Positions 1 through 64,000 of a stretch of DNA of 64,000 nt are shown one piece after another. A program made the position numbers and the translations under genes. The notes under the pieces are model-generated. The model was not told the DNA's origin and ran no database searches. It saw only the letters and a program-made list of their open reading frames with translations. The stretch covers positions 401,875-465,874 of the forward strand of contig NZ_JACHWB010000001.1 in assembly GCF_014191055.1 (NCBI RefSeq), in the 5' to 3' direction. This DNA is from Microvirga lupini (GTDB lineage Bacteria; Pseudomonadota; Alphaproteobacteria; Rhizobiales; Beijerinckiaceae). Every line of letters begins with the position of its first letter. Position 1 is the first letter of the stretch.

Positions 1-1
1 A

Positions 2-3000
2 GCGCTCACGGCGGATCAGATCGGCGCGATCAGCGCCAAGGCGGTCACGGGCCTGTCGGCCGGAGTGATCGGCGAACTCTCGGACACGCAGCTGGCGGCG
101 CTCCAGCCGGCTCAGATCACGGCGCTCACCACGACGCAGGTCAAAGCCTTCACGGCCGATCAGGTGGACAAGCTCTCGGACACGCAGGTCGCGGCGCTCA
201 CGGCCGCACAGGTCGCCGCCTTCAGCAACGAGCAGATCGCCAAGCTGGATGTGTCCAAGCTCAACCTCAAGGCTGTGGCCAGCCTGTCGGCGGGCCAGAT
301 CGGCGCCCTCGACACGACCCAGACGGGCTCGCTCTCGGCCGATCAGATCGGCGCGATCGGTGCCAAGGCGATCACGGGCTTGTCGACGGAGGCCGTCGCC
401 CAGCTCAGCGATGCGCAGCTCGGCGGGCTCAAGGCCGCGCAGATCTCCGCGCTCAGCACCGGGCAGATCCAGGCTCTGACCGCCGATCAGGTGGGTAAGC
501 TCGGCGACACGCAGGTTGCGGCACTCACGGCCGCACAGGTCGCAACCTTCAGCAACGAGCAGGTCGCTGAACTCGCCGTATCCAAGCTCAGCACCCAGGC
601 GACGGCCGGTCTCACGGCCGGTCAGATCGGCGCCCTCGAGACCACCCAGGTGGCCTCGCTCACGGCCGCTCAGATCGGCGTGCTCAACGCCTCCCAGGTC
701 GGCGGGCTCACGGTGGCTGGCGCCGGGGCTCTCTCGGCCGATCAGATCGGCGCGATCAGCGTCAAGGCGATCACGGGCCTGTCGACGGCTGCGGTTGCTG
801 AGCTCACCGATGGCCAGCTCGGCGGGCTCAAGGCCGCGCAGATCTCCGCGCTCAGCACCGGGCAGATCCAGGCTCTGACCACCGATCAGGTCGGCAAGCT
901 GGGCGATGCGCAGGTTGCGGCACTCACGGCCGCACAGGTTACAGCCTTCAGCAACGAGCAGGTCGCCAAGCTGGATGTGTCCAAGCTCAACCTCAAGGCT
1001 CTGGCTGGCCTCACGTCGAGCCAGATCGGTGCGTTGGATAGCGATCAGATCACCAGCATCACTGCTGCCCAGGTCGCTGCAATGAACACGGGGCAGCTCT
1101 CGGCATTGGATGGCAGTGACATCCTGCTGTTCTCGGCCGAGGAAATCGGCTCCATCAGCACCAAGGCCATTGCAGGCTTGTCGGATGAGGCGATCAGCCA
1201 GCTCAGCGATGCGCAGCTCGGCGGCCTCAAGGCCACCCAGATCGCTGCATTCACCACCGGGCAGATCCAGGCTCTGACCGCCGATCAGGTGGGTAAGCTG
1301 GGCGATGCGCAGGTTGCGGCACTCACGGCCGCACAGGTCGCAACCTTCAGCAACGAGCAGGTCGCTGAACTCGCCGTATCCAAGCTCAGCACCCAGGCGA
1401 CGGCCGGTCTCACGGCCGGTCAGATCGGCGCCCTCGAGACCACCCAGGTGGCCTCGCTCACGGCCGCTCAGATCGGCGTGCTCAACGCCTCCCAGGTCGG
1501 CGGGCTCACGGTGGCTGGCGCCGGGGCTCTCTCGGCCGATCAGATCGGCGCGATCAGCGCCACGGCGATCACGGGCCTGTCGACGGCTGCGGTTGCTGAG
1601 CTCACCGATGGCCAGCTCGGCGGGCTCAAGGCCGCGCAGATCTCCGCGCTCAGCACCGGGCAGATCCAGGCTCTGACCGCCGATCAGGTGGGTAAGCTCG
1701 GCGACACGCAGGTTGCGGCACTCACGGCCGCACAGGTCGGCGCCTTCAGCAACGAGCAAGTGGCCGAACTCGCCGTATCCAAGCTCACCACCCAGGCGAT
1801 GGCCGGTCTCACGGCCGGTCAGATCGGCGCGCTCGAGACAGCCCAGGTAGTATCGCTGTCGACGACCCAAATCGGTGTCTTGAACGCGACGCAGGTTTCC
1901 GGATTTGCCGTGGAGGACGTTCAGGCCCTCACGGCCGATCAGATCGGCGCGATCAGCGCCACGGCCACCACCGGCCTGTCCTCGGCTGCGGTTGCTGAGC
2001 TCAGCGATGCGCAGCTCGGCGGGCTCAAGCCGGCGCAGATTGGCGCATTCAGCACGGTGCAGGTGGCGGCTCTGACCACCGATCAGGTGGGCAAGCTCGG
2101 GGAGGCGCAGGTTGCGGCACTCACAGCCGTACAGGTCGCAACCTTCAGCAACGAGCAAGTGGCCGAACTCGCCGTATCCAAGCTCAGCACCCAGGCGACG
2201 GCCGGTCTCACGGCCGGTCAGATCGGCGCCCTCGAGACCACCCAGGTGGCCTCGCTCACGGCCGCTCAGATCGGCGTGCTCAACGCCTCCCAGGTCGGCG
2301 GGCTCACGGTGGCTGGCGCCGGGGCTCTCTCGGCCGATCAGATCGGCGCGATCAGCGCCACGGCGATCACGGGCCTGTCGACGGCTGCGGTTGCTGAGCT
2401 CACCGATGGCCAGCTCGGCGGGCTCAAGGCCGCGCAGATCTCCGCGCTCAGCACCGGGCAGATCCAGGCTCTGACCGCCGATCAGGTCGGCAAGCTCGGG
2501 GAGGCGCAGGTTGCGGCACTCACGGCCGCACAGGTCGGCGCCTTCAGCAACGAGCAGATTGCCGAACTCGCGGTATCCAAGCTCAGCACCCAGGCGACCG
2601 CCGGTCTCACGGCCATTCAGATCGGCGCGCTCGATGCAACCCAGGCCGGGTCTCTCACGAACGAGCAGCTCAGTGGCTTGAACGTGTTGCAGGTTGCTGG
2701 TTTCACCGCAGCTGCTGTCCAGGCCTTCTCGGCCGATCAGATCGGATCGATCAGCGCCAGCGCAACCAGGGGCCTGTCCGCTGAGGCGCTCGGCGGGCTC
2801 ACGGCGGAACAAGTCGGCGGCTTTAAGCCGGCGCAGGTTGCCGCGCTCAGCACCAATCAGATCCAAGCACTGACTGGAACGCAGATCGGCGCGTTGACCT
2901 CGGACCAGCTGGTGGCCCTGACTGCAAGCCAGGTGGGTGCGCTTAGCAACGCACAGATTGCGGAGCTGGATGCCTCCGATGTTGCGGCGCTCAGCAATCA

Positions 3001-3304
3001 GGCAATCGTCGGCCTGACGACTGAGCAGATAGGGAGCATGACGACGGCTCAGGTCGAGGCGATCACCTCGACGCAGGTCGCAGCCATGAGCGCAAACCAG
3101 ATTGCGGCACTCAAGGATGGGGACATCAAGCAGTTCTCGACCGACGATATCGCGGCGATCAGCACGACGGCCATTGCCGGACTGTCGGCAGAGGACATCG
3201 GCGACCTCAGCTTTGAGCAGCTGACCGCGCTGACCACCCCGCAGATCCAGGCGATGAATGTTACCCAGGTCGATGCGGTGCTCGCTGCCTATCGGTCCGT
3301 TTAG
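2..3304 (+). CDS. giant octapeptide-repeat protein, 5' end outside the window
   Basis: The frame is open from the first bases of the window (codons run from position 2), so the GTG at 65 is internal and the N-terminus is missing. About 1100 residues are visible, and almost all fit an 8-residue repeat of the form [ST]xxQ[IV]xAL. A 13-residue variant (DVSKL or AVSKL type) interrupts it once per higher-order unit. The motif FSNEQ recurs with its codons at 221, 548, 947, 1346, 1745, 2144 and 2543, so the super-repeat is 399 bp (133 residues), with one shorter first interval of 327 bp. The protein ends in AAYRSV and has no recognisable C-terminal domain. I know no function for it. A solenoid-like surface protein or adhesin is plausible from the regular, Ala/Gln-rich composition, but this is inference. 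The product type (repeat protein) is certain; the role is not. Confidence 0.85.
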   Translation, partial: ALTADQIGAISAKAVTGLSAGVIGELSDTQLAALQPAQITALTTTQVKAFTADQVDKLSDTQVAALTAAQVAAFSNEQIAKLDVSKLNLKAVASLSAGQIGALDTTQTGSLSADQIGAIGAKAITGLSTEAVAQLSDAQLGGLKAAQISALSTGQIQALTADQVGKLGDTQVAALTAAQVATFSNEQVAELAVSKLSTQATAGLTAGQIGALETTQVASLTAAQIGVLNASQVGGLTVAGAGALSADQIGAISVKAITGLSTAAVAELTDGQLGGLKAAQISALSTGQIQALTTDQVGKLGDAQVAALTAAQVTAFSNEQVAKLDVSKLNLKALAGLTSSQIGALDSDQITSITAAQVAAMNTGQLSALDGSDILLFSAEEIGSISTKAIAGLSDEAISQLSDAQLGGLKATQIAAFTTGQIQALTADQVGKLGDAQVAALTAAQVATFSNEQVAELAVSKLSTQATAGLTAGQIGALETTQVASLTAAQIGVLNASQVGGLTVAGAGALSADQIGAISATAITGLSTAAVAELTDGQLGGLKAAQISALSTGQIQALTADQVGKLGDTQVAALTAAQVGAFSNEQVAELAVSKLTTQAMAGLTAGQIGALETAQVVSLSTTQIGVLNATQVSGFAVEDVQALTADQIGAISATATTGLSSAAVAELSDAQLGGLKPAQIGAFSTVQVAALTTDQVGKLGEAQVAALTAVQVATFSNEQVAELAVSKLSTQATAGLTAGQIGALETTQVASLTAAQIGVLNASQVGGLTVAGAGALSADQIGAISATAITGLSTAAVAELTDGQLGGLKAAQISALSTGQIQALTADQVGKLGEAQVAALTAAQVGAFSNEQIAELAVSKLSTQATAGLTAIQIGALDATQAGSLTNEQLSGLNVLQVAGFTAAAVQAFSADQIGSISASATRGLSAEALGGLTAEQVGGFKPAQVAALSTNQIQALTGTQIGALTSDQLVALTASQVGALSNAQIAELDASDVAALSNQAIVGLTTEQIGSMTTAQVEAITSTQVAAMSANQIAALKDGDIKQFSTDDIAAISTTAIAGLSAEDIGDLSFEQLTALTTPQIQAMNVTQVDAVLAAYRSV

Positions 3305-3390
3305 CGAGGGCCAATTTGCCCTCGCGCAACGAAGGCGCGGAGACACATGACAGCAAAGGCGGCGCTTCTACAGGGAGCGCCGCTTTTTTT
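3304..3390 (+). terminator. hairpin plus rho-independent terminator after the repeat gene
   Basis: An 8-bp hairpin (3304-3311 with 3318-3325) begins at the last base of the stop codon. It is followed by a second perfect 8-bp GC stem (3359-3366 with 3376-3383) that runs straight into seven T residues at 3384-3390. The second structure is a textbook intrinsic terminator for the repeat-protein gene. Confidence 0.85.
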
Positions 3391-3715
3391 GGCCGGCCAA
3401 AGCCGAAGCGGATTCCGCTCAGGCAAGATATTCGACTTTCCTCAGCCGCGGCGCATTGAGGATTTCCACGATAGTCATCTAGACCGCACCCTGCCATCGA
3501 ACGGGCAGGTCTCGTGCTTGAGCGCCTTGAACGGCTCAACTCCACCGAGAGCGGGACTGCGAGGTGGTAGGTAGACGACACTGGCTTCGATTGCTCAGAG
3601 CCTCTTCTCGACCCGAGCCGAAATGCAAGATGCACGTTTGCTGGACATGCGCATATCTTTTGGCGAGGCAGCTAGCTTCAGGCCGCATCTGACTTGCGTG
3701 GGTTGCTACGATGGA
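3391..3715. other. gene-free stretch with a possible transposase/integrase scrap
   Basis: No convincing gene is visible. On the minus strand an open stretch of about 40 codons (3595 down to a stop at 3475) reads YLPPRSPALGGVEPF, faintly like the tail of an integrase-core transposase. It has no start and no partner frame, so it could be a relic or chance. Confidence 0.3.
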
Positions 3716-4093
3716 TCAGCCCTTGGCCCGCACAGCCACGATGACGCGCTCGGACACCGGCATAGCGTCGGACGGGGCGTGGACGACGTAGACCCCGTGA
3801 CAGACCCGCGTGATCTGGCGGACAGGCATATGGTGCTTGTCCGCTCCCGTCAGATAGTTCACCGTATAATAGGGCTCGCCACCCACATAGGTCGTAGACT
3901 TTGTCTTGAAGACATAGCCGACCTGGGTGGCGTTGATGCGGTACACGGATGTGGGCGGGCCGTAGGCTGCGATGCGCGACGAGATCGGCTTCCCGATGTA
4001 ATCCGAGCATGACATCTCGGCCGCCTCATAGGTGGCTGTCGTGCATCCGCCGAGACTGAGAGCAGTCGCAAGTAGAATGAGAATTGGTCTCAA
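3716..4093 (-). CDS. small predicted lipoprotein (125 aa)
   Basis: The chosen start is a TTG at 4093 because it is preceded by a strong GGGGAGG ribosome-binding site and gives a proper lipoprotein signal: MRPILILLATALSLGGC, with the lipobox cysteine at residue 17. The upstream extension to 4234 has no signal-peptide logic. The mature part (SCSDYIGKPISSRIAAYGPP, then VGYVFKTKS and a YYTVNY segment) looks like a compact beta-rich envelope protein. I recognise no catalytic motif. It lies alone, convergent to the upstream repeat gene, and is probably anchored in the outer or inner membrane. Function unknown. Confidence 0.7.
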   Translation of the reverse strand: MRPILILLATALSLGGCTTATYEAAEMSCSDYIGKPISSRIAAYGPPTSVYRINATQVGYVFKTKSTTYVGGEPYYTVNYLTGADKHHMPVRQITRVCHGVYVVHAPSDAMPVSERVIVAVRAKG

Positions 4094-4294
4094 GCAGGCC
4101 TCCCCATGACCTGCAGACCATATCACGGAATGAATGTCGCTCCGATCCACTGGATTGAACCTTCGCGTTGTTTGGTAAAGACAACATTCGGCTGAGCCGA
4201 TCCCCGACCACGCCTGCTCGTGCCAGCTTCGCACAAGGCTTCTGATGCATGGTGCATATGGAACGATGATGCCGTCGGATCTTGGAGAGATGGA

Positions 4295-4435
4295 ATGAGT
4301 ATCATTCTGGTGCCGGTTGTCGCTGTATCGCTAATCGGTCTCGTCGGCACACCCGCTCTCCGCCTCATGGCATCGTCGAAGAGGGCCAGGACCTGGGCCA
4401 GGAGCCAGAGCGGAGCGCTGCGTCGCTACTACTGA
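4295..4435 (+). CDS. possible small membrane protein (46 aa)
   Basis: The ATG at 4295 has a GGAGAG ribosome-binding site seven bases upstream. The product begins with one clear hydrophobic helix (MSIILVPVVAVSLIGLVGTP) followed by a strongly basic tail (SKRARTWARSQ, ending RRYY). The topology fits a single-pass inner-membrane peptide with a cytoplasmic positively charged tail. No family is recognised, and with so few codons the coding call rests on the ribosome-binding site and the helix only. Confidence 0.35.
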   Translation: MSIILVPVVAVSLIGLVGTPALRLMASSKRARTWARSQSGALRRYY

Positions 4436-4716
4436 ACAACACCGTCTGGGGCAGGCGAGGGACGGCGGCGCTCCAACGGGTTACTTCACGAGAGCCGGTC
4501 GCTTCCTTCGAACCAAGACATTCCTGCGAGCTGGAGAGTCGATCCCTGCGCTCCTCTTCATCCGGAGAGTATCGGACGCGGCAGAATAGTCGTTCGGCGC
4601 TCTGTTGCTTGAAGTCAACACTGCGACATCGTTCTGTCATCTTGCTCTGAATCGCGCTTGCGTAGATCTCGTACGGCTGACAGCTTTGATCAAAAGAAGC
4701 GGATGGGTGCGGGGGC

Positions 4717-5376
4717 ATGAACAGGACCGGTTTCTTAAAGCAGACAAAACGGGGGCTACTGGCCGCCGCAGGAATAGGGGCCGCGATCCTGTCGATTGTC
4801 GCGGCGGCGAATACGGCGCATGCGTTTCCGCAGCTGAGCCTGCCGGGGATGAGCGCCGCCATCCTGTCGTCCGGACAGGCTGGACCGACGCCGGCCTGGA
4901 TCACCTTCTGCAAGCAGATGCCAGACGAGTGCGCGTTCGACCCCTCTGAATCCGCTGTCATCACGCTGAATTCGGAGACATGGAAGCTTCTCGTCGATGT
5001 CAACGAGCGTGTGAACGCCACGATCCTGCCGGTGACGGATCAGGACCATTGGGGTGTGGCGGATCGTTGGGATTATCCCGATGACGGGATGGGCGATTGC
5101 GAGGACATCCAGATCCTGAAGCGTCGCATTCTCGCCGAGGCAGGTCTACCGCGCCGAGCCATGCGCATGACTGTTGTCATCGACGAACTCGGCGCCGGTC
5201 ATGCGGTGCTGATGGTGCGCACCAACCGCGGCGACTACATCCTGGACAACAAGCGTCCGGCCGTCCTGTCCTGGCAGGAGACCGGCTACCGTTATGTGAA
5301 GCGGGAAGGCTCGGAGGGTGCTGCCTGGGTGTGGCTCGGCAATCAGGCCGCCCCGATCGTGACAGCCACCAAATAA
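4717..5376 (+). CDS. transglutaminase-like cysteine peptidase (BTLCP/C93, LapG family)
   Basis: The 219-residue protein has an N-terminal signal peptide or anchor (basic start, hydrophobic LLAAAGIGAAILSIVAAA, cleavage near AHAF). The catalytic triad of bacterial transglutaminase-like cysteine proteinases follows: Cys in DDGMGDCEDIQ, His in LGAGHAVLMV and Asp in YILDNKRP. The acidic residues beside the cysteine match the calcium-binding style of LapG. Family members are periplasmic. LapG releases LapA-type adhesins from the surface, but Hyphomicrobiales carry several paralogues of unknown target, so substrate assignment is open. The gene lies 1.4 kb downstream of the giant repeat protein. The ATG at 4717 has a G-rich ribosome-binding site (GCGGGGGC). 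Confidence 0.88.
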   Translation: MNRTGFLKQTKRGLLAAAGIGAAILSIVAAANTAHAFPQLSLPGMSAAILSSGQAGPTPAWITFCKQMPDECAFDPSESAVITLNSETWKLLVDVNERVNATILPVTDQDHWGVADRWDYPDDGMGDCEDIQILKRRILAEAGLPRRAMRMTVVIDELGAGHAVLMVRTNRGDYILDNKRPAVLSWQETGYRYVKREGSEGAAWVWLGNQAAPIVTATK

Positions 5377-5433
5377 GCAGGATCATCAAACAACGCATGA
5401 GCGCGAGGTGCGCTCATGCGGATCAGGAGCGTT

Positions 5434-6036
5434 TCAGCTCGCAGCCTTCGCGGTGGGCCGCTGGCTGATCATGGTCTCGGAGGTCAGAACGACCCAGCCA
5501 TTGTCGGAGCGCTCGATCGAGATGATCTGTCCGATGCCGGGAAGGGTCATTCCCGGTGTCACCCACCAGACGCCGTCCGGACCTTCGATCAGGGCGGACT
5601 CGCTTGTGGCGCGGTGGATCACGTAGCGCTGGAACTGGCTCTGCCGCGCGATGGCGAGAAGCGCCTTGTCGGTCTTCGCTTCTACGACAGCGTCCGTGGT
5701 CTTCTGGCGATTGAGCGAACCCGTGGTCGCCGGGCTGAGATCGGCCGCACGGGCATGGTTGGCGTCAGTGCCCTTGCTCATCACCAGGCCGTTGCCCGTG
5801 CTTTGGAGATAGGCATAGCCGTCGCTGAGATAGACCGCATAAACCGGCAGGGCGACGGCCGAGAGGGTGAGCGCCAGCCCAAGACACATGACGATGCGGT
5901 CGCCCATGGCCTCGCGGGCCCGGATCAAGTCTTCCAGGCGATGCACTTTCCGCTCGCGGGTTTCGATGGCGGCTCCGCGTCCGGCCTGTCCGGCCCTGGC
6001 CACCTGCTCCAACACTTTATCGAACCGTACGCCCAT
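5434..6036 (-). CDS. single-pass membrane protein of unknown function (200 aa)
   Basis: The protein starts with a charged, probably coiled region (VRFDKVLEQVARAGQAGRG, then KVHRLEDLIRAREAMGDR). One transmembrane helix follows (IVMCLGLALTLSAVALPVYAVYL), then an outward-facing domain rich in Thr/Gln/Ala. That domain ends in a small beta fold (IEGPDGVWWVTPGMTLPGIG, then GWVVLTSETMI). The C-terminal part resembles small periplasmic beta modules of secretion or pilus assembly proteins, but I cannot name the family. An alternative TTG start at 6066, with AGGA upstream, adds ten residues. It is convergent with the C93 peptidase. Confidence 0.7.
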   Translation of the reverse strand: MGVRFDKVLEQVARAGQAGRGAAIETRERKVHRLEDLIRAREAMGDRIVMCLGLALTLSAVALPVYAVYLSDGYAYLQSTGNGLVMSKGTDANHARAADLSPATTGSLNRQKTTDAVVEAKTDKALLAIARQSQFQRYVIHRATSESALIEGPDGVWWVTPGMTLPGIGQIISIERSDNGWVVLTSETMISQRPTAKAAS

Positions 6037-6221
6037 GGAACCCGCCGCTATGAAAATCGACTGCAATCATTCCTATGAGGTTATGCTTAACAATCCGTCA
6101 CTTCACGTAAAGAAAGCCTGTTGATAACTTTGATGGGCAGGAGCAAGCCCTGCGCAAGCATCCCGTGACTACTGTGGACGATAGTCAAACGTTACTGCGA
6201 ATCAAGCCGTTTGGGGGATGC

Positions 6222-7892
6222 ATGAAGATCAGGACAAAGATATTTGCGCTTGTTGCTGCCTTGAGCTTCGTTGCGGTAATCATCGCCGCCGTCAGCATTA
6301 GCACCCTGCAAACCTATAATCAGGCCGTCGATGACGTGAGGCTCGCCGCCACGCGGGCCCTTTACGGCGAGCGCCTGAACCGGCTGGTGACGCATGTGGT
6401 CATGGAAGCGCGCGGCATCTATGCCTCGAAGACGACGGCCGATGCCCGCAAGTTCGGCGACGGAGTGACCGCAAGCTTGAACGAGATCGACACACTCCTG
6501 AAGGAGTGGAAGCCGATCGTTCCTGACGCGCACAAGGCTCTGTTCGATGCCGTGGTCGCGGACGCTGCCGCGTTCAAGACGTTCCGGTCCGAGACCGTGC
6601 GTCTAGGTGCCGAAGTATCGCCCGAAGCCGCCAACACCCAGGGCAACAACGAGGCCAACCGCGCCAACCGAAAGGCCTTCCAGACCAGCATCGATGCCTT
6701 GACGAAGAAGGGGAGCGAGGACATCGCAGCGGTCGACCGCTATTCCGCTGAGCTCTACAGCGAGCGCTTCACCCTGCTCGTCTCCATCGCGTTGGCCGGC
6801 ACGATTGTGGCCCTCCTGATCGGCTGGCTCGTGGGTCACAGGCAGATCGCCCGTCCGCTGAAGATCGTCACCGAGGCGATCCAGAAGCTGGCCTCCGGCG
6901 ACTACAACCTGCCGGAGGCGAAGATCAGCAACGATGAGGTCGGCGACATCTGGAAGGCCACGCAGGTCTTCGCCGGCACCATGCAGGAGGCGGACGGGCT
7001 CCGGCGCCAGCAGGCGGAGTCCGAAAAACAGGCCGGCGAGCGCCGCAGGCTCGAGATGATGAATCTCGCGCAGAGCTTCGAGGGCAGCGTGGGCGGTCTC
7101 GTCCAGCACCTCTCCGTCGCGGCTCAGCAGATGGAGGCCACGGCCCGCTCGATGGCCACCACCGCCCAGCAGACGAACCAGCAGTCGAACGCAGTGGCGG
7201 CCGCCGCCGAGCAGACCTCCAGCAACGTCCAGGCGGTCGCCGCCGCCACGGAGGAGCTCGCCGCATCGTCCAACGAGATCGGCACGCAGGTGGCGCAGAC
7301 CTCGGCTGCCGCGGCCCGGGCCGTGCAGAACGCGCGCAAGACCAACGAGCTCGTGGAGACGCTCGCCGACGGCGCGCAGAAGATCGGCGAGGTCGTTGCC
7401 CTCATCAACAGCATTGCGAGCCAGACCAACCTGCTGGCGCTCAACGCCACCATCGAGGCGGCGAGGGCTGGCGAGGCCGGAAAGGGCTTTGCGGTCGTGG
7501 CCGCCGAGGTGAAGGAGCTCGCGAACCAGACCTCGCGGGCGACGGAAGACATCACATCGCATATCAACCAGATCCAGCAATCCACCAAGGGGGCGGTCGA
7601 CGCCATCCGCGAGATCGGCCACACCATCGAGGAGGTGCACCAGATCGCCACCAACGTGGCGGCGGCCGTCGAGGAGCAGCAGGCGGCCACGCAGGAGATC
7701 GCCCGCAATGTCAGCGAGGCTGCCCGCGGCACGCAGGAAGTGACCCAGAGCATCGTCCAGGTCCAGGGGGCGGCGACCCATGCCGGGTCGGCAGCCTCCC
7801 AGGTACTGGCCGCGGCCGGTGAGCTCGCGACCAACTCGTCGACGCTCACCCGGGAGGTCGAAGGCTTCCTGGAGGGTGTCCGGGCGGCGTAG
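6222..7892 (+). CDS. methyl-accepting chemotaxis protein
   Basis: The 556-residue receptor has TM1 at about residues 6-28, a helical periplasmic sensor of about 155 residues, TM2 at about 184-206 ([20 protein letters not shown]), a HAMP domain ([18 protein letters not shown]) and a long cytoplasmic coiled coil. The conserved MCP hairpin tip is present ([19 protein letters not shown], then [13 protein letters not shown]). The start at 6222 is chosen over an in-frame one at 6165 because it has a GGGGG ribosome-binding site and puts the basic KIRTK directly before TM1. It should report an unknown ligand to CheA/CheW encoded elsewhere. No CheB/CheR pentapeptide is seen at the C-terminus. Confidence 0.93.
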
Positions 7893-7915
7893 CGCTCAAG
7901 AGGGGCAATACGATC

Positions 7916-7950
7916 GGAAGGCGCGGCGCTTCGGCCCGCGCCTTTTCTGT
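7916..7950 (+). terminator. intrinsic terminator of the chemoreceptor gene
   Basis: A GC-rich stem (AAGGCGCGG at 7918-7926 with CCGCGCCTT at 7936-7944) closes on an eight- to nine-base loop and ends in a short T run (7943-7947). It lies 25 bases after the MCP stop and before the convergent receiver gene. Confidence 0.75.
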
Positions 7951-7974
7951 TGTGGGCTGCCTGCTCGGGAGCGG

Positions 7975-8424
7975 TCAGGCCGTCTTGGTGACGTCCTCAG
8001 CCCGTGCGCCTGGGGCGCCTGCCTCGTCCCTGAGCCGACGCGTCTCCTGGGCCTTCCTGGCCGCATTCTGGACGTAAGACACCAGGGTGGAATTCAGATA
8101 AGGCTTCGGGAGAAAGATCGCTCCGGGCGGCAGATCATCCTCCCGCGGCCATTCGCGGCCCGAGGAGACGATAATCTCCACCCCGGGCCAGCCACGGTGA
8201 ACATGGCCGACCAGTTCGTAGCCGTTCATGCCGGGCGGCATCTCCACGTCCGAGAGCAGCACGTCGATGGCGACCTCGGCCTTGAGAACGCGCAGGGCCT
8301 CCTCGGCGTCCCCGGCTTCGATGACGCGGAAGTTCGCCTCCAGCAGAATATCGGCCGTGACGAGCCGCACCAGCGGTTCGTCTTCGACCAGGAGAACGAC
8401 GCCTAGGGGTTGCTGGTGGGACAC
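7975..8424 (-). CDS. single-domain response regulator (receiver only)
   Basis: A CheY-like receiver is complete: acidic cluster VEDE, phospho-acceptor Asp in LLSDVEMP, Ser in VSSGRE and Lys in FLPKPY. An Arg/Glu-rich tail of about 30 residues and no output domain follow. The frame stays open far upstream, so the start is uncertain. The GTG at 8424 (VSHQQPLGVV) is preferred because it places the first beta strand at the usual distance from the N-terminus, although its ribosome-binding site is poor. It is the first of four receiver genes here and the only one on the minus strand. Partner kinase unknown. Confidence 0.85.
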   Translation of the reverse strand: MSHQQPLGVVLLVEDEPLVRLVTADILLEANFRVIEAGDAEEALRVLKAEVAIDVLLSDVEMPPGMNGYELVGHVHRGWPGVEIIVSSGREWPREDDLPPGAIFLPKPYLNSTLVSYVQNAARKAQETRRLRDEAGAPGARAEDVTKTA

Positions 8425-8589
8425 GGCACCGAGGGGACAAGAGGATGGGGCAGAGGGCAAACGTGGCCATTGATAGACGGTTCCACTTGAGAGAGCCAGC
8501 CCTGACCGCGTCGTGATCGGGCGCACAAGGAATGAGAACCCATGGGGCGCCACCACGTTGTCCGCCTGTTGGTTGCGTCTGGGGCAAGA

Positions 8590-8982
8590 ATGAGTGCTGC
8601 ATCCGTTACGGTTCTTCCACGCCGGATCCCACCGACCATTCTGGTCGTCGAAGGGGATGTCCGGATCCGGTACCGTGTCAGCGACGAGCTGCGGGCCTGG
8701 GGGTTCAAGGTGCTGGAGGCCGGCTCGGCCCCAGAGGCGCTGACCGTCCTCGACGCCGTCCAGGTCGATCTCCTGTTCCTCGCCCTGGACCTGCCGGGCA
8801 CCGGGGGCGGCTGGGACGTGGTTCATCACATTCGCGAGAGGCCGACGAAGATGATCGTCACGTCCCGCGAGACAGGCCCGTCGGACAGCCCTGGGCCGTT
8901 TGTCCGCAAGCCCTACCAGGCAGGCGAGGTCGCTGCGCTCGCAGCCCGCAGCCTGAACTGGCCGCCACCCACACAAGCTTGA
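8590..8982 (+). CDS. single-domain response regulator, divergent receiver
   Basis: The 130-residue protein begins MSAASVTVLP and has one receiver domain. The acidic pair is EGD instead of the usual EDE/DDE, the acceptor Asp lies in FLALDLPG, the switch Thr in IVTSRE and the Lys in FVRKPY, so phosphorylation is still plausible. The ATG at 8590 (GGGGCAAGA upstream) is preferred over the in-frame start at 8542, which would add 16 unrelated residues. It lies 39 bases before the next receiver gene, probably co-transcribed, and is divergent from the receiver at 7975-8424. Confidence 0.82.
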   Translation: MSAASVTVLPRRIPPTILVVEGDVRIRYRVSDELRAWGFKVLEAGSAPEALTVLDAVQVDLLFLALDLPGTGGGWDVVHHIRERPTKMIVTSRETGPSDSPGPFVRKPYQAGEVAALAARSLNWPPPTQA

Positions 8983-9021
8983 CCGCAGGAACAAAGGCAA
9001 AAGCACGGCGGTTAGCTATGC

Positions 9022-9444
9022 GTGAGCACGTCATCCACCCATCTCTCGGCTCAGGCCGACTCCCCTCTCCAGACCATTCTCGTGGTCGAAGACGAGGTGC
9101 TGATCCGGCTCGTGATCGCTGAATACCTGCGCGAATGCGGCTACCGGGTCCACGAGGCCGTCAGTGCCGAGGAGGCCATGCTCATTCTCCAAGCGCCTGA
9201 GGTGTCGGTCGACATCGTGTTCAGCGACGTGGAGATGCAGGGGGAGATGGACGGATTCGGGCTCGCCCGCTGGGTTCGGGCCAACATGCCCGAGACCCAG
9301 GTGATCCTCACCTCCGGGGCGGATCGCTCGGCGGACATCGCCGGAACCCTCTGCGAGGCCGGTCCTCTGATGAAGAAGCCGTATCACACGCAGGATGTGG
9401 TGGACCGGATCAAGCAGCTGAAGGCCACGGCAAAGCGCTTCTGA
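9022..9444 (+). CDS. single-domain response regulator
   Basis: This 140-residue receiver-only protein has VVEDE as the acidic cluster, the acceptor Asp in IVFSDVEMQ, Thr/Ser in ILTSGAD and Lys in LMKKPYH. The GTG start at 9022 gives MSTSSTHLSAQADSP before the first strand. It closely resembles the receivers at 7975 and 9658 (shared FSDVEM or TDVDM and Lys-Pro-Tyr/Ile elements), suggesting local duplication. A GGAAC element lies about 30 bases upstream, but its matching -10 is imperfect. Confidence 0.88.
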   Translation: MSTSSTHLSAQADSPLQTILVVEDEVLIRLVIAEYLRECGYRVHEAVSAEEAMLILQAPEVSVDIVFSDVEMQGEMDGFGLARWVRANMPETQVILTSGADRSADIAGTLCEAGPLMKKPYHTQDVVDRIKQLKATAKRF

Positions 9445-9657
9445 ACCTCCGTCTCATCAACCAGCTCAACACATAAGCCCATCTTTCCTCTCCCTTGTGG
9501 GAGGAGGGGATCGCGTCGCGGCCTGCCGGACTGTGGGCGACCCCTTATGCAGGTTCGGCTCCAGCACGCCCGCCTCCCGCTCGGCAATGAGTGCGCTGGA
9601 GCACCCTGCCGGCTCAACTGTAGGGAACTGGACGGAGCAATCCCCGTTTCATGCAGG

Positions 9658-10071
9658 ATGAAACCGCACCGCCGCATTGTGAACCAGCCTGTCGTCCTGC
9701 TCGTCGAGGATGAGCCTCTCGTTCGTCTCACCCAGGTCGACATCCTCAAGGAATCCGAATTCTGGGTCATCGAGGCCCAGGACGCCGATGAGGCGTTCGA
9801 GCTTCTGAAATCGCGGCCGGAAATCGACGCCATCCTGACCGACGTCGACATGCCGGGCTCCATGGACGGCTTCGAGTTCGCCCGTCTGGTGCGGCAGGGT
9901 TGGCCCGAGGTGGCCGTGCTGGTGATTTCCGGCAAAACCGGTCCCGGACCGGGCGACCTGCCGCCCAACGCCAGATTCCTGCACAAGCCCATCATGCCCG
10001 ACGACCTGATCGCGGCGCTGCAGGACGTGATGGCCCGGCGGCCGCAGAAGAGCCTGACGCCGGAGGCTTAA
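9658..10071 (+). CDS. single-domain response regulator
   Basis: The receiver-only protein has 137 residues from the ATG at 9658 (MKPHRRIVNQPVVLLVEDEP). An in-frame ATG at 9547 would add 37 residues with no domain character. Receiver residues are intact: VEDE, Asp in ILTDVDMP, Ser in VISGKTG and Lys in FLHKPIMP. It is the last of the four clustered stand-alone receivers. Such proteins usually act as phosphate shuttles or kinase inhibitors by protein contact. No kinase gene is adjacent. Confidence 0.87.
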   Translation: MKPHRRIVNQPVVLLVEDEPLVRLTQVDILKESEFWVIEAQDADEAFELLKSRPEIDAILTDVDMPGSMDGFEFARLVRQGWPEVAVLVISGKTGPGPGDLPPNARFLHKPIMPDDLIAALQDVMARRPQKSLTPEA

Positions 10072-10162
10072 GGGCCGCACCTTCAGACATATCGGAACGT
10101 CGTCTGCTACCCTCCAGGTCATCACTGCCTTGCGCCGGTGATCTCCCAATTTACCCCTCTGC

Positions 10163-10268
10163 CCTTATCCTGAGGAGGATTGCGCGAGCAATCCGTCTCG
10201 AAGGAGGTTCCAGTGGTCTCTGGACGCTCCTTCGAGACGCAGCCTCTCGGCTGCTCCTCTGGATAAGG
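10163..10268. repeat. imperfect intergenic palindrome
   Basis: The ends CCTTATCCTGAGGAG and CTCCTCTGGATAAGG are near-perfect reverse complements, with inner complementary blocks (CGTCTCGAAGGA with TCCTTCGAGACG). The whole 106 bases can fold into one long stem. This is the build of dispersed palindromic elements common between genes in Hyphomicrobiales. Confidence 0.7.
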
Positions 10269-10286
10269 CCGAGGGAGACAGGCAAG

Positions 10287-10384
10287 TGTCATCCCCGGCG
10301 GCCGCAGGCCGGGAAGGGGATCCATAGCGCCGTGTGTGCGAGTGGATTCCCTTCCCCTCCGCTGCGCTCCGGCCGGGAATGACA
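10287..10384. repeat. second imperfect intergenic palindrome
   Basis: TGTCATCCCCGGC at the left end is mirrored by GCCGGGAATGACA at the right end. The inner arms GGGAAGGGGATCCA and TGGATTCCCTTCCCC also pair. It lies 18 bases after the first palindrome, with a different sequence, so two repeat families are packed into one intergenic gap. Confidence 0.65.
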
Positions 10385-10464
10385 CCCTCAACACCATCTT
10401 CGTCATCCCGGACGGCGCAGCCGATTCGGGATCGCGTGCAGGATGGAGCGCGGGCATCCCTCCC

Positions 10465-10488
10465 CCTCTCCCGCAAAGGGGAGAGGGC
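10465..10488. repeat. GC-rich hairpin, possible terminator for the minus-strand gene
   Basis: A perfect 9-bp stem (CCCTCTCCC with GGGAGAGGG, six-base loop GCAAAG) lies 26 bases beyond the stop of the oxidoreductase at 10515. There is no clear T run in that direction, so it may be a repeat element or a weak terminator. Confidence 0.45.
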
Positions 10489-10514
10489 TTCTCGCCTCCC
10501 GTCCTTTGATTCAC

Positions 10515-13500
10515 TTACGCGTGTGCAGTCTCGCGCTGGCGCGTGTCGATCACCTCCGGCTGCTCCGCCACACGCGACCACAGGCGCTCCACCTCCGCCT
10601 GCACCCTGTGGAGAGCCGCTTCCTTCACGGGGCCGTAGCCGCGGATGTCCATCGGGGCTTTCGCGATTGCCAGTAGATCGGGGAAATGGGGCGCGTCGAG
10701 GTTTTCGAGGATGCGCTCGACCTGGGCCTCGTACCAGCCGATGAGCGCCCGCTCCGTGCGCCGCTCGGCCGTGTAGCCGAAGACATCGAAGAGCGTGCCG
10801 CGAACAAACTTCATCTTCGCCAGAACCTTCATGGGCGTCTGGATCCATTGACCGAAGGCGCGCTTCTTCGGGCGGCCTCGCGCGTCGCGCTTCGAGGCCA
10901 GGAGCGGCGGCGCGAGGTGATACTTCACCGTATAGTCGCCGTCGAATTCCTGCTGCAGCGTGTCGAGAAAGCCGGTCTCCATGTGCAGGCGCGCGACCTC
11001 GTACTCGTCCTTGTAGGCCATGAGCTTGAACAATGAGCGCGCCACCGCGTCTGTGAGCGTCTCGGAGCCGAGCGGTTCTTCAGCCTTGCGCACCCGCGAC
11101 ACCATCATCTCGTAGCGGCCGGCATAGAGCGCATCCTGATAATCGGTGAGGAACGCAACACGCCGGGCGATCACCTGATCGAGCGTCTCGGGTTCTTCCG
11201 GCTTGTCGTTCGCGACCTCATGCACGGCGGCAGGATCGGCGCTGAGCAGGCGCCCCCAGGCAAAGGCCTGCCGGTTGCGCTCGACCGCCACGCCATTGAG
11301 TTCGATGGCGCGTGACAGAGCTTCAAAAGAGACCGGCACGAGCCCCTGCTGCCAGGCAAAGCCCAGCATCATCACATTGGCGAAGACCGTATCGCCGAGC
11401 AGCGTCTCGGCCAACGCATTGGCATTGACGGTTGCCATGTTGCCCGCGCCGATGACGCGCTCGATGGCGCGAAGCCGCGTGCGGCTGGCGAGATCCGCAT
11501 CGCGGAAGCGCACCACGTCGCCGGTCGGCATCTCGGCGGTGTTCATCACAGCCCGCGTGCCGTGTCGATAGGTGCCGGAGGCCTTGGGCGAGGAGCTGAC
11601 GACAAGGTCGCAGCCGATCAGCGCATCCGTCGCGCCCTGGTCGATGCGCACCTGGTTCAGCTCGCCCGGGTTGGTGGCGATGCGCAGATAGCTCAGCACC
11701 GGGCCGAATTTTTGGGCGAAGCCCGTGAAGTCCAGCACCGACACGCCGCGCCCTTCGAGATGCGCCGCCATGCTGATGAGCGCGCCAATCGTGACGACAC
11801 CGGTGCCGCCGACGCCGGTGACGAGCAGGTCGAACGGCTTGTCGAGAGCGGGCAGAGCAGGGGCTGGCAGCGTTGCGGACCGTGCAACAGCATCGAAATC
11901 CGACGTGGCTTTCTTCCGGCGCGTCGCTCCTTCCACCGTGACGAAGCTCGGGCAGAAGCCCTCAAGGCAGGAAAAGTCCTTGTTGCAGGTGGAGAGGTTG
12001 ATCTTGCGCTTGCGCCCGAACGGCGTCTCCTTCGGCTCGACGCTCAGACAGTTGGAGGCCACCGAGCAATCGCCGCAGCCCTCGCAGACGAGATCGTTGA
12101 TGTAGGCGAAGCGCTTCGGATCCTCCATCTGGCCGCGCTTGCGCCGGCGGCGCTTCTCGGTCGCGCAGGTCTGCTCGTAGATCAGCACCGTGACGCCGGC
12201 GATGTCGCGCAATTCCTTCTGCACCCCATCGAGATCGTCACGGTGGTGGATCGTCACGCCGTTGGGCAGATCCGCCGGTACGAATTTCTCAGGATCATCG
12301 GAGACCAGCGCAATGCGCTCAACGCCTTCCGCGCGCACACTGTGGGCGATGGCATAGACGCTGATCGGACCGTCCACCGGCTGGCCGCCCGTCATGGCGA
12401 CCGCGTCGTTGAACAGGATCTTGTAGGTGATGTTGGCGCCCGCCGCGATCGCCTGTCGGATCGCCATGGAGCCGGAATGGTAATAGGTGCCTTCGCCGAG
12501 ATTCTGGAAGATGTGGCCCTGGCCGGTGAACTTGGACGAAGCCGCCCAGTTCACGCCTTCGCCGCCCATCTGAATCAGCGACGAGGTCTCCCGGTCCATC
12601 CAGCTCGCCATGAAGTGGCAGCCGATTCCGGCGAGCGCCTTCGATCCTTCCGGCACCTTGGTCGAGGTGTTGTGCGGACAGCCGGAGCAGAAATAGGGCG
12701 TGCGCGTCGCGCCCGGCACCGCGATCACGCGCTCCGGATCCGGCGACAGGGCGGCGACGCGCTGCGCGAGGTTGAGATCGGGAAAGATGGGATCGAGGCG
12801 CTTGGCCAGAACGCCGGCGAGGAAGCGCGGCGTGAGCTCGCCTGTCCAGGGGATCAAGCGCTCTCCGGTCTCGTCGTGCTTGCCGACCATGCGCTCGGGC
12901 TTCGAGCCCGGATAGTCGTAAAAATACTCCTTGAACTGGCTCTCGATGATGCCGCGCTTTTCCTCGACCACGAGGATCTCGCGCTTGCCCTTCACGAACT
13001 CCATGGCGTCGTGGAGCGGCAGCGGCCACACCATGCCGACCTTGTAGATGTCGATGCCATGCTGACGGCAGGCGGCCTCGTCGAGACCGATGAGGCGCAA
13101 AGCCTCCATCAGGTCGAGATGGGCCTTGCCGGCCGTGACGATGCCGTAGGACGCATCCCGGATGTCGTAGATGCGCCGGTCGATGGGGTTGGCTTTGGCG
13201 AAGGCATAGACGGCGTGCTTCTTCGCCTCCATGCGCTCCTCGATCTGCGGCCCCGGCAGATCCGGCCAGCGATAATGGAGGCCACCCGGAGGCGGCGTGA
13301 AGTCGGGCTCGACAAACTGGCGCGGCGGGTGCAGTTCGACGGAGGTGCCGGATTCCACGATCTCGGACACGGCCTTGAAGCCGACCCACATGCCGGAGAA
13401 GCGGCTCAGCGCATAACCGTATTCGCCGAACTCGAGATACTCGGCGACGCTCGCGGGATGGAGCGTCGGCATGAACCAGCTCATGAACGCCACATCGGAT

Positions 13501-13985
13501 TGATGCGGCATCGATGAGGATACGCAGCCATGGTCGTCGCCCGCCACCACCAGCACGCCGCCATGGGGCGAGGAGCCATAGGCGTTGCCGTGCTTCAGCG
13601 CATCGCCCGAACGGTCGACGCCCGGGCCCTTGCCGTACCAGAGGCCGAACACGCCCTCGACCTGCCGGTTGGGATCGGTCTCCACCTGCTGCGAGCCCAG
13701 CACTGCCGTTGCGGCCAGGTCCTCATTGACGGCAGGCAGGAACTCGATCCGGTGTTCCTTCAGCTGCTCCTTCACGCGCCAGAACTCGAGATCGACGCCG
13801 CCGAGCGGCGAGCCGCGATAGCCCGACACGAAGCCGGCCGTGTTGAGGCCCGCCAGCCGGTCGCGTTTGGCCTGATCGAGCACGATCCGGATGATCGCCT
13901 GCGTGCCGGTCAGGAACACCCGGCCGGTCTCGCGGGCGTAGCGGTCGGAGAGCCGGTAATCGTCGAGCGACGGAACGCGTGTCAT
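10515..13985 (-). CDS. indolepyruvate ferredoxin oxidoreductase, fused alpha/beta
   Basis: The 1156-residue protein fuses the thiamine-diphosphate alpha part and the gamma/beta part of 2-ketoacid:ferredoxin oxidoreductases. Visible are the N-terminal pyruvate-oxidoreductase-like domain (GYRGSPLGGVDLEFW), the TPP domain (CSGCPHNTSTKVPEGS, then GIGCHFMASWMDR), a ferredoxin-like cluster (CEGCGDCSVASNC) and the gamma domain (LLVTGVGGTGVVTIGALIS). The enzyme oxidatively decarboxylates aryl pyruvates (indolepyruvate, phenylpyruvate) to aryl-acetyl-CoA in aromatic amino-acid breakdown. This would feed phenylacetyl-CoA into the paa genes nearby. It is divergent from an Lrp-type regulator 158 bases away. 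A long antisense open frame (11562-13517) reflects GC codon bias. Confidence 0.95.
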   Translation of the reverse strand: MTRVPSLDDYRLSDRYARETGRVFLTGTQAIIRIVLDQAKRDRLAGLNTAGFVSGYRGSPLGGVDLEFWRVKEQLKEHRIEFLPAVNEDLAATAVLGSQQVETDPNRQVEGVFGLWYGKGPGVDRSGDALKHGNAYGSSPHGGVLVVAGDDHGCVSSSMPHQSDVAFMSWFMPTLHPASVAEYLEFGEYGYALSRFSGMWVGFKAVSEIVESGTSVELHPPRQFVEPDFTPPPGGLHYRWPDLPGPQIEERMEAKKHAVYAFAKANPIDRRIYDIRDASYGIVTAGKAHLDLMEALRLIGLDEAACRQHGIDIYKVGMVWPLPLHDAMEFVKGKREILVVEEKRGIIESQFKEYFYDYPGSKPERMVGKHDETGERLIPWTGELTPRFLAGVLAKRLDPIFPDLNLAQRVAALSPDPERVIAVPGATRTPYFCSGCPHNTSTKVPEGSKALAGIGCHFMASWMDRETSSLIQMGGEGVNWAASSKFTGQGHIFQNLGEGTYYHSGSMAIRQAIAAGANITYKILFNDAVAMTGGQPVDGPISVYAIAHSVRAEGVERIALVSDDPEKFVPADLPNGVTIHHRDDLDGVQKELRDIAGVTVLIYEQTCATEKRRRRKRGQMEDPKRFAYINDLVCEGCGDCSVASNCLSVEPKETPFGRKRKINLSTCNKDFSCLEGFCPSFVTVEGATRRKKATSDFDAVARSATLPAPALPALDKPFDLLVTGVGGTGVVTIGALISMAAHLEGRGVSVLDFTGFAQKFGPVLSYLRIATNPGELNQVRIDQGATDALIGCDLVVSSSPKASGTYRHGTRAVMNTAEMPTGDVVRFRDADLASRTRLRAIERVIGAGNMATVNANALAETLLGDTVFANVMMLGFAWQQGLVPVSFEALSRAIELNGVAVERNRQAFAWGRLLSADPAAVHEVANDKPEEPETLDQVIARRVAFLTDYQDALYAGRYEMMVSRVRKAEEPLGSETLTDAVARSLFKLMAYKDEYEVARLHMETGFLDTLQQEFDGDYTVKYHLAPPLLASKRDARGRPKKRAFGQWIQTPMKVLAKMKFVRGTLFDVFGYTAERRTERALIGWYEAQVERILENLDAPHFPDLLAIAKAPMDIRGYGPVKEAALHRVQAEVERLWSRVAEQPEVIDTRQRETAHA

Positions 13986-14113
13986 CAGCCTGATCCCGAG
14001 GAGAGAGCCATGTCCTGGCTAAGTATGGTAATCCCGAACGGCTGGTAGGTGCTTCCTATCCGTTCCTGCACCGGGCTTCTTCGTGGTAGATGTTTCGTAT
14101 CTTGGCGTTATAT

Positions 14114-14130
14114 CTGGTAAAAATTACCAG
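14114..14130. promoter_or_regulatory. palindromic operator CTGGTA-N5-TACCAG, probable Lrp-type site
   Basis: The perfect dyad CTGGTA-AAAAT-TACCAG lies in the divergent region between the oxidoreductase and the Lrp-type regulator, 13 bases before the regulator's ATG. The same 6-5-6 dyad recurs upstream of the thioesterase gene at 15056-15072, which supports a shared operator. Confidence 0.6.
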
Positions 14131-14143
14131 ACGGGAGGGCGCC

Positions 14144-14599
14144 ATGCTGGAAAAGCAGGACGAGCATATTCTGGCGCAGCTGCAGAGGGAGGGGCGCACC
14201 ACCAACCAGCAGTTGGCCGAGGACGTGGGCATGTCCACCTCGGCCTGCTGGCGCCGCGTGCGGGCGCTGGAAGAGACGGGCGTGATCACCGGCTATTCGG
14301 CCCTGGTGGACCGGGAAAAGGCCGGCTTCACCACCTCGGCAATCCTGCACGTCTCGCTCGAACGGCACGACGCCAAATTCGTCGACGAATTTGTTTCACG
14401 TGTAACGGCGCGCGCAGAAGTCCTGGAGTGCTTCGCCACCACGGGCGATGCCGATTATCACCTGCGGGTCGTGGTGCGCGACATGAAGGCCTACAACGCT
14501 TTTCTTGATGAGTTCATGTTCCGCCTGCCCGGCATCCGATACGTGCGCACCAACGTGATCCTGAAGGAAATCAAGACCAGCGTGGCGCTGCCGTTTTGA
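14144..14599 (+). CDS. Lrp/AsnC-family transcriptional regulator
   Basis: The 151-residue protein has an N-terminal winged helix-turn-helix (LEKQDEHILAQLQREGRTTN, then LAEDVGMSTSACWRRVRALE) and a C-terminal RAM/AsnC ligand-binding domain (VLECFATTGDADYHLRVVV). The ATG at 14144 follows a GGGAGGG ribosome-binding site; the in-frame ATG at 14090 has none. It probably senses an amino acid and controls the divergent indolepyruvate oxidoreductase, the adjacent thioesterase and itself, given the shared dyads. Its stop lies six bases before the end of the convergent thioesterase gene. Confidence 0.92.
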   Translation: MLEKQDEHILAQLQREGRTTNQQLAEDVGMSTSACWRRVRALEETGVITGYSALVDREKAGFTTSAILHVSLERHDAKFVDEFVSRVTARAEVLECFATTGDADYHLRVVVRDMKAYNAFLDEFMFRLPGIRYVRTNVILKEIKTSVALPF

Positions 14600-14605
14600 A
14601 TGGGG

Positions 14606-15031
14606 CTACTTGCTGTCGGGCAAAAGCGCGTAGGCGAGCTGCGCTATGGCGACGGGCCGGCTGTCACCGGCGGTGGTGAGCGTCACGCTGCCGAACGCCA
14701 TGGTGCGCCCGAGCCGCACGACCCTGGCCTCCGCCAGCACATCCGCGCTCGCCGCCGGGCGCAGGAAGTGCATGGTCTGGTCCACCGTGGTCATGGGTCG
14801 GTAGGTGCCTCCGGCGGAGGAGACCGCAAACACCATGGCGGTGTCGGCGAGGCTCATCAGCGCCTGCCCGCAGATCACGCCATTGTCGCGGCAGAGCCGC
14901 TCCGAGAACGGCATGCGCAGAACGGCGCCTTCAGGGTTGAGGCTCTCGATAGAGAGCTCGAGCGCCTGGATCCAGGGCGCGAAGACGTCCGCGAGCATCC
15001 GCTCTGCGGTGGCTTGGTCGAATGTGGACAT
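14606..15031 (-). CDS. PaaI-type hotdog-fold thioesterase
   Basis: The 141-residue hotdog protein has the helix segment DNGVICGQALMSLADTAMVFA, in which the Asn-Gly-(x)4-Gly/Asp-Thr pattern of PaaI-like thioesterases is visible, and a core strand YRPMTTVDQTMHFLRPA. It should hydrolyse an acyl- or aryl-CoA. The position between an aryl-pyruvate oxidoreductase and paaZ suggests an aryl-acetyl-CoA or blocked paa intermediate as substrate (inference). Its upstream region carries the CTGGTA-N5-TACCAG dyad, so it is likely under the neighbouring Lrp-type regulator and not simply the tail of the paaZ transcript. Confidence 0.88.
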   Translation of the reverse strand: MSTFDQATAERMLADVFAPWIQALELSIESLNPEGAVLRMPFSERLCRDNGVICGQALMSLADTAMVFAVSSAGGTYRPMTTVDQTMHFLRPAASADVLAEARVVRLGRTMAFGSVTLTTAGDSRPVAIAQLAYALLPDSK

Positions 15032-15055
15032 GGATCCCCCGGTCTTTCTGTTCTT

Positions 15056-15072
15056 CTGGTATCCGCTACCAG
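15056..15072. promoter_or_regulatory. second CTGGTA-N5-TACCAG dyad, upstream of the thioesterase
   Basis: CTGGTA-TCCGC-TACCAG lies 25 bases upstream of the thioesterase start. A further right half (GCGGATACCAG, 15086-15096) mirrors the left side of the site (CTGGTATCCGC, 15056-15066) perfectly over 11 bases. Two regulator dimers could therefore bind side by side, as Lrp-type proteins often do. Confidence 0.6.
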
Positions 15073-15139
15073 CCGTGACGAAGTGGCGGATACCAGTCTT
15101 ATATCAAAGCAATTGGCATGTGCTGCCAATACTCTTCCA

Positions 15140-17167
15140 TCACGGACGCACGGCGTTCATGGTGAGGAGGTCGTAGGTCGCGACCGTCTCGTCCTTATCC
15201 GTGGTGATCTCCACGTCCCAGCGCACCTCGCCATATTGCTCGTTGCGCGGCGATTTGGATTTGGCCGTCAGCCGGACCCTGATGGTCTCGCCCGGCTGAA
15301 CGGGCTTGAGGAAGCGCAGGGAATCGAGGCCGTAATTGGCCAGAACCGGCCCTAGATCGGGATCCACGAAGAGGCCCGCTGCAAAGGACAGGAGCAGATA
15401 GCCATGGGCAACCCGGCCGGGGAAGAACGGGTGATCCTTCGTGGCCTCCTCGCTCATATGGGCATAGAAGGTGTCGTCGGTGAATTCGGCGAAGTGCTCG
15501 ATGTCCTCCAGGGTAATCGTGCGCTCCTTCGAGATGAAGGTCTGGCCGATGGCGAGGTCCTCGAAGTAATAGCGGAAGGGATGCCGTCCCTCCTGGATCA
15601 TCGGAGCGCCTTTGATCCAGCTCTGCGTCACGCGGGAGAGCATGGCGGGTGAGCCCTGCAGGGCCGTGCGCTGCATGTAGTGGTGCACGCCGCGCATGCC
15701 GCCGAGTTCCTCGCCGCCGCCGGCGCGTCCTGGTCCACCATGGACCATGTGCGGCATGGGTGAGCCATGGCCGGTCTGCTCCTTGGCGCAGTCGCGGTCG
15801 ATCAGCACCAGGCGGCCGTGGAAAGCGCCCACGCCGAAGACGAGGTCAGACGCGATGGCGGGATCGTAGGTATAGACCGAGGCGACAAGGCTGCCATCGC
15901 CGCGATTGGCAAGAGCGATGCCCTGATCGAGCCCGTCATAGCCCATGACGGTGCAGACCGGGCCGAAGGCCTCGACGCTGTGCACATTGGTGGCGCGGAT
16001 CGGGTCCGGGCAATGGAGCAGGAGCGGCGGGATGAAGGCGCCGCGCTCGCGGTCCGCGCCCTCGATCGTAAAGTTGTCAGGATCACCGACGACAATGTCC
16101 GCCTCGGCCCGCAGCTTCTCCACCTGCGCCAGCACGTCCCGGCGTTGGTTGAGGCCGACGACAGGACCCATACGGACGTTGTCGAGTTCCGGATTGCCGA
16201 CCGTGATTTTCGAGAGCCGCTCACGCAAGGCCTCGATCACGGCAGGCACGTGCGCGTTCGGCGCAATGGCGCGACGGATGGCGGTGCACTTCTGGCCCGC
16301 CTTGACGGTCATCTCCTTGGCGACCTCCTTGATGAAGAGATCGAATTCCGGCGTGCCGGGGCTGGCGTCGGGTGCCAGGATCGCAGCGTTGAGGGAGTCG
16401 CGCTCCGCAATGAAGCGGACAGATTCTCGGGCGATCACAGGATGCCGCTGCAGCTTCTGGGCAGTGTCGGCGGAGCCGGTGAAGGACACCACGTCTTGGC
16501 AGGTCAAATGATCGAAGAGATCGCCGGTCGAGCCGATGATGCACTGGAGCGCACCGTCGGGAAGGATGCGGGATTCTGCAATCATGCGCATCAGGGCATG
16601 CGCCACATAGGAGGTGATCGTCGCCGGCTTCGTGACCACCGGCACCCCGGCCAGGATGGCAGGCGCCAGCTTCTCCAGCATGCCCCAGCAGGGGAAGTTG
16701 AAGGCGTTGATGTGGACAGCGACGCCGTGAAGAGGGGCCATCACATGTTGGCCGACAAAACCGCCGCCCTTCGACAGGGGTTCGACCGCGCCATCGATCA
16801 GGAAGGTGGTGTTGGGCAGCTCGCGGCGGCCCTTGGAGGCATAGACGAACAGCGTGCCGATGCCGCCGTCTACATCGATGAAGTTGTCGGAACGCGTGGT
16901 GCCGGTCTGATAGGAGAGCTTGTAGAGCTGGTCCTTGCGCTCTGACAGATGAATGGCAAGACGTTTCAGAAGCTCTGCGCGCTGATGAAAGGTCATGCGC
17001 CTCAGATTAGGGCCGCCGACCTGCCGGGCGTAAGTGAGCACCTCGCCCATATCGAGACCACCACTGGCGACCTCGGCGACCACATCGCTGGTGACGGCGC
17101 TGCGAACCTCGGCGAGGTCCTTGCCGGGCGACATCCAACTTCCGCGAACGAAGCTCTCAAGTCTCAT
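15140..17167 (-). CDS. paaZ: PaaZ, bifunctional oxepin-CoA hydrolase / semialdehyde dehydrogenase
   Basis: The protein has 675 residues, close to E. coli PaaZ (681). The N-terminal aldehyde dehydrogenase domain shows the substrate and cofactor motifs (HINAFNFPCWG, VTKPATITSY, SFTGSADTAQ) and the catalytic Cys in VKAGQKCTAIRR. The C-terminal MaoC-type hydratase (about residue 530 onward) has FTDDTFYAH and FPGRVAHGYLLLS. It opens the oxepin ring of ring-oxidised phenylacetyl-CoA and oxidises the resulting semialdehyde. The start at 17167 (MRLESFVRGSW) matches the family N-terminus, so an upstream in-frame ATG at 17206 is not used. It is divergent from paaX with a TetR-type dyad between them. 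Confidence 0.95.
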   Translation of the reverse strand: MRLESFVRGSWMSPGKDLAEVRSAVTSDVVAEVASGGLDMGEVLTYARQVGGPNLRRMTFHQRAELLKRLAIHLSERKDQLYKLSYQTGTTRSDNFIDVDGGIGTLFVYASKGRRELPNTTFLIDGAVEPLSKGGGFVGQHVMAPLHGVAVHINAFNFPCWGMLEKLAPAILAGVPVVTKPATITSYVAHALMRMIAESRILPDGALQCIIGSTGDLFDHLTCQDVVSFTGSADTAQKLQRHPVIARESVRFIAERDSLNAAILAPDASPGTPEFDLFIKEVAKEMTVKAGQKCTAIRRAIAPNAHVPAVIEALRERLSKITVGNPELDNVRMGPVVGLNQRRDVLAQVEKLRAEADIVVGDPDNFTIEGADRERGAFIPPLLLHCPDPIRATNVHSVEAFGPVCTVMGYDGLDQGIALANRGDGSLVASVYTYDPAIASDLVFGVGAFHGRLVLIDRDCAKEQTGHGSPMPHMVHGGPGRAGGGEELGGMRGVHHYMQRTALQGSPAMLSRVTQSWIKGAPMIQEGRHPFRYYFEDLAIGQTFISKERTITLEDIEHFAEFTDDTFYAHMSEEATKDHPFFPGRVAHGYLLLSFAAGLFVDPDLGPVLANYGLDSLRFLKPVQPGETIRVRLTAKSKSPRNEQYGEVRWDVEITTDKDETVATYDLLTMNAVRP

Positions 17168-17230
17168 GGGGGCACCTTGGATGATGAATGGCGGCTGCAT
17201 TGGCATCGCCGCACCTTTGCGGCATTATTG

Positions 17231-17244
17231 ACCGACCGGTCGGT
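17231..17244. promoter_or_regulatory. TetR-type operator between paaZ and paaX
   Basis: ACCGACCGGTCGGT is a perfect 14-bp palindrome set in TTGACC...TAGTCAA context, 64 bases upstream of paaZ and 128 upstream of paaX. A related site (26341-26360) lies upstream of paaG. Both fit a TetR-family repressor, for which the local gene at 23023-23658 is the obvious candidate. Confidence 0.65.
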
Positions 17245-17371
17245 TAGTCAAGCCTCTTGCTGAGGCGCAGGATGGACCATGGCTCGACAAGCAAGGAGAA
17301 TAATCGATAGGAGGGAACCGAAGCCTCTCAGGTCAGGACACCCCTAAGAGAAGAAGCTGGAGCAGGTTTGA

Positions 17372-18268
17372 ATGGCCGGTTTTGTCGACACTCTCCTGGA
17401 CAGGTTTCATGGGCGGACCCCGATCAGGGCGGGCTCGCTCATCGTTACGGTCTTCGGGGATGCGGTTGTGCCGCGGGGCGGGGTCTTGTCCATGGCGTCG
17501 CTCCTTGAGATCATGCGCGCCTTCCGGATCAGCGACACCCTTGTCAGAACAGCCCTGTCCCGCCTCGTGTCCGATGGCTGGTTCGAGCGGTGGAAGGTGG
17601 GGCGCAACAGCTATTATCGGCTGACACCCCGAGGGCAGGAGGCTTTCGCCCAGGCCACGCAGCGGATTTATACCGGCCCGTCCGAAGATTGGCAGGGCGC
17701 CTTCGACCTGCTGCTGCTGGAGAACACCCAGGACCGGACCGCACTCAAAGCCGAACTTTCGGGGGTTGGATACGGGGCCCTCGGGGCGGATCTCATGATC
17801 GCGGCCTCCCCGGCGACCAGGGAACCCGGCTCCGTTCTCCGGCTCTCGGCGGCGCCGGCCGATATTGAGACGGCCCGGCGACTCGTGGAACGGGCTTGGC
17901 CGCTGGACGAGATCGAAAGCCGCTACAAGCGCTTCATCGACACCTATTCGGGCACGCTGGCAGCCCTCGAGCGGGGTGCCAAGTTCACGGATCTCGAGGC
18001 CCTCCTGGTCAGGATCCTCCTGATCCACGACTACCGCCGCGCCGTCCTGAGAGATCCCCTTTTGCCGGCCCAGCTCCTGCCGAAGCCTTGGGCGGGAGAC
18101 CGTGCCCGTGCGCTCTGCGGGACGATCTACAAGACCCTGTTGCCAGCCTCCGAGCGATGGATCGACAACCATGCTCAGAACCACAGCGGGCCGCTGCCGG
18201 AGGCTGACAGCGGTTTCGAAGAACGGTTCGCGTCGCTTCAAGCCGCAGCCAAGCTGAAGGCCGTCTGA
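17372..18268 (+). CDS. paaX: PaaX-family phenylacetate regulator
   Basis: The 298-residue protein has the PaaX winged-helix N-terminus (SLIVTVFGDAVVPRGGVLSM, then FRISDTLVRTALSRLVSDGW and RNSYYRLTPRG), the central domain (DWQGAFDLLLLEN) and the C-terminal domain (ALVRILLIHDYRRAVLRDPLLP). In enterobacteria and pseudomonads PaaX represses paa operons and is released by phenylacetyl-CoA. Here it lies directly upstream of paaA in the same direction and divergent to paaZ. The cluster also carries a TetR regulator, so control is probably dual. Confidence 0.94.
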   Translation: MAGFVDTLLDRFHGRTPIRAGSLIVTVFGDAVVPRGGVLSMASLLEIMRAFRISDTLVRTALSRLVSDGWFERWKVGRNSYYRLTPRGQEAFAQATQRIYTGPSEDWQGAFDLLLLENTQDRTALKAELSGVGYGALGADLMIAASPATREPGSVLRLSAAPADIETARRLVERAWPLDEIESRYKRFIDTYSGTLAALERGAKFTDLEALLVRILLIHDYRRAVLRDPLLPAQLLPKPWAGDRARALCGTIYKTLLPASERWIDNHAQNHSGPLPEADSGFEERFASLQAAAKLKAV

Positions 18269-18296
18269 AAGATAAGTTACAAGAAAATATTGAACA

Positions 18297-18311
18297 TCAC
18301 AATTTTTGTGA
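18297..18311. promoter_or_regulatory. dyad TCACAA-N3-TTGTGA upstream of paaA
   Basis: A perfect 6-3-6 inverted repeat lies in an AT-rich stretch between paaX and paaA, 179 bases before paaA. It is the likeliest regulatory site of the paaABCDE promoter. The factor is unknown: PaaX, or a CRP/FNR-type protein reading outward TTGTGA halves, could fit. Confidence 0.4.
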
Positions 18312-18489
18312 CATATTAAGGTCAACTCGTAAGACGCTTGCGGGGCTTTTTGCCGTGCCTTGGAGCGCCAACGACCGGAACAGCGTTGACTATGCGCCTG
18401 GAAAGGCGAGAGCCGAAACCTTAGCTGCTTGGCCTTCGTCGGGAGTGGCTTAGGAGGGGTGAAACGAACGGACGATAGGGAGAAGCGCC

Positions 18490-19485
18490 GTGTACGCACA
18501 GATGGTGAAGACGGGCGTCGACCATATCCAGTCCAAGGAAGAGATGTCTCCCGAGGAGCGCGCCTTTCAGGATCGCGTCGATCAGGACATCAAGATCGAG
18601 CCGAAGGAATGGATGCCGGAGGCCTACCGCAAGACCCTGATCCGGCAGATCTCGCAGCATGCACATTCCGAGATCATCGGCATGCAGCCGGAGGGCAACT
18701 GGATCACCCGGGCGCCGACCCTCGAGCGCAAGGCCATCCTGCTGGCCAAGGTGCAGGACGAGGCCGGCCATGGACTCTATCTCTACTGCGCCGCCGAGAC
18801 GCTGGGCGTGAGCCGCGATGATCTGATGGAACAGCTCAACAGCGGCAAGGCGAAGTATTCGAGCATCTTCAATTATCCCACACTCACCTGGGCAGACATT
18901 GGGGCCATCGGTTGGCTGGTGGACGGCGCCGCGATCATGAACCAGGTGCCGCTGCAGCGCTGCTCCTACGGTCCTTATTCCCGCGCCATGATCCGTATCT
19001 GCAAGGAGGAGAGTTTCCACCAGAGGCAGGGCTACGACATCATGATGAAGCTGGCAAAAGGAAGCTCTGAGCAGAAGGCGATGGCGCAGGATGCGCTGAA
19101 CCGCTGGTGGTGGCCCTCGCTGATGATGTTCGGTCCGTCCGATGCGGAGTCGGTGCACAGTGCGCAGTCCATGCGCTGGAAGATCAAGATCAACTCCAAC
19201 GACGAGCTGCGCCAGAAATTCGTTGACCAGACGGTGCCGCAGGCCGAGTATCTCGGCCTCACCGTTCCTGACCCCGATCTTAAGTGGAATGCGGAGCGCG
19301 GGCATTACGAGTTCGGCGAGATCAACTGGGATGAATTCTATCAGGTGATCGCCGGCAATGGACCCTGCAACCGCGACCGGCTTCGCACGCGGGTAAAGGC
19401 CTATGAAGAAGGTCGATGGGTGCGCGAGGCTGCCGATGCGTATGCGGCCAAGAAGGCGGCGCGGGCACAAGCCAAGGCTGCGTGA
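18490..19485 (+). CDS. paaA: 1,2-phenylacetyl-CoA epoxidase, catalytic subunit PaaA
   Basis: The 331-residue protein is the di-iron catalytic subunit of the phenylacetyl-CoA epoxidase, which turns phenylacetyl-CoA into its 1,2-epoxide with oxygen and NADPH. The ferritin-like iron ligands are visible as two ExxH motifs ([13 protein letters not shown] and [12 protein letters not shown]). [16 protein letters not shown] and [13 protein letters not shown] are typical of PaaA. The GTG at 18490 ([11 protein letters not shown]) has a GGGAG ribosome-binding site. It starts the paaABCDE transcript. Confidence 0.96.
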
Positions 19486-19499
19486 GCGGGAGACACGAC

Positions 19500-19790
19500 A
19501 TGACTGACAAGAAGGAATGGCCGCTCTGGGAGGTGTTCATCCGCAGCCAGCATGGCTTGGCCCACCGCCACGTGGGCAGCCTGCATGCGCCGGATGCCGA
19601 GATGGCGATCATGAACGCGCGCGACGTCTACACGCGCCGCAACGAGGGCGTGAGCATCTGGGTCGTCAAGGCTTCCGACATTGCGGCCAGCTCCCCGAGC
19701 GAGAAGGGCCCGCTCTTCGACCCGGCCAACAGCAAGGTCTATCGCCATCCGACCTTCTACGAGATTCCGGAAGAGCTGGGGCATATGTGA
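19500..19790 (+). CDS. paaB: phenylacetyl-CoA epoxidase subunit PaaB
   Basis: The 96-residue protein MTDKKEWPLWEVFIRSQHG, followed by LAHRHVGSLHAPDAEMAI, is the characteristic PaaB sequence. The subunit is required for epoxidase activity and bridges PaaAC heterodimers. It ends ATGTGATG, where its stop overlaps the paaC start by one base, so translation of paaC is coupled. Confidence 0.95.
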   Translation: MTDKKEWPLWEVFIRSQHGLAHRHVGSLHAPDAEMAIMNARDVYTRRNEGVSIWVVKASDIAASSPSEKGPLFDPANSKVYRHPTFYEIPEELGHM

Positions 19791-20548
19791 TGGTCGACTC
19801 CAGCGCGCTCTTCGAATACCTGCTGCGCCTTGGCGATAATGCCCTCATTCTCGGGCACCGCCTGTCGGAATGGTGCGGCCATTCGCCGGCGCTTGAGGAG
19901 GATCTGGCGCTGTCCAACGTCGCGCTCGATCTCATCGGGCAGACGCAGCTCTGGCTGAACCTCGCCGGCGAGGTCGAAGGCAGAGGCCGCAACGCGGATA
20001 ATCTCGCTTACCTGCGCGACGCCCGCGACTTCCGCAATGTGCTGCTCGTCGAGCAGCCGAACGGCGACTTCGCCGCCACCATGGCGCGCCAGTTCCTCTT
20101 TGATGCCTGGCACTATCTGCTGCTGCGGGAATTGACGGGCTCAAAGGATGCCCGCATCGCCGAGATCGCCGCCAAGGGCCTCAAGGAAGTCACCTATCAT
20201 CTGGAGCGCAGCCGCGACTGGGTTCTGCGCCTCGGCGACGGCACGGAGGAGAGCCATCGTCGCATGCAGGCGGCCATCGACGACCTCTGGATGTATACGG
20301 GCGAACTGTTCGAATCCGACGAGGTCGATCAGGCGATGGTTCGCGAGGGGCTCGGGCCCGATTTCGCAACGCTGCACGAGCCTTGGCTCGGCCTCGTCCG
20401 CGCGACGGCCGAGGAGGCGACGCTGACCCTGCCGCAACCCGGCTGGGCGCAGCGGGGCGGCAAGCGCGGCCTCCACTCGGAGCATCTCGGCTATATCCTG
20501 GCCGACCTTCAATTCCTGCAGCGGGCCTATCCTAACGCCACGTGGTAA
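19790..20548 (+). CDS. paaC: phenylacetyl-CoA epoxidase structural subunit PaaC
   Basis: The 252-residue ferritin-like structural partner of PaaA has the expected start (ALFEYLLRLGDNALILGHRLSEWCGHSPALEEDLALSNVALD) split by the family's conserved helices, plus YHLERSRDWVLRLGDGTEESH and the C-terminus GGKRGLHSEHLGYILADLQFLQ. PaaC usually lacks a productive iron centre and stabilises PaaA. The start at 19790 overlaps the paaB stop. The open frame extends further upstream inside paaB but that part is a shadow. Confidence 0.95.
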   Translation: MVDSSALFEYLLRLGDNALILGHRLSEWCGHSPALEEDLALSNVALDLIGQTQLWLNLAGEVEGRGRNADNLAYLRDARDFRNVLLVEQPNGDFAATMARQFLFDAWHYLLLRELTGSKDARIAEIAAKGLKEVTYHLERSRDWVLRLGDGTEESHRRMQAAIDDLWMYTGELFESDEVDQAMVREGLGPDFATLHEPWLGLVRATAEEATLTLPQPGWAQRGGKRGLHSEHLGYILADLQFLQRAYPNATW

Positions 20549-20561
20549 GAGGCAGACGCCG

Positions 20562-21077
20562 ATGGCAGACAGCCTGACACAATCGGATCTGGACCAGGTG
20601 AAAGCCTGGTTGGGAGAGGTTCCCGACCCGGAGGTGCCGGCCGTCTCTGTCATGGATCTCGGCATTGTCCGTGATGTGCGCTGGGATGATGATGAACTCG
20701 TCGTCTCGATCACGCCGACTTATTCGGGCTGTCCCGCGACCAGCGTGATCGCCCTCGACATTGAGGCTGCCCTGCGGGCGAAAGGGCTGGACCGTTTGCG
20801 GGTTGAACGCAGGCTCTCGCCCCCCTGGACGACGGACTGGATTTCGCCGGAGGGGCGCCGGAAGCTCGAAGCCTATGGCATCGCGCCGCCGGCCGAGAGC
20901 GTGGGCGATACTCCTTCTCCCTTTGATCGCTTTCTCCGCAAGCCACTGGTGATCACCTGTCCGCGCTGCAAATCCGAGAACACGGATCGGGTAAGCGAGT
21001 TTGGTTCGACGCCGTGCAAGGCGCAGTACCGGTGCCGGGACTGCCTTGAGCCCTTCGATTACTTCAAGTGCATCTGA
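20562..21077 (+). CDS. paaD: PaaD, phenylacetyl-CoA epoxidase maturation protein (PaaJ in some species)
   Basis: The 171-residue protein has an N-terminal MIP18/DUF59 domain (VPDPEVPAVSVMDLGIVRDV, then ITPTYSGCPATSVI) and a C-terminal Cys-rich knuckle (CPRCKSENTDRVSEFGSTPC and YRCRDC) typical of PaaD. It is thought to help assemble the metal or iron-sulfur centre of the epoxidase system. It lies 13 bases after paaC and upstream of the reductase gene. Confidence 0.95.
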   Translation: MADSLTQSDLDQVKAWLGEVPDPEVPAVSVMDLGIVRDVRWDDDELVVSITPTYSGCPATSVIALDIEAALRAKGLDRLRVERRLSPPWTTDWISPEGRRKLEAYGIAPPAESVGDTPSPFDRFLRKPLVITCPRCKSENTDRVSEFGSTPCKAQYRCRDCLEPFDYFKCI

Positions 21078-21094
21078 AAGCGAGCGGCTGCTCC

Positions 21095-22171
21095 ATGACC
21101 AAGTTCTATCCCGTCACCGTTGCCGATGTCAGACGCGAGACCCGCGACGCGATCGTCCTTACCTTGGATGTGCCGGATGAGCACAAGGAAGCCTTCCGCT
21201 TCTCGCCCGGACAGTATCTGACCCTGCGCACCCAGATCGATGGTGACGAGGTGCGCCGGTCCTACTCCATCTGCGCCGCGCCGACGGAAGGCCGTTTACG
21301 CGTCGGCATCAAGAAGATCGCTGGCGGGGTTTTTTCGAACTGGGTCAGTGAACAACTGGCGCCAGGGCAAACCATCGAGGCCATGCCTCCGATGGGCAAT
21401 TTCTTCGTGCCGCTCGACAAGGAGCGCAAGCGTCACTTCGTCGGCTTCGCGGCGGGCAGCGGGATCACGCCGCTGATCAGCATCGTCAAGACAACCCTCC
21501 TGGCCGAGCCGCAATCCTCCTTCACGTTGTTCTACGGCAATCGCGCCTCAAGCTCGATCATGTTCCGCGAGGAGCTGGAGGATCTCAAGAACGAGCACCT
21601 TGATCGCTTCAGCCTGATCCATATTCTCAGCCGCGAGCAGCAGGATATCGATCTGTTCAACGGCCGTCTGACGAAGGAAAAATGCGACCAGCTTCTCGAC
21701 CACTGGGTCGATGCATCCTCCATCGACACGGCCTTCATCTGCGGACCTCAGGACATGATGCTGGGTGTGGCCAAGAGCCTTGAGGAGCACGGCCTCGACA
21801 AGCGCCAAATCAAGTTCGAGTTGTTTGCGACCTCGACTCCGAGCCGCCGTCAGCGCACGCCCGAGCAGGCGAAGGCCGAGGAGGCTAAGAACCTCTGCGA
21901 GGCTACCATCATCATCGATGGACGCGCCCGAAGTCTCTCGTTCGAGAAAGGCACCGCATCCGTGCTCGACGCGGCGACAGCCGAGGGACTGGAGCTTCCA
22001 TACGCCTGCAAGGGTGGCGTGTGCTCCACCTGCCGGGCGATGCTGGTGGAGGGCGAAGTCGACATGGATGCGAACTTCGCCCTTGAGGATTACGAGATCG
22101 CCCGCGGGTACATTCTGACCTGCCAGAGCTATCCAGTGAGCGACAAGATCCTGGTCGATTTCGACAAGTGA
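21095..22171 (+). CDS. paaE: phenylacetyl-CoA epoxidase reductase PaaE
   Basis: The 358-residue reductase passes electrons from NADPH to PaaA. It has a ferredoxin-NADP-reductase-like FAD domain (RFSPGQYLTLR, RRSYSICAAP), an NAD(P)-binding domain (GFAAGSGITPLISI) and a C-terminal plant-type 2Fe-2S ferredoxin (CKGGVCSTCRAM plus a distal Cys in LTCQSYP). The start at 21095 (MTKFYPVTVADV) matches the family. An earlier in-frame ATG at 21068 would overlap paaD. Confidence 0.95.
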   Translation: MTKFYPVTVADVRRETRDAIVLTLDVPDEHKEAFRFSPGQYLTLRTQIDGDEVRRSYSICAAPTEGRLRVGIKKIAGGVFSNWVSEQLAPGQTIEAMPPMGNFFVPLDKERKRHFVGFAAGSGITPLISIVKTTLLAEPQSSFTLFYGNRASSSIMFREELEDLKNEHLDRFSLIHILSREQQDIDLFNGRLTKEKCDQLLDHWVDASSIDTAFICGPQDMMLGVAKSLEEHGLDKRQIKFELFATSTPSRRQRTPEQAKAEEAKNLCEATIIIDGRARSLSFEKGTASVLDAATAEGLELPYACKGGVCSTCRAMLVEGEVDMDANFALEDYEIARGYILTCQSYPVSDKILVDFDK

Positions 22172-22189
22172 TTTGAGGGAGGTGCTCCC

Positions 22190-22993
22190 ATGGTCGATGA
22201 AGACAGCCTCGTGAGTTTCGTCGCCGGCGGCGGGCGCCTGAGCGCGCCCGACAATGTCACGCCCCGCTATCGCGGCGAGCTCATGCGCCTCATGGCAATC
22301 TTCGTTGATTCCGAGATGGCTGGAGCTTCGGGCTTTGCCGATTGCATCAATTTGGCGCCTGGTCTGAAGGAGCGGATCACGGCCACGCATATCGTCCTGC
22401 AGAAGTTCAATCATGCCCAGCAAGTGCTCAGCTTGATGGAGCAGTTCGGCGCCAACACCGATCAATATGTCGGGGCTCATCCCTGGGCCTCGCGCCTCGA
22501 CCGCAGCGTCAACCTTGGGCTACGGCGTATAGGCGGCGACATGCGCCTCAACGTGTTTCATTACCCGATCAACGGCTGGGTCGACGCGGTGGTGATGAAC
22601 TGCCTGATGGGGCAGGCGACCGTGGTGCAGCTCGACGAGCTCACCCGCGGCTCCTACCAGCCCCTTGCCGAAACTCTCGCCACGATCCTGCCTGTCGAGA
22701 GGCGCCATGCGGAACTTGGTGAGCATGGATTGCGAGCGGCGCTGGAGAAAGGTCACGACAGGACCGATGCCCAGGCATCGGTGAACTACTGGTATCCGCG
22801 CGTCGCTGACACCTTCGGCAGCAGCACGTCGGATCACTTCACGCAGCATCGGAAGTACGCGTTGCGTCAGAAGGGCAGGGAAGAGCTGCTCGCTCAATGG
22901 CAAGGCATCGTCCACCCGATCCTCTCGCAGTTCGGCCTCATTGCTCCGGACGACACACCACATGCGATGGGTGAACAGGTCTCGTTGCAGTAA
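22190..22993 (+). CDS. extra PaaA/PaaC-like ferritin-fold protein
   Basis: The 267-residue protein follows paaE by 18 bases with an excellent ribosome-binding site (GGAGGTGCTCCC). It looks like a phenylacetic-acid-catabolic, ferritin-like protein: a Glu-bearing helix (IFVDSEMAGASGF), KFNHAQQVLSLMEQFG, a central helix (GWVDAVVMNCLMGQATVVQL) and VERRHAELGEHGL, where an ExxH-like pattern recurs. It is not PaaA or PaaC, both of which are present upstream. One expected ExxH appears as KFNH, so iron binding may be incomplete or rearranged. It may be an accessory subunit of the epoxidase or an additional oxygenase. Function unproven. Confidence 0.8.
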   Translation: MVDEDSLVSFVAGGGRLSAPDNVTPRYRGELMRLMAIFVDSEMAGASGFADCINLAPGLKERITATHIVLQKFNHAQQVLSLMEQFGANTDQYVGAHPWASRLDRSVNLGLRRIGGDMRLNVFHYPINGWVDAVVMNCLMGQATVVQLDELTRGSYQPLAETLATILPVERRHAELGEHGLRAALEKGHDRTDAQASVNYWYPRVADTFGSSTSDHFTQHRKYALRQKGREELLAQWQGIVHPILSQFGLIAPDDTPHAMGEQVSLQ

Positions 22994-23022
22994 TCCTTGG
23001 CCCTTTCAGGCCATTCCATGCG

Positions 23023-23658
23023 CTATTCGGCGGCCGTGACGCGCCGTGGCGCCGCTGCAAGTTCGGCACGGAGATTGCGGGTGCCATCCATGATCAGTTG
23101 CGACACGAGTTCCGCATAATCCGCACGCGTGACCTCGCCCGTGCTCTTGAACCAGAGATAATGCCAGTTGATCATGCCGAAGAGGGACATGGTGACCGGC
23201 TTGAGCAGCTTGGTGCCCTTCAGCTGGGGTGCAACACCCGCCACCGCATCGGAGAAGATGCGCACGAGGTCGCGCTCCATGCCCTTGAGCTCCGCCTGCC
23301 GGTCAGTCGGCAGGAGGCGCAGGCCGTTGATCTGCACATTGTGCTGCGCATCTGCGTCCCGGTAAGCCTCAAGGAGAGCCGCCACGAGACTCTTGAGGCG
23401 GTCGCCGGGAGGAATGTCCGGCTGGTCAGCGCCCTCCACCACCTCGAGCAGTTCCTCCAGGTGGAAGCGGATGACATCGAAGAGCAGTTCTTCCTTGTCC
23501 TTGTAGTAATGGTAGAGGTTTGCCTTGGAGACGCCGCACGCCTCTGCGATCTTGCTCATGGAAGCACGGTCATAGCCATGCTCGGCGAAGAGCTCGGCCG
23601 AGCGATCAAGGATCGCGCGGCGCTTGTCGTCGTAATCTGTGGCGCGGGTCCGGGCCAT
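23023..23658 (-). CDS. TetR-family regulator of the paa cluster (PaaR-like)
   Basis: The 211-residue protein has a TetR helix-turn-helix at about residues 12-58 (RRAILDRSAELFAEHGYDRA, then IAEACGVSKANLYHYYKDKE) and a helical ligand domain with NWHYLWFKSTGEVTRADYAEL. It is the last gene of the paaG-paaI-paaK-tetR transcript, eight bases after paaK. TetR proteins in this setting (PaaR) bind phenylacetyl-CoA. The palindromes at 17231-17244 and 26341-26360 are candidate operators, so it would also repress its own operon. Confidence 0.92.
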   Translation of the reverse strand: MARTRATDYDDKRRAILDRSAELFAEHGYDRASMSKIAEACGVSKANLYHYYKDKEELLFDVIRFHLEELLEVVEGADQPDIPPGDRLKSLVAALLEAYRDADAQHNVQINGLRLLPTDRQAELKGMERDLVRIFSDAVAGVAPQLKGTKLLKPVTMSLFGMINWHYLWFKSTGEVTRADYAELVSQLIMDGTRNLRAELAAAPRRVTAAE

Positions 23659-23666
23659 GGGGGCTG

Positions 23667-25022
23667 CTATTCTTTCGGTCTGCGGTCGATCACGCGCCTC
23701 GCCTTGCCAAGCGAGCGCTCGATGCCTTCTGGGTCAAGGACATTGACCTGAGCGGTGATGCCAATAGTCTCCTTGATGGCCTGACTCAAGCGGTCGGCTG
23801 CGGCTTTCCGGGTTTCCGGGTAGTCAGCCTCGGGCCTGATCTCGGCCTTGATCTCCATCTGATCCATGCGCCCCTCGCGGGTCAGCACGATCTGGTAATG
23901 GCCGGAGAGGGACGGGATGGTCAGGAGCTTTTCCTCGATCTGGCTGGGGAAAACGTTCACGCCGCGGATGATCATCATGTCGTCCGTGCGGCCCGTGACC
24001 TTCTCCATGCGGCGCATGGTGCGCGCGGTCCCGGGCATGAGACGCGTGAGATCCCGCGTGCGGTAGCGGATGACAGGCATCGCTTCCTTCGTGAGCGAAG
24101 TGAAGACGAGTTCGCCTTCCTGTCCGTCAGGCAAAACCTCGCCGGTATGCGGGTCGATCACCTCGGGATAGAAATGATCCTCCCAGATGTGTAGGCCGTC
24201 CTTGGTCTCGATGCACTCGCAGGCGACCCCTGGTCCCATGACCTCCGACAGGCCGTAGATGTCCACCGCATGGATATCGAACGCCTCCTCGATCTCCGCG
24301 CGCATAGCGTTGGTCCAGGGCTCTGCGCCGAAGATGCCGACCTTGAGCGAGGATTGGCGCGGGTCGAGACCCTGCTTCTTGAACTCGTCGAGGATCGCCA
24401 GCATGTAGGACGGCGTCACCATGATCACGTCCGGCTGGAAGTCGGTGATAAGCTGAACCTGGCGCTCCGTCATGCCGCCCGACATGGGGATCACCATGCA
24501 GCCGAGGCGTTCGGCGCCATAATGCGCGCCTAGGCCGCCGGTGAAGAGACCGTAGCCATAGGCGACATGCACCTTCATGCCAGGGCGCCCGCCGCTCGCC
24601 CGGATCGACCGCGCCACCACGTCCGCCCAAGTGTCGATATCGCGCTTGGTGTAGCCGACGACCGTGGGCTTGCCGGTGGTGCCGGACGAACCGTGCACGC
24701 GGGCGATCTGCTCTTGAGGAACGGCGAACATCCCGAAGGGATAGTTGTCGCGCAGGTCGGCCTTGGTGGTGAAGGGAAACTTCGCCAGATCGCTCAGATC
24801 CTTGAAGTCGTCCGCATGCACGCCGGCTGCATCGAACTTCGCCTTGTAATGCGGCACGTTCTCGTAGGCGTGGCGCAGGGTCCAGGCGAGGCGCTCGCGC
24901 TGGAGAGCGGCCAGCTCGTCCCGGGTAGCCAGTTCGGCGCGATCGAGATGGGCCGGCTGAGGCTTGAGTTCGGATAGCTTGCGAAGCGGGATCTCGGCCA
25001 AGGAAACCTCCCATCCTGTCAT
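23667..25022 (-). CDS. paaK: phenylacetate-CoA ligase PaaK
   Basis: The 451-residue adenylate-forming enzyme activates phenylacetate to phenylacetyl-CoA with ATP. The P-loop HGSSGTTGKPTVVGYT, the substrate-pocket strand HVAYGYGLFTGGLG, the A5 motif DIYGLSEVMGPG and the C-terminal hinge TGRTDDMMIIRGVNVFP are those of PaaK. Length is near the family's usual 435-450. Its start codon overlaps the paaI stop (ATGA at 25019-25022), indicating translational coupling. Confidence 0.96.
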   Translation of the reverse strand: MTGWEVSLAEIPLRKLSELKPQPAHLDRAELATRDELAALQRERLAWTLRHAYENVPHYKAKFDAAGVHADDFKDLSDLAKFPFTTKADLRDNYPFGMFAVPQEQIARVHGSSGTTGKPTVVGYTKRDIDTWADVVARSIRASGGRPGMKVHVAYGYGLFTGGLGAHYGAERLGCMVIPMSGGMTERQVQLITDFQPDVIMVTPSYMLAILDEFKKQGLDPRQSSLKVGIFGAEPWTNAMRAEIEEAFDIHAVDIYGLSEVMGPGVACECIETKDGLHIWEDHFYPEVIDPHTGEVLPDGQEGELVFTSLTKEAMPVIRYRTRDLTRLMPGTARTMRRMEKVTGRTDDMMIIRGVNVFPSQIEEKLLTIPSLSGHYQIVLTREGRMDQMEIKAEIRPEADYPETRKAAADRLSQAIKETIGITAQVNVLDPEGIERSLGKARRVIDRRPKE

Positions 25023-25495
25023 TCTTGTTGGGTGCTGCTGTCTGGGGCGGATTCGAGCAGCGTGCCGGCGATGGTGCGCGAGTGTCCCCGGAACTCCGCG
25101 ACAACCTCACCGCGACCATCGCGAACGGTCACATCGTAGATGCCGGACCGTCCCGACCTGTTGCGCTCGACCGCATGGGCTGTCAGCGTATCGCCCCTGC
25201 GTCCAGGCTGCAGGAACGTCACGGCGCAATGCTGAGCGACCGTACGCTGGTTGTAGGTGTTGCAAGCGAAGGCGAAGGCCGAGTCCGCCAGCGTGAAGAT
25301 GAACCCACCATGGCAGATGCCGTGGCCGTTCGTCATGTCGGGGCGGATCGTCATGGAAAGCACCGCCTCGCCCGGCGCGACGCGCTCGACCACCATCCCG
25401 AGGCCCCGGCTCGCCTGGTCATCGGCCCACATGGCCTGGGCGCAGGCTTGTGCGATGTCGTGCGCGGCTATTTGCGGAGAGGACACGTCCATCAA
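25019..25495 (-). CDS. paaI: PaaI, hydroxyphenylacetyl-CoA thioesterase
   Basis: The 158-residue hotdog thioesterase carries the PaaI signature NGHGICHGGFIFTLADSAFAFACN, seen here as GHGICHGGFIFTLADSAFA. It rescues CoA from dead-end paa intermediates by hydrolysing hydroxyphenylacetyl-CoA. It overlaps paaG by four bases at its start and paaK by four at its end, so the three genes form one tight operon. Confidence 0.93.
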   Translation of the reverse strand: MMDVSSPQIAAHDIAQACAQAMWADDQASRGLGMVVERVAPGEAVLSMTIRPDMTNGHGICHGGFIFTLADSAFAFACNTYNQRTVAQHCAVTFLQPGRRGDTLTAHAVERNRSGRSGIYDVTVRDGRGEVVAEFRGHSRTIAGTLLESAPDSSTQQE

Positions 25496-26286
25496 GCTTT
25501 TCCCGTGAATTTCGGCGGCCGCTTCTCGAAGAAGGCCGTCACGCCCTCCATGTAGTCCGGCGTGCGGCCCGCCCGGCCCTGAAGATCGCGCTCAAGATCG
25601 AGCTGCTGGTCGAGATCGTTGGTTTCCGACACATCGAGCGCCTGCTTGATCAGCGCCAGTCCCGCCGTGGGCTGCGTTGCAAAGTGAGCGGCAAGACGAT
25701 TTGCCTCGTCCATCAGGCTTGCGTCATCGACAGCCCTCCAGATCATGCCCCAGGCTTCCCCTTGTTCCGCCGTGACAGGCTCCGCCAGGAGCGTGAGCGC
25801 GCGGGCCCGCGCTGGGCCGATGAGGCGCGGCAGGAACCAGGTTCCGCCGGAATCGGGAACGAGGCCGAGCTTCGCAAAAGCCTGGATGAACTTTGCCGAG
25901 CGCGCCGCCAGAACGATGTCGCAGGCAAGGGCGATGTTGGCCCCGGCCCCGGCCGCCACGCCGTTGACGGCACAGATGACGGGCATCTGCAGCGCGCGCA
26001 GCTTGCGGACCAGGGGATTGTAGAGACGCTCAAGGGTGGAGGAGAGATCCGGTACCTGCCCGGGGTTGAAGACCCGGTCCGAGAGATCCTGGCCTGCACA
26101 GAACCCGCGTCCGGCGCCGGTCAGGACAAGCGCCCTGCAGCTGCCGTCAGCCTCTGCTTCGAGGAGCGCAGACATCAGCTCCGCATGCATGGCCTCGTTG
26201 AAGGAGTTCAAACGGTCAGGCCGGTTGAGGGTGATGACGCGGTATCCCTCTCGCCGCTCCGTGAGAATGAAATCAGTCTCCACCAT
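25492..26286 (-). CDS. paaG: 1,2-epoxyphenylacetyl-CoA isomerase PaaG
   Basis: The 264-residue crotonase-fold enzyme isomerises the 1,2-epoxide of phenylacetyl-CoA to the oxepin. The oxyanion-hole segments GAGRGFCAGQDLSDR and NGVAAGAGANIALACDIVLA are typical, as is the PaaG-type SFNEAMHAEL start region. The C-terminus DYMEGVTAFFEKRPPKFTG is standard for the family. It is the first gene of the minus-strand paaG-paaI-paaK-tetR operon. Confidence 0.93.
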   Translation of the reverse strand: MVETDFILTERREGYRVITLNRPDRLNSFNEAMHAELMSALLEAEADGSCRALVLTGAGRGFCAGQDLSDRVFNPGQVPDLSSTLERLYNPLVRKLRALQMPVICAVNGVAAGAGANIALACDIVLAARSAKFIQAFAKLGLVPDSGGTWFLPRLIGPARARALTLLAEPVTAEQGEAWGMIWRAVDDASLMDEANRLAAHFATQPTAGLALIKQALDVSETNDLDQQLDLERDLQGRAGRTPDYMEGVTAFFEKRPPKFTGKA

Positions 26287-26612
26287 GACCCTCCCGAACG
26301 ATCGTCGATGGCAAGCGGGTTGCTGAACCTTTGTTTAGTATTGACCAACCGTCCGGTCAATTATATTGATGAAAGAAACAGCGTCAATGAGCCAACACTC
26401 GGCCCTTGAGGGAGCAGAACGGGATGGCATGTTTCGACGACGAACAGGATCCGCACGCCACGGGTTCCTGCCTGGATGATACTATCTGTGCTCGTCGGGC
26501 AACACGCTGCTTTCACCCAAGTTCACGCGCTTCTATCCCAGTATAATCCGCAGGTTCATGCAGCCTTGCGCAACAATAAGAAAAACATCGACAACGAACC
26601 AGGAGGAAACAA
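26287..26612. promoter_or_regulatory. divergent promoter region with a TetR-type dyad (26341-26360)
   Basis: This 326-base gap between paaG and the transporter operon has no gene. Positions 26341-26360 hold the imperfect dyad TTGACCAACCGTCCGGTCAA, with the same TTGACC/CGGTC elements as the paaZ-paaX palindrome. It lies 54 bases upstream of paaG and would allow one TetR regulator to control paaG and the importer. A strong AGGAGGAAAC ribosome-binding site ends the region before 26613. Confidence 0.55.
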
Positions 26613-27779
26613 ATGCAAACGAAAGCAACGCTCAAAACCCTGTTGGCCGCTAGTGTTGTGGGCTTCGGCCTGTCCCAGGCTGCCCTGGCGCAGGAGACCA
26701 TCAAGATCGGTTCGGTTCTGTCGGTGACTGGGCCGTCTTCTTTCCTGGGCGAGCCTGAGGACAAGACGCTCAGGATCTATGTCGATAAGATCAACGCGAC
26801 TGGCGGTGTTAACGGCAAGAAGATCGAGCTGGTGATCTATGACGACGGTGGCGATGCCAACAAGGCGCGCACCTTCGCAACGCGTCTTATCGAGGACGAC
26901 GAGGTGATCGCCATGGTCGGCGGCACGACGACCGGCTCCACCATGGCGATGATCCCGGTGTTCGAGGATGCCAAGGTTCCGTTCATTTCGCTCGCGGGTG
27001 CTATCGAAGTGATCGATCCCGTGCGCAAGTTCGTCTTCAAGACGCCGCACACCGACAAGATGGCATGCGAAAAGATTTTTGAGGATCTGAAGAAGCGCAA
27101 CCTCACCAAGATCGGCCTGATCTCCGGCACCGACGGCTTCGGCGCTTCCATGCGGGCGCAATGCGTGAAGGTTGCGCCCAATTACGGCATGCAGATCGTG
27201 GCCGACGAAAACTACGGCCCGCGTGACAGCGACATGACGGCTCAGCTCACGAAGATCAAGAACACGGCTGGTGTGCAAGCGGTGGTCAATCCCGGCTTCG
27301 GTCAGGGCCCCGCCATCGTGACCCGCAACTATGCCCAGCTCGGCATGAACAGCATCCCATTCTACCAGAGCCACGGCGTCGCCTCGAAGAGCTTCATCGA
27401 TCTCGCGGGGGCTGCAGCGGAGGGCGTCCGCCTGCCGGCGGCCGCACTGCTCGTGGGCGACAAGCTGCCGGAGAGCGATCCGCAGAAAAAGGTCGTGACC
27501 GAGTACAAGCAGACCTATGAGAGTGCCACTAAGCAGCCTGTTTCGACCTTCGGCGGTCATGCCTATGATGGCCTCTTCATCCTGGTCGAAGCTATGAAGC
27601 GCGCGAACTCCACGGATTCGGAGAAGATCCGCGACGAGATCGAGAAGACCAAAGGCTTTGTTGGCACCGGCGGCATCGTGAATATGTCGGCGACTGATCA
27701 CCTTGGCCTCGATCTCTCGGCCTTCCGCATGCTCGAAATCAAGGGTGGCGACTGGAACCTCGTGGCATCGGGCAGCTGA
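26613..27779 (+). CDS. LivK-type periplasmic substrate-binding protein, aromatic acid importer
   Basis: The 388-residue protein has a signal peptide (KTLLAASVVGFGLSQAALAQ) and a type I periplasmic-binding domain of the branched-chain amino-acid (HAAT) class (TIKIGSVLSVTGPSSFLGEP, then LIEDDEVIAMVGGTTTGST). A strong AGGAGG ribosome-binding site lies upstream. Such proteins bind many ligands, including aromatic acids. Placement divergent from paaG, with the shared dyad, argues for phenylacetate or a related compound. Ligand identity is inference. Confidence 0.9.
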   Translation: MQTKATLKTLLAASVVGFGLSQAALAQETIKIGSVLSVTGPSSFLGEPEDKTLRIYVDKINATGGVNGKKIELVIYDDGGDANKARTFATRLIEDDEVIAMVGGTTTGSTMAMIPVFEDAKVPFISLAGAIEVIDPVRKFVFKTPHTDKMACEKIFEDLKKRNLTKIGLISGTDGFGASMRAQCVKVAPNYGMQIVADENYGPRDSDMTAQLTKIKNTAGVQAVVNPGFGQGPAIVTRNYAQLGMNSIPFYQSHGVASKSFIDLAGAAAEGVRLPAAALLVGDKLPESDPQKKVVTEYKQTYESATKQPVSTFGGHAYDGLFILVEAMKRANSTDSEKIRDEIEKTKGFVGTGGIVNMSATDHLGLDLSAFRMLEIKGGDWNLVASGS

Positions 27780-27799
27780 TCCGCGCTGATAGGGACCAG

Positions 27800-27826
27800 A
27801 CGGGAGGCCGATGATCAGCCTCCCGT
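27800..27826 (+). terminator. intercistronic hairpin after the binding-protein gene
   Basis: A perfect 9-bp stem ACGGGAGGC/GCCTCCCGT with a nine-base loop lies 20 bases after the stop and is followed by only three T residues. It is likely a partial terminator or mRNA-stabilising hairpin that raises binding-protein levels above those of the permeases. Confidence 0.6.
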
Positions 27827-27856
27827 TTGTCAATCTGACGAACGCGGGACTGCATC

Positions 27857-28729
27857 ATGGCCGAGTTCCTCCAGTTTCTCATCTCCGGTCTGACGGTTGG
27901 CGCCGTCTACGCGCTCGTCGCACTGGGCTTCACGCTGATCTACAACGCATCCGGCGTGGTGAACTTCGCCCAGGGTGAGTTCGTCATGCTCGGCGGCATG
28001 GTGACGGTGTTCGCATCGGCCGCCGGTGTTCCGCTGCCGCTGGCTGCCGTCGTTGCCATCGTGGTCGCCGTCGTGATCGGCCTTCTCCTTCATCGCCTTG
28101 CCATCGAGCCTGCCCGCGGCGCATCGGCCGTGACGCTCATCATCATTACGATCGGCGCGTCGATCCTGCTCCGCGGCCTTGCCGCGATCATCTTCGACAA
28201 GCAGTTTCACAAGCTCCCCGGTTTCTCGGGCGAGACGCCCATCGACATTCTCGGCGCGGCCGTCCAGCCTCAGAGCTTCTGGGTTCTCGGCGGAACGGCG
28301 GTCGTCGTGGTGGCGCTCTACGTCTTCCTCGAGCACACGCTTCTCGGGAAGGCCGTTCTGGCAACGGCTGCAAACCGGTTGGCGGCGCGCTTGGTCGGCA
28401 TCAACACGACCACGATCATGGCGCTGGCCTTCGGAGGTTCCGCCGCCATCGGGGCGATTGCCGGTATTCTCGTGACGCCCATTACACTCACGAACTACGA
28501 TGTCGGCACGCTGCTGGCCCTGAAAGGCTTCGCCGCCGCCATGCTGGGCGGCATGGGTAATCCGTTGGGCGCTGTTGTGGGCGGACTTCTGCTGGGTCTG
28601 CTGGAAGCCTTCGGTGCGGGCTACCTGAGTTCCACCTATAAGGACGCCTTCGCGTTCCTGGTCATCCTCATCGTCCTGTTCGCAGCCCCACAGGGTCTGT
28701 TCGGACGCCGAGCCGTCGAGAGGGTGTGA
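27857..28729 (+). CDS. LivH-type ABC transporter permease
   Basis: The 290-residue polytopic membrane protein starts MAEFLQFLISGLTVGAVYAL and has the inner-membrane fold of LivH with GFTLIYNASGVVNFAQGEFVMLGG and the coupling region FKGFAAAMLGGMGNPLGAVVGGLLLG. It forms the translocation pore with the next gene product. Its TGA overlaps the region of the following start. Confidence 0.93.
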   Translation: MAEFLQFLISGLTVGAVYALVALGFTLIYNASGVVNFAQGEFVMLGGMVTVFASAAGVPLPLAAVVAIVVAVVIGLLLHRLAIEPARGASAVTLIIITIGASILLRGLAAIIFDKQFHKLPGFSGETPIDILGAAVQPQSFWVLGGTAVVVVALYVFLEHTLLGKAVLATAANRLAARLVGINTTTIMALAFGGSAAIGAIAGILVTPITLTNYDVGTLLALKGFAAAMLGGMGNPLGAVVGGLLLGLLEAFGAGYLSSTYKDAFAFLVILIVLFAAPQGLFGRRAVERV

Positions 28730-28731
28730 GG

Positions 28732-29679
28732 ATGGGTGCTCTCACGAACCAGCGCTTCCTGATTCTCGCCGTGCTGGCGGTGGTGATCGCCGTCCTGCCG
28801 TTCGTCTTTCCCTCAAGTTATTACTTCCGCGTCGCGTCGCTCGTGTGGGTGTCGGCGCTCGCAGCCATAGGCCTCAACATCCTCATGGGGCAGGCCGGCC
28901 AAGTCAGTCTCGGCCATGCGGCGTTCTTCGGAATCGGCGCCTATGCAGTAGCAATCGGACCGGCCCACCTCGGCATCCCGCCTTGGGCGGCGCTTCTCAT
29001 CGGAGCTGCGCTCTCCGCCGTGCTCGCCTATCTTGTAGGGCGCCCGATCCTGCGACTGAAGGGCCATTATCTCGCCATTGCCACTCTTGGCCTCGGCGTG
29101 CTCGTTGCGCTGGTGATTTCGACGGAGAGCGGCTGGACCGGTGGGCCGGATGGTATGCCGGTGGAGCGGCTGATCCTGTTCGGCTGGCGCGTCAGCGGGT
29201 CGTATACATGGTATTGGGTGACAGGCGCGCTCCTGCTCGTCGGAACCTGGATCGCGCTCAACCTCGACGAGACACCGACGGGGCGGGCCTTCCGCGCGCT
29301 GCATGACAGCGAGGTGGCTGCACAGGTGGTGGGTGTCGACGTTGCCCGCTTCAAGCTGCAGGCCTTCGTGATCGCCGCCGTGTATGCCTCAATTGCCGGC
29401 TCGGCTCTGGCCTTCATGAACGGCTTTATCAATCCGGATCAGGCCGGCTTCCTGCACTCCGTGGAGCTCGTCACCATTGTGGTCCTCGGGGGGCTTGGAT
29501 CAATCGTCGGCAGCATCGTGGGTGCCGCGGTTCTAGTCACGCTGCCGCAGGCGCTGACGATCTTCCATGAATACGAGCATCTTATGCTCGGCCTCATCAT
29601 CATCGTGTCCATGATCTTCATGCGCAACGGCATCGTGCCGAGCGTCTCGGGCCTGTTCCTCAGGAGAGCACGGTCATGA
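28732..29679 (+). CDS. LivM-type ABC transporter permease
   Basis: The polytopic protein has LivM features: IGLNILMGQAGQVSLGHAAFFGIGAY and the coupling segment GGLGSIVGSIVGAAVLVTLP. The ATG at 28732 (MGALTNQRFLIL) is chosen, with GAGG just upstream; a GTG two codons earlier at 28726 is an equal alternative. The gene is translationally linked to LivH before it and overlaps LivG by four bases (ATGA) at its end. Confidence 0.92.
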   Translation: MGALTNQRFLILAVLAVVIAVLPFVFPSSYYFRVASLVWVSALAAIGLNILMGQAGQVSLGHAAFFGIGAYAVAIGPAHLGIPPWAALLIGAALSAVLAYLVGRPILRLKGHYLAIATLGLGVLVALVISTESGWTGGPDGMPVERLILFGWRVSGSYTWYWVTGALLLVGTWIALNLDETPTGRAFRALHDSEVAAQVVGVDVARFKLQAFVIAAVYASIAGSALAFMNGFINPDQAGFLHSVELVTIVVLGGLGSIVGSIVGAAVLVTLPQALTIFHEYEHLMLGLIIIVSMIFMRNGIVPSVSGLFLRRARS

Positions 29680-30458
29680 CGATCCTCAAAGCAACGGATA
29701 TCGGCATCTCGTTCGGGGGCGTAAAGGCCGTCGATGGAGTGAGCTTTTCGGTGAGCCCCGGCCAGATCCTCTCGATCATTGGACCGAACGGGGCCGGAAA
29801 GACCACACTCTTCAACATCGTATCCGGGATCTATGCCGCGAACCGCGGCACGATCCACCTAGCCGATGAGGACGTCACAGGACTTGCCCCTCACAAACTG
29901 GCAGCGCGTGGGCTGTCCCGCACCTTCCAGAACCTGCAGATCTTCCAACGCATGACGGCATGCGAAAACGTCATGGTCGGGCGTCATCTCCGGGAGAAGT
30001 GCAGCCTCCTGCCGGCGCTGTTCAGAACTCCATCCGTGACGCGCCAGAATCGGGAGACGCGCGCTGCAGCGCTCGATCTCCTTGCTTATGTGGGCCTGAA
30101 GGATGTGGCGGATGTGCCGGCCGGCTCGCTTCCCTACGGGGCCTGCAAGCGTCTCGAGATCGCGCGATCCCTCGCGGCCGAGCCGCGCGTGCTGCTCCTC
30201 GATGAACCGGCTGCCGGCTGCAATGCGGTCGAGACCGAGGAGATCGACCATCTAATCCGGCAGGTCGCCGACAGAGGTGTCGCGGTGGTGCTCGTCGAGC
30301 ACGACATGAAGCTCGTCATGAAGATTTCCGACAGGATCCTGGTTCTGGAGCGAGGCAGGCCGCTGGCCGAGGGAACGCCGCGGGAGGTGCGCGATGATCC
30401 AAAGGTCCTTGAGGCTTATCTGGGACAGCACGGCGCCCGGGAGGCTGCCCGTGCTTGA
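29676..30458 (+). CDS. LivG-type ABC transporter ATPase with altered signature motif
   Basis: The 260-residue ATPase has Walker A GPNGAGKTT, Walker B VLLLDEPAAG and switch His in LVEHDMK. The signature loop reads LPYGACKRLEIAR, where LivG proteins normally have LSYGQQRRLEIAR, so the Gln that follows the Gly is Ala. The rest of the domain, including the LivG-type FQNLQIFQRMT, is normal. It energises uptake with the LivF-type partner that overlaps its 3' end. Confidence 0.92.
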   Translation: MTILKATDIGISFGGVKAVDGVSFSVSPGQILSIIGPNGAGKTTLFNIVSGIYAANRGTIHLADEDVTGLAPHKLAARGLSRTFQNLQIFQRMTACENVMVGRHLREKCSLLPALFRTPSVTRQNRETRAAALDLLAYVGLKDVADVPAGSLPYGACKRLEIARSLAAEPRVLLLDEPAAGCNAVETEEIDHLIRQVADRGVAVVLVEHDMKLVMKISDRILVLERGRPLAEGTPREVRDDPKVLEAYLGQHGAREAARA

Positions 30459-31155
30459 GGTGGAGAACCTGCGCAGCGCATACGGCCGCATCGAGGTCCT
30501 GAAAGGCGTCAGCCTCGAGGTGCGTGCCGGCGAAGTCGTGGCGCTTGTCGGTGCGAACGGTGCGGGAAAGACCACGCTGCTGCGCGCACTCTCGGGCGTG
30601 CAGCCGATGACCGGCGGCGAGATCCGCTTCAAGGGACAGCGCATCGACCGCCTGCCACCTCACCAGCGCGTGGAGCTCGGCATCACCCAGTCGCCCGAAG
30701 GTCGGCAGGTGTTCGGACCTCTTACTGTTGAAGACAATCTGAGGCTCGGGGCCTATCGCCGACGTGACAAGGACATCGAGCAGGATCGCGATCGGGTTTT
30801 TGCGATGTTCCCGATCCTGGCCGAAAAGCGCCATCTTCTCGCCGGCGGATTGTCGGGCGGTCAGCAGCAGATGCTGGCCATCGGCCGAGCCCTGATGGGG
30901 CGTCCTAAGCTCCTGCTGCTGGATGAACCGTCGCTTGGATTGTCGCCGCTCCTGGTCGATCAGATCCTCGATGCCATCGTGTCTCTGAGGAAAGACGGCA
31001 TCACAGTGCTACTGGTGGAGCAGAATGCCAGTGCGGCACTGGCGATCGCGGATCGGGGCTACGTGCTTGAGACGGGAAAGGTGGCCTATAGCGGAACCGG
31101 CTCTTCCTTGCTCTCCGATCCTCAGGTTAAGGCGGCTTATCTTGGAATCGAATAA
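30451..31155 (+). CDS. LivF-type ABC transporter ATPase
   Basis: The 234-residue ATPase begins at a GTG (30451) inside the last eight bases of the LivG-type gene, with GGGAGG upstream. This gives the usual LivF start VLEVENLRSAYGRIEVLKGV. Walker A is GANGAGKTTLLRALSG, the signature LSGGQQQMLAIGRAL and Walker B LLLLDEPSLGLSPL. It completes the five-gene importer (binding protein, two permeases, two ATPases). Confidence 0.93.
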   Translation: MLEVENLRSAYGRIEVLKGVSLEVRAGEVVALVGANGAGKTTLLRALSGVQPMTGGEIRFKGQRIDRLPPHQRVELGITQSPEGRQVFGPLTVEDNLRLGAYRRRDKDIEQDRDRVFAMFPILAEKRHLLAGGLSGGQQQMLAIGRALMGRPKLLLLDEPSLGLSPLLVDQILDAIVSLRKDGITVLLVEQNASAALAIADRGYVLETGKVAYSGTGSSLLSDPQVKAAYLGIE

Positions 31156-31168
31156 CACGTCGATCCGA

Positions 31169-31387
31169 TTATTCTGACGCTGTATCCAGCGACTCCATGC
31201 TCTGTTTCGCGAGGGCAATCGCTTCCTGAAGCGCCACGTGCTCGCAGATGTGGTTGGCCAGGATCAGGACGAGGCGGCTGTTGAGCGCTGCACTCTCCTC
31301 CTCTGAGAGACCTCGATGCGCTTCGATCAGCGCGCGGTAGGCACGGTCCGGGTCAATAAAACGGCTTTCAGTCACAAGCGTGCTCAT
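31169..31387 (-). CDS. DUF2783-type small protein (72 aa)
   Basis: The all-helical 72-residue protein (DPDRAYRALIEAHRGLSEEE, then LNSRLVLILANHICEHVAL) matches what I know as DUF2783. That family accompanies flavin-dependent aromatic monooxygenases. Its ATG overlaps the monooxygenase stop by four bases (31384-31387), so the two are co-translated and may act as partners. Biochemical function is unknown. Confidence 0.8.
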   Translation of the reverse strand: MSTLVTESRFIDPDRAYRALIEAHRGLSEEESAALNSRLVLILANHICEHVALQEAIALAKQSMESLDTASE

Positions 31388-32988
31388 GCATGACCCTCCC
31401 CAAAGCCTCTCAGGCGGCGCGAAGCTTCTTCAATCAGCGAGGGTGCGGCATGGCGCCAGCGCGCTGCAAGGTGTTGATCGGGACGCACGAGATAGGTGCT
31501 CCCAGGATGTGCGTCAAATCGCTGGGTAAAGAATCCGTGCTCGTCGACGAGATCCTTGCCGATGATGAGAACACGAGAGCCCACTGGGGGTTGCGCCTCG
31601 TTTTGAACATGCAGGATCGTCTCCTCGCCCCCAATGGCATCAAGCAGCCAGATCGGCTGTCCGCTGTGGTCGCGCATGGGAGCGTCGGGAAGAGGCGCTC
31701 CCAGATGCGCAGATCCGGACCACCTGTCTGTATCGGGCGTCGAGAGAGGCGAATCATAGGTGGATGGCATCGACAGCCTGCCCGAGTTCACCATCCGTTT
31801 GGCGAAGGGAGCATGGCGCGCAAGAGCCAAGGTTGCGTCGCGAAAGCGAAGCTCCTGCGCCGAGCGTGGTGCGATGAAGTCCGTCGATCGGGTCGAGTGG
31901 CCGATATTCTCATCGGCCGCGGCGGAGCGCTCGAGATCGTACGACGCAATCAGGCTCTCCGGTGCCTCTCCCTTCAGGACGAATGCGAGCTTCCAGGCCA
32001 GGTTCTCCGCATCCTGAATGCCGGAATTTGCGCCTCGCGCTCCAAAAGGCGAGACCTGATGAGCTGCATCTCCGACAAAGACCACGCGACCATGAACGAA
32101 ACGCTCCAGACGACGGCACTGGAAGGTGTAGACCGACACCCACTCCAGCGAGAAATCGTCATGCCCCAGCATCTGCCTGAGCCGCGGGATGACGCGTTCG
32201 GGCATTTGCTCGGCTTTCGCGTCCGCATCACGCCCAAGCTGCAGGTCGATGCGCCAGACATCGTCCGGCTGCTTGTGCAGAAGAGCGGAATGGCCCTCAT
32301 GGAACGGCGGATCGAACCAGAACCAGCGCTCGGGCGGAAAATCGCCTTTCATCTTCACGTCGGCAATGAGGAAGCGGTCCTCGAAGGCCTCTCCCTGGAA
32401 CGGGAGTCCGAGCATCCCGCGTAAGGCGGAGCGCGCACCATCGGCAGCGACGACCCAGTCGGCATCGAGATCGTAGCGGCCTTCGGGCGTTTCGACCGTG
32501 AGGGTCGCCCCGTCATTGCGGTGCTTCAGGCCAACCACCTTGTTGCGCCATCGGATCTCAAGGTTCGGCAATGCTGCAGCACGTTCCACCAGGGCATGCT
32601 CCAAGTAATATTGCTGGAGATTGATGAAGGCCGGCATCTTGTGCCCATCTTCGGGCAGAAGATCGAAGGCGTAGAGCAGATCGTTGCGTTGAAAGACCTT
32701 GCCGATCTTCCAAGTCACGCCCTTTTCGAGGCAAGGATCTGCGGCACCGAGCCGGTCGAGGATCTCGAGAGTGCGCTTGGCATAGCAGATGCCGCGCGAA
32801 CCTTCGCCGATCCTGTCCGCATCATCGAGGAGAACGACAGGAACGCCGCGCTGTGCGAGATCGATGGCCGTGCACAGCCCGACAGGTCCGGCACCAACGA
32901 CGACAACGGGATGCCGGGCAGGGGAGGAGCGATCCTGGTCGAGGCAGCGGCGGTAGCCGTATTGATAGAGGATCTTGCGGGTGTTCAT
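31384..32988 (-). CDS. FAD-dependent aromatic-ring monooxygenase (MhpA/PheA-like)
   Basis: The 534-residue class A flavoprotein hydroxylase has the N-terminal Rossmann motif VVVVGAGPVGLCTAIDLA, the DG motif VVAADGARSALR and the GD motif GRVVFVGDAAHQVSPFGARG. The C-terminal thioredoxin-like part ends at residue 534. It should use NAD(P)H and oxygen to hydroxylate a phenolic or aromatic acid. The length fits 3-(3-hydroxyphenyl)propionate hydroxylase and relatives. The substrate is not fixed by the sequence, and no ring-cleavage dioxygenase is adjacent. A DUF2783 gene and a metallo-beta-lactamase-fold gene flank it in one transcript. Confidence 0.88.
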   Translation of the reverse strand: MNTRKILYQYGYRRCLDQDRSSPARHPVVVVGAGPVGLCTAIDLAQRGVPVVLLDDADRIGEGSRGICYAKRTLEILDRLGAADPCLEKGVTWKIGKVFQRNDLLYAFDLLPEDGHKMPAFINLQQYYLEHALVERAAALPNLEIRWRNKVVGLKHRNDGATLTVETPEGRYDLDADWVVAADGARSALRGMLGLPFQGEAFEDRFLIADVKMKGDFPPERWFWFDPPFHEGHSALLHKQPDDVWRIDLQLGRDADAKAEQMPERVIPRLRQMLGHDDFSLEWVSVYTFQCRRLERFVHGRVVFVGDAAHQVSPFGARGANSGIQDAENLAWKLAFVLKGEAPESLIASYDLERSAAADENIGHSTRSTDFIAPRSAQELRFRDATLALARHAPFAKRMVNSGRLSMPSTYDSPLSTPDTDRWSGSAHLGAPLPDAPMRDHSGQPIWLLDAIGGEETILHVQNEAQPPVGSRVLIIGKDLVDEHGFFTQRFDAHPGSTYLVRPDQHLAARWRHAAPSLIEEASRRLRGFGEGHA

Positions 32989-33021
32989 GACCCTTTCCCT
33001 TCCTCCACCCTGTTCTGAGCA

Positions 33022-33978
33022 TCAGCCCTGAAGGGCAGCCCACATCTCGCGGTCCCGCTCGGCCGTCCAGATCACCGGATGATCGATGCCGGAGGCCTCA
33101 TCAAAGGCGCGGGAGACGTTGAAGGGGAGGCAGTGTTCATAGATAGCGAAGTCCCCGAACTTCGGGTCCATGACCTCGCGGGTTGCGGCAAAGGTCTCTC
33201 TCAGCGAGCGCCCGCGCACCACCGACAACTCGGCTGCGCCATAAAGGGTGGTGACGAAATCGCGAGTCATGGCCACCGCCTCGCGCACCTGCCGGCTGCC
33301 CTGGAGGGCTGCGCCGCGACCGGGAGCGATGGACTGAGGCTGGAAGTCCAGGATGGCGTCGAGTGTCAGCGGCCATTCTCGCAAATGAGCATCGCCGCAA
33401 TAACAGGCCGAGTGATACTCCACGAGGTCGCCGGTGAACATCACCTCCGCATCCGGCACCCAGGCGACAATGTCACCCGCCGTGTGGCCGGCGCCAAGAT
33501 GAAACAGCTTCACCTCACGCTTGCCGAGAAACACCGACATGCCGCTCTCGAAGGTCAGGGTAGGCCACGTGAGGCCGGGCGGGATGCTGCTCTCGCCTTT
33601 GAACAGGCGTGGGAAGCGGCCGATCTCCGAGGCCTTGTCCTGCTCGCCGCGCTCGACGATCAGGTCATAGGTGGCGTTGGAGGCGATGATACCTTGTGCG
33701 TTGTAGGCGGAGGCGCCGAGGACACGCACGGCATGGTAATGGGATAGAACAACATACTTGATCGGCTTGTCGGTCACGGATCGCACGCGCGCGATCACGT
33801 CCTCGGCCATCATTGGGGTCGCCTGCGCGTCGATGACCATGCAGCCGTCGTCCCCGACGATGATACCGGAGTTGGGGTCGCCCTCAGCTGTATAGGCATA
33901 GAGACCCGCCCCGATTTCGGTGAAGGACACGGTTTTCTCAGACAGATCTCCCGTCGAGGCAAAAGCCTTTTCGGTCAT
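33022..33978 (-). CDS. metallo-beta-lactamase-fold protein with a modified metal site
   Basis: The 318-residue protein starts at the ATG 33978 (GGGAGAAAC upstream), not at 34005. The core fold is clear: HYHAVRVLG (residues 80-88), then HLGAGHTAGDIVAW and FTGDLVEY. Where the family normally has HxHxDH, this protein has H80-x-H82-x-V84-R85, so the Asp and His of the second metal are replaced. The third His and bridging Asp remain. It may bind one metal or use a different chemistry, for example ester hydrolysis. It is the first gene of the monooxygenase operon. Confidence 0.87.
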   Translation of the reverse strand: MTEKAFASTGDLSEKTVSFTEIGAGLYAYTAEGDPNSGIIVGDDGCMVIDAQATPMMAEDVIARVRSVTDKPIKYVVLSHYHAVRVLGASAYNAQGIIASNATYDLIVERGEQDKASEIGRFPRLFKGESSIPPGLTWPTLTFESGMSVFLGKREVKLFHLGAGHTAGDIVAWVPDAEVMFTGDLVEYHSACYCGDAHLREWPLTLDAILDFQPQSIAPGRGAALQGSRQVREAVAMTRDFVTTLYGAAELSVVRGRSLRETFAATREVMDPKFGDFAIYEHCLPFNVSRAFDEASGIDHPVIWTAERDREMWAALQG

Positions 33979-34125
33979 GGCGTTTCTCCCATCCTGGCGT
34001 GTCACTCATGCTACTTGCCATAGGGGGCAGATGCGTGAGCTTTTTGTCGACAGTTGCTCAGGAGGCAGGTTAGCCGTGAACCTTTGATCGTCAAGATCGT
34101 AAAGGTGGCTGGGTGTAGGACCGCT

Positions 34126-35016
34126 TCACCGGATTTTGGTAACCAACCTTATGATGAACCTGCGCTGGGAAACGGACGCCGGCGCCGGTGGTACGGATGA
34201 TCCAAGCCTTGCAGCATCGAGAGCTGCCTGATCAGCCGCAGGATGGCCCGAACTGCCTGTAATCGATGAGCTGATGATGCGGCCGGAATCATCGATCGTG
34301 AACGATACCGTTGCAGATCCGTTGAAGCCCTGACTGCGCAGAGCATCCGGAATGCGGAAACGACTCTGTAGAGCGGCTCTTACGCGCGCGCCATAACTTC
34401 TGAGCACATCCGGATCGGCCGAGGCTGCGGAACCCTGCGTATTCTCACGGGAAGAGGAGGCTTGGCCTTGCCGAGCCTCGGATGGTGGCCTCGTCTCGGC
34501 AACAGTCCGGCGCGGAGGAGGCTTGCGCTCAACAGGCTTCTCGACTGGTTTTCTCTCGGGTCTCTTCGGTGGGGGCCTATTCTCCAGAGGCTTCGCGAAA
34601 ACCGTCTCGGGTGGCGGAAGGGCGACCACAGGTTCGGGCTCCGCCGCCAACTCTGTTGCGGCAAGAGGAACTTCGGCGACGTCCTCTCGTTCGGAGACTT
34701 TCGCCACTTCCTCGGGCTGTTCCGCGGTCACTTCGTCCGGAGGCAAAGGCTCGACCGCTTCCGGTTCCGGCAGCACCTCCTGCGGGTCGACCGGAGGGGC
34801 TTCCATGGCAGCGACTTCCGCCGATGCGACGGACGGCGCCTCTTCCAGGGCGGGAGCTACATCGATGGTAATTTCCTGCTCGCCGGGCGGATCGTCTGTT
34901 TCATGCGGCCAGAAGGTCACTGCCGCCGCCATGGCGGAGTGCAGGGCAAGCGCCGTGATGAAGGCAATCCCAAGCCGCCTCGGCTCCTGCAGCGGTTCTA
35001 TGCTCTGAACTGACAT
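34126..35016 (-). CDS. tonB: TonB-family energy transducer
   Basis: The 296-residue protein has an N-terminal membrane anchor (GIAFITALALHSAMAAAVTFW), a long Pro/Glu/Val-rich periplasmic spacer with basic PPPKRPERKPVEKP repeats, and a C-terminal TonB domain (SYGARVRAALQSRFRIPDAL, then ATVSFTIDDSGRIISSSI). It couples the proton-motive force to outer-membrane receptors through ExbB and ExbD, encoded immediately upstream. No receptor gene is present in the window. Confidence 0.9.
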   Translation of the reverse strand: MSVQSIEPLQEPRRLGIAFITALALHSAMAAAVTFWPHETDDPPGEQEITIDVAPALEEAPSVASAEVAAMEAPPVDPQEVLPEPEAVEPLPPDEVTAEQPEEVAKVSEREDVAEVPLAATELAAEPEPVVALPPPETVFAKPLENRPPPKRPERKPVEKPVERKPPPRRTVAETRPPSEARQGQASSSRENTQGSAASADPDVLRSYGARVRAALQSRFRIPDALRSQGFNGSATVSFTIDDSGRIISSSITGSSGHPAADQAALDAARLGSSVPPAPASVSQRRFIIRLVTKIR

Positions 35017-35025
35017 GGGGAGATC

Positions 35026-35472
35026 TTACTGGGCCGGGGTTCCGCTCGGTGCCTGGGCGATGAGAGAGACCTTGCTGAAGCCGGCTGCACTGACCTGCCC
35101 CATGATCTCGACGATGCGCCCATAAGGGACAGCCCTGTCTCCGCGGACCAGCACCACCTGGGTCGGATCGGCGCTCGCCAGGGCTCTGAGCTTAGGCATC
35201 ATCGTGTCGGACGTGAGCGGCTCCTTGTCGAGGAACGGCTGGCCCTGCGCGTCGATGCTGACCACAACAGGCTGCTTTGGCTGTGACACCTTCGCGGCGG
35301 CTGTCTTCGGCAGGTTCACTGGAACGCCGACGGTCATAAGAGGCGCTGCCACCATGAAGATGATGAGCAGTACGAGCATCACATCGACGAGCGGCGTGAC
35401 ATTAATCTCGGACAGAGGTGCAACACCGAACTCGTCGTCCAGCTCGCCTGTGCGGAGCGGTCCCATACCCAT
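35026..35472 (-). CDS. exbD: ExbD/TolR-family biopolymer transport protein
   Basis: The 148-residue protein has one membrane helix after an acidic start (EINVTPLVDVMLVLLIIFMV), including the essential Asp in LVDVML, and a periplasmic domain (VVLVRGDRAVPYGRIVEIM). Its ATG overlaps the exbB stop by one base (TAATG), and tonB follows ten bases later. Gene order exbB-exbD-tonB is that of TonB systems rather than Tol. Confidence 0.93.
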   Translation of the reverse strand: MGMGPLRTGELDDEFGVAPLSEINVTPLVDVMLVLLIIFMVAAPLMTVGVPVNLPKTAAAKVSQPKQPVVVSIDAQGQPFLDKEPLTSDTMMPKLRALASADPTQVVLVRGDRAVPYGRIVEIMGQVSAAGFSKVSLIAQAPSGTPAQ

Positions 35473-36158
35473 TATTCGGCGGCCTCTGCGCGCAGATGGG
35501 GCTTGCGATCGCGCGCGAGCCGGTCACCGAGGGCCGTGATGCCCGCCGTGAAGGATTGCTGCAGGCGTCCGAGATCGGTGGTGAGCTTGTTGTAGGCAAT
35601 CACGGCCGGAATGGCGGCGACGAGGCCGATCGCTGTAGCAAACAGGGCTTCGGCGATGCCGGGCGCCACCACCGAGAGGCTGGTGTCCTGGCTGGCTGCG
35701 ATGGCGGAGAACGAATTCATGATGCCCCAGACCGTGCCGAACAGACCGATGAAGGGCGCAGCCGATCCCGTGGTGGCCAGGAACGGCAGCCCCACCTGGA
35801 GTTGGCGCATGTCGGCAGCAAGCGCAGCCCGCATGGCGCGCTCGATCCGCTCCCGCCGCTCCGCGCGGCTCTCCGACGGATCCTGATCGCGCCAGGCCTC
35901 CTGACCGGCGAGAATGATCCGCCCTGTCATCCTGGCTGATTGGGGGTGAAGCTTCTCGGCCGAGCGGGCTGACCGCTCAAAGGCACGCGCCTGATGGCGA
36001 ACGCTCCTGAAGCGCATGAGTTTCTCGACGACAATTGTCCAGCATCCAAGCGAGGCCAAGACAAGCAGGATCATCACTCCTTTGACGATCGGGTCGGCCT
36101 GCAGAAACAGGCCCATGAAAGAAAGATCGTGCGGGGCGGCAGGGACGATGTCATTCAT
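35472..36158 (-). CDS. exbB: ExbB-type proton channel (MotA/TolQ/ExbB family)
   Basis: The start at 36158 (MNDIVPAAPHDLSFMGLFLQ) is preferred over 36239 because the extra 27 residues have no family similarity. The 228-residue protein has three membrane helices (IVKGVMILLVLASLGCWTIV; GLPFLATTGSAAPFIGLFGT; LFATAIGLVAAIPAVIAYN). These form the proton channel with ExbD. The motif ATTGSAAPFIGLFGTVWG is characteristic. Confidence 0.93.
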   Translation of the reverse strand: MNDIVPAAPHDLSFMGLFLQADPIVKGVMILLVLASLGCWTIVVEKLMRFRSVRHQARAFERSARSAEKLHPQSARMTGRIILAGQEAWRDQDPSESRAERRERIERAMRAALAADMRQLQVGLPFLATTGSAAPFIGLFGTVWGIMNSFSAIAASQDTSLSVVAPGIAEALFATAIGLVAAIPAVIAYNKLTTDLGRLQQSFTAGITALGDRLARDRKPHLRAEAAE

Positions 36159-36168
36159 CACAGCAATC

Positions 36169-36633
36169 TCATTTCGTGAATGAAACGGTGTCGATCTTGG
36201 AAGAGGTCTCAAGGGCGGACAGGCACTCCTCCCGTGCACTCGCCGCGCCCTCGCAGGTCATGACATCATTGAGCAGAACGCTCCCGAACCGCGAGCAGCT
36301 CAAACCTGGAAAGTCGAAGAGCTTGATGAGGGTCTTGCGGCCCGGCACCGGGCCAACGTCGACGGCCAGCCTCTTGGCTGCGACACCGTCCGTGTCGAGG
36401 GCAAACAGATCGAGTTTCAGTGAGCGCCAGCTGTCGCCCTTCTGGTTGTCGATCAGGAAATAGGTTCGGCAATTCTCGCCCGCAGCCTCGATCCTGTTCA
36501 GTTCGATACGCAGAGGCGGGGGCGAAGCGCGGTCCTGGGCCAAAGCCGCTCCGCTGAAGGGAAGAAGCAGGGCAAGGCATGCCCATATGCTGCCTGTGCA
36601 ATATCCAGGCTCGTTCCACGTGCTTGTCCCCAT
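36169..36633 (-). CDS. small exported protein upstream of exbB
   Basis: The 154-residue protein has a hydrophobic signal segment (IWACLALLLPFSGAALAQ) and a mature part with four or more Cys (ENCRTYFLIDN, LSCSRFGS, VMTCEGAA, REECLSAL), suggesting disulfide bonds in the periplasm. Small exported proteins of this kind often precede exbB in rhizobial genomes, but I know no activity. It lies ten bases before the exbB start, so it is probably the first gene of the TonB operon. Confidence 0.75.
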   Translation of the reverse strand: MGTSTWNEPGYCTGSIWACLALLLPFSGAALAQDRASPPPLRIELNRIEAAGENCRTYFLIDNQKGDSWRSLKLDLFALDTDGVAAKRLAVDVGPVPGRKTLIKLFDFPGLSCSRFGSVLLNDVMTCEGAASAREECLSALETSSKIDTVSFTK

Positions 36634-37035
36634 GAACTCTTCCCTCTCGTTCGTATGGACGAGGGCGCAGGATGCGCCGTCTCACCGATGCGGAATCAAC
36701 CGCAGATGCTCCTTGGTTCGCCGGTCCGGCATAGGCTTGGAACCAGCGGGAGCTTCTCGTGAGATGATCAGAGGAAATATCTGGGAGAACTCATTCAGAT
36801 CAAGGGGTTATCCGAAAATCAGAGGCGTTCTAAAACAAGCCCTACGGTGTTGAGAACGGGGGTGATTTCGGCTCTTTAAAAAGCTTTCAAAGTAAATTTT
36901 TCCCATTTTTGATCGGGGTGATCCTGCCTGATGCCTCTCGACTATTCACGAATGTGCATCATCTGCGTTTCACAAAAATACCGCTTTGGAGAAGAACAAG
37001 GGGCGGACATAGGCTTTACATCAAGGAGTTTCAGC
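36634..37035. other. gene-free stretch between divergent genes
   Basis: I see no coding frame, RNA gene or repeat here. An AT-rich block around 36870-36910 probably carries the promoter of the small gene at 37036. The left side presumably holds the promoter of the TonB operon. Confidence 0.5.
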
Positions 37036-37137
37036 GTGGGTTTCAAAGGTCACGACAAACCCTTTCCCGCTTGGTATCCCTATGCCTTCGTCGGCGGGAT
37101 CGCTGCCCTTGCAACAGCGCTTTATGTGCTGGGCTGA
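37036..37137 (+). CDS. 33-residue predicted membrane peptide
   Basis: The GTG at 37036 follows a near-perfect AAGGAG ribosome-binding site eight bases upstream. The product is MGFKGHDKPFPAWYPYAFVG then one hydrophobic helix (GIAALATALYVLG). A longer frame from 36931 has no ribosome-binding site and odd composition. The Pro/aromatic motif PFPAWYPYAF before the helix looks like a membrane-interface sequence. It is a monocistronic gene with its own promoter region and trailing hairpins. Function unknown. Confidence 0.6.
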   Translation: MGFKGHDKPFPAWYPYAFVGGIAALATALYVLG

Positions 37138-37255
37138 CTACGTCGAGGCCACCTGGCTCACCAAGTCAGGCGCTTCCTGCCGAGGCGCTATGTTTCTCTC
37201 ATGTCAGAGTCAGATCATGAGTTTGCGGGCTTCATCATGCCCGTGACACTGCATC

Positions 37256-37331
37256 CCAAAGCGAAGCGAGGCAGTACATCCGTGCCTCGTTCACTTTTGG
37301 GAGAGTGTTGATCCTTGTGCAGGATCAACAC
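37256..37331. repeat. two consecutive hairpins downstream of the small peptide gene
   Basis: The first stem is an imperfect 18-bp arm pair (37256-37273 with 37283-37300) whose core CGAGGCA/TGCCTCG is perfect. The second is a perfect 11-bp stem GTGTTGATCCT/AGGATCAACAC (37305-37315 with 37321-37331) with a five-base loop. Neither has a clear T run. The rest of 37138-37485 shows nothing else. Confidence 0.6.
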
Positions 37332-37485
37332 GGTCATGATTGCCGGAATATGGTTAACACAATGTTAAAATTTGCTTCCCTAACGGAAGAGCTGGCGGCT
37401 GGCACTCCTCGAGTGCCCCAACCATCGAATCCGTTGAAGAAAGGAGGGCAAGTTCGACAGAGGAAACTTCCTCGTCCGCCCCTGG

Positions 37486-39003
37486 TCACATGACGGCGCC
37501 CACCTGCCAGGGAACGAACTCAAGGTCGCCATAGCCCAGCTCTTCCGATTTCGTGTGCTCTCCGGAGGCCACCTTCAGCAAAGTCTCGAAAATCTCCTGC
37601 CCTTTCGCCTCCAGGGAAACGCCATCGAGAATGTCACCGCAGTTGATGTCCATGTCGTCTATCATGCGGCGGTAAATGTCCGAGTTGGTAGAGAGCTTGA
37701 GGGACGGTGCCGGCTTGCAGCCGAAAGCGGAGCCACGACCCGTGGTGAAGGCGATGAGGTTCGCGCCGCCAGCCACCTGGCCCGTTGCGGCAACAGGATC
37801 GTAGCCGGGCGTGTCCATATAGACGAAGCCATGATCCTTGACCTGCTCGGCATATTCGTACACGGCCTGCAGTGTGGAGCGCCCACCCTTGGCGGAGGCG
37901 CCCAGGGACTTTTCGAGGATCGTCGTGAGGCCGCCTGCCTTGTTGCCCGGTGAGGGGTTGTTGTTCATCTCGCCGCCGTTGCGTTCCGTATAGGCCTCCC
38001 ACCATCTGATCCGTGCAACGAGCTTCTCGCCGACTTCCCGCGTTGCAGCCCGGCGGGTGAGCAAATGCTCTGCGCCGTAGATCTCCGGCGTCTCAGACAG
38101 AATGGATGTCCCGCCGTGCCGGACAAGCAGGTCGGAAGCGACGCCCAAGGCCGGATTGGCCGTGAGGCCGGAATAGCCGTCAGATCCGCCGCATTGGAGA
38201 GCCAGGATCAGCTCGGAAGCCGGGCGGGTCTCACGCTGGGCTCTGGCGGCAATCGGCAGCATGTCTTTCACCGCGTCGACGATGGCTTGGACCGTCTTTC
38301 GAGTGCCGCCTGTCTCCTGGATGGTCAGCGTGCGAAATGTCTCCGTTTCGGTGAGGCCATATTCCTGCTTCATGCGTCCAATCTGGAACACTTCGCACCC
38401 CAGACCGACCATAATCACGCCCGCGAAATTGGGGTGGCTAGCATAGCCCCACTGGGTCCGGCGCAGGATCTCGAAACCCTCGCCATAAGCCGCATGGCCA
38501 CAGCCCGTGCCATGAACGATGGCCACGATGCCGTCGATTCCAGGATAGTCGCGCAAGACGCCTGAGCGCTCCACCTCTGCCGCGGCAAAGCGGGCGACCG
38601 AGGCCGAGCAGTTCACGGAGGTGAGGATGCCGATATAGTTGCGGGTGCCGGTCTTGCCGGAGGCTCGTCGGTAGCCCTGAAAGGTCGCCTGCAGCTCCGG
38701 CGGCAGCAGATCGTCGTCTCCTGCCTCGGCGCAGAAGGCATAGTCCCGCTCGAAATCGTGCAGGCCCACATTGTGTTCATGCACCCACTCGCCCGGCGCG
38801 ATATGGCTCTTGGCGAAACCGATGATCTGGCCGAACTTTCGGATCGGCTCTCCCTCGCTGATCGGTTCCACGGCCATCTTGTGGCCGCGCAGGATGCGCT
38901 CGCGGGCCGTCAGCCCGGCAGCGTCGGCGCCCTGGTTCACGAGATCGATGGCAATGACGACGTTGTCGTCAGGTGAAAGACGGATGGTCCGTGGTGTGTT
39001 CAT
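37486..39003 (-). CDS. UxaA-family altronate/galactarate-type dehydratase
   Basis: The 505-residue protein has an N-terminal SAF domain (RILRGHKMAVEPISEGEPIRK) and the large UxaA/GarD catalytic domain (TSVNCSASVARF, HGTGCGHAAYG, LALQCGGSDGYSGLTANPALG, TTGRGSAFGCKPAPSLKLSTN). Cysteines in these motifs fit an iron-containing sugar-acid dehydratase. It would remove water from D-altronate or a related aldonic/aldaric acid. It ends the TRAP transporter operon, pointing to imported sugar acids as substrate. The ATG at 39003 is used; a GTG lies three codons upstream. Confidence 0.9.
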   Translation of the reverse strand: MNTPRTIRLSPDDNVVIAIDLVNQGADAAGLTARERILRGHKMAVEPISEGEPIRKFGQIIGFAKSHIAPGEWVHEHNVGLHDFERDYAFCAEAGDDDLLPPELQATFQGYRRASGKTGTRNYIGILTSVNCSASVARFAAAEVERSGVLRDYPGIDGIVAIVHGTGCGHAAYGEGFEILRRTQWGYASHPNFAGVIMVGLGCEVFQIGRMKQEYGLTETETFRTLTIQETGGTRKTVQAIVDAVKDMLPIAARAQRETRPASELILALQCGGSDGYSGLTANPALGVASDLLVRHGGTSILSETPEIYGAEHLLTRRAATREVGEKLVARIRWWEAYTERNGGEMNNNPSPGNKAGGLTTILEKSLGASAKGGRSTLQAVYEYAEQVKDHGFVYMDTPGYDPVAATGQVAGGANLIAFTTGRGSAFGCKPAPSLKLSTNSDIYRRMIDDMDINCGDILDGVSLEAKGQEIFETLLKVASGEHTKSEELGYGDLEFVPWQVGAVM

Positions 39004-39021
39004 GACAATCACTTTTCGAAA

Positions 39022-40377
39022 TCAAAGGTAGCCGATTTCCTTGAGGAATCGCGGCAGCCAAAGAACGGTTTCTGGGACAAAGGTGATGAGGAGGAGGACG
39101 AGGAGCAAGGGCACCAGCCAAGGAGCACAGGCCTTCATGCACTCCTCGAAGGATATTTTTGCCACACGGGTTAGCACGTAAAGGACCATCCCGACAGGAG
39201 GGGTCAGCAGTCCGATCATCAGGTTCAGCACCATTATGAGCCCGAAATGAACCGGGTCGATTCCGAGCTTTATGGCAACCGGTAGCAGCACTGGCGTCAG
39301 GATGGTAATGGCTGCAATCGTCTCCATGAAGCAGCCGACGATCAACAGGAAGACGTTCACCAGAAGCAGGAAGGTGATCGGATCGGCCGCATAGGTGATG
39401 ATCCACTCACCAAGGGCATCGGTGGTGCGGGTCGTGGTCAGCACCCAACCAAAGATCGAAGCCCCTGCCACGATGAGAAGAACCACGGCTGTTGTCTCAA
39501 TCGTGTCCATGGTGACACGGATAAACTGGCGCAGGCTCAGCACCGAATAGCGGGGTCGCTGCCCGCGCGCCGCAAGCACCAGGTTGAAACTGCGATGAAT
39601 TACGGTCGACAGCAGAAGTGCGTAGGCGCAGGCGAAGACAGCCGCTTCCGTGGGAGTAAACAGGCCGAAGCTCATGCCGCCGATGATGATGGCAGGCGTC
39701 AGAAGAGGCAGAAAGGCATTGAGGAACGAACGCCCTAGGCGGCCAAGCTCGAACCGCGCATCGCGCCCGATTCCATAATGATGCGCATAGAGAGCCACAG
39801 TGGCCGACATGAAGAGGGCCATGATCAGGCCGGGGATGATTCCTGCAACGAAGAGCGCATTGATCGAGGCATTGGCCACGACGCCGTAGATGACGAGGGG
39901 GAGGGATGGCGGAATGATCGGCCCGATGGTCGATGAGGCGGCCGTGAGGCCCACGGCGAATTTTGTGTCGTAGCCATGGTCACGCATGGCCTTGATCTCG
40001 ATCGTCCCGAGGCCGCCTGCGTCCGCAACGGCGGTTCCGGACATTCCGGCGAAGATGACGGAACCGGCGACGTTCACGTGGCCAAGGCCACCCCTGAGCC
40101 AGCCGACAGCTGCAACGGCGAAATCATAGATCTGCTTGGTGATCCCGGCGGAGTTCATCAGGTTGCCGGCCATGATGAAGAAGGGAACGGCGAGTAGCGG
40201 GAAGGAGTCGACGCCATTCACCATGCGGTGAATCACCGTAATCACCGGAGTGGTGATTTCGCCCGTCAGGTTTCCGACAAACAGAAACAGGAGCGAGGAA
40301 CCGGCCAGGGCCACTGCAATCGGGACGCCGATGACGATCATGACCAGCAGCGCGACAAGCATCAGAGTAATGAGCAT
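39022..40377 (-). CDS. TRAP transporter large permease (DctM type)
   Basis: The 451-residue polytopic protein has the TRAP large-subunit hallmarks: GVPIAVALAGSSLLF, a repeated helical hairpin with FAGMSGTAVADAGGLGTIEIKA, SSTIGPIIPPSLPLVIYG and the C-terminal GLLTPPVGMVLYVLTRVAKI. It carries the substrate and sodium ions across the inner membrane. It lies between the small permease and the dehydratase. Confidence 0.93.
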   Translation of the reverse strand: MLITLMLVALLVMIVIGVPIAVALAGSSLLFLFVGNLTGEITTPVITVIHRMVNGVDSFPLLAVPFFIMAGNLMNSAGITKQIYDFAVAAVGWLRGGLGHVNVAGSVIFAGMSGTAVADAGGLGTIEIKAMRDHGYDTKFAVGLTAASSTIGPIIPPSLPLVIYGVVANASINALFVAGIIPGLIMALFMSATVALYAHHYGIGRDARFELGRLGRSFLNAFLPLLTPAIIIGGMSFGLFTPTEAAVFACAYALLLSTVIHRSFNLVLAARGQRPRYSVLSLRQFIRVTMDTIETTAVVLLIVAGASIFGWVLTTTRTTDALGEWIITYAADPITFLLLVNVFLLIVGCFMETIAAITILTPVLLPVAIKLGIDPVHFGLIMVLNLMIGLLTPPVGMVLYVLTRVAKISFEECMKACAPWLVPLLLVLLLITFVPETVLWLPRFLKEIGYL

Positions 40378-40391
40378 GGAGATTTCCGCCC

Positions 40392-41003
40392 TTAGTCGAT
40401 GGTCAGGCCGTGAGGGGCATCCGCCTCACGGCCGCGGAGACGCCGCAGGAAGCGCAGGATCGCATGCACGGTCACGCCAACCAGGGCCGCGGAAACCGCC
40501 CAGTAGAGATAGCTTTTCGGAATGTCGATGGAGACCATGTAGCCCGGAGCAAGGGCGCCGAGCTGATAGGCATACCATGCCATGGCGCCACAGAAGAGGG
40601 CAACAAGGCCGTCTACTGCAACAAGGGTCCAGTGCCTGGCCCCACGGGGAAGGTAGACGAGAAGGGCCTCCACGGCGATATGGGAGCCCTTGCGCATGGC
40701 CGTCACCGAGCCGACAAAGGTGACGAGGATGAGGAGATAGCGGGCAATCTCCTCCGTCCATCCCAAGGAGTTGTTCAGGACGTAGCGGGTGAAGAACTGC
40801 AGGAAGACGATTCCGAACAGAATCCAGAAAATCGCAAAAATCACGGCATCGGACCACCGAAGGTCGGAGAGATCCACATGCGCTTCCTCTTCCCGCCATT
40901 GCTCGAAGAGCTCATCCATCTCCCGGTGAATGTCGTCCGGGGGAGTCGCATCGACCCTCCCTTTGGTCATGACGGGGGCCTGGGTGTTCTGCATTACGGG
41001 CAT
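40392..41003 (-). CDS. TRAP transporter small permease (DctQ type)
   Basis: The 203-residue protein has a charged N-terminal extension of about 50 residues before four helices (AVIFAIFWILFGIVFLQFF, YLLILVTFVGSVTAM, LVAVDGLVALFCGAMAWYA, LYWAVSAALVGVTVHAIL). The interface motif NSLGWTEEIARYLLI is typical of DctQ. The extended acidic tail before the first helix is longer than usual. The start at 41003 has a GGAAAG ribosome-binding site. Confidence 0.9.
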   Translation of the reverse strand: MPVMQNTQAPVMTKGRVDATPPDDIHREMDELFEQWREEEAHVDLSDLRWSDAVIFAIFWILFGIVFLQFFTRYVLNNSLGWTEEIARYLLILVTFVGSVTAMRKGSHIAVEALLVYLPRGARHWTLVAVDGLVALFCGAMAWYAYQLGALAPGYMVSIDIPKSYLYWAVSAALVGVTVHAILRFLRRLRGREADAPHGLTID

Positions 41004-41068
41004 TCTTTCCAGCTTTCCTCAACGAGGGGCGTGAGGCTCTCTCGAGGAAGAGGGCCTCCGCTGTCGTG

Positions 41069-42064
41069 CTAGTTGGTGGTTGCCTTGATCGCCTGGAGAC
41101 GGTCGTAGACTGTCTTGTCCCAGGTCGCGTCAGGACCCATGTGCATCTTGACCACGGCTTCGCGGAACGGCGTCCGATCCACCGCGACCACGTTCTTGCC
41201 CTGTCCCTTGAACCAGTCGACCAACTCCTTCTCCATCTTGACGATGTCGTCGGTGCATTTGTCGGCCGCCTCCTGCAGGATTTCGGTCAGGGCCTTCTGC
41301 TCGTCGGCCGAGAGGCGCTTCATCGTGCCGCCGGACACGATGGTGAGAAGGGCATCCGTGATGTGCCCCGTCAGCACGATATTCTTCTGAACCTCGTGGA
41401 ACTTCTTGGCCTGGATGGTGACGAGCGGGTTTTCCTGCGCGTCCACCACGCCTTGCGAGAGCGCCAGATAAACCTCCGCGAAGGCGATCGGCGTCGGGTT
41501 GGCCCCGACAGCTCTCGGGAACATGGTGTAGAGCGGCGCATCGGGCACGCGGATCTTCACCCCCTTCATGTCCTCGGGCTTGGTGATGTCCTTGTTCGCC
41601 GTCACGTGCCGCTCGCCGTAGTAGGTAAGGCTCACGACCCTGTGTCCGGTCTTCTTCTCGTATCCCTGGCCAAGCTCCTTGAAGAGATCGGATTTCCGGA
41701 AAGCATTCCAATGGCCAAAATCGCGGAACATGTAGGGTGCGCCGCCGATGGCGACCGGTCCATGGGCGCGGCCGGCGAAGAGCTGGCCCGTATAGATGAT
41801 ATCGACTGTGCCGAGGGACAGGCCTTCGTTGATGTCGCTCTCCTTGCCAAGCGATGAGGCCGGGAAGACCTCGATCGTATACTTCCCATTGGTCCGCTTC
41901 TTAAGTTCCTCACCTGCCCAGAGGGCCCACTTATGATAAGGCTCGGATGCCTCATAGACATGCGCCCATTTGAGCTTGGTCTGAGCGCTGGCCGGCAAGG
42001 CGGGGAGGGCGACAGTCGCGGCCGCAATCAGGCCGAAGGCTAGGCGGCGGGTCAAAGATGGCAT
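41069..42064 (-). CDS. TRAP transporter substrate-binding protein (DctP type)
   Basis: The start at 42064 (MPSLTRRLAFGLIAAATVAL) has GGAGG seven bases upstream and opens a signal peptide. The 331-residue product is a DctP-type binding protein (TKLKWAHVYEASEPYHKWA, the conserved Arg in KGVKIRVPDAP that binds the substrate carboxylate, and VVDAQENPLVTIQAKKFHEV). It captures an organic or sugar acid in the periplasm. It is divergent from a GntR regulator. Confidence 0.92.
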   Translation of the reverse strand: MPSLTRRLAFGLIAAATVALPALPASAQTKLKWAHVYEASEPYHKWALWAGEELKKRTNGKYTIEVFPASSLGKESDINEGLSLGTVDIIYTGQLFAGRAHGPVAIGGAPYMFRDFGHWNAFRKSDLFKELGQGYEKKTGHRVVSLTYYGERHVTANKDITKPEDMKGVKIRVPDAPLYTMFPRAVGANPTPIAFAEVYLALSQGVVDAQENPLVTIQAKKFHEVQKNIVLTGHITDALLTIVSGGTMKRLSADEQKALTEILQEAADKCTDDIVKMEKELVDWFKGQGKNVVAVDRTPFREAVVKMHMGPDATWDKTVYDRLQAIKATTN

Positions 42065-42172
42065 AGGCGTTCCTCCGAAAAGCCCGGCTCTGCGGCCGGT
42101 GCGTGATGACTGGCGGGTGATGTTCCCGCCAGAGGCACCCGACAAGCTGGTGGCTTTCGCCCATCGGTTGGG

Positions 42173-42184
42173 CTAACATGTTAG
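42173..42184. promoter_or_regulatory. palindrome CTAACATGTTAG, probable GntR operator
   Basis: A perfect 12-bp palindrome ends five bases before the GntR start codon and lies 109 bases upstream of the TRAP binding protein. FCD-type regulators bind dyads of this size, often overlapping promoters. A CCTAACAT half-site recurs near 42988 downstream of the regulator gene. Confidence 0.55.
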
Positions 42185-42188
42185 GCAA

Positions 42189-42905
42189 ATGGACGCGTTC
42201 GACAAGAGAAAATACTACGAATTCCTAACTCCCTTGGAACGAGGCCCGCGGGGAAATACGACCGAGCAGGTTGAGCGCTCGCTTCGGGCAGCCATCGTCG
42301 ATCTCGAGTTCGCGCCTGGCGAGTTCATCGACAAGGGGGCGGTTTGCGTCGCCCTGGGGGTGTCCCGGTTCCCCATTTCAGAGGCACTGACACGCCTTGC
42401 CACGGAGGGACTTGTCGAAATCCTGCCTCAACGCGGCAGCCGGGCCGCCCGCATCCGCCTGTCGGAAATCCAAGAATCGATGCTGATTCGCCAAGCCCTC
42501 GAATGCATGGTGGCGGAAAAGGCGGCCGAGCACCTTTCGGCAGCCGATATGGAAGCTCTTCGTGAAAACCTGCTGGCCCAGCAGGAGGCCGTCGAGCGGG
42601 GGGATCGCCCTGGCTTCTATGCTCTCGACCTGCAGTTTCATGCGATCCTGGTCGAAGGACTGAATCTCCCCCGCGTGGCTGCCGTGATCGATGCATCCCG
42701 TGCCAATATCGACCGGGTGCGCCGACTCCTCTCATCGCCACGGCGGCATACCGTGACCTTGGCCGAACATCGTGAGATCTTCCACGCCCTGGAAACCCGG
42801 AACTCTCATGCGGCGCACAAAGCCATGGCGGCTCACCTCCAGGCGGTGATGGACGAATTGGGACGCTTCTCGGCCGAGCATGCGGATGTCTTCGTGCATA
42901 GCTGA
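42189..42905 (+). CDS. GntR/FadR-type (FCD) regulator of the TRAP operon
   Basis: The 238-residue protein has a winged-helix DNA-binding domain (QVERSLRAAIVDLEFAPGEF, then VCVALGVSRFPISEALTRL) and an FCD ligand domain with the metal-binding His pattern (DLQFHAILVEG, LAEHREIFHALE, HKAMAAHLQAVM). It probably represses the divergent TRAP transporter and dehydratase genes until the sugar acid or a product binds. The ATG at 42189 is almost touching the palindrome, so bound regulator would also block its own gene. Confidence 0.9.
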   Translation: MDAFDKRKYYEFLTPLERGPRGNTTEQVERSLRAAIVDLEFAPGEFIDKGAVCVALGVSRFPISEALTRLATEGLVEILPQRGSRAARIRLSEIQESMLIRQALECMVAEKAAEHLSAADMEALRENLLAQQEAVERGDRPGFYALDLQFHAILVEGLNLPRVAAVIDASRANIDRVRRLLSSPRRHTVTLAEHREIFHALETRNSHAAHKAMAAHLQAVMDELGRFSAEHADVFVHS

Positions 42906-43039
42906 TTGGTGGAGACGAAAGGGTTGGCCGGATTGGTTCGGCGGTGGCTCGGCAGGATTAGTTGAAGGGTCTGGAAGCCCTATCCCCAGGCCTAACATCC
43001 GCATTGTTGCACCTATGGCCAGATGGTGTTTCTTTCCTA

Positions 43040-44299
<1,260 letters not shown>

Positions 44300-44302
44300 T
44301 CC

Positions 44303-45316
44303 ATGGCACGCATGACGATGATCGAAGCCATCCGGGACGCGATGGATGTGATGATGGCGCGCGATGAGCGTGTCGTGGTCTTCGGCGAGGATGTCGGCTA
44401 CTTCGGCGGCGTCTTCCGCTGCACGGCAGGCCTCCAGCAGAAATACGGTAAGACCCGGTGTTTCGATGCTCCCATCAATGAGGCCGGCATCGTCGGAGCG
44501 GCGATTGGCATGGCGGCTTACGGGCTTCATCCCTGTATCGAGATCCAGTTCGCCGATTACATGTACCCGGCCTATGACCAGATCGTATCCGAGGCAGCCC
44601 GCCTGCGGTATCGCTCGAACAGCGAGTTCACCTGTCCGCTCGTCGTCCGCATGCCAACCGGCGGCGGCATCTTCGGTGGGCAGACTCACAGTCAGAGTCC
44701 CGAAGCCCTGTTCACCCATGTATCGGGATTGAAAACCGTCGTGCCGTCAAATCCTCACGATGCCAAAGGCCTCCTCATTGCGGCCATCGAGGATCCGGAT
44801 CCGGTTATCTTCCTGGAACCGAAGCGGCTCTATAATGGACCTTTCGATGGCCATCACGATCGCCCGATCACGCCATGGTCGAAGCATGACCTCGGCGAGG
44901 TGCCAAGCGGCCATTTCACGTTGCCACTCGGAAAGGCATCGATCGTGCGGGAGGGAGCGGCCGTGACCGTGCTGGCCTACGGGACAATGGTCTATGTGGC
45001 TCAGGCGGCTGCGGCCGAAACGGGCGTCGATGCGGAGATCATTGATCTGCGCACCTTGCTTCCCCTCGATATGGAGACCATCGTTGCGTCCGTCAGGAAA
45101 ACGGGACGTTGCGTGATCGTCCATGAGGCGACGCTCACGTCCGGGTTCGGGGCTGAGCTGGCGGCCCTTGTCCAAGAGGCCTGCTTCTTCCAACTCGAGG
45201 CGCCGATAGCGCGTGTGACGGGATGGGACACGCCATATCCTCATGCACAGGAATGGGACTATTTCCCAGGACCTGCACGGGTCGGACGTGCGCTTGTCGA
45301 AACGCTGGAGGCCTGA
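44303..45316 (+). CDS. branched-chain 2-oxoacid dehydrogenase E1 beta subunit
   Basis: The 337-residue partner of E1-alpha has the conserved N-terminus MTMIEAIRDAMDVMMARDER, then VVVFGEDVGYFGGVFRCTAG, the central RMPTGGGIFGGQTHSQSPEA (tetramer and thiamine contacts) and the C-terminal VHEATLTSGFGAELAALVQE. It starts three bases after E1-alpha ends and is followed by the E2 gene one base after its stop. Confidence 0.95.
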   Translation: MARMTMIEAIRDAMDVMMARDERVVVFGEDVGYFGGVFRCTAGLQQKYGKTRCFDAPINEAGIVGAAIGMAAYGLHPCIEIQFADYMYPAYDQIVSEAARLRYRSNSEFTCPLVVRMPTGGGIFGGQTHSQSPEALFTHVSGLKTVVPSNPHDAKGLLIAAIEDPDPVIFLEPKRLYNGPFDGHHDRPITPWSKHDLGEVPSGHFTLPLGKASIVREGAAVTVLAYGTMVYVAQAAAAETGVDAEIIDLRTLLPLDMETIVASVRKTGRCVIVHEATLTSGFGAELAALVQEACFFQLEAPIARVTGWDTPYPHAQEWDYFPGPARVGRALVETLEA

Positions 45317-45317
45317 C

Positions 45318-46646
45318 ATGGGTGAGCACCTGATCAAGATGCCCGATGTCGGCGAGGGAATCGCCGAGGCCGAACTGGTTGAGTGGCACGTCAAGGTCGG
45401 CGACCTCGTGCGCGAGGATGCTCTGCTCGCAGCCGTGATGACTGACAAGGCAACAGTTGAAATTCCTTCTCCCGTCGATGGGGAAGTTCTGTGGCTCGGC
45501 GCGGACATTGGGGACGTGGTCGCTATCGGATCCCCCTTGATCCGCCTGAAGGTGGGAGACGAAGAGGGGGCTGCTTCCAGTCGCGATGCCACCGATAAGG
45601 CACCTGAACCGCCAGCCCGGCCCAAGGAGATCGAGGCACAGGCTGATGGCGCGGTCAGAACCTCTGACGCCATCGTCGAGAAGCAGGCGAGGGAAGCTCC
45701 AAAGCCTCAGCCTGTCGAGGTTCCGAAGACTCCACCTGTGAGAACGCACCGCCCATCAGTCCCACGCACAGAGGGTGACAAGCCGGTTGCCTCCCCGGCC
45801 GTTCGGCTGCGGGCACGGGAAGCCGGGATCGACCTGAGGCAGGTTCCGGGCACAGGCCCTGCCGGTCGGATCACACATGAGGATCTGGACGCGTTCTTCA
45901 CCCATGGCCCGCAAGTCGTGCGGGCTCCGGGATTGGTTCAGGATACCTCCGTTCAGCACGTGAAGGTGATCGGACTGCGCCGCAAGATTGCGGAGAAGAT
46001 GGCGTTAGCAACATCGCGCATTCCGCACATCACCTATGTCGAAGAGGTCGATGTGACCGCTCTCGAAGACCTGCGGGCGTCACTTAATGCGGCCAAGCGA
46101 TCCGACAGGCCGAAGCTGACTCTCCTGCCGTTTCTGATGCGCGCAATGGTCAAGGCTATTGCCGAGCAGCCGAACCTGAACGCGATCTATGATGACGAAG
46201 CAGGAATCATTCACCAGTACGGCGGCGTTCATATCGGCATCGCCACGCAAACAGGTACGGGCCTGATGGTGCCGGTCGTCAGGCATGCGGAGGCGCGGAA
46301 CCTCTGGGATTGTGCTACGGAGATGGCCCGCTTGGCCGAGGCCGCCAAAGCCGGTCTAGCCACCCGCGAGGAGCTGAGCGGCTCGACGATCACGATCACG
46401 TCGCTCGGAGCGATGGGCGGCATCGTCACGACGCCGGTGATCAATCATCCGGAGGTCGCCATTATTGGCGTCAACAAGATCATGGTGCGGCCGGTCTGGG
46501 ATGGGTCGACCTTCATTCCCCGCAAGATGATGAACCTGTCCTCCAGTTTCGATCACCGGATCATCGACGGCTGGGATGCGGCGGTCTTCGTGCAGCGCAT
46601 CAAGACGCTGCTGGAGACGCCTGCGATGATCTTCGTGGAGGCTTGA
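45318..46646 (+). CDS. dihydrolipoyl acyltransferase E2 of the branched-chain complex
   Basis: The 442-residue protein has one lipoyl domain ([20 protein letters not shown] with the lipoylated Lys in [12 protein letters not shown]), a Pro/Ala-rich linker, a peripheral-subunit-binding domain ([20 protein letters not shown]) and the catalytic acyltransferase domain ending in [17 protein letters not shown], where His and Asp are the active-site residues. The start at 45318 replaces an earlier frame at 45243 that is inside E1-beta. It carries acyl groups between E1 and CoA. Confidence 0.95.
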
Positions 46647-46651
46647 CGTCA

Positions 46652-48049
46652 ATGAAGGATATTTCCTGCAAGCTCCTTGTTATCGGAGCCGGGCCGGGCG
46701 GCTATGTCTGTGCCATTCGCGCCGGACAGCTTGGCATCGACACGGTGATCGTCGAAGAAAGAAAGCCGGGTGGGACCTGCCTCAACGTAGGTTGCATTCC
46801 GTCCAAGGCGCTCATTCACGCGGCTGAGGAATACGACCGCATCGTTCATCTGGCATCGGGGAAGAACCCGCTCGGAATCACGACGACAAAGCCCGAGCTC
46901 GACCTATCCCAGACCATCGCCTGGAAAGACACCATCGTCGGCCGCCTGAACAGTGGCGTTTCGGGTCTCCTCAAGAAGTCCAAGGTCAAGATGGTCCAGG
47001 GCCGGGCGCGGTTTCGCGATGGCAAGACGGTCGAGGTGGAAACAGAAACCGGTCAGCAGATCATCCGTGCCGAGAATGTGGTGATCGCAACCGGGTCGGC
47101 TCCGGTCGAGCTCCCGAGTCTGCCGTTCGGCGAAACCGTGATCTCGTCAACTGAAGCGCTTGCGCTGACATCGGTTCCGGAGAAACTGGTGGTCGTCGGC
47201 GGTGGCTATATCGGTCTCGAGCTTGGAACAGCTTTTGCCAAGATGGGCGCGAAGGTGACTGTCGTCGAGGCGCAGGCACGCATCCTGCCGCAATACGATG
47301 CGGAACTCACCCGTCCTGTGGCCAAGAAGCTGCAGGCCTTGGGCATCGACGTCATGACACGCGCAAAGGCCAGGGGGCTGGCCAAAGCCGGCGGGACCCT
47401 GCTGGTAGAAGCCGAGAGCGGATCTGAAGTACAGCTTGCCGCCGACAAGATCCTTGTCACGGTGGGCCGGAGGCCGGTCACGCAAGGATGGGGAATGGAA
47501 GAACTCGTCCTCGATATGGATGGTCCCTTCATTCGGATCGACGAGAGATGCCAGACGTCGATGCGAGGCATCTATGCCATCGGTGATGTGACGGGCGAGC
47601 CGATGCTGGCCCATCGCGCCATGGCGCAGGGTGAGATGGTGGCCGAGATTGTTGCCGGTCATAAACGGGTGTGGGACAAGCGAGCCATTCCGGCAGTGTG
47701 CTTCACCGATCCGGAGATCGTGGCCGTCGGCCTGACGCCTGATGAGGCTCAGAAGGCCGGCAGTGAGGTTCGCGTCGGTCATTTTCCGTTTTCGGCCAAT
47801 GGACGCGCCATGACGAAGCTTGGGGAGGAAGGCTTCGTTCGCGTCTTAGCCCGGGCGGACAATCACCTGATCCTTGGCATTCAAGCCGTCGGACAGGGCG
47901 TGTCTGAGCTCTCCGCTGCATTCGGGCTTGCCATCGAGATGGGCGCGCGTCTTGAGGATATCGCCGGCACCATCCACGCGCATCCTACGCAGGGAGAAGC
48001 TTTCCAGGAGAGTGCCCTGAAATCCTTGGGTCGCGAACTTCATATCTGA
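46652..48049 (+). CDS. lpdA: dihydrolipoyl dehydrogenase E3
   Basis: The 465-residue flavoprotein has [17 protein letters not shown] (FAD), the redox disulfide in [17 protein letters not shown], the NAD Rossmann motif [16 protein letters not shown] and the C-terminal catalytic His in [12 protein letters not shown]. It reoxidises the lipoyl groups of E2. The ATG at 46652 follows the E2 stop by five bases. The frame reads open into E2 but the protein begins here. Confidence 0.95.
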
Positions 48050-48082
48050 AGGCGGATGGTTTCTGAGCATCCGTCCTGTCTA

Positions 48083-49126
48083 TCAGGGAGGGGCAACCCT
48101 GTAAGCTTCGACAACGCCTTTGCCCTTGATAGGAACAGGCCCCAGAGGAGCGGCGTCAACACGGGTCTTGACCCGCTCCCAAGCCGAGGCGCTGAGATTG
48201 ATACCGCTCTGTCTGCCATATCCAGCGAGGCGTGCCGCGACATTCACCGTATCGCCCCAGATGTCGAAGCTGAATTTCTGCCGGCCCACGACGCCAGCAA
48301 CGACCGGGCCGATGTGGATGCCGACGCGGACATCCCAAGGCAGGGGAAGGTCACGGGCCGAGGCGATGGTCGATCTGGCGCATTCAATGCTTGCCATCAC
48401 CGGATCCGGGTTGGGCAGGAGAAGACCAGCCGTGGCAAGAAATCCATCGCCGATCGTTTTGATTTTCTCCAGGCCGTGCTGTGATGCGACGTCCTCGAAG
48501 GTCGAGGCGTAAACATGAAGATTTGCAACGATCTCCTCTGGTGCAAGAAGATCGCAATAGGCCGTGAACCCGACGATATCGGCGAAGAACACAACGACGT
48601 CTTCATAGCGGCGAGGCGTCACTGTATGAAACTGCTCAAGCTCGCCCACAGCCTGTGACGGCAGAATGGCATGAAGGAGCGCTTCAGCCCGGCGACGCTG
48701 ATGATCGATCTCGGCGAGGTAACTGAGCTCCTGGTCATGCAGTCTCTTCTTCTCGAGGCAGGCTCTTACGCGTGCTCTCAAGAGCGCCGGATTGAACGGT
48801 TTCGGGAGATAGTCCTCGGCTCCGAGTTCGATGCAGCGGACAACACTCTCAAATTCCGACAAAGCGGAGATCATCAGAACTGGGATGTCGCGTGTAGCCG
48901 GGTCCGTCTTAAGATGCTTCAGGACTTCGTAGCCGTTGATCTCAGGCATCATGATATCGAGAAGAATGAGATCAAAGCGATCGTGGGCAATCCGATCAAT
49001 GGCTTCCCGGCCATTTTCGGCCGTCACCAGATCCGTCCATCCCTCGCGCTGCAGCCTCCGTGTCAGTGTGTACCGGTTGTCCTCGTTGTCATCCACGACA
49101 AGGATGCGGACCCCAGCATCGGTCAT
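48083..49126 (-). CDS. receiver-linked class III adenylate/guanylate cyclase
   Basis: The 347-residue protein has an N-terminal receiver (VVDDNEDNRYTL, acceptor Asp in LILLDIMMP, Lys in YLPKPF; residues about 8-122), a short helical linker (HQRRRAEALLHAILP) and a class III cyclase domain. The cyclase has metal-binding Asp in VVFFADIVGF and in TIGDGF, and Asn/Arg in DTVNVAARLAG. The Lys and Asp of EKIKTIGD and SFDIWGD favour ATP, hence cAMP production, rather than GTP. Its ATG overlaps the receiver gene before it by four bases, so it is the last output of the kinase operon. Confidence 0.9.
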   Translation of the reverse strand: MTDAGVRILVVDDNEDNRYTLTRRLQREGWTDLVTAENGREAIDRIAHDRFDLILLDIMMPEINGYEVLKHLKTDPATRDIPVLMISALSEFESVVRCIELGAEDYLPKPFNPALLRARVRACLEKKRLHDQELSYLAEIDHQRRRAEALLHAILPSQAVGELEQFHTVTPRRYEDVVVFFADIVGFTAYCDLLAPEEIVANLHVYASTFEDVASQHGLEKIKTIGDGFLATAGLLLPNPDPVMASIECARSTIASARDLPLPWDVRVGIHIGPVVAGVVGRQKFSFDIWGDTVNVAARLAGYGRQSGINLSASAWERVKTRVDAAPLGPVPIKGKGVVEAYRVAPP

Positions 49127-49500
49127 GGAAGGCTCCGCCCGCGAATAAGAGAGTCGATTTTCTCAAGCAATCTTTCGAAGGTGATTGGCTTGGCATCATA
49201 GTCGTCACATCCAGCAGCGAGCGCTTTTTCCCGGTCTCCCGGCATTGTGTGTGCGGACAGGGCAAGAATGGGAATGTCCCTGGTGTCGGGTGACTGCTTG
49301 AGGTGACGCGCTGCTGTCCAGCCATCGAGAGCCGGCAGGCCGAGATCCATGAGGATCAGGTCTGGCTTCTCCTTACGGGCGGTTTCGATGCCCTGCACGC
49401 CATCCGAGGCGACGCTGACCTGGAAACCGTGTCTCGTCAGACGCTGGGTCAGCATGTAGACATTGTCCTCGTTATCCTCGACATAGAGAATCTTGATCAT
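49123..49500 (-). CDS. DivK-like single-domain response regulator
   Basis: The 125-residue receiver ([20 protein letters not shown]) has Asp in [14 protein letters not shown], Ser in LALSAHT and Lys in DYDAKPI, and closely resembles DivK/Spo0F-type carriers. Its start overlaps the kinase stop by four bases (ATGA at 49497-49500) and its stop overlaps the cyclase start by four. It probably shuttles phosphate between the hybrid kinase and the cyclase or other targets. The longer frame from 49539 lies inside the kinase. Confidence 0.9.
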
Positions 49501-52500
49501 GCTTGTTCCTGGTGCTCTGTTCGGCCGAGCCGCAGGCAATCGGCGATGACGTCCCGCAATGTGGCGAGAACCTCATCCCGATCACCCAATCTCTTGCGCA
49601 GGATTCTTCGGATTCCCCCGCTCAGACGACGTTGAGCCTCCTCATCAACTTCGGCTGCTGTCAGCACGATGAGAGGAAGGTGCCGCATTTCCTCCTTCCG
49701 GTGAATCTCATCGACGAATTCGAAGCCGTCCATTTCCGGCATCATGAGGTCGAGCAGGATGATGTCAGGCTTGACGAGCGGAAGCCGGTCCAAGGCAACT
49801 CTCCCGTTCTCGGCCTCGGCCACCTCCCAACCATCCTCCCGCAAGATCCGGGTGAGCCAGCCCCGGGTGTGAGGGTCATCCTCCACGACGAGAACGCGAG
49901 AGCTCGCGTGATGGGGGCGGCAGGCGGCAAGGGCCCTCAGAAGGCACTCGCGATTAATCGGCTTAGTCAGATAGGCGGCAGCCCCAAGAGCATATGCCCT
50001 GTTTTCCTCGTCTACGATGGTAACCATGATAACGGGTATGTCCTGGAGCTCACGCTCACGCTTCAAGTGCTGAAGGGTGCTCCAGCCATCGAGGCCCGGC
50101 ATCAAGACATCCAATGTGATAATGGCCGGCCGGATCTCCCGGGCGATCTCGATTCCCTGCCGGCCATTCTCCGCCGTCACGACTTCGAAACCTTCACGCA
50201 ACAGAATCTGACGCAGGATCTCCCGCGATGTCGCGTCGTCATCAATGATCAGGGCACGTAGGCCTCGCCCGACAGATTGCGGGACGACAGAAGATTTGCC
50301 CCTGCTCATTCGCACCCTGGGAGTACCCGCGACACCTCCGGCCGGCAGCGAAATGGTGAAGGTACTTCCAGCCCCTACGGCACTTTGTACGGTGATGTCC
50401 CCTCCCATAAGACGGCAAAGCCGGCGGCTGATGGCGAGTCCGAGTCCGGTTCCTCCAAACTTTCGTGTTGTTGTACTGTCGGCCTGACTGAACTCCTGGA
50501 AGAGCTTGTCGCGCTGCTCCGGTGTCATGCCGATGCCCGTATCGTGAACAGCAATCGTTATAGTGTCTCCTCCGCGATCCACGATCCGAGAGGCCGTCAT
50601 CGTCACGGTGCCACCTTTGGTGAACTTGCAGGCATTGCTCAGCAGATTGAGCAGAACCTGTCGTAGGCGCACGGGGTCGGTCTGCATCCTGCCGATGTCG
50701 GATGCGATCTCGACCTTGAGATGGTTGTTGTTCCGTCTTGCGAGAGGCTCAGCCGTCATGGAGACTTGTCCGATCAGGTCACGGAGATCGATCTCTTCCG
50801 GATGAAGTTCCAGCTTGCCTGCCTCGATCTTGGCAAGATCCAGGATCTCATTGATCAGGGCCAGGAGATGCGTACCGGCATGGCGGATCCTGTCGAGCGG
50901 TTCCACCAGCGGCTTATCCCCGGTCTCCTCAGCTTCCTCCTTGAGCATCTCGGTAATGCCGATGATCGCATTCAGCGGCGTTCTCAGCTCATGACTCATG
51001 TTCGTGAGGAACTGGCTCTTCGCCCGCGTCGCCGCCATAGCCTCATCCCGGGCAAGTTCCAGCTGTGCGGCATGATGCTTGACTTCGGTGATGTCGGTGT
51101 ATACCGCAACAGTTCCACCCCCGGCAATCCTCCGTTCGCAGACCTGGACCCAGCGATCGCCATCGCGATGCTGGATCTCGGCTGCGACCGGATTGCGGTG
51201 CCGGGCCAGCCGCTCGGCCACCCAGGTGTCGACCCGCCCTTTCGCTTCCAGGATGAGGCCGCGCTCCGCCGCGCGTCGGATCACCGTCTCGAAGGATGTT
51301 CCGGATTCCATGGGAACATCCGTTCCCGGGTAAAGGAGCTCCTCATACCGGCTGTTGCAAAGGATGAGGCGATCATTGGCGTCATATAGGGCAAACCCTT
51401 CATTGATGCTCTCGATCGCGTCGATCAGCCGCTGTCGGGCATCGGCGATTTCACGCAGGTTCTTTTCCTCAACCTCCACCGCTGTGTCACGGAAAACAGC
51501 AAGAGCTTTCGCCATCTGTCCGATCTCATCGCTGCCATCCCTGGGCAGGGGAGCGCGTAGGTTGCCTCCCGCGATTGCCAGCATGCTGTTGCTCAAGCCT
51601 TGCAGCCGCGCGACGAGATTGCGATCGACATAGAGCCAGACGATAAGCAGAGAGCTCAAAAGGCTGAGCGACACGACGCTCAGCAGAATATTCCGCCCGA
51701 TCCGCTGCGCCATCATCGCCTCTCCGCTGGCCGAACGAATATCGCCGCGGGCGGTTGCGATTAGGCCATCGACTGCTTTTGTCAGCTGTGCGGAAAGACC
51801 TGCATTCTCCGCCAGAAGGCGCTCGGCATCCCCCAGGAGAATAAGTTCTGTCCTCCTCGCGGATAAGATGCTGTCCTGCCCTTCAACCAATCTGGCAAAG
51901 TCCGATATCCGAAGATCGAAACGGGACCGCAGGCGCTGATCCGCCAGCTCGGACGCGATCTGGCGCAATGCTGACAGAGAGCGGTTGAGCGGAAAGCTCA
52001 TTACGGCAATATCGGCAGGTTTTTCGGCGAGGGACGCCTTGAGCAAGCCGTCACTGATCGAGGCGAATTCGAGCTGTGCCTTCTGCATGAGGAAATGCTC
52101 GGCGATTTCCTGTACGATCACCGAGGGAGGTTGTGGGAAGCCGGCAGTCGTCTGTTCGCCACGGTCGATGCGGCGGGATGCTGCGAACTTGGCATCCAGA
52201 ACCACAAGGGCCGGGGCGATCAAGCGTTGCGCTGCAACCGATGCATTTGAAAGGCGCTGGACCAGCACATCCTTTTGCCCCGCCACAGCGAGCCGTCCTG
52301 CCACAAGGCCGGCGAGCGCCGTGAGGTTCCGCCTCAATCCCGCAACAGCGGGTTCCATGGCGGCGACCGCTGTAGGGTCAACCTCACTCCGAACCTGGGC
52401 AAGAAGATCCTCAAGACGCTCAACTTCGGCTGTAATGGCGGCGGATATTTCCCGGTACTGTGCTTGTGACCGGGCCGTGAGAAGCGTCGGTGCGGCCGCA

Positions 52501-52694
52501 ACAATGCGTTCTGCTTGCCGCGACAGGTCAAGAGCAGCAAGTGCAGAGGGTACGCGCTGCTCCGTGATCCGCTCAATTACATGGGCCATTTGGCGGAAGG
52601 CATATGTCCCTGTCGCTGCAGCGAGCACGGCAAAGGCACTGATGCCGAGAAAAGCGAGGAGCAGGCGCCAGCGGACGCTCAGGTAGAAAGGCAT
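49497..52694 (-). CDS. membrane hybrid histidine kinase (HAMP-PAS-HisKA-HATPase-REC-REC)
   Basis: The 1065-residue kinase has TM1 ([21 protein letters not shown]), a helical periplasmic domain of about 310 residues, TM2 ([21 protein letters not shown]), HAMP, a PAS domain ([19 protein letters not shown]), HisKA with the phospho-His in [13 protein letters not shown], HATPase ([20 protein letters not shown]) and two receivers. The first receiver has Asp in ITLDVLMP and Lys in LTKPIN. The second has Asp in LLDLMMP but ILRKRL where Lys-Pro is usual, so it may not switch normally. A binding protein is encoded just upstream, which suggests ligand sensing through that protein. Confidence 0.93.
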
Positions 52695-52718
52695 TCCAGC
52701 AGGGGCAGCGCCCCTTCC

Positions 52719-53822
52719 TCATTCCAGGGGCACATATCGGCCACTCCGCCAGATGAACCATTCGAAGCCGGGCTGTCGCACATCGCCCTTGGCATCGAAG
52801 CTGACCCGCCCAAGTATGGTGTCGAACTCGTTCGAGCGTAGAGCGCCCATCACGGCTTGCGGCTCAATCGAACCTGCTTTGGTGACTGCCTGAGCCCAGG
52901 CCTGAACGGCACCGTAGCTATAGAGTGTGTAGCCCTCAGGTTCGAAACCCGTTTGCCGAAAGCGCTCCACGAGGGAGGCGACACCGGGATTCCGACGAGG
53001 GTCGCGAAAGGAGGTGAAGATCGTTCCCTCGCCGGCCTCACCCGTGACCTGCACGAAGGCTTCGCTTGCAATGCTGTCGCCAGACACCAGTTGCAGATTA
53101 TAGCCCTGCTCGCGGGCATTGCGGATCAGTATTGCTGCCTCCCGGTAGTATCCGCCGAAATAGGCAATCTGAATTCCGGCCGCCTGCAGCTTTGCGATGA
53201 GGGGGGAATAGTCGTTCAGACCCGTTTCAATCTCGTCGAGGAGCGTCTCTGCGCCACCATGCTGGTGGAGGTGACGCTGAGTCTCCTCGGTAATTCCTTT
53301 GCCATAGATCGAGCCGTCATTGAGGATGGCGATTTTTGCGTTCCGTCCTCGTGCTGCGAGATAGGCACCTGCTATCGCGCCTTGCTGGTCATCCCTCCCA
53401 CATATGCGAAAAACGTTCGGGCGGCCTTCTTCCGTCAATCGTGGATTGGTTGATGCTGGAGTCATCTGGATGATGCCGGCCCTTTCATAAACGCCGGCTG
53501 CTGGAATGGAGGCGCCCGAGCACTGGTGCCCGACGACAAAGACGACTTTCTCGGCCGCAAGTTTGTGAGCCGCTGCAATCGCCTGGCCGCTATCGCACGC
53601 ATCGTCGACGGAGATGAGCCTCAATGGCTGGCCGAGCACGCCGCCAGCAGAATTGATGTCAGCAATGGCCATCTCCACGCCCTGCTGCTGCTGCTCGCCC
53701 TGATATGCGTTAGGGCCAGTGAGAGCTCCTGCCATACCAATGAGGATCTCCGCACTAGCCGGAGCAGCCCCTGCTACAGCAAAGATGACGGCTGCAGCGA
53801 AACGTGACAATATTCGTTCCAT
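52719..53822 (-). CDS. periplasmic type I binding protein coupled to the hybrid kinase
   Basis: The 367-residue protein begins at 53822 with GGGAGG upstream and a signal peptide (RFAAAVIFAVAGAAPASA). The mature protein is a LivJ-class type I binding domain (EILIGMAGALTGPNAYQGEQ, VVGHQCSGASIPAAGVYE, FFGGYYREAAILIRNA-like segments). No permease or ATPase gene is near, which is unusual for this class. The only downstream partner in the operon is a membrane hybrid kinase, 24 bases away, so a sensory role like TorT/TorS or LuxP/LuxQ is likely (inference). A 6-bp hairpin AGGGGC/GCCCCT separates the two genes. Confidence 0.88.
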   Translation of the reverse strand: MERILSRFAAAVIFAVAGAAPASAEILIGMAGALTGPNAYQGEQQQQGVEMAIADINSAGGVLGQPLRLISVDDACDSGQAIAAAHKLAAEKVVFVVGHQCSGASIPAAGVYERAGIIQMTPASTNPRLTEEGRPNVFRICGRDDQQGAIAGAYLAARGRNAKIAILNDGSIYGKGITEETQRHLHQHGGAETLLDEIETGLNDYSPLIAKLQAAGIQIAYFGGYYREAAILIRNAREQGYNLQLVSGDSIASEAFVQVTGEAGEGTIFTSFRDPRRNPGVASLVERFRQTGFEPEGYTLYSYGAVQAWAQAVTKAGSIEPQAVMGALRSNEFDTILGRVSFDAKGDVRQPGFEWFIWRSGRYVPLE

Positions 53823-54149
53823 GGCGAGCCTCCCGCCACATGGCTGCATCAGCATCTTCTAAGCATTGGCCTGCTGCAAACCAAAGCTAACTTTACACCG
53901 CAAGTGATCAGCTTGCGCTCCAGATTGCATCCTAATCGATACGATAACTATGGTCGATTCATGAATGGTCCCGGTCGTGGGGCTGTCAAGACTATAAGGG
54001 AATACGCCACAAGGAGTGCAGCTAAGATCCATCAGGATCGATAATGAGAGACTAGATCGCACCATCCCATAGGACTTTGGCACAGTCCCCCCTCTGAGGC
54101 TGCAATGTTGACATTGTTACAGTCAGTGTTGATGGATGGAGGGAAGTCA
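53823..54149. other. low-GC gap upstream of the sensory operon
   Basis: No gene, tRNA or repeat is seen. The base composition is clearly lower in GC than its neighbours, fitting a promoter region for the binding protein plus degraded sequence leading into the pseudogene. Confidence 0.45.
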
Positions 54150-54514
54150 CTCCTTCGATCAGCTCTCCTGCTCAGGACGGCTCCAACCGGCAGCCCAAAT
54201 TCATCCTGCCATAGGCGCGAGATCGGCTGAAAGCTGGTGCACAGGGTTGGCTCTCGTGTCAGCCCTGTGGTGTCGCTATTGCGCAGGCCTGGACGATCAA
54301 GGCCAATCGATCGCTCTGGACAATCCGAATGCCAGTCGCCTGACACCGGCTGCATTGGCTGCCAAGAGATGATGCGTCTGCATTCCTGATCCTCAAAGAC
54401 ATCTTTGGTGATGTTGCCGAGAGTCCAGTCTTTCAGTCCCGGTTCGAGGCAGCGTTGAGCGGGCTCTGGCACGAAGGCACTCGCGCGACCCTGCAGCGCA
54501 GCGGAGTTCTCTAA
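54150..54514 (+). pseudogene. decayed polyol (mannitol/arabinitol-type) dehydrogenase C-terminal fragment
   Basis: Three plus-strand frames together read as the C-terminal part of the mannitol dehydrogenase family: AQDGSNRQPKFILP, a frame change, then GLALVSALWCRYCAGLDDQG, DNPNASRLTP, a second frame change near 54365, then AFLILKDIFGDVAESPVFQS, AALSGLWHEGTRATLQ and a stop at 54512-54514. The order and spacing of these blocks match the family, but at least two frameshifts and the absence of the NAD-binding half make it nonfunctional. An antisense open frame (54032-54553) over the same bases is a shadow. Confidence 0.7.
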
Positions 54515-54593
54515 GGCTACGATATGCGCCGAGAGCAAATCCTCCTGGCGCATGAGGTGGTTCCTCGACGTGCCGTGCTACAGCCCGTGTTCC

Positions 54594-56522
54594 TCAAGGA
54601 ACCTTGGCGCTGAATCCGAGGCCTGATTGTGCAACAGGCGTTTCGTTTGTCTGCATCGGGCATAATTTCGCGGCCTGGAGAAGTCCATACCCGTAGGTTT
54701 TGTCTCGGCCCGGCTTGCCCAAATCCATCGTGTTGCTCTCAAGAGTAGCCTGGAGCCCGTCCGGATTCAGGTTTGTGCCCGAAGCCTGCAGGACTGCAGC
54801 GGCGGCGGAAATGAACGGTACGGCATAAGATGTGCCGCTCTTCGTCGTGCCGCCTCCGCCCGGCGCTGCAACCCACAGATCCACACCGGGTGCCGCAAGA
54901 TCAATGTACTCACCCTGGGTTGCGCGGCGGTAGACATCGCGCTTCCTGTCGACGGCTGTTACGGCAATCACTCCTGGATAGGCAGCAGGGTAGGAGGGGT
55001 CGGCGCCTGCGCCATTGTTTCCAGCGGCGGCGATGATGATCATGCCCTTCTCCTGAGCCGATGCAATGGCTTGCTTAAGCACCTCGTTGGGAGGACCGGA
55101 CAGGCTCATGTTCACGACACGGACATTTCTCTCCGCCAAAGCTTCCAGAGCCATGACCAGTGTCGTCACATCTGTCCGATCCGCCGTTCCACCATCACGA
55201 TAAAAAGCATCTATTGCCAAAAGGCGCGCTTCAGGCAGGAGGCCTGGAGCGCTGCTGTCGCCCCGCCCGATGAGGAGAGCCGCCACAGCCGTCCCGTGAT
55301 CGCGCTGTGACGGATTTCCGCGAAGCTGTAGTTCGGAAACGATCTCAATTGATTGGCCTCGTAGGGCTTCGTGCTCGCGGTCAATCCCCGTATCGATAAG
55401 GCCGATTGTTGGAGCAGGGCCGCATTGTTTGGTCATCGGCAGATTCCAACCCACGAGGGAGACCGCCTCGCAGCCGTTCCCTGTGCAGCCTGGGCCCTCG
55501 TCAGTGTAATAGAAATGGTCAAGGTCAGTGACAGCTCTCGCGTCAGCCATGCGAACGGCGCGCTGTGCCTGAGCAATCGACATGCCGCGGGGAAGGATAA
55601 GCCTCACGACGCTCGCGAGGGCGCCTTTGGTCTGCTTCTCAGCTTGGAATCCTCGCGTCCTCAGCCGCGCGAGGCTCTCCGACGTCAGACCGGCAGCCAC
55701 GATTGAGCGCGATGCCTGTTTGGGTTTTGGCAAGGTTTGATCCGCAGATGGGCGCATCGTCTGGGTTTGTGCCTCGGGTGAACGCCTGACGGATCTCGCA
55801 GAAGCAGCCGCGGCCCTGCTGGGATTGAGGCCAGTTTTGCCTGGCCGGGCCTCCTTCCGCGAGGAAGCTGGCTTGGATTTTGCGGATCGAGCAGAGCTCT
55901 TCTTCGAGGAGCTCCTGGGTGTCACGGCTCTCTCGATTACCTTGACAGGAGCTGTCACAACGGGGCGGAGACTATTTGTGATCACCCCTAGAACGTTTGG
56001 CAACCCTCCAGGCACTGTGGAACGCGAAGCGCGGCTGCTCTCGGAAGCATTCCCTCGGCCTGAGGAATTCCCTCGGGCGGATGAATTGCCTTTGCCCGAC
56101 GACCCTCCGGCGTTCGAGGATCCTCCATGCCCTGAGGATCTACCTTGGCCGCCTCCCTCATTGCCATTGCCGGAGGAGGTGCTTCCTGAAGAATGCCCAG
56201 CTCCTCCGGCATTCCCGTTTCCGCTGCCGTTGTTGCCTGAGGCCCCCTGACTTCCTGCGTTCCCACTGTTGCCGCGATCGCCTGCATTGCCGCTATTGCC
56301 GGAGTTTCCTGGAGGCCCGCCGTCGCCCCTTCCAGCTCCATTGCCGCTTCCGTTGTTGCCACCGTTGCCATTGCCGCCATCATTGCCGGACTTGGCCATG
56401 GCCGGAGCCTCGGTGAGAGCTAACCCGACACCTTCTCCGACCGCAAACTGGATCTTGGTCGGACAGGCGATGGCAACACAGGATGCCAGTACCAGCAGGG
56501 AGCGTCGTTTTGATGTCATCAT
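54594..56522 (-). CDS. subtilisin-like (S8) serine protease with Gly/Asn/Ser-rich linker
   Basis: The ATG at 56522 (MMTSKRRSLLVLASCVAIAC) gives a 642-residue exported protein; a start at 56621 adds an unlikely tail. Residues about 44-170 are low-complexity Gly/Asn/Ser repeats (GNSGNAG units). A basic Ser/Arg/Lys-rich segment follows, then an inhibitor-like propeptide (LARLRTRGFQAEKQ, LRLPRGMS-like). The S8 catalytic domain runs from about 370 with Asp377 (GLIDTGID), His409 (RDHGTAVA), Asn502 (AAAGNNG) and Ser565 (SGTSYAVP). All triad residues are present, so it should be active outside the cytoplasm. Confidence 0.9.
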   Translation of the reverse strand: MMTSKRRSLLVLASCVAIACPTKIQFAVGEGVGLALTEAPAMAKSGNDGGNGNGGNNGSGNGAGRGDGGPPGNSGNSGNAGDRGNSGNAGSQGASGNNGSGNGNAGGAGHSSGSTSSGNGNEGGGQGRSSGHGGSSNAGGSSGKGNSSARGNSSGRGNASESSRASRSTVPGGLPNVLGVITNSLRPVVTAPVKVIERAVTPRSSSKKSSARSAKSKPASSRKEARPGKTGLNPSRAAAASARSVRRSPEAQTQTMRPSADQTLPKPKQASRSIVAAGLTSESLARLRTRGFQAEKQTKGALASVVRLILPRGMSIAQAQRAVRMADARAVTDLDHFYYTDEGPGCTGNGCEAVSLVGWNLPMTKQCGPAPTIGLIDTGIDREHEALRGQSIEIVSELQLRGNPSQRDHGTAVAALLIGRGDSSAPGLLPEARLLAIDAFYRDGGTADRTDVTTLVMALEALAERNVRVVNMSLSGPPNEVLKQAIASAQEKGMIIIAAAGNNGAGADPSYPAAYPGVIAVTAVDRKRDVYRRATQGEYIDLAAPGVDLWVAAPGGGGTTKSGTSYAVPFISAAAAVLQASGTNLNPDGLQATLESNTMDLGKPGRDKTYGYGLLQAAKLCPMQTNETPVAQSGLGFSAKVP

Positions 56523-56857
56523 CCCGGCTCGTCGATGGGCCGCGAAAGGCCCAGATTCCCGCAGTGGGCCCTGAACGTCCACTGAACGTTGAATAACGGT
56601 CAAAGCACCAGCTTGTTTCAAAATTGCTCAAAGTCTCTGGGTGGCCAGGAATTTTCAGTAACTGCTGGCCATAGAATGCGGTCTACACGCTGATGCAAGC
56701 TTAGGGAGGGTATGAGCGATCAAACGAAGGTGGTTTAACTCTTCTGCTTTGCTCAAAAATTCTTATGTTATTTGATGAATATTAGAGAAAAAACATGTTC
56801 ATCCTGCGTTCATTATATATCGCATGCTGGCCGACAGGATGGATCCCATGTCTGCTT

Positions 56858-56883
56858 GGAAACTACTTCGAGACTGGCGCGTT
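56858..56883 (+). promoter_or_regulatory. GGAAA-N17-CGTT promoter of the DUF1236 gene
   Basis: GGAAA (56858-56862) and CGTT (56880-56883) are separated by exactly 17 bases, 47 bases upstream of the ATG at 56931. This matches the EcfG-type stress promoter (GGAAC-N16/17-CGTT). The rest of the gap 56523-56857 shows no gene. Confidence 0.6.
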
Positions 56884-56930
56884 GTCGGTTGCCGGGTGTT
56901 GATCCCGAAGCATTGTTTAGGAGTCAGATC

Positions 56931-57335
56931 ATGTCGAAGAAGATCCTTCTCACCGGCGTCGTTCTCGCTGCTCTTGCCCCTGCCGCCGCTTTTGCTCAAG
57001 GCGGCGCAGCTGCGGGTGCCGCCACGGGTGCTGTCGGCGGCGCAGTCGTGGGTGGTCCGGTCGGTGCAGCCGTGGGTGGCGTGACGGGTGCCATCGTAGG
57101 CGGCATCGCCGACCAGCAGCAGCCGGAATTTCGCTCGTATGTGACCACTCAGAAGGTGCCGTCCTACACCTATCGCGAGGAGGTGCGCGTCGGCGCGACC
57201 CTGCCGGAAGCCGGCGTGACGTACTACGAGGTTCCGGCCGAGTACAAGGTGAAGGGCTACAAGTATACGGTGGTGAACAACACTCCCGTGCTGGTCGAGC
57301 CCGGCAGCCGCAAGATCGTGCAGGTCATCCGCTAA
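56931..57335 (+). CDS. DUF1236 exported protein with Gly/Ala-rich segment
   Basis: The start at 56931 (GGAG ribosome-binding site) is used in place of 56772, giving a 134-residue protein with a signal peptide (KKILLTGVVLAALAPAAAFA). A glycine-zipper-like stretch (AAAGAATGAVGGAVVGGPVG, then AAVGGVTGAIVGGI) follows, then a C-terminal DUF1236 domain (EVRVGATLPEAGVTYYEVPA, then VVNNTPVLVEPGSRKIVQVI). DUF1236 proteins are periplasmic and often stress-induced. The glycine-zipper part suggests membrane contact or oligomerisation. Confidence 0.9.
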   Translation: MSKKILLTGVVLAALAPAAAFAQGGAAAGAATGAVGGAVVGGPVGAAVGGVTGAIVGGIADQQQPEFRSYVTTQKVPSYTYREEVRVGATLPEAGVTYYEVPAEYKVKGYKYTVVNNTPVLVEPGSRKIVQVIR

Positions 57336-57361
57336 CGATCATCGGCTCTGGTGTTGAGCAT

Positions 57362-57390
57362 GGGCGGCCTTTGGGCCGCCCTTTTCATTT
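57362..57390 (+). terminator. intrinsic terminator after the DUF1236 gene
   Basis: GGGCGGCC (57362-57369) pairs with GGCCGCCC (57374-57381) across a four-base loop and is followed by TTTT and a T-rich tail. Confidence 0.85.
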
Positions 57391-57445
57391 TAGGTGCCAG
57401 AGGAACCTCCTTGTTCCTTCGGCAAAGCGGCCTCCTCTTGAGGTT

Positions 57446-57471
57446 GGAATAAAATGACTAGCTTTCCCGTT
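57446..57471 (+). promoter_or_regulatory. GGAAT-N17-CGTT promoter of the ECF sigma gene
   Basis: GGAAT (57446-57450) and CGTT (57468-57471) are 17 bases apart, 29 bases before the sigma ATG. The same spacing recurs upstream of both DUF1236 genes, so the sigma gene is likely under the same stress sigma factor or under itself. Confidence 0.65.
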
Positions 57472-57500
57472 ATGGTTCTATCAGGTCGTGCGGAGCAGGA

Positions 57501-57992
57501 ATGGCAACAGCCATAGGACAGGAACTTGTGGCGCTTCTCCCGAGGCTCCGACGCTTTGCGCTGGTTCTCTCCCGTTCGCAACCGCTAGCGGACGATCTTG
57601 TCCAAGGGGCCTGTGAGCGGGCGCTCGCCAAGGCGGACAGCTGGACGCCGGGCACCCGGTTTGATGCATGGATGTTTCGAATCCTCCGTAATCACTGGAT
57701 TGATCATCTGAGACGATTGAGAACTGAGGGCATGATGGAAGACGTGGAGGCGCAGACGCACCTGATTGGTGATTCCGGCGAAGATCCGATCATCAGCAAG
57801 ATCGCCTTAGCGGAGGTCCAGAGGGCGATTGACAGCTTGCCGCAGGAGCAGCGAGAGGTACTTGCTCTGGTGTGTGGGGAGGACCTCACCTATCGGGAGG
57901 CTGCGGAGGTGCTGAACGTTCCGATCGGAACCGTCATGAGTCGTCTGGCTCGGGCCAGAAGGCGACTAGTCGAAATGACAGCGGCTGCCTGA
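57501..57992 (+). CDS. ECF-type RNA polymerase sigma factor
   Basis: The 163-residue protein has region 2 (ADDLVQGACERALAKADSW, then WMFRILRNHWIDHLRRLRT, the -10 recognition helix) and region 4 (LPQEQREVLALVCGEDLTYR, then VPIGTVMSRLARARRRL). No C-terminal extension is present. The GGAG ribosome-binding site is five bases upstream. An anti-sigma factor gene follows 31 bases later. It may be EcfG-like, or a related subgroup such as ECF26; I cannot decide without comparison. Confidence 0.9.
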   Translation: MATAIGQELVALLPRLRRFALVLSRSQPLADDLVQGACERALAKADSWTPGTRFDAWMFRILRNHWIDHLRRLRTEGMMEDVEAQTHLIGDSGEDPIISKIALAEVQRAIDSLPQEQREVLALVCGEDLTYREAAEVLNVPIGTVMSRLARARRRLVEMTAAA

Positions 57993-58023
57993 GAGGCGCA
58001 TGAGATGAGAGCGGAGTAGGAAG

Positions 58024-58773
58024 ATGTCGGAGCTGCATCTCACCGATGAAATCCTCATGGCCTTTGCAGACGGAGAGCTAGACCAGCCCGTGGCCGCCGC
58101 CGTCGCCAGGGTCATGGCACAGGATCCAGCGGTCGCAAGGAAGATCGTCGAGTTTCAGCAGAGTCGCCGTCTGACACGCTCAGTTTTTGCCAACAATCTC
58201 GCTCCAGACGTTCCGAGCGAACTCCGTGCAGCCATTTCAGCAAAAATCGAGGCCTATGAGGCAGCGGTTGAGGGTGGCGAGGGAAAGCAAGCGAAAGAGA
58301 CAAAGAGCATATGGGGAGGCGGAATGTCGCCTGTGAGAATGGCTCTGGCTGCCTCCCTCGCAGCTGTCGCAGTTTCTGCGGCCTATTTCATCGGGCAGCA
58401 CTCGCAGTCGGAAGTAGGTCGTCTCGCACAACTGGAGCACCCACGTGTTCTCCAGGAACTCAGTCGTCTTGAATCCGGACGGGATGCAGAGCTGCCGTTC
58501 GGGCGGCTAAGGGTGATCTCCACATACCGACTGCCAGACAACTCTTTGTGTCGGGAGTTCAGGCTTCAGTCTACCTCCACGTCAACGGATGCGGTCGCCT
58601 GCCGAACCGACGGATGGAGGGTAACCTTTGCTTTATCAGATCCTGCGAAAGGCGCTGAGTACGTACCAAGCTCAGGTGGAGACCTCTTAGAGTCTTATCT
58701 CGACAATCTTGGTGCTGGGAACCCGCTTGAGGGTGAGGCGGAAGCCAAGGCCCTCTCTGAGACCGCTCGATAA
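58024..58773 (+). CDS. transmembrane anti-sigma factor
   Basis: The 249-residue protein starts with a short sigma-binding helix bundle (HLTDEILMAFADGELDQPVA, then VARVMAQDPAVARKI) that lacks the His-x3-Cys-x2-Cys zinc motif. It has one membrane helix (MALAASLAAVAVSAAYFIGQ) and a periplasmic domain (LRVISTYRLPDNSLCREFRL, ACRTDGWRVTFAL). The location after the sigma gene and the topology argue that it holds the sigma factor at the membrane until an envelope signal arrives. Confidence 0.85.
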   Translation: MSELHLTDEILMAFADGELDQPVAAAVARVMAQDPAVARKIVEFQQSRRLTRSVFANNLAPDVPSELRAAISAKIEAYEAAVEGGEGKQAKETKSIWGGGMSPVRMALAASLAAVAVSAAYFIGQHSQSEVGRLAQLEHPRVLQELSRLESGRDAELPFGRLRVISTYRLPDNSLCREFRLQSTSTSTDAVACRTDGWRVTFALSDPAKGAEYVPSSGGDLLESYLDNLGAGNPLEGEAEAKALSETAR

Positions 58774-58819
58774 TTCTCAGCCTACCTCGAAAGAGGTATG
58801 CGCTCTCTCAAAAGAGACC

Positions 58820-58845
58820 GGAATAAACCGCATAGCCGATTCGTT
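58820..58845 (+). promoter_or_regulatory. GGAAT-N17-CGTT promoter of the second DUF1236 gene
   Basis: GGAAT (58820-58824) and CGTT (58842-58845) are separated by 17 bases, 34 bases upstream of the ATG at 58880. It is the third copy of the same promoter shape within 2 kb. Confidence 0.65.
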
Positions 58846-58879
58846 CTCTGTCCTAGCAGCCTAGTGATAGAGGGTGATT

Positions 58880-59236
58880 ATGCGAGCCGCGTACCATCTG
58901 GCTTTAGCTATGTTCTCCATGGGGGCCGTTGCAGCGCCTTTGATAGCGCCGAACACAACCCAAGAGGCTTGGGCGCCCATGGCAGAAAGTCAGCAGCATA
59001 TTCCTCCGGATTATGCGCTCAGCAACAATGTCGGCCTTTTGGGTAGGGTAAGCTCACAACAGAGTATGACTTTAGCATCTCACTTCAGTCGAGGCGCCCT
59101 GATCGGAGAGACATTGCCTGAGCAGATCGACCTCTATCCGATCCCGCGCCATGAAACCTATCGCTATGCAGTCTTGAATGACAGCCGGGTTATCGTGGAC
59201 GCGGCCTCGCGCAGAATTGTGTATGTCGTTCGTTAG
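58880..59236 (+). CDS. DUF1236-like exported protein
   Basis: The 118-residue protein has a signal peptide (MRAAYHLALAMFSMGAVAAP) and a DUF1236-type C-terminus (GALIGETLPEQIDLYPIPRH, then YAVLNDSRVIVDAASRRIVY). It lacks the glycine-zipper region of the first DUF1236 gene but shares the Leu-Pro-Glu/Pro and VxxVR ending. The ATG at 58880 follows GAGGG; a GTG two codons upstream is possible. The shared promoter with the sigma gene suggests it belongs to the regulon. Confidence 0.85.
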   Translation: MRAAYHLALAMFSMGAVAAPLIAPNTTQEAWAPMAESQQHIPPDYALSNNVGLLGRVSSQQSMTLASHFSRGALIGETLPEQIDLYPIPRHETYRYAVLNDSRVIVDAASRRIVYVVR

Positions 59237-59242
59237 AGACAA

Positions 59243-59261
59243 GCTCCTATTCGATAGGAGC
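59243..59261 (+). terminator. hairpin after the second DUF1236 gene
   Basis: A perfect 8-bp stem GCTCCTAT/ATAGGAGC with a three-base loop lies six bases after the stop and has no T run. A weak terminator or mRNA end-protecting hairpin is likely. Confidence 0.5.
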
Positions 59262-59292
59262 GTACACTGCTCATAACAGCGGGTTTATTTCC

Positions 59293-60027
59293 ATGTCATT
59301 GAACCATCTAATCGGAGGCCGGCGTATTCTCCCCTTGGAGGAAAAGTCTGCAACGATGGTGTTCCCGATATGCAGTAATCCACTGCTGCGAATCGGTCTC
59401 GAAACGGTTCTCCTCGGCGGAGCATTTAACATCTGGCCCGAAGCCGTCGATGACATATCAGTCCTGCCGAGAACTCTGGGCGGGGAGAATGTTCTTTTCA
59501 TTATTGACGGACAGAACTACAGCGATGACGCTGTCAGCATCATCAATCAAATCAAGACGCGCTTCCCTGATGCGAGGATTGTGATCCTGTCAGAGAAGTT
59601 TGAGCCCGATGCAGTATGCGCAGCTTGGCAGGCGGGGGCGCACGGCTTTTGCCTCTCCAATAGCCAAAGAGAAATCATCGTCGGATCGCTCGACCTCGTC
59701 ATGCTCGGTGAAATCGTTCTGCCTTCAGCCTTCATATTGTCGCTAACAGCGTCCAATGCAGGTCATACGGCGTCTGCGACGGTCCAGAGTTCAGAGAGTA
59801 GTGAGGATTATCCGTCCCTAGGTCGAAAACTCTCGATACGAGAGGCGCAAATCCTAGACTACTTAAGACAGGGAGCGCCGAACAAGGTGATTGCTCGGAA
59901 ACTCAGCTTGTCCGAGTCGACTGTTAAGGTGCATGTCAAGGCTATCCTGAAGAAGATTGGCGCCTGCAATCGAACTCAGGCTGCGCTTTGGGCGACGCGT
60001 CGATTCTCGTCGGATGCCGAGGTTTAA
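59293..60027 (+). CDS. LuxR/NarL-type regulator with degenerate receiver
   Basis: The 244-residue protein has a C-terminal LuxR helix-turn-helix (LSIREAQILDYLRQGAPNKV, then LSLSESTVKVHVKAILKKIG). The N-terminal half folds like a receiver (ENVLFIIDGQNYSDDAVSII) but lacks the acidic pair and the switch Lys, and only the Asp of LFIIDG remains at the acceptor place. It may therefore act without phosphorylation. It follows the sigma/DUF1236 block in the same direction but has no GGAA-N17-CGTT element of its own. Confidence 0.85.
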   Translation: MSLNHLIGGRRILPLEEKSATMVFPICSNPLLRIGLETVLLGGAFNIWPEAVDDISVLPRTLGGENVLFIIDGQNYSDDAVSIINQIKTRFPDARIVILSEKFEPDAVCAAWQAGAHGFCLSNSQREIIVGSLDLVMLGEIVLPSAFILSLTASNAGHTASATVQSSESSEDYPSLGRKLSIREAQILDYLRQGAPNKVIARKLSLSESTVKVHVKAILKKIGACNRTQAALWATRRFSSDAEV

Positions 60028-60095
60028 ACTCTTCTGATTTATCATGACAGAAACATTGCTTCAGAAGAAGGGGTTATGCCGCCCCTCCATCACAT

Positions 60096-60926
60096 TCATT
60101 CTGCTCTCGGCGGCAGCTTCGACTTAGCGAAACTCTCATGTCTTCCAGCAATGGCTGCGGTCAATGATCCGTCCAATCCCAGCTCGGTGATCATTCGGCT
60201 CGCCTCACGCATTTCCGCAGCGCGCCGAAGGCCGTGCTGCGCTACGCGGGCCATCATTACTTTTGCGAGATTTTCCCAATCCATGCCCGGATAGGACGCC
60301 TTTAGGCTTGCCAGAACGGCTGGCATGACACCCGCCTTTTCGGAAGCCAGCGTGAAGTCTACCATCAGTGCCTCCATGCCTTTGATCACAATGCTGCGGC
60401 ACAGCTTTGTGGCAGAGGCCGTTCCGATCTCCGGGCTGACCGGCGTAATCCTCATCCCAAGTTCGTTGAGCTGTGCCGAGATCGGTCCGGCCTTCTCACC
60501 GCCACTCAGAATAGGGACCTCGATCCCCACACCGCTCACCGGGGCCATGACGGCGAACTCGATGAAAGCTGCGCCTCCTTGACGGATTTGGTCGGCCACA
60601 ACTCTCTTGGTAGCCGGAGAGACGGAGTTCAGATCGATATAGGTTTGCCGCGGCGTCAGATGAGGCGCGGCTTGCCGGGCGGCGGTGACCGTGGAGTCCG
60701 CCGTGACAGCCGAGATGACGATCTCTGCCGTCGCGCAGACTTCCGCTACGCTGCCAGCGACACGAACCTTGTCATTTATAGCACGCTGCTTCAGCGCGGG
60801 GTATCGGTTTGGATCGTCGAAGAGGATGTCATAGACAGCCACATGCACACCGGGCTTGGCTGCAAGCTGGTGTGAGAAGAGTTGCCCGACTTCTCCATAG
60901 CCGATGAAGGCGATCTCAAGACTCAT
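60096..60926 (-). CDS. NAD-binding dehydrogenase with DUF1932 C-terminus
   Basis: The 276-residue protein belongs to the 6-phosphogluconate/3-hydroxyisobutyrate dehydrogenase superfamily. It has an N-terminal Rossmann motif (IAFIGYGEVGQLFSHQL), a substrate-site segment (EFAVMAPVSGVGIEVPILSG) and an all-helical DUF1932 C-terminal domain with a Lys/Asn pair (TKLCRSIVIKGMEALMVDFT). It is the last gene of the GalD-GalB-LigK-type operon. Its substrate there is unknown; a hydroxy-dicarboxylate is plausible. Confidence 0.85.
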   Translation of the reverse strand: MSLEIAFIGYGEVGQLFSHQLAAKPGVHVAVYDILFDDPNRYPALKQRAINDKVRVAGSVAEVCATAEIVISAVTADSTVTAARQAAPHLTPRQTYIDLNSVSPATKRVVADQIRQGGAAFIEFAVMAPVSGVGIEVPILSGGEKAGPISAQLNELGMRITPVSPEIGTASATKLCRSIVIKGMEALMVDFTLASEKAGVMPAVLASLKASYPGMDWENLAKVMMARVAQHGLRRAAEMREASRMITELGLDGSLTAAIAGRHESFAKSKLPPRAE

Positions 60927-60964
60927 ATGTTCTCACCATCCTGCACGAAATAAGGGCTCCGCCC

Positions 60965-61657
60965 TTATTCCGCATCCTTGTATTCGACATAAACGAGACC
61001 CGCGTTCGCGAGCGGCTCACGCATTTTGTAGAGGTCAAGGCCAAGAACGCCGGAGGCGAGCTGCTCGCGCTTCGAGCCCTCGTTGGCGACACGCGTTTCA
61101 CCGGCAAGTGCTACGGCTTCAGCTTCCCGCCGCGGCACGACCAGAACACCATCGTCATCGGCGACGATCACATCACCTGGCTTCACTAGAGCACCTGCGC
61201 AGACAACGGGAACATTGACGGAGCCGAGCGTCGCCTTCACCGTTCCTTTGGCGGAGACCGACCGCGACCAGACGGGGAAGCCCATCTCAGTCAGGGTCTT
61301 CACATCTCGGACGCCGGCATCAATGACGAGGCCGACGACGCCACGAGCTTTTAGTGATGTTGCCAGCAGATCGCCGAACATGCCGTCAGTGTTGTCGGTC
61401 GTTACGCCGACGACGAGGACATCGCCCGGCTTACACTGCTCGACAGCTACGTGGATCATCCAATTGTCACCCGGCTGAGCCAACACGGTGACGGCGCTGC
61501 CGGCCACTTGGGCGCCCGCCCAGATCGGCCGCATATAGGGCTTCAAAAGTCCTGAGCGACCCAAGGCTTCATGGGCGGTCGCGACGCCGAGTTTTGCGAG
61601 CCGGTCGACGATTCCCTGCTCAATTCGCGGCGTGTTGGTGATGACGACGGGCTTCAT
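60965..61657 (-). CDS. ligK: LigK-type 4-carboxy-4-hydroxy-2-oxoadipate / HMG aldolase (RraA fold)
   Basis: The 230-residue protein is an RraA-fold class II aldolase. It has [20 protein letters not shown], the metal/substrate motif [20 protein letters not shown] and the Arg-Asp pair [14 protein letters not shown]. It cleaves 4-carboxy-4-hydroxy-2-oxoadipate to pyruvate and oxaloacetate at the end of the 4,5-protocatechuate and gallate routes. The ATG at 61657 overlaps the galB stop by four bases (ATGA). The extension to 61780 lies inside galB. Confidence 0.9.
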
Positions 61658-62376
61658 GCGAGTTCCTCGACGATCTCGGGGAAAATACGCTGATAAGCTT
61701 CGCCATAGGTCATTGCACGCCCGGAGTTGCGCCCGCCCTGCATGCCGCGGTTCAGCGCGACGCGGGTGTAGTATTCCCACAGATGCTTCTGAGCGGCGAG
61801 GATTTCGAAGGCCTTGCGTTTCGTCTCCCAGACGTCATCGATGTTGAGGATCACGTTGGGCTTATAGTTACACTGCTCCGGCTGGTGCGGCTCGAACAGA
61901 AAGACCGGCGGCGCATTATAGGTCAGGTCCAGGTTCGGCTTATGCCCGGCCGCCTGGGCGATGATGCGGGCTTCCTGCGCAAAGCGCGTCGCCTCGGGAT
62001 GATCAACGTTGTAGGGATCTTCGAGGGAGTGCGTGAGAACGAAGGAGGGCTTAAGCTCTCGGTAAATATCGACCAGACGCTCCAGCATCTCAGGAGTAGT
62101 GTGAAGCGGGTAATCGCCCGCATCGAAGAATTCGATCTCGGCGCCCAATGTCTCAGCTGCTCGTTCGGCTTCCTCACGCCGCTGCCCCTTCACCTCGGCG
62201 AGTGAAACGTCGCCCCTCTTCCAGGCCCATTGGCTTTCACCGCGCTCGCCAAACGAAAGGCAGACGATCTTCATGCGGAAGCCTTTCTTCGTATGAAGGG
62301 CGATGGCGCCGCCCGCCCGCCATACGAAATCGCCAGGATGGGCGGTAACGACAAGTCCGGTCTTTCCAATAGTCAT
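61654..62376 (-). CDS. galB: 4-oxalomesaconate hydratase GalB (PIG-L fold)
   Basis: The 240-residue PIG-L/LmbE-fold protein begins [20 protein letters not shown]. The usual HPDD zinc motif appears as HPGD, and the downstream [13 protein letters not shown] supplies the other metal His. In GalB this fold hydrates 4-oxalomesaconate rather than removing an acetyl group. The neighbours (GalD-type tautomerase and LigK-type aldolase) make this assignment much stronger than the fold alone. It overlaps the aldolase gene by four bases. Confidence 0.88.
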
Positions 62377-62406
62377 AGAAGCCTCGAGAGAACGAGTTGC
62401 AATATT

Positions 62407-63495
62407 CTAAGCGGCGTCGCGGCCAGCGTCGAAGGACTGAGCGAGCGATTCATGTGCGAATACATGACCTTCGAAGAGCAGGCGGGCGGTGCGAAGCAGC
62501 CCGGCCTTCTCGACGATAGGGTTTTCCTCTGTTCCGCCAACTTCGATCACGACGCTGAATTCGCCAGTGGGATGCTCGACCGAGAGAGTCTTCTCGCGCC
62601 CCGCTGGAATCTGAGCCACCCGCGATGCGGGAGAGCCCGGCAATATGCAGGCGGTGGCGACGGTCACGGCGGCAAAAACACCGATGGATGCATGGCATTC
62701 GTGGGGAATGAAGCTGCGGGTGCAGACATGGCCACCGGCCGCGGGAGGCGATACCAGGGCCATCTTTGGGACGACCTTCGACGAAACATCGCCAAGGCCC
62801 ATGAGCTTGCCCGCCTCTAGGCGGATCTCCTCCAGGCGTGCCTTTAACTCCGTGTCCCTGTCGAGCACTTCGCGCGGCTCATATCCTGTTCGCCCAACAG
62901 CGGAGGCCTCAAGCACGACCACAGGCATGCCGTTATCGATCAGGGTCACGTCCACACCGGCAACGCGATCCACCACATTGCCGGTCGGCAGCAGCGAGCC
63001 GCAGACGGATCCGGCAGCATCGAGGAACTCGACAGCGATAGGCGCTGCCGTTCCCGGTACGCCGTCGATGCGGGCATCGCCGCCATAGATCACATGACCA
63101 TCGCGGGTCTGCACCGTCAGCTCGGCGATCGTTCCCGTATTGACCGTATGCACCCTGACCCTGGTGACTGGATCGGCGGCTTTCACGAGGCCGCGCTCGA
63201 TGGAGAAAGGCGCAACGCCTGCAAGGATGTTCCCGCAATTCGGCGTCACATCCACCTTCGGCTTGTCGATTCCGACCTGGCCGAACAGGAAGTCGATATC
63301 GCAATCGGGGCGCTTTGACCTGGACACGATGGCAATCTTGCTCGTCAGCGGGTGAGCGCCGCCGATGCCATCGATCTGGCGCGGATCCGGCGAGCCCATG
63401 ACCGACAAAAGCAGGGCATCGCGATGCGCCGGATCGGACGGAAGATCGTCAGCCAGGAAATAGGCGCCCTTCGAGGTGCCCCCCCGAAGAATCAT
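62407..63495 (-). CDS. galD: 4-oxalomesaconate tautomerase GalD (PrpF fold)
   Basis: The PrpF-fold isomerase has RGGTSKGAYFLADDLP, VDVTPNCGNILAGVAPF and CTRSFIPHECHASIGV, where the paired Cys act as general acid/base in this fold. It converts the keto and enol forms of oxalomesaconate. The listed ATG (63495) has no ribosome-binding site. Orthologues begin seven or so residues earlier with RIPC, which here is preceded by an ATT at 63516 with GGGAG seven bases upstream. The true start is probably that ATT. No ATG, GTG, TTG or CTG exists between the in-frame stop upstream and 63495. Confidence 0.9.
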   Translation of the reverse strand: MILRGGTSKGAYFLADDLPSDPAHRDALLLSVMGSPDPRQIDGIGGAHPLTSKIAIVSRSKRPDCDIDFLFGQVGIDKPKVDVTPNCGNILAGVAPFSIERGLVKAADPVTRVRVHTVNTGTIAELTVQTRDGHVIYGGDARIDGVPGTAAPIAVEFLDAAGSVCGSLLPTGNVVDRVAGVDVTLIDNGMPVVVLEASAVGRTGYEPREVLDRDTELKARLEEIRLEAGKLMGLGDVSSKVVPKMALVSPPAAGGHVCTRSFIPHECHASIGVFAAVTVATACILPGSPASRVAQIPAGREKTLSVEHPTGEFSVVIEVGGTEENPIVEKAGLLRTARLLFEGHVFAHESLAQSFDAGRDAA

Positions 63496-63611
63496 ACAAG
63501 GAATGCGCGGCTGAATGGTCTTTCTCCCGAAACTGGTGAACGGTTCCGGGAGCGTGCATCAGCGGTCTTTATGCAACAAATGGTTTATTTATGGGTTTTG
63601 ATGAATTTTTT

Positions 63612-64000
63612 TCACACTCGGCGCCGGCTTCTGGCTGTGCGCTTCTGAGGAAAGTGTTCTTCGCCGGCAAAGACGTCGACGATAATTTTGCGGAGCTCGT
63701 CGGCTAGTGGCGATAGAGGCGTCCCTCGCCGTGAAACGATGCCGAGCTGGCGGCTGATGCTCGGATTGCGCAGAGGGACGAGTTTGAGGCCGCGCTCGTC
63801 GACAGAATCGAATGCGCGGCTGGGAATGACAGTCAGCGCGACCCCGGCTTTGACCAAGGCAACAGCCGTCTGAATATGCTGAACTTCGAAGCGCCAGGTC
63901 AGGCCTTCCCGGCGGCTCCCCAGAGCATCGTCGATGATCATCCGGTTGCCCGTCTGCGGGCTGATGCGGATCAAAGGCTCCTCCGTGAGGTCGGACCAGC
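63612..64000 (-). CDS. LysR-family regulator, 5' part outside the window
   Basis: The visible 128 residues are the C-terminal substrate-binding domain of a LysR-type regulator (FEVQHIQTAVALVKAGVALT, then PSRAFDSVDERGLKLVPLRN and SRQLGIVSRRGTPLSPLADE). The frame continues open to the window end (WSDLTEEPLIRIS), so the helix-turn-helix lies beyond. It is on the same strand as and upstream of the galD operon and is the likely activator responding to protocatechuate or a pathway intermediate. Confidence 0.85.
   Translation of the reverse strand, partial: WSDLTEEPLIRISPQTGNRMIIDDALGSRREGLTWRFEVQHIQTAVALVKAGVALTVIPSRAFDSVDERGLKLVPLRNPSISRQLGIVSRRGTPLSPLADELRKIIVDVFAGEEHFPQKRTARSRRRV

Follow-up and report, generated by a model that had tools for sequence, protein, structure and literature searches.

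A transporter-less LivJ-class binding protein, a TorS-like hybrid kinase and a receiver-cyclase share a conserved Microvirga operon, a candidate ligand-to-cAMP relay

What is a secreted binding protein of the LivJ class doing in front of a hybrid histidine kinase and a receiver-cyclase, with no transporter beside it? The locus lies in a 64,000-nucleotide stretch of Microvirga lupini DNA (the window) and contains four intact minus-strand open reading frames. Their order and positions are those given in an earlier note on this DNA, and the ORF list and Pfam agree on them:

52719..53822, minus strand: secreted LivJ-class binding protein (Peripla_BP_6; Pfam 8.7e-52)
49497..52694, minus strand: hybrid histidine kinase, 1065 aa (Pfam: TorS-like sensor, HAMP, PAS_7, HisKA, HATPase_c, two Response_reg)
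49123..49500, minus strand: stand-alone receiver (Asp52), 125 aa from ATG (Pfam Response_reg), four-base overlaps on both sides
48083..49126, minus strand: receiver-adenylate cyclase, 347 aa (Pfam Response_reg 1.7e-29, Guanylate_cyc 5.8e-37)

The binding-protein and kinase genes are separated by 24 nt in the window and in 13 of the 13 other genus loci, and the ATGA overlaps reported at 49497-49500 and 49123-49126 are both at those bases. Among the genus loci that bear the stand-alone receiver (window counted), kinase and receiver overlap by 4 bases in 10/10 and receiver and cyclase in 9/10, the overlap in L110 being one base. As the gap and overlaps are retained across the genus loci, the arrangement is more than chance. 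Upstream of the binding-protein gene a promoter-like element can be read from the sequence:

53929..53957, minus strand: promoter-like element TCGACC-N17-TAGGAT

An ATCGACC block is invariant in the upstream alignment of 14 loci and the block at the -10 place is partly conserved, and the element is a putative promoter. In the 330 nt that precede the operon, simple patterns for a CRP-like or Clr-like site matched in 0/14 loci.

Of 48 genus genomes, 14 encode an ortholog of the receiver-cyclase (at least 82% identity), and these 14 also encode one of the binding protein (at least 76% identity); in none of the 48 does either occur without the other. Gene order is the same in the window and in all 13 fetched genus loci. 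The conserved synteny that the earlier note had proposed to look for is present in 14/14 genus genomes with both genes, save for the stand-alone receiver in four of them, and the loss of linkage in close relatives that it had named as the opposite outcome was not seen in the 48. The operon is also found in Rhizobium sullae, Rhizobium sp. T136 and Pararhizobium sp. A13, with a frameshifted kinase in A13.

The same note had observed that no permease accompanies the binding protein, and this holds across the genus. Searching by tblastn with four Liv transport proteins of the M. lupini genome, we found no permease beside the gene in the stretches read from 13/13 other genus loci, five of which gave only a distant ATPase match (23-27% identity), and no co-inherited permease/ATPase pair was seen. 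The search is able to detect a permease, since it found the complete Liv operon at 27857-31143 of the same window. Another Liv operon lies elsewhere in the genome, and its binding protein is 46% identical.

The binding-protein ORF spans 52719-53855, and the ATG at 53822 is preferred as its start codon because a signal-peptide-like stretch opens there, in the orthologs too. The NCBIfam model PRK15404 scored 314.8 bits on the protein, below its cut-off of 477, and the closest solved structures were 3ipc (E 6.5e-98) and 3ip5 (E 9.6e-98). The protein is like LivJ/LBP and the amino-acid binding protein that we take to be Atu2422 (3ip5, 1usg, 1z15) in sequence family, in positions S79, T102, Y150 and D226, which match 3ip5 and presumably hold the amino-acid head group, and in the cysteines at positions 53 and 78, which 1usg shares. 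It differs from them in having no adjoining transporter and in side-chain pocket positions 18 and 77, both Gln in 14/14 orthologs. As the head-group residues are retained and these two pocket positions are Gln, the ligand may be a polar amino acid.

Pfam bears out the description of the second gene as a HAMP-PAS hybrid kinase with two receivers, with His568 in HisKA and Asp862 and Asp982 in the fused receivers. Its periplasmic sensor, placed by eye between two membrane helices, runs from about residue 30 to 335. The Pfam TorS_sensor_domain matches at 36.3 bits (cut-off 27), covering just 107 of its 275 positions in the window's kinase, and the NCBIfam TorS equivalog cut-off is unmet (405.7 of 676.5 bits). 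TorS kinases have a C-terminal HPt after the receiver; where TorS has it, this kinase has a second Response_reg, and Pfam found no HPt in any of the four operon proteins (E 0.001). The sensor part was modelled with AlphaFold:

51615..52694, minus strand: kinase residues 1-360, modelled sensor part

The prediction came from a two-sequence alignment and its five models had mean pLDDT values from 56 to 81; the model compared with known structures had a mean of 81.4. Foldseek aligned it with 3o1h_A at E 1.4e-6 (TMt 0.81) and VIA-align 2 with 3o1i_B at Z 19.8 (265 aligned, rmsd 2.8). The six best Foldseek rows and the five best VIA-align rows (Z 16.4-19.8) were all TorS, and the next family reached 14.9. 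On the predicted fold, and also by Pfam, the periplasmic region of the kinase is TorS-like, in keeping with the TorT/TorS-type sensing proposed before. The sensor's sequence profile reached TorS among PDB chains only at E 0.34 (3i9w), below an alpha-catenin row at 0.17, and the R. sullae kinase gave no Pfam TorS match at E 0.001.

In the receiver-cyclase the receiver residues D13, D57, S87 and K109 (acidic pair, phospho-acceptor Asp, Ser/Thr and Lys) are invariant. So are the cyclase residues D183, K223, D227, D288, N295 and R299 in 14 aligned sequences, four of them genus orthologs; we take Asp183 and Asp227 to bind metal, Lys223 and Asp288 to recognise adenine, and Asn295 and Arg299 to act in the transition state. 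These site residues, together with the tested catalytic residues of the kinase, are retained in 17/17 operon loci, with only core residues counted for the Pararhizobium sp. A13 kinase, which is in two frames with its N-terminal part out of frame. Judged by sequence, the receiver-cyclase has a complete class III adenylate cyclase site. It need not set the cell's cAMP pool, because 14 further cyclase-domain matches were found in the genome. The 19 cNMP-binding matches above cut-off in the same genome speak for a cAMP relay.

The observed gene content, co-inheritance and catalytic residues, with the modelled TorS-like fold, suggest that the operon is a ligand-to-cAMP relay, in which a TorT/TorS-type input drives a CheY-AC-type output, and we consider this likely. 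The transporter-less binding protein would capture a small periplasmic molecule and dock on the kinase's TorS-like sensor, and docking would alter the autophosphorylation of His568. The phosphoryl group would then pass directly from His568 to the receiver-cyclase, at Asp57, and the dimerised cyclase domain of that protein would make cAMP to be read by CRP-type proteins. The two kinase receivers and the stand-alone receiver may be side acceptors, serving as a sink or for tuning, with no obligatory carrier chain. An adjacent binding-protein gene is not proof of docking, because in the parts of PMC11113362 that deal with such pairs in P. aeruginosa, PA4985 was not seen to interact with the sensor domain of AruS, nor PA0602 or AgtB with that of AgtS.

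Phosphate could instead travel by an obligatory phosphorelay, from His568 to the kinase receivers, on to a carrier (either the stand-alone receiver or an HPt from another part of the genome) and only then to the receiver-cyclase. The two fused receivers would suit such a chain, as would a coupled receiver gene placed between those for kinase and cyclase; in 19 of 32 family and order loci, too, a kinase and a receiver directly precede the receiver-cyclase. However, receiver-to-receiver phosphate transfer normally needs an HPt, which the operon lacks by Pfam, and the related kinase of L117, which adjoins a receiver and a receiver-cyclase, shows no fused receiver by Pfam. The stand-alone receiver gene, moreover, was lost by in-frame deletion in two sister pairs (4/14 genus genomes), at loci that retain the kinase, the cyclase, translational coupling and the tested residues. 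As two independent deletions leave kinase and cyclase in place, the receiver is probably not an obligatory carrier, and we rejected it as an essential one, the role that the earlier note's title implies; a phosphorelay of this kind is unlikely. The receiver had been called DivK-like, and among the best 25 of 89 NCBIfam matches nothing pointed to DivK beyond its being a single-domain receiver: the best rows were PleD, BarA and PhoB, all below cut-off, and no DivK was among the 25. Receiver counts here come from reading the loci; the ORF-based partner table overlooks the receiver in some of them (e.g. L024 and L111).

Two further readings concern the input. One takes the system to sense branched-chain amino or oxo acids specifically and to control the operon with which it converges, and the genes on either side bear on it:

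43067..48049, plus strand: bkd operon (branched-chain 2-oxoacid dehydrogenase E1a, E1b, E2, lpd), convergent neighbour, outside the system
54594..56621, minus strand: subtilase (Peptidase_S8, Pfam), other flank of the operon, outside the system

The bkd names are presumed from the sequence, the Pfam check covering part of lpd only. A LivJ-class binding protein would fit this idea, and bkd is the convergent neighbour in the window and in 13/13 other genus loci, at a distance of about 2.4 kb in L113 and L115. But 40 of 48 genus genomes have bkdA1, and the module is missing from 26 of these, so that 14/14 has a chance of 0.048 and a single insertion event suffices; the subtilase directly follows lpd in 4 of the 10 module-free genus loci read; and no bkd match was found near the four Rhizobiaceae loci tested. 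We therefore rejected the adjacency as functional evidence, one insertion site explaining it better, and with Gln at both pocket positions control of bkd seems quite improbable. The other reading, which we regard as very unlikely, is that the operon's binding protein is an orphan LivJ of the usual kind, feeding Liv permeases encoded elsewhere, with the kinase sensing something else directly and the neighbourhood being coincidental. The two Liv operons and the retained head-group residues would allow this. Against it stand the exact co-inheritance with the receiver-cyclase, the constant gap to the kinase, the predicted fold of the sensor, the related pairs that adjoin cyclase fusions and chemoreceptors, and the co-divergence of binding protein and sensor. 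With the near-duplicates L218, L249, L251 and L254 dropped beforehand, the correlation was 0.959 over 29 pairs and 0.91 over a reduced set of 17, and 0/2000 permutations were as high for each set; this co-divergence partly reflects shared ancestry.

The ligand-to-cAMP reading draws in a wider set of relatives. In S. meliloti 1021 the sensor and a class III cyclase domain form one protein, with a closely related binding protein beside it, and the gene lies near 307.5 kb of pSymA; the same sensor-cyclase fusion occurs in S. meliloti M162, Sinorhizobium sp. CCBAU 05631, S. americanum, Ensifer canadensis and the three further genomes L217-L219; these are profile matches, confirmed for L217 by Pfam too. 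Related binding-protein/sensor pairs adjoin chemoreceptors as well, and the core of kinase, receiver and receiver-cyclase also accompanies other secreted partners. The partner survey was made without family loci L028-L034, which have no same-strand kinase adjoining the receiver-cyclase, and of the 80 named loci the survey covered the first 24 and, among the rest, those with an SBP, Tll0287-like or TorS profile match. Against the relay reading, a Peripla_BP gene adjoins only 7 of the 30 TorS-like loci examined in the taxonomic order, out of 52 matches; of the other 23, L245 offers just 0.3 kb of upstream sequence. The plasmid survey covered 9 of 57 records.

How much of this is new? The operon is like the TMAO-sensing TorT/TorS/TorR system of E. 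coli and Vibrio in that a binding-protein gene lies beside a TorS-like helical-sensor kinase, with HAMP and a hybrid kinase. It differs in its Peripla_BP_6/LivJ-class binding protein, its second receiver with no HPt match, and its output, which is a cyclase and not TorR, a DNA-binding output. The binding-protein gene adjoins the kinase without a transporter, and the protein would dock on the sensor as a TorT-type co-receptor does. The output joins a receiver to a class III adenylate cyclase domain like the CheY-AC response regulators, named as such in the part of Galperin 2005 (PMC1183210) that treats them, but here co-inheritance ties it to a binding protein and TorS-like kinase as input. Extracytoplasmic signals are also turned into cAMP in Hyphomicrobiales by the CHASE2 cyclases, CyaD1, CyaD2 and CyaK in S. 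meliloti, where CHASE2 acts with NsrA according to the relevant passages of PMC13001267; here a TorS-type sensor and adjacent binding protein would take the place of CHASE2 with NsrA. Binding proteins are co-receptors in SBP-activated receptors too, and the lists of these in the relevant parts of PMC9602780 and PMC11113362 give chemoreceptors, sensor kinases, c-di-GMP enzymes and Ser/Thr kinases, and no adenylate cyclase. Our literature search gave no binding-protein-controlled cyclase or receiver-cyclase among the matches listed, in the portions of the sources covered, which is weak evidence of absence. The parts are thus known, and TorT/TorS-type input with CheY-AC-type output is a new arrangement of them.

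In rhizobia and their relatives no signal is known for many of the class III cyclases. On balance we lean towards the view that Hyphomicrobiales have a modular class, so far unrecognised, of secreted binding proteins that serve cAMP synthesis as co-receptors. In such a class the output core of kinase, receiver and receiver-cyclase would be combined with secreted partners of at least four kinds (LivJ-class, Peripla_BP_5, SBP_bac_1 and CxxCH Tll0287-like), and the input pair of Peripla_BP and TorS-type sensor with kinases, with chemoreceptors or directly with cyclases. Secondary root infection in S. meliloti is limited by cAMP, according to the passages of PMC13001267 on this process, and strain 1021 itself bears the fused sensor-cyclase form. 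The relatives that have lost the stand-alone receiver are a natural deletion experiment on the wiring from kinase to cyclase, and the ligand-binding half of this candidate cAMP receptor would be a small soluble protein, amenable to purification and screening.

The four minus-strand genes described in the earlier note are all present and uninterrupted, preceded by a promoter-like element:

53929-53957, minus strand: promoter-like element upstream of the binding-protein gene, with an ATCGACC block invariant in 14/14 genus loci
52719-53822, minus strand: binding protein
49497-52694, minus strand: kinase
49123-49500, minus strand: stand-alone receiver
48083-49126, minus strand: receiver-cyclase

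Pfam assigns the binding protein to Peripla_BP_6, and the kinase carries TorS_sensor_domain, HAMP, PAS_7, HisKA, HATPase_c and two receivers. The third gene is a lone receiver domain and the fourth a receiver joined to Guanylate_cyc. The ATG at 53822, the start chosen in the earlier note, is preferred for the binding protein; a signal-peptide-like stretch begins there and orthologs show the same. The binding-protein and kinase genes are 24 nt apart, and both reported ATGA overlaps, kinase/receiver and receiver/receiver-cyclase, were seen.

Receiver-cyclase matches (E 1e-50) occur in 20 of the 48 genus genomes, and 14 of these are orthologs with 82-100% identity. A LivJ-type match of some sort is present in all 48 genomes, and a close binding-protein ortholog (76-100%) in exactly the same 14 as the receiver-cyclase ortholog; in the other 34, binding-protein matches reach at most 48% identity among the matches listed. 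Conserved synteny was borne out, with the order binding protein, kinase, receiver-cyclase in 13/13 genus loci besides the window and the 24-nt gap unchanged in all 13. The remark that no permease accompanies the binding protein also held: tblastn with the branched-chain amino-acid transporter (Liv) proteins of this genome found none at the orthologous genus loci (0/13), and in five of them (L111-L115) an ATPase of 23-27% identity was the sole match. With the same queries a complete Liv operon is recovered at another place in the window, which shows that a permease could have been detected. That LivJHMGF-type ABC operon (26613-31155, plus strand) has its own, more distant binding protein, with a profile score of 156 versus 571 for the one studied here.

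The module has the branched-chain 2-oxoacid dehydrogenase (bkd) operon as its convergent neighbour, both in the window and in 13/13 other genus loci (in L113 and L115 at a distance of about 2.4 kb). Of the 48 genus genomes 40 have bkdA1, and 26 of these 40 lack the module. Ten bkd loci lacking the module were read, and in four of them the first match beyond lpd, at some 25-190 nt, is the subtilase, which borders the module in the window. This arrangement marks an empty site, which implies that the module arrived or left as one block. No bkd match was seen near four Rhizobiaceae loci (L137, L247, L249, L250). We do not accept bkd as a demonstrated target of the module.

The sensor (kinase residues 1-360) was modelled with AlphaFold from an alignment of two sequences, giving an all-helical prediction with mean pLDDT 81.4. 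Foldseek against the PDB returned TorS in all of its best six rows, from five entries, three of them TorS-TorT complexes (3o1h_A: E 1.4e-6, TMt 0.81). VIA-align 2 also ranked TorS first (Z 19.8, rmsd 2.8, 265 aligned), followed by helical chemoreceptor domains such as McpZ (Z 14.9); helical bundles generally score high, so the margin to this next family counts more than the absolute value. The predicted fold and Pfam thus favour the TorT/TorS-type sensing proposed earlier. The kinase is nevertheless not a TorS ortholog, as it scores under the NCBIfam TorS cut-off, has no HPt match by Pfam and, unlike TorS with TorT, is partnered by a LivJ-class binding protein.

The identity matrices of 29 binding-protein/sensor pairs correlate with r 0.959, and those of a reduced set of 17 pairs with r 0.91, with 0/2000 permutations as high in either case. 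This co-divergence supports the pairing, but in part reflects shared descent and is not decisive. On the opposing side, PMC11113362 reports two P. aeruginosa kinases for which no binding to binding proteins encoded nearby was detected. The genome also contains 14 further cyclase-domain matches, and its cNMP-binding matches above the cut-off number 19, so this one cyclase need not set the cAMP pool.

The stand-alone receiver, cast earlier as the carrier, is probably not an obligatory one. It is absent from four genus loci (L105, L106, L107, L109), where in-frame mini-ORFs of 30, 40, 30 and 42 residues, respectively, have taken its place. These have no internal stops, are built from the ends of the former receiver gene, and still overlap the kinase (ATGA or GTGA) and the cyclase (ATGA) by four bases. 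The kinase tree pairs L105 with L107 (support 0.99) and L106 with L109 (0.97) as sisters; the two pairs carry different remnants, so we count two losses. All 17 loci compared (three from Rhizobiaceae and the 14 of the genus, the four deletion loci among them) keep the phosphoacceptor His and the tested receiver residues of the kinase, as well as the tested receiver and cyclase residues of the receiver-cyclase. The stand-alone receiver is dispensable, with kinase, cyclase and coupling retained without it. The kinase would then probably pass its phosphoryl group straight to Asp57 in the receiver of the cyclase, and the remaining receivers would act as sinks or tuners.

The closest solved structures to the binding protein are 3ipc and 3ip5, which we take to be Atu2422, an Agrobacterium protein that binds GABA and amino acids. 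S79, A100, T102, D121, Y150 and D226 (3ipc/3ip5 numbering) are retained in the window and 13/13 genus orthologs. All 14 have Gln at positions 18 and 77, where 12 close relatives from Rhizobiaceae-type loci have Ile/Tyr or Thr/Tyr. From the roles of these positions we infer that the ligand resembles an amino acid and bears a polar side chain, and the genus and Rhizobiaceae-type groups probably have different ligands.

The same output also occurs with other inputs. A scan of 25 more receiver-cyclase loci (L022-L027, L054-L072) found a same-strand kinase within 6.5 kb upstream in 20. The gene before the kinase is Tll0287-like in 13 of the 20 (L023, L054, L057-L063, L066-L068, L072), Peripla_BP in three (L024, L026, L027) and SBP_bac_1 by Pfam in one (L022); in three (L064, L070, L071) no secreted-partner gene was seen there. 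A CxxCH motif, presumably a c-type heme site, occurs in each of the 13 Tll0287-like proteins, making a heme-based input to cAMP possible. Within the genus, L116 and L117 have an SBP_bac_1 partner and L118 a Peripla_BP with a TorS sensor, while no partner gene was seen at L119-L122. At L022, L116 and L117 the SBP_bac_1 protein has, by eye, a twin-arginine-like N-terminus and is followed by kinase, receiver and receiver-cyclase; the L117 kinase has no fused receiver by Pfam. Seven of seven family loci (L028-L034) have no kinase in the corresponding place. Outside the order, a scan with profile annotation of the best 80 of 562 confirmed loci found the kinase, receiver, receiver-cyclase row in, for example, Microcoleus (L144) and SAR116 (L145, L146).

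The same input is likewise found on other outputs. Searched against 397 genomes of the order, the sensor alignment found 52 matches, spread over 50 genomes, and 30 loci were read. A Peripla_BP gene adjoins the sensor gene in seven; by profile 23 have no such neighbour (among them L245, with only 0.3 kb upstream), which counts against a tight rule. In L217, L218, L219 and L224 sensor and cyclase domain form one fused protein, and a binding protein accompanies 4/4 of these fusions, that of L224 being distant (23% identical to the window's). Pfam reads L217 and L224 as TorS_sensor_domain, HAMP, with or without PAS_7, and Guanylate_cyc. L241 has a Peripla_BP gene beside a kinase. L225 and L239 join the sensor to an MCP signalling domain (Pfam); a LivJ-class binding-protein gene lies directly upstream of each chemoreceptor, and of the two only L225 was matched by the Pfam model for TorS.

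The genome scan also found the complete operon in Rhizobium sullae (L137). Of the 57 records in a plasmid collection that match the sensor, nine were read. Three carry the four-gene operon (R. sullae WSM1592, Rhizobium sp. T136, Pararhizobium sp. A13), five a binding protein beside a TorS-cyclase fusion (S. meliloti 1021 pSymA, S. meliloti M162, Sinorhizobium sp. CCBAU 05631, S. americanum, Ensifer canadensis) and one, Bradyrhizobium sp. CB82, a binding protein divergent from a TorS-type kinase. The Pararhizobium kinase (L250, 7001-10149) matches in two frames, a frameshift or sequencing error. The M162 pair is annotated as branched-chain amino acid ABC transporter substrate-binding protein and adenylate/guanylate cyclase domain-containing protein. 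Six aligned fused cyclases retain the window's Asp183, Lys223, Asp227, Asn295 and Arg299, with Thr at Asp288, which places them in a different cyclase subclass, presumably IIIb. These arrangements suggest that the same kind of input has been joined to cyclases more than once.

CheY-AC regulators were named long since (PMC1183210), and kinases, chemoreceptors, c-di-GMP enzymes and Ser/Thr kinases activated by binding proteins have been reviewed (PMC9602780, PMC11113362). The earlier note knew of no TorT/TorS-type system ending in a receiver-cyclase, and none emerged among the matches listed. No binding protein controlling cAMP synthesis was found in the open-licence literature among those matches, nor in the parts consulted of these three papers. 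The parts are thus already known, and the predicted link from a binding protein to cAMP synthesis would be a new variant.
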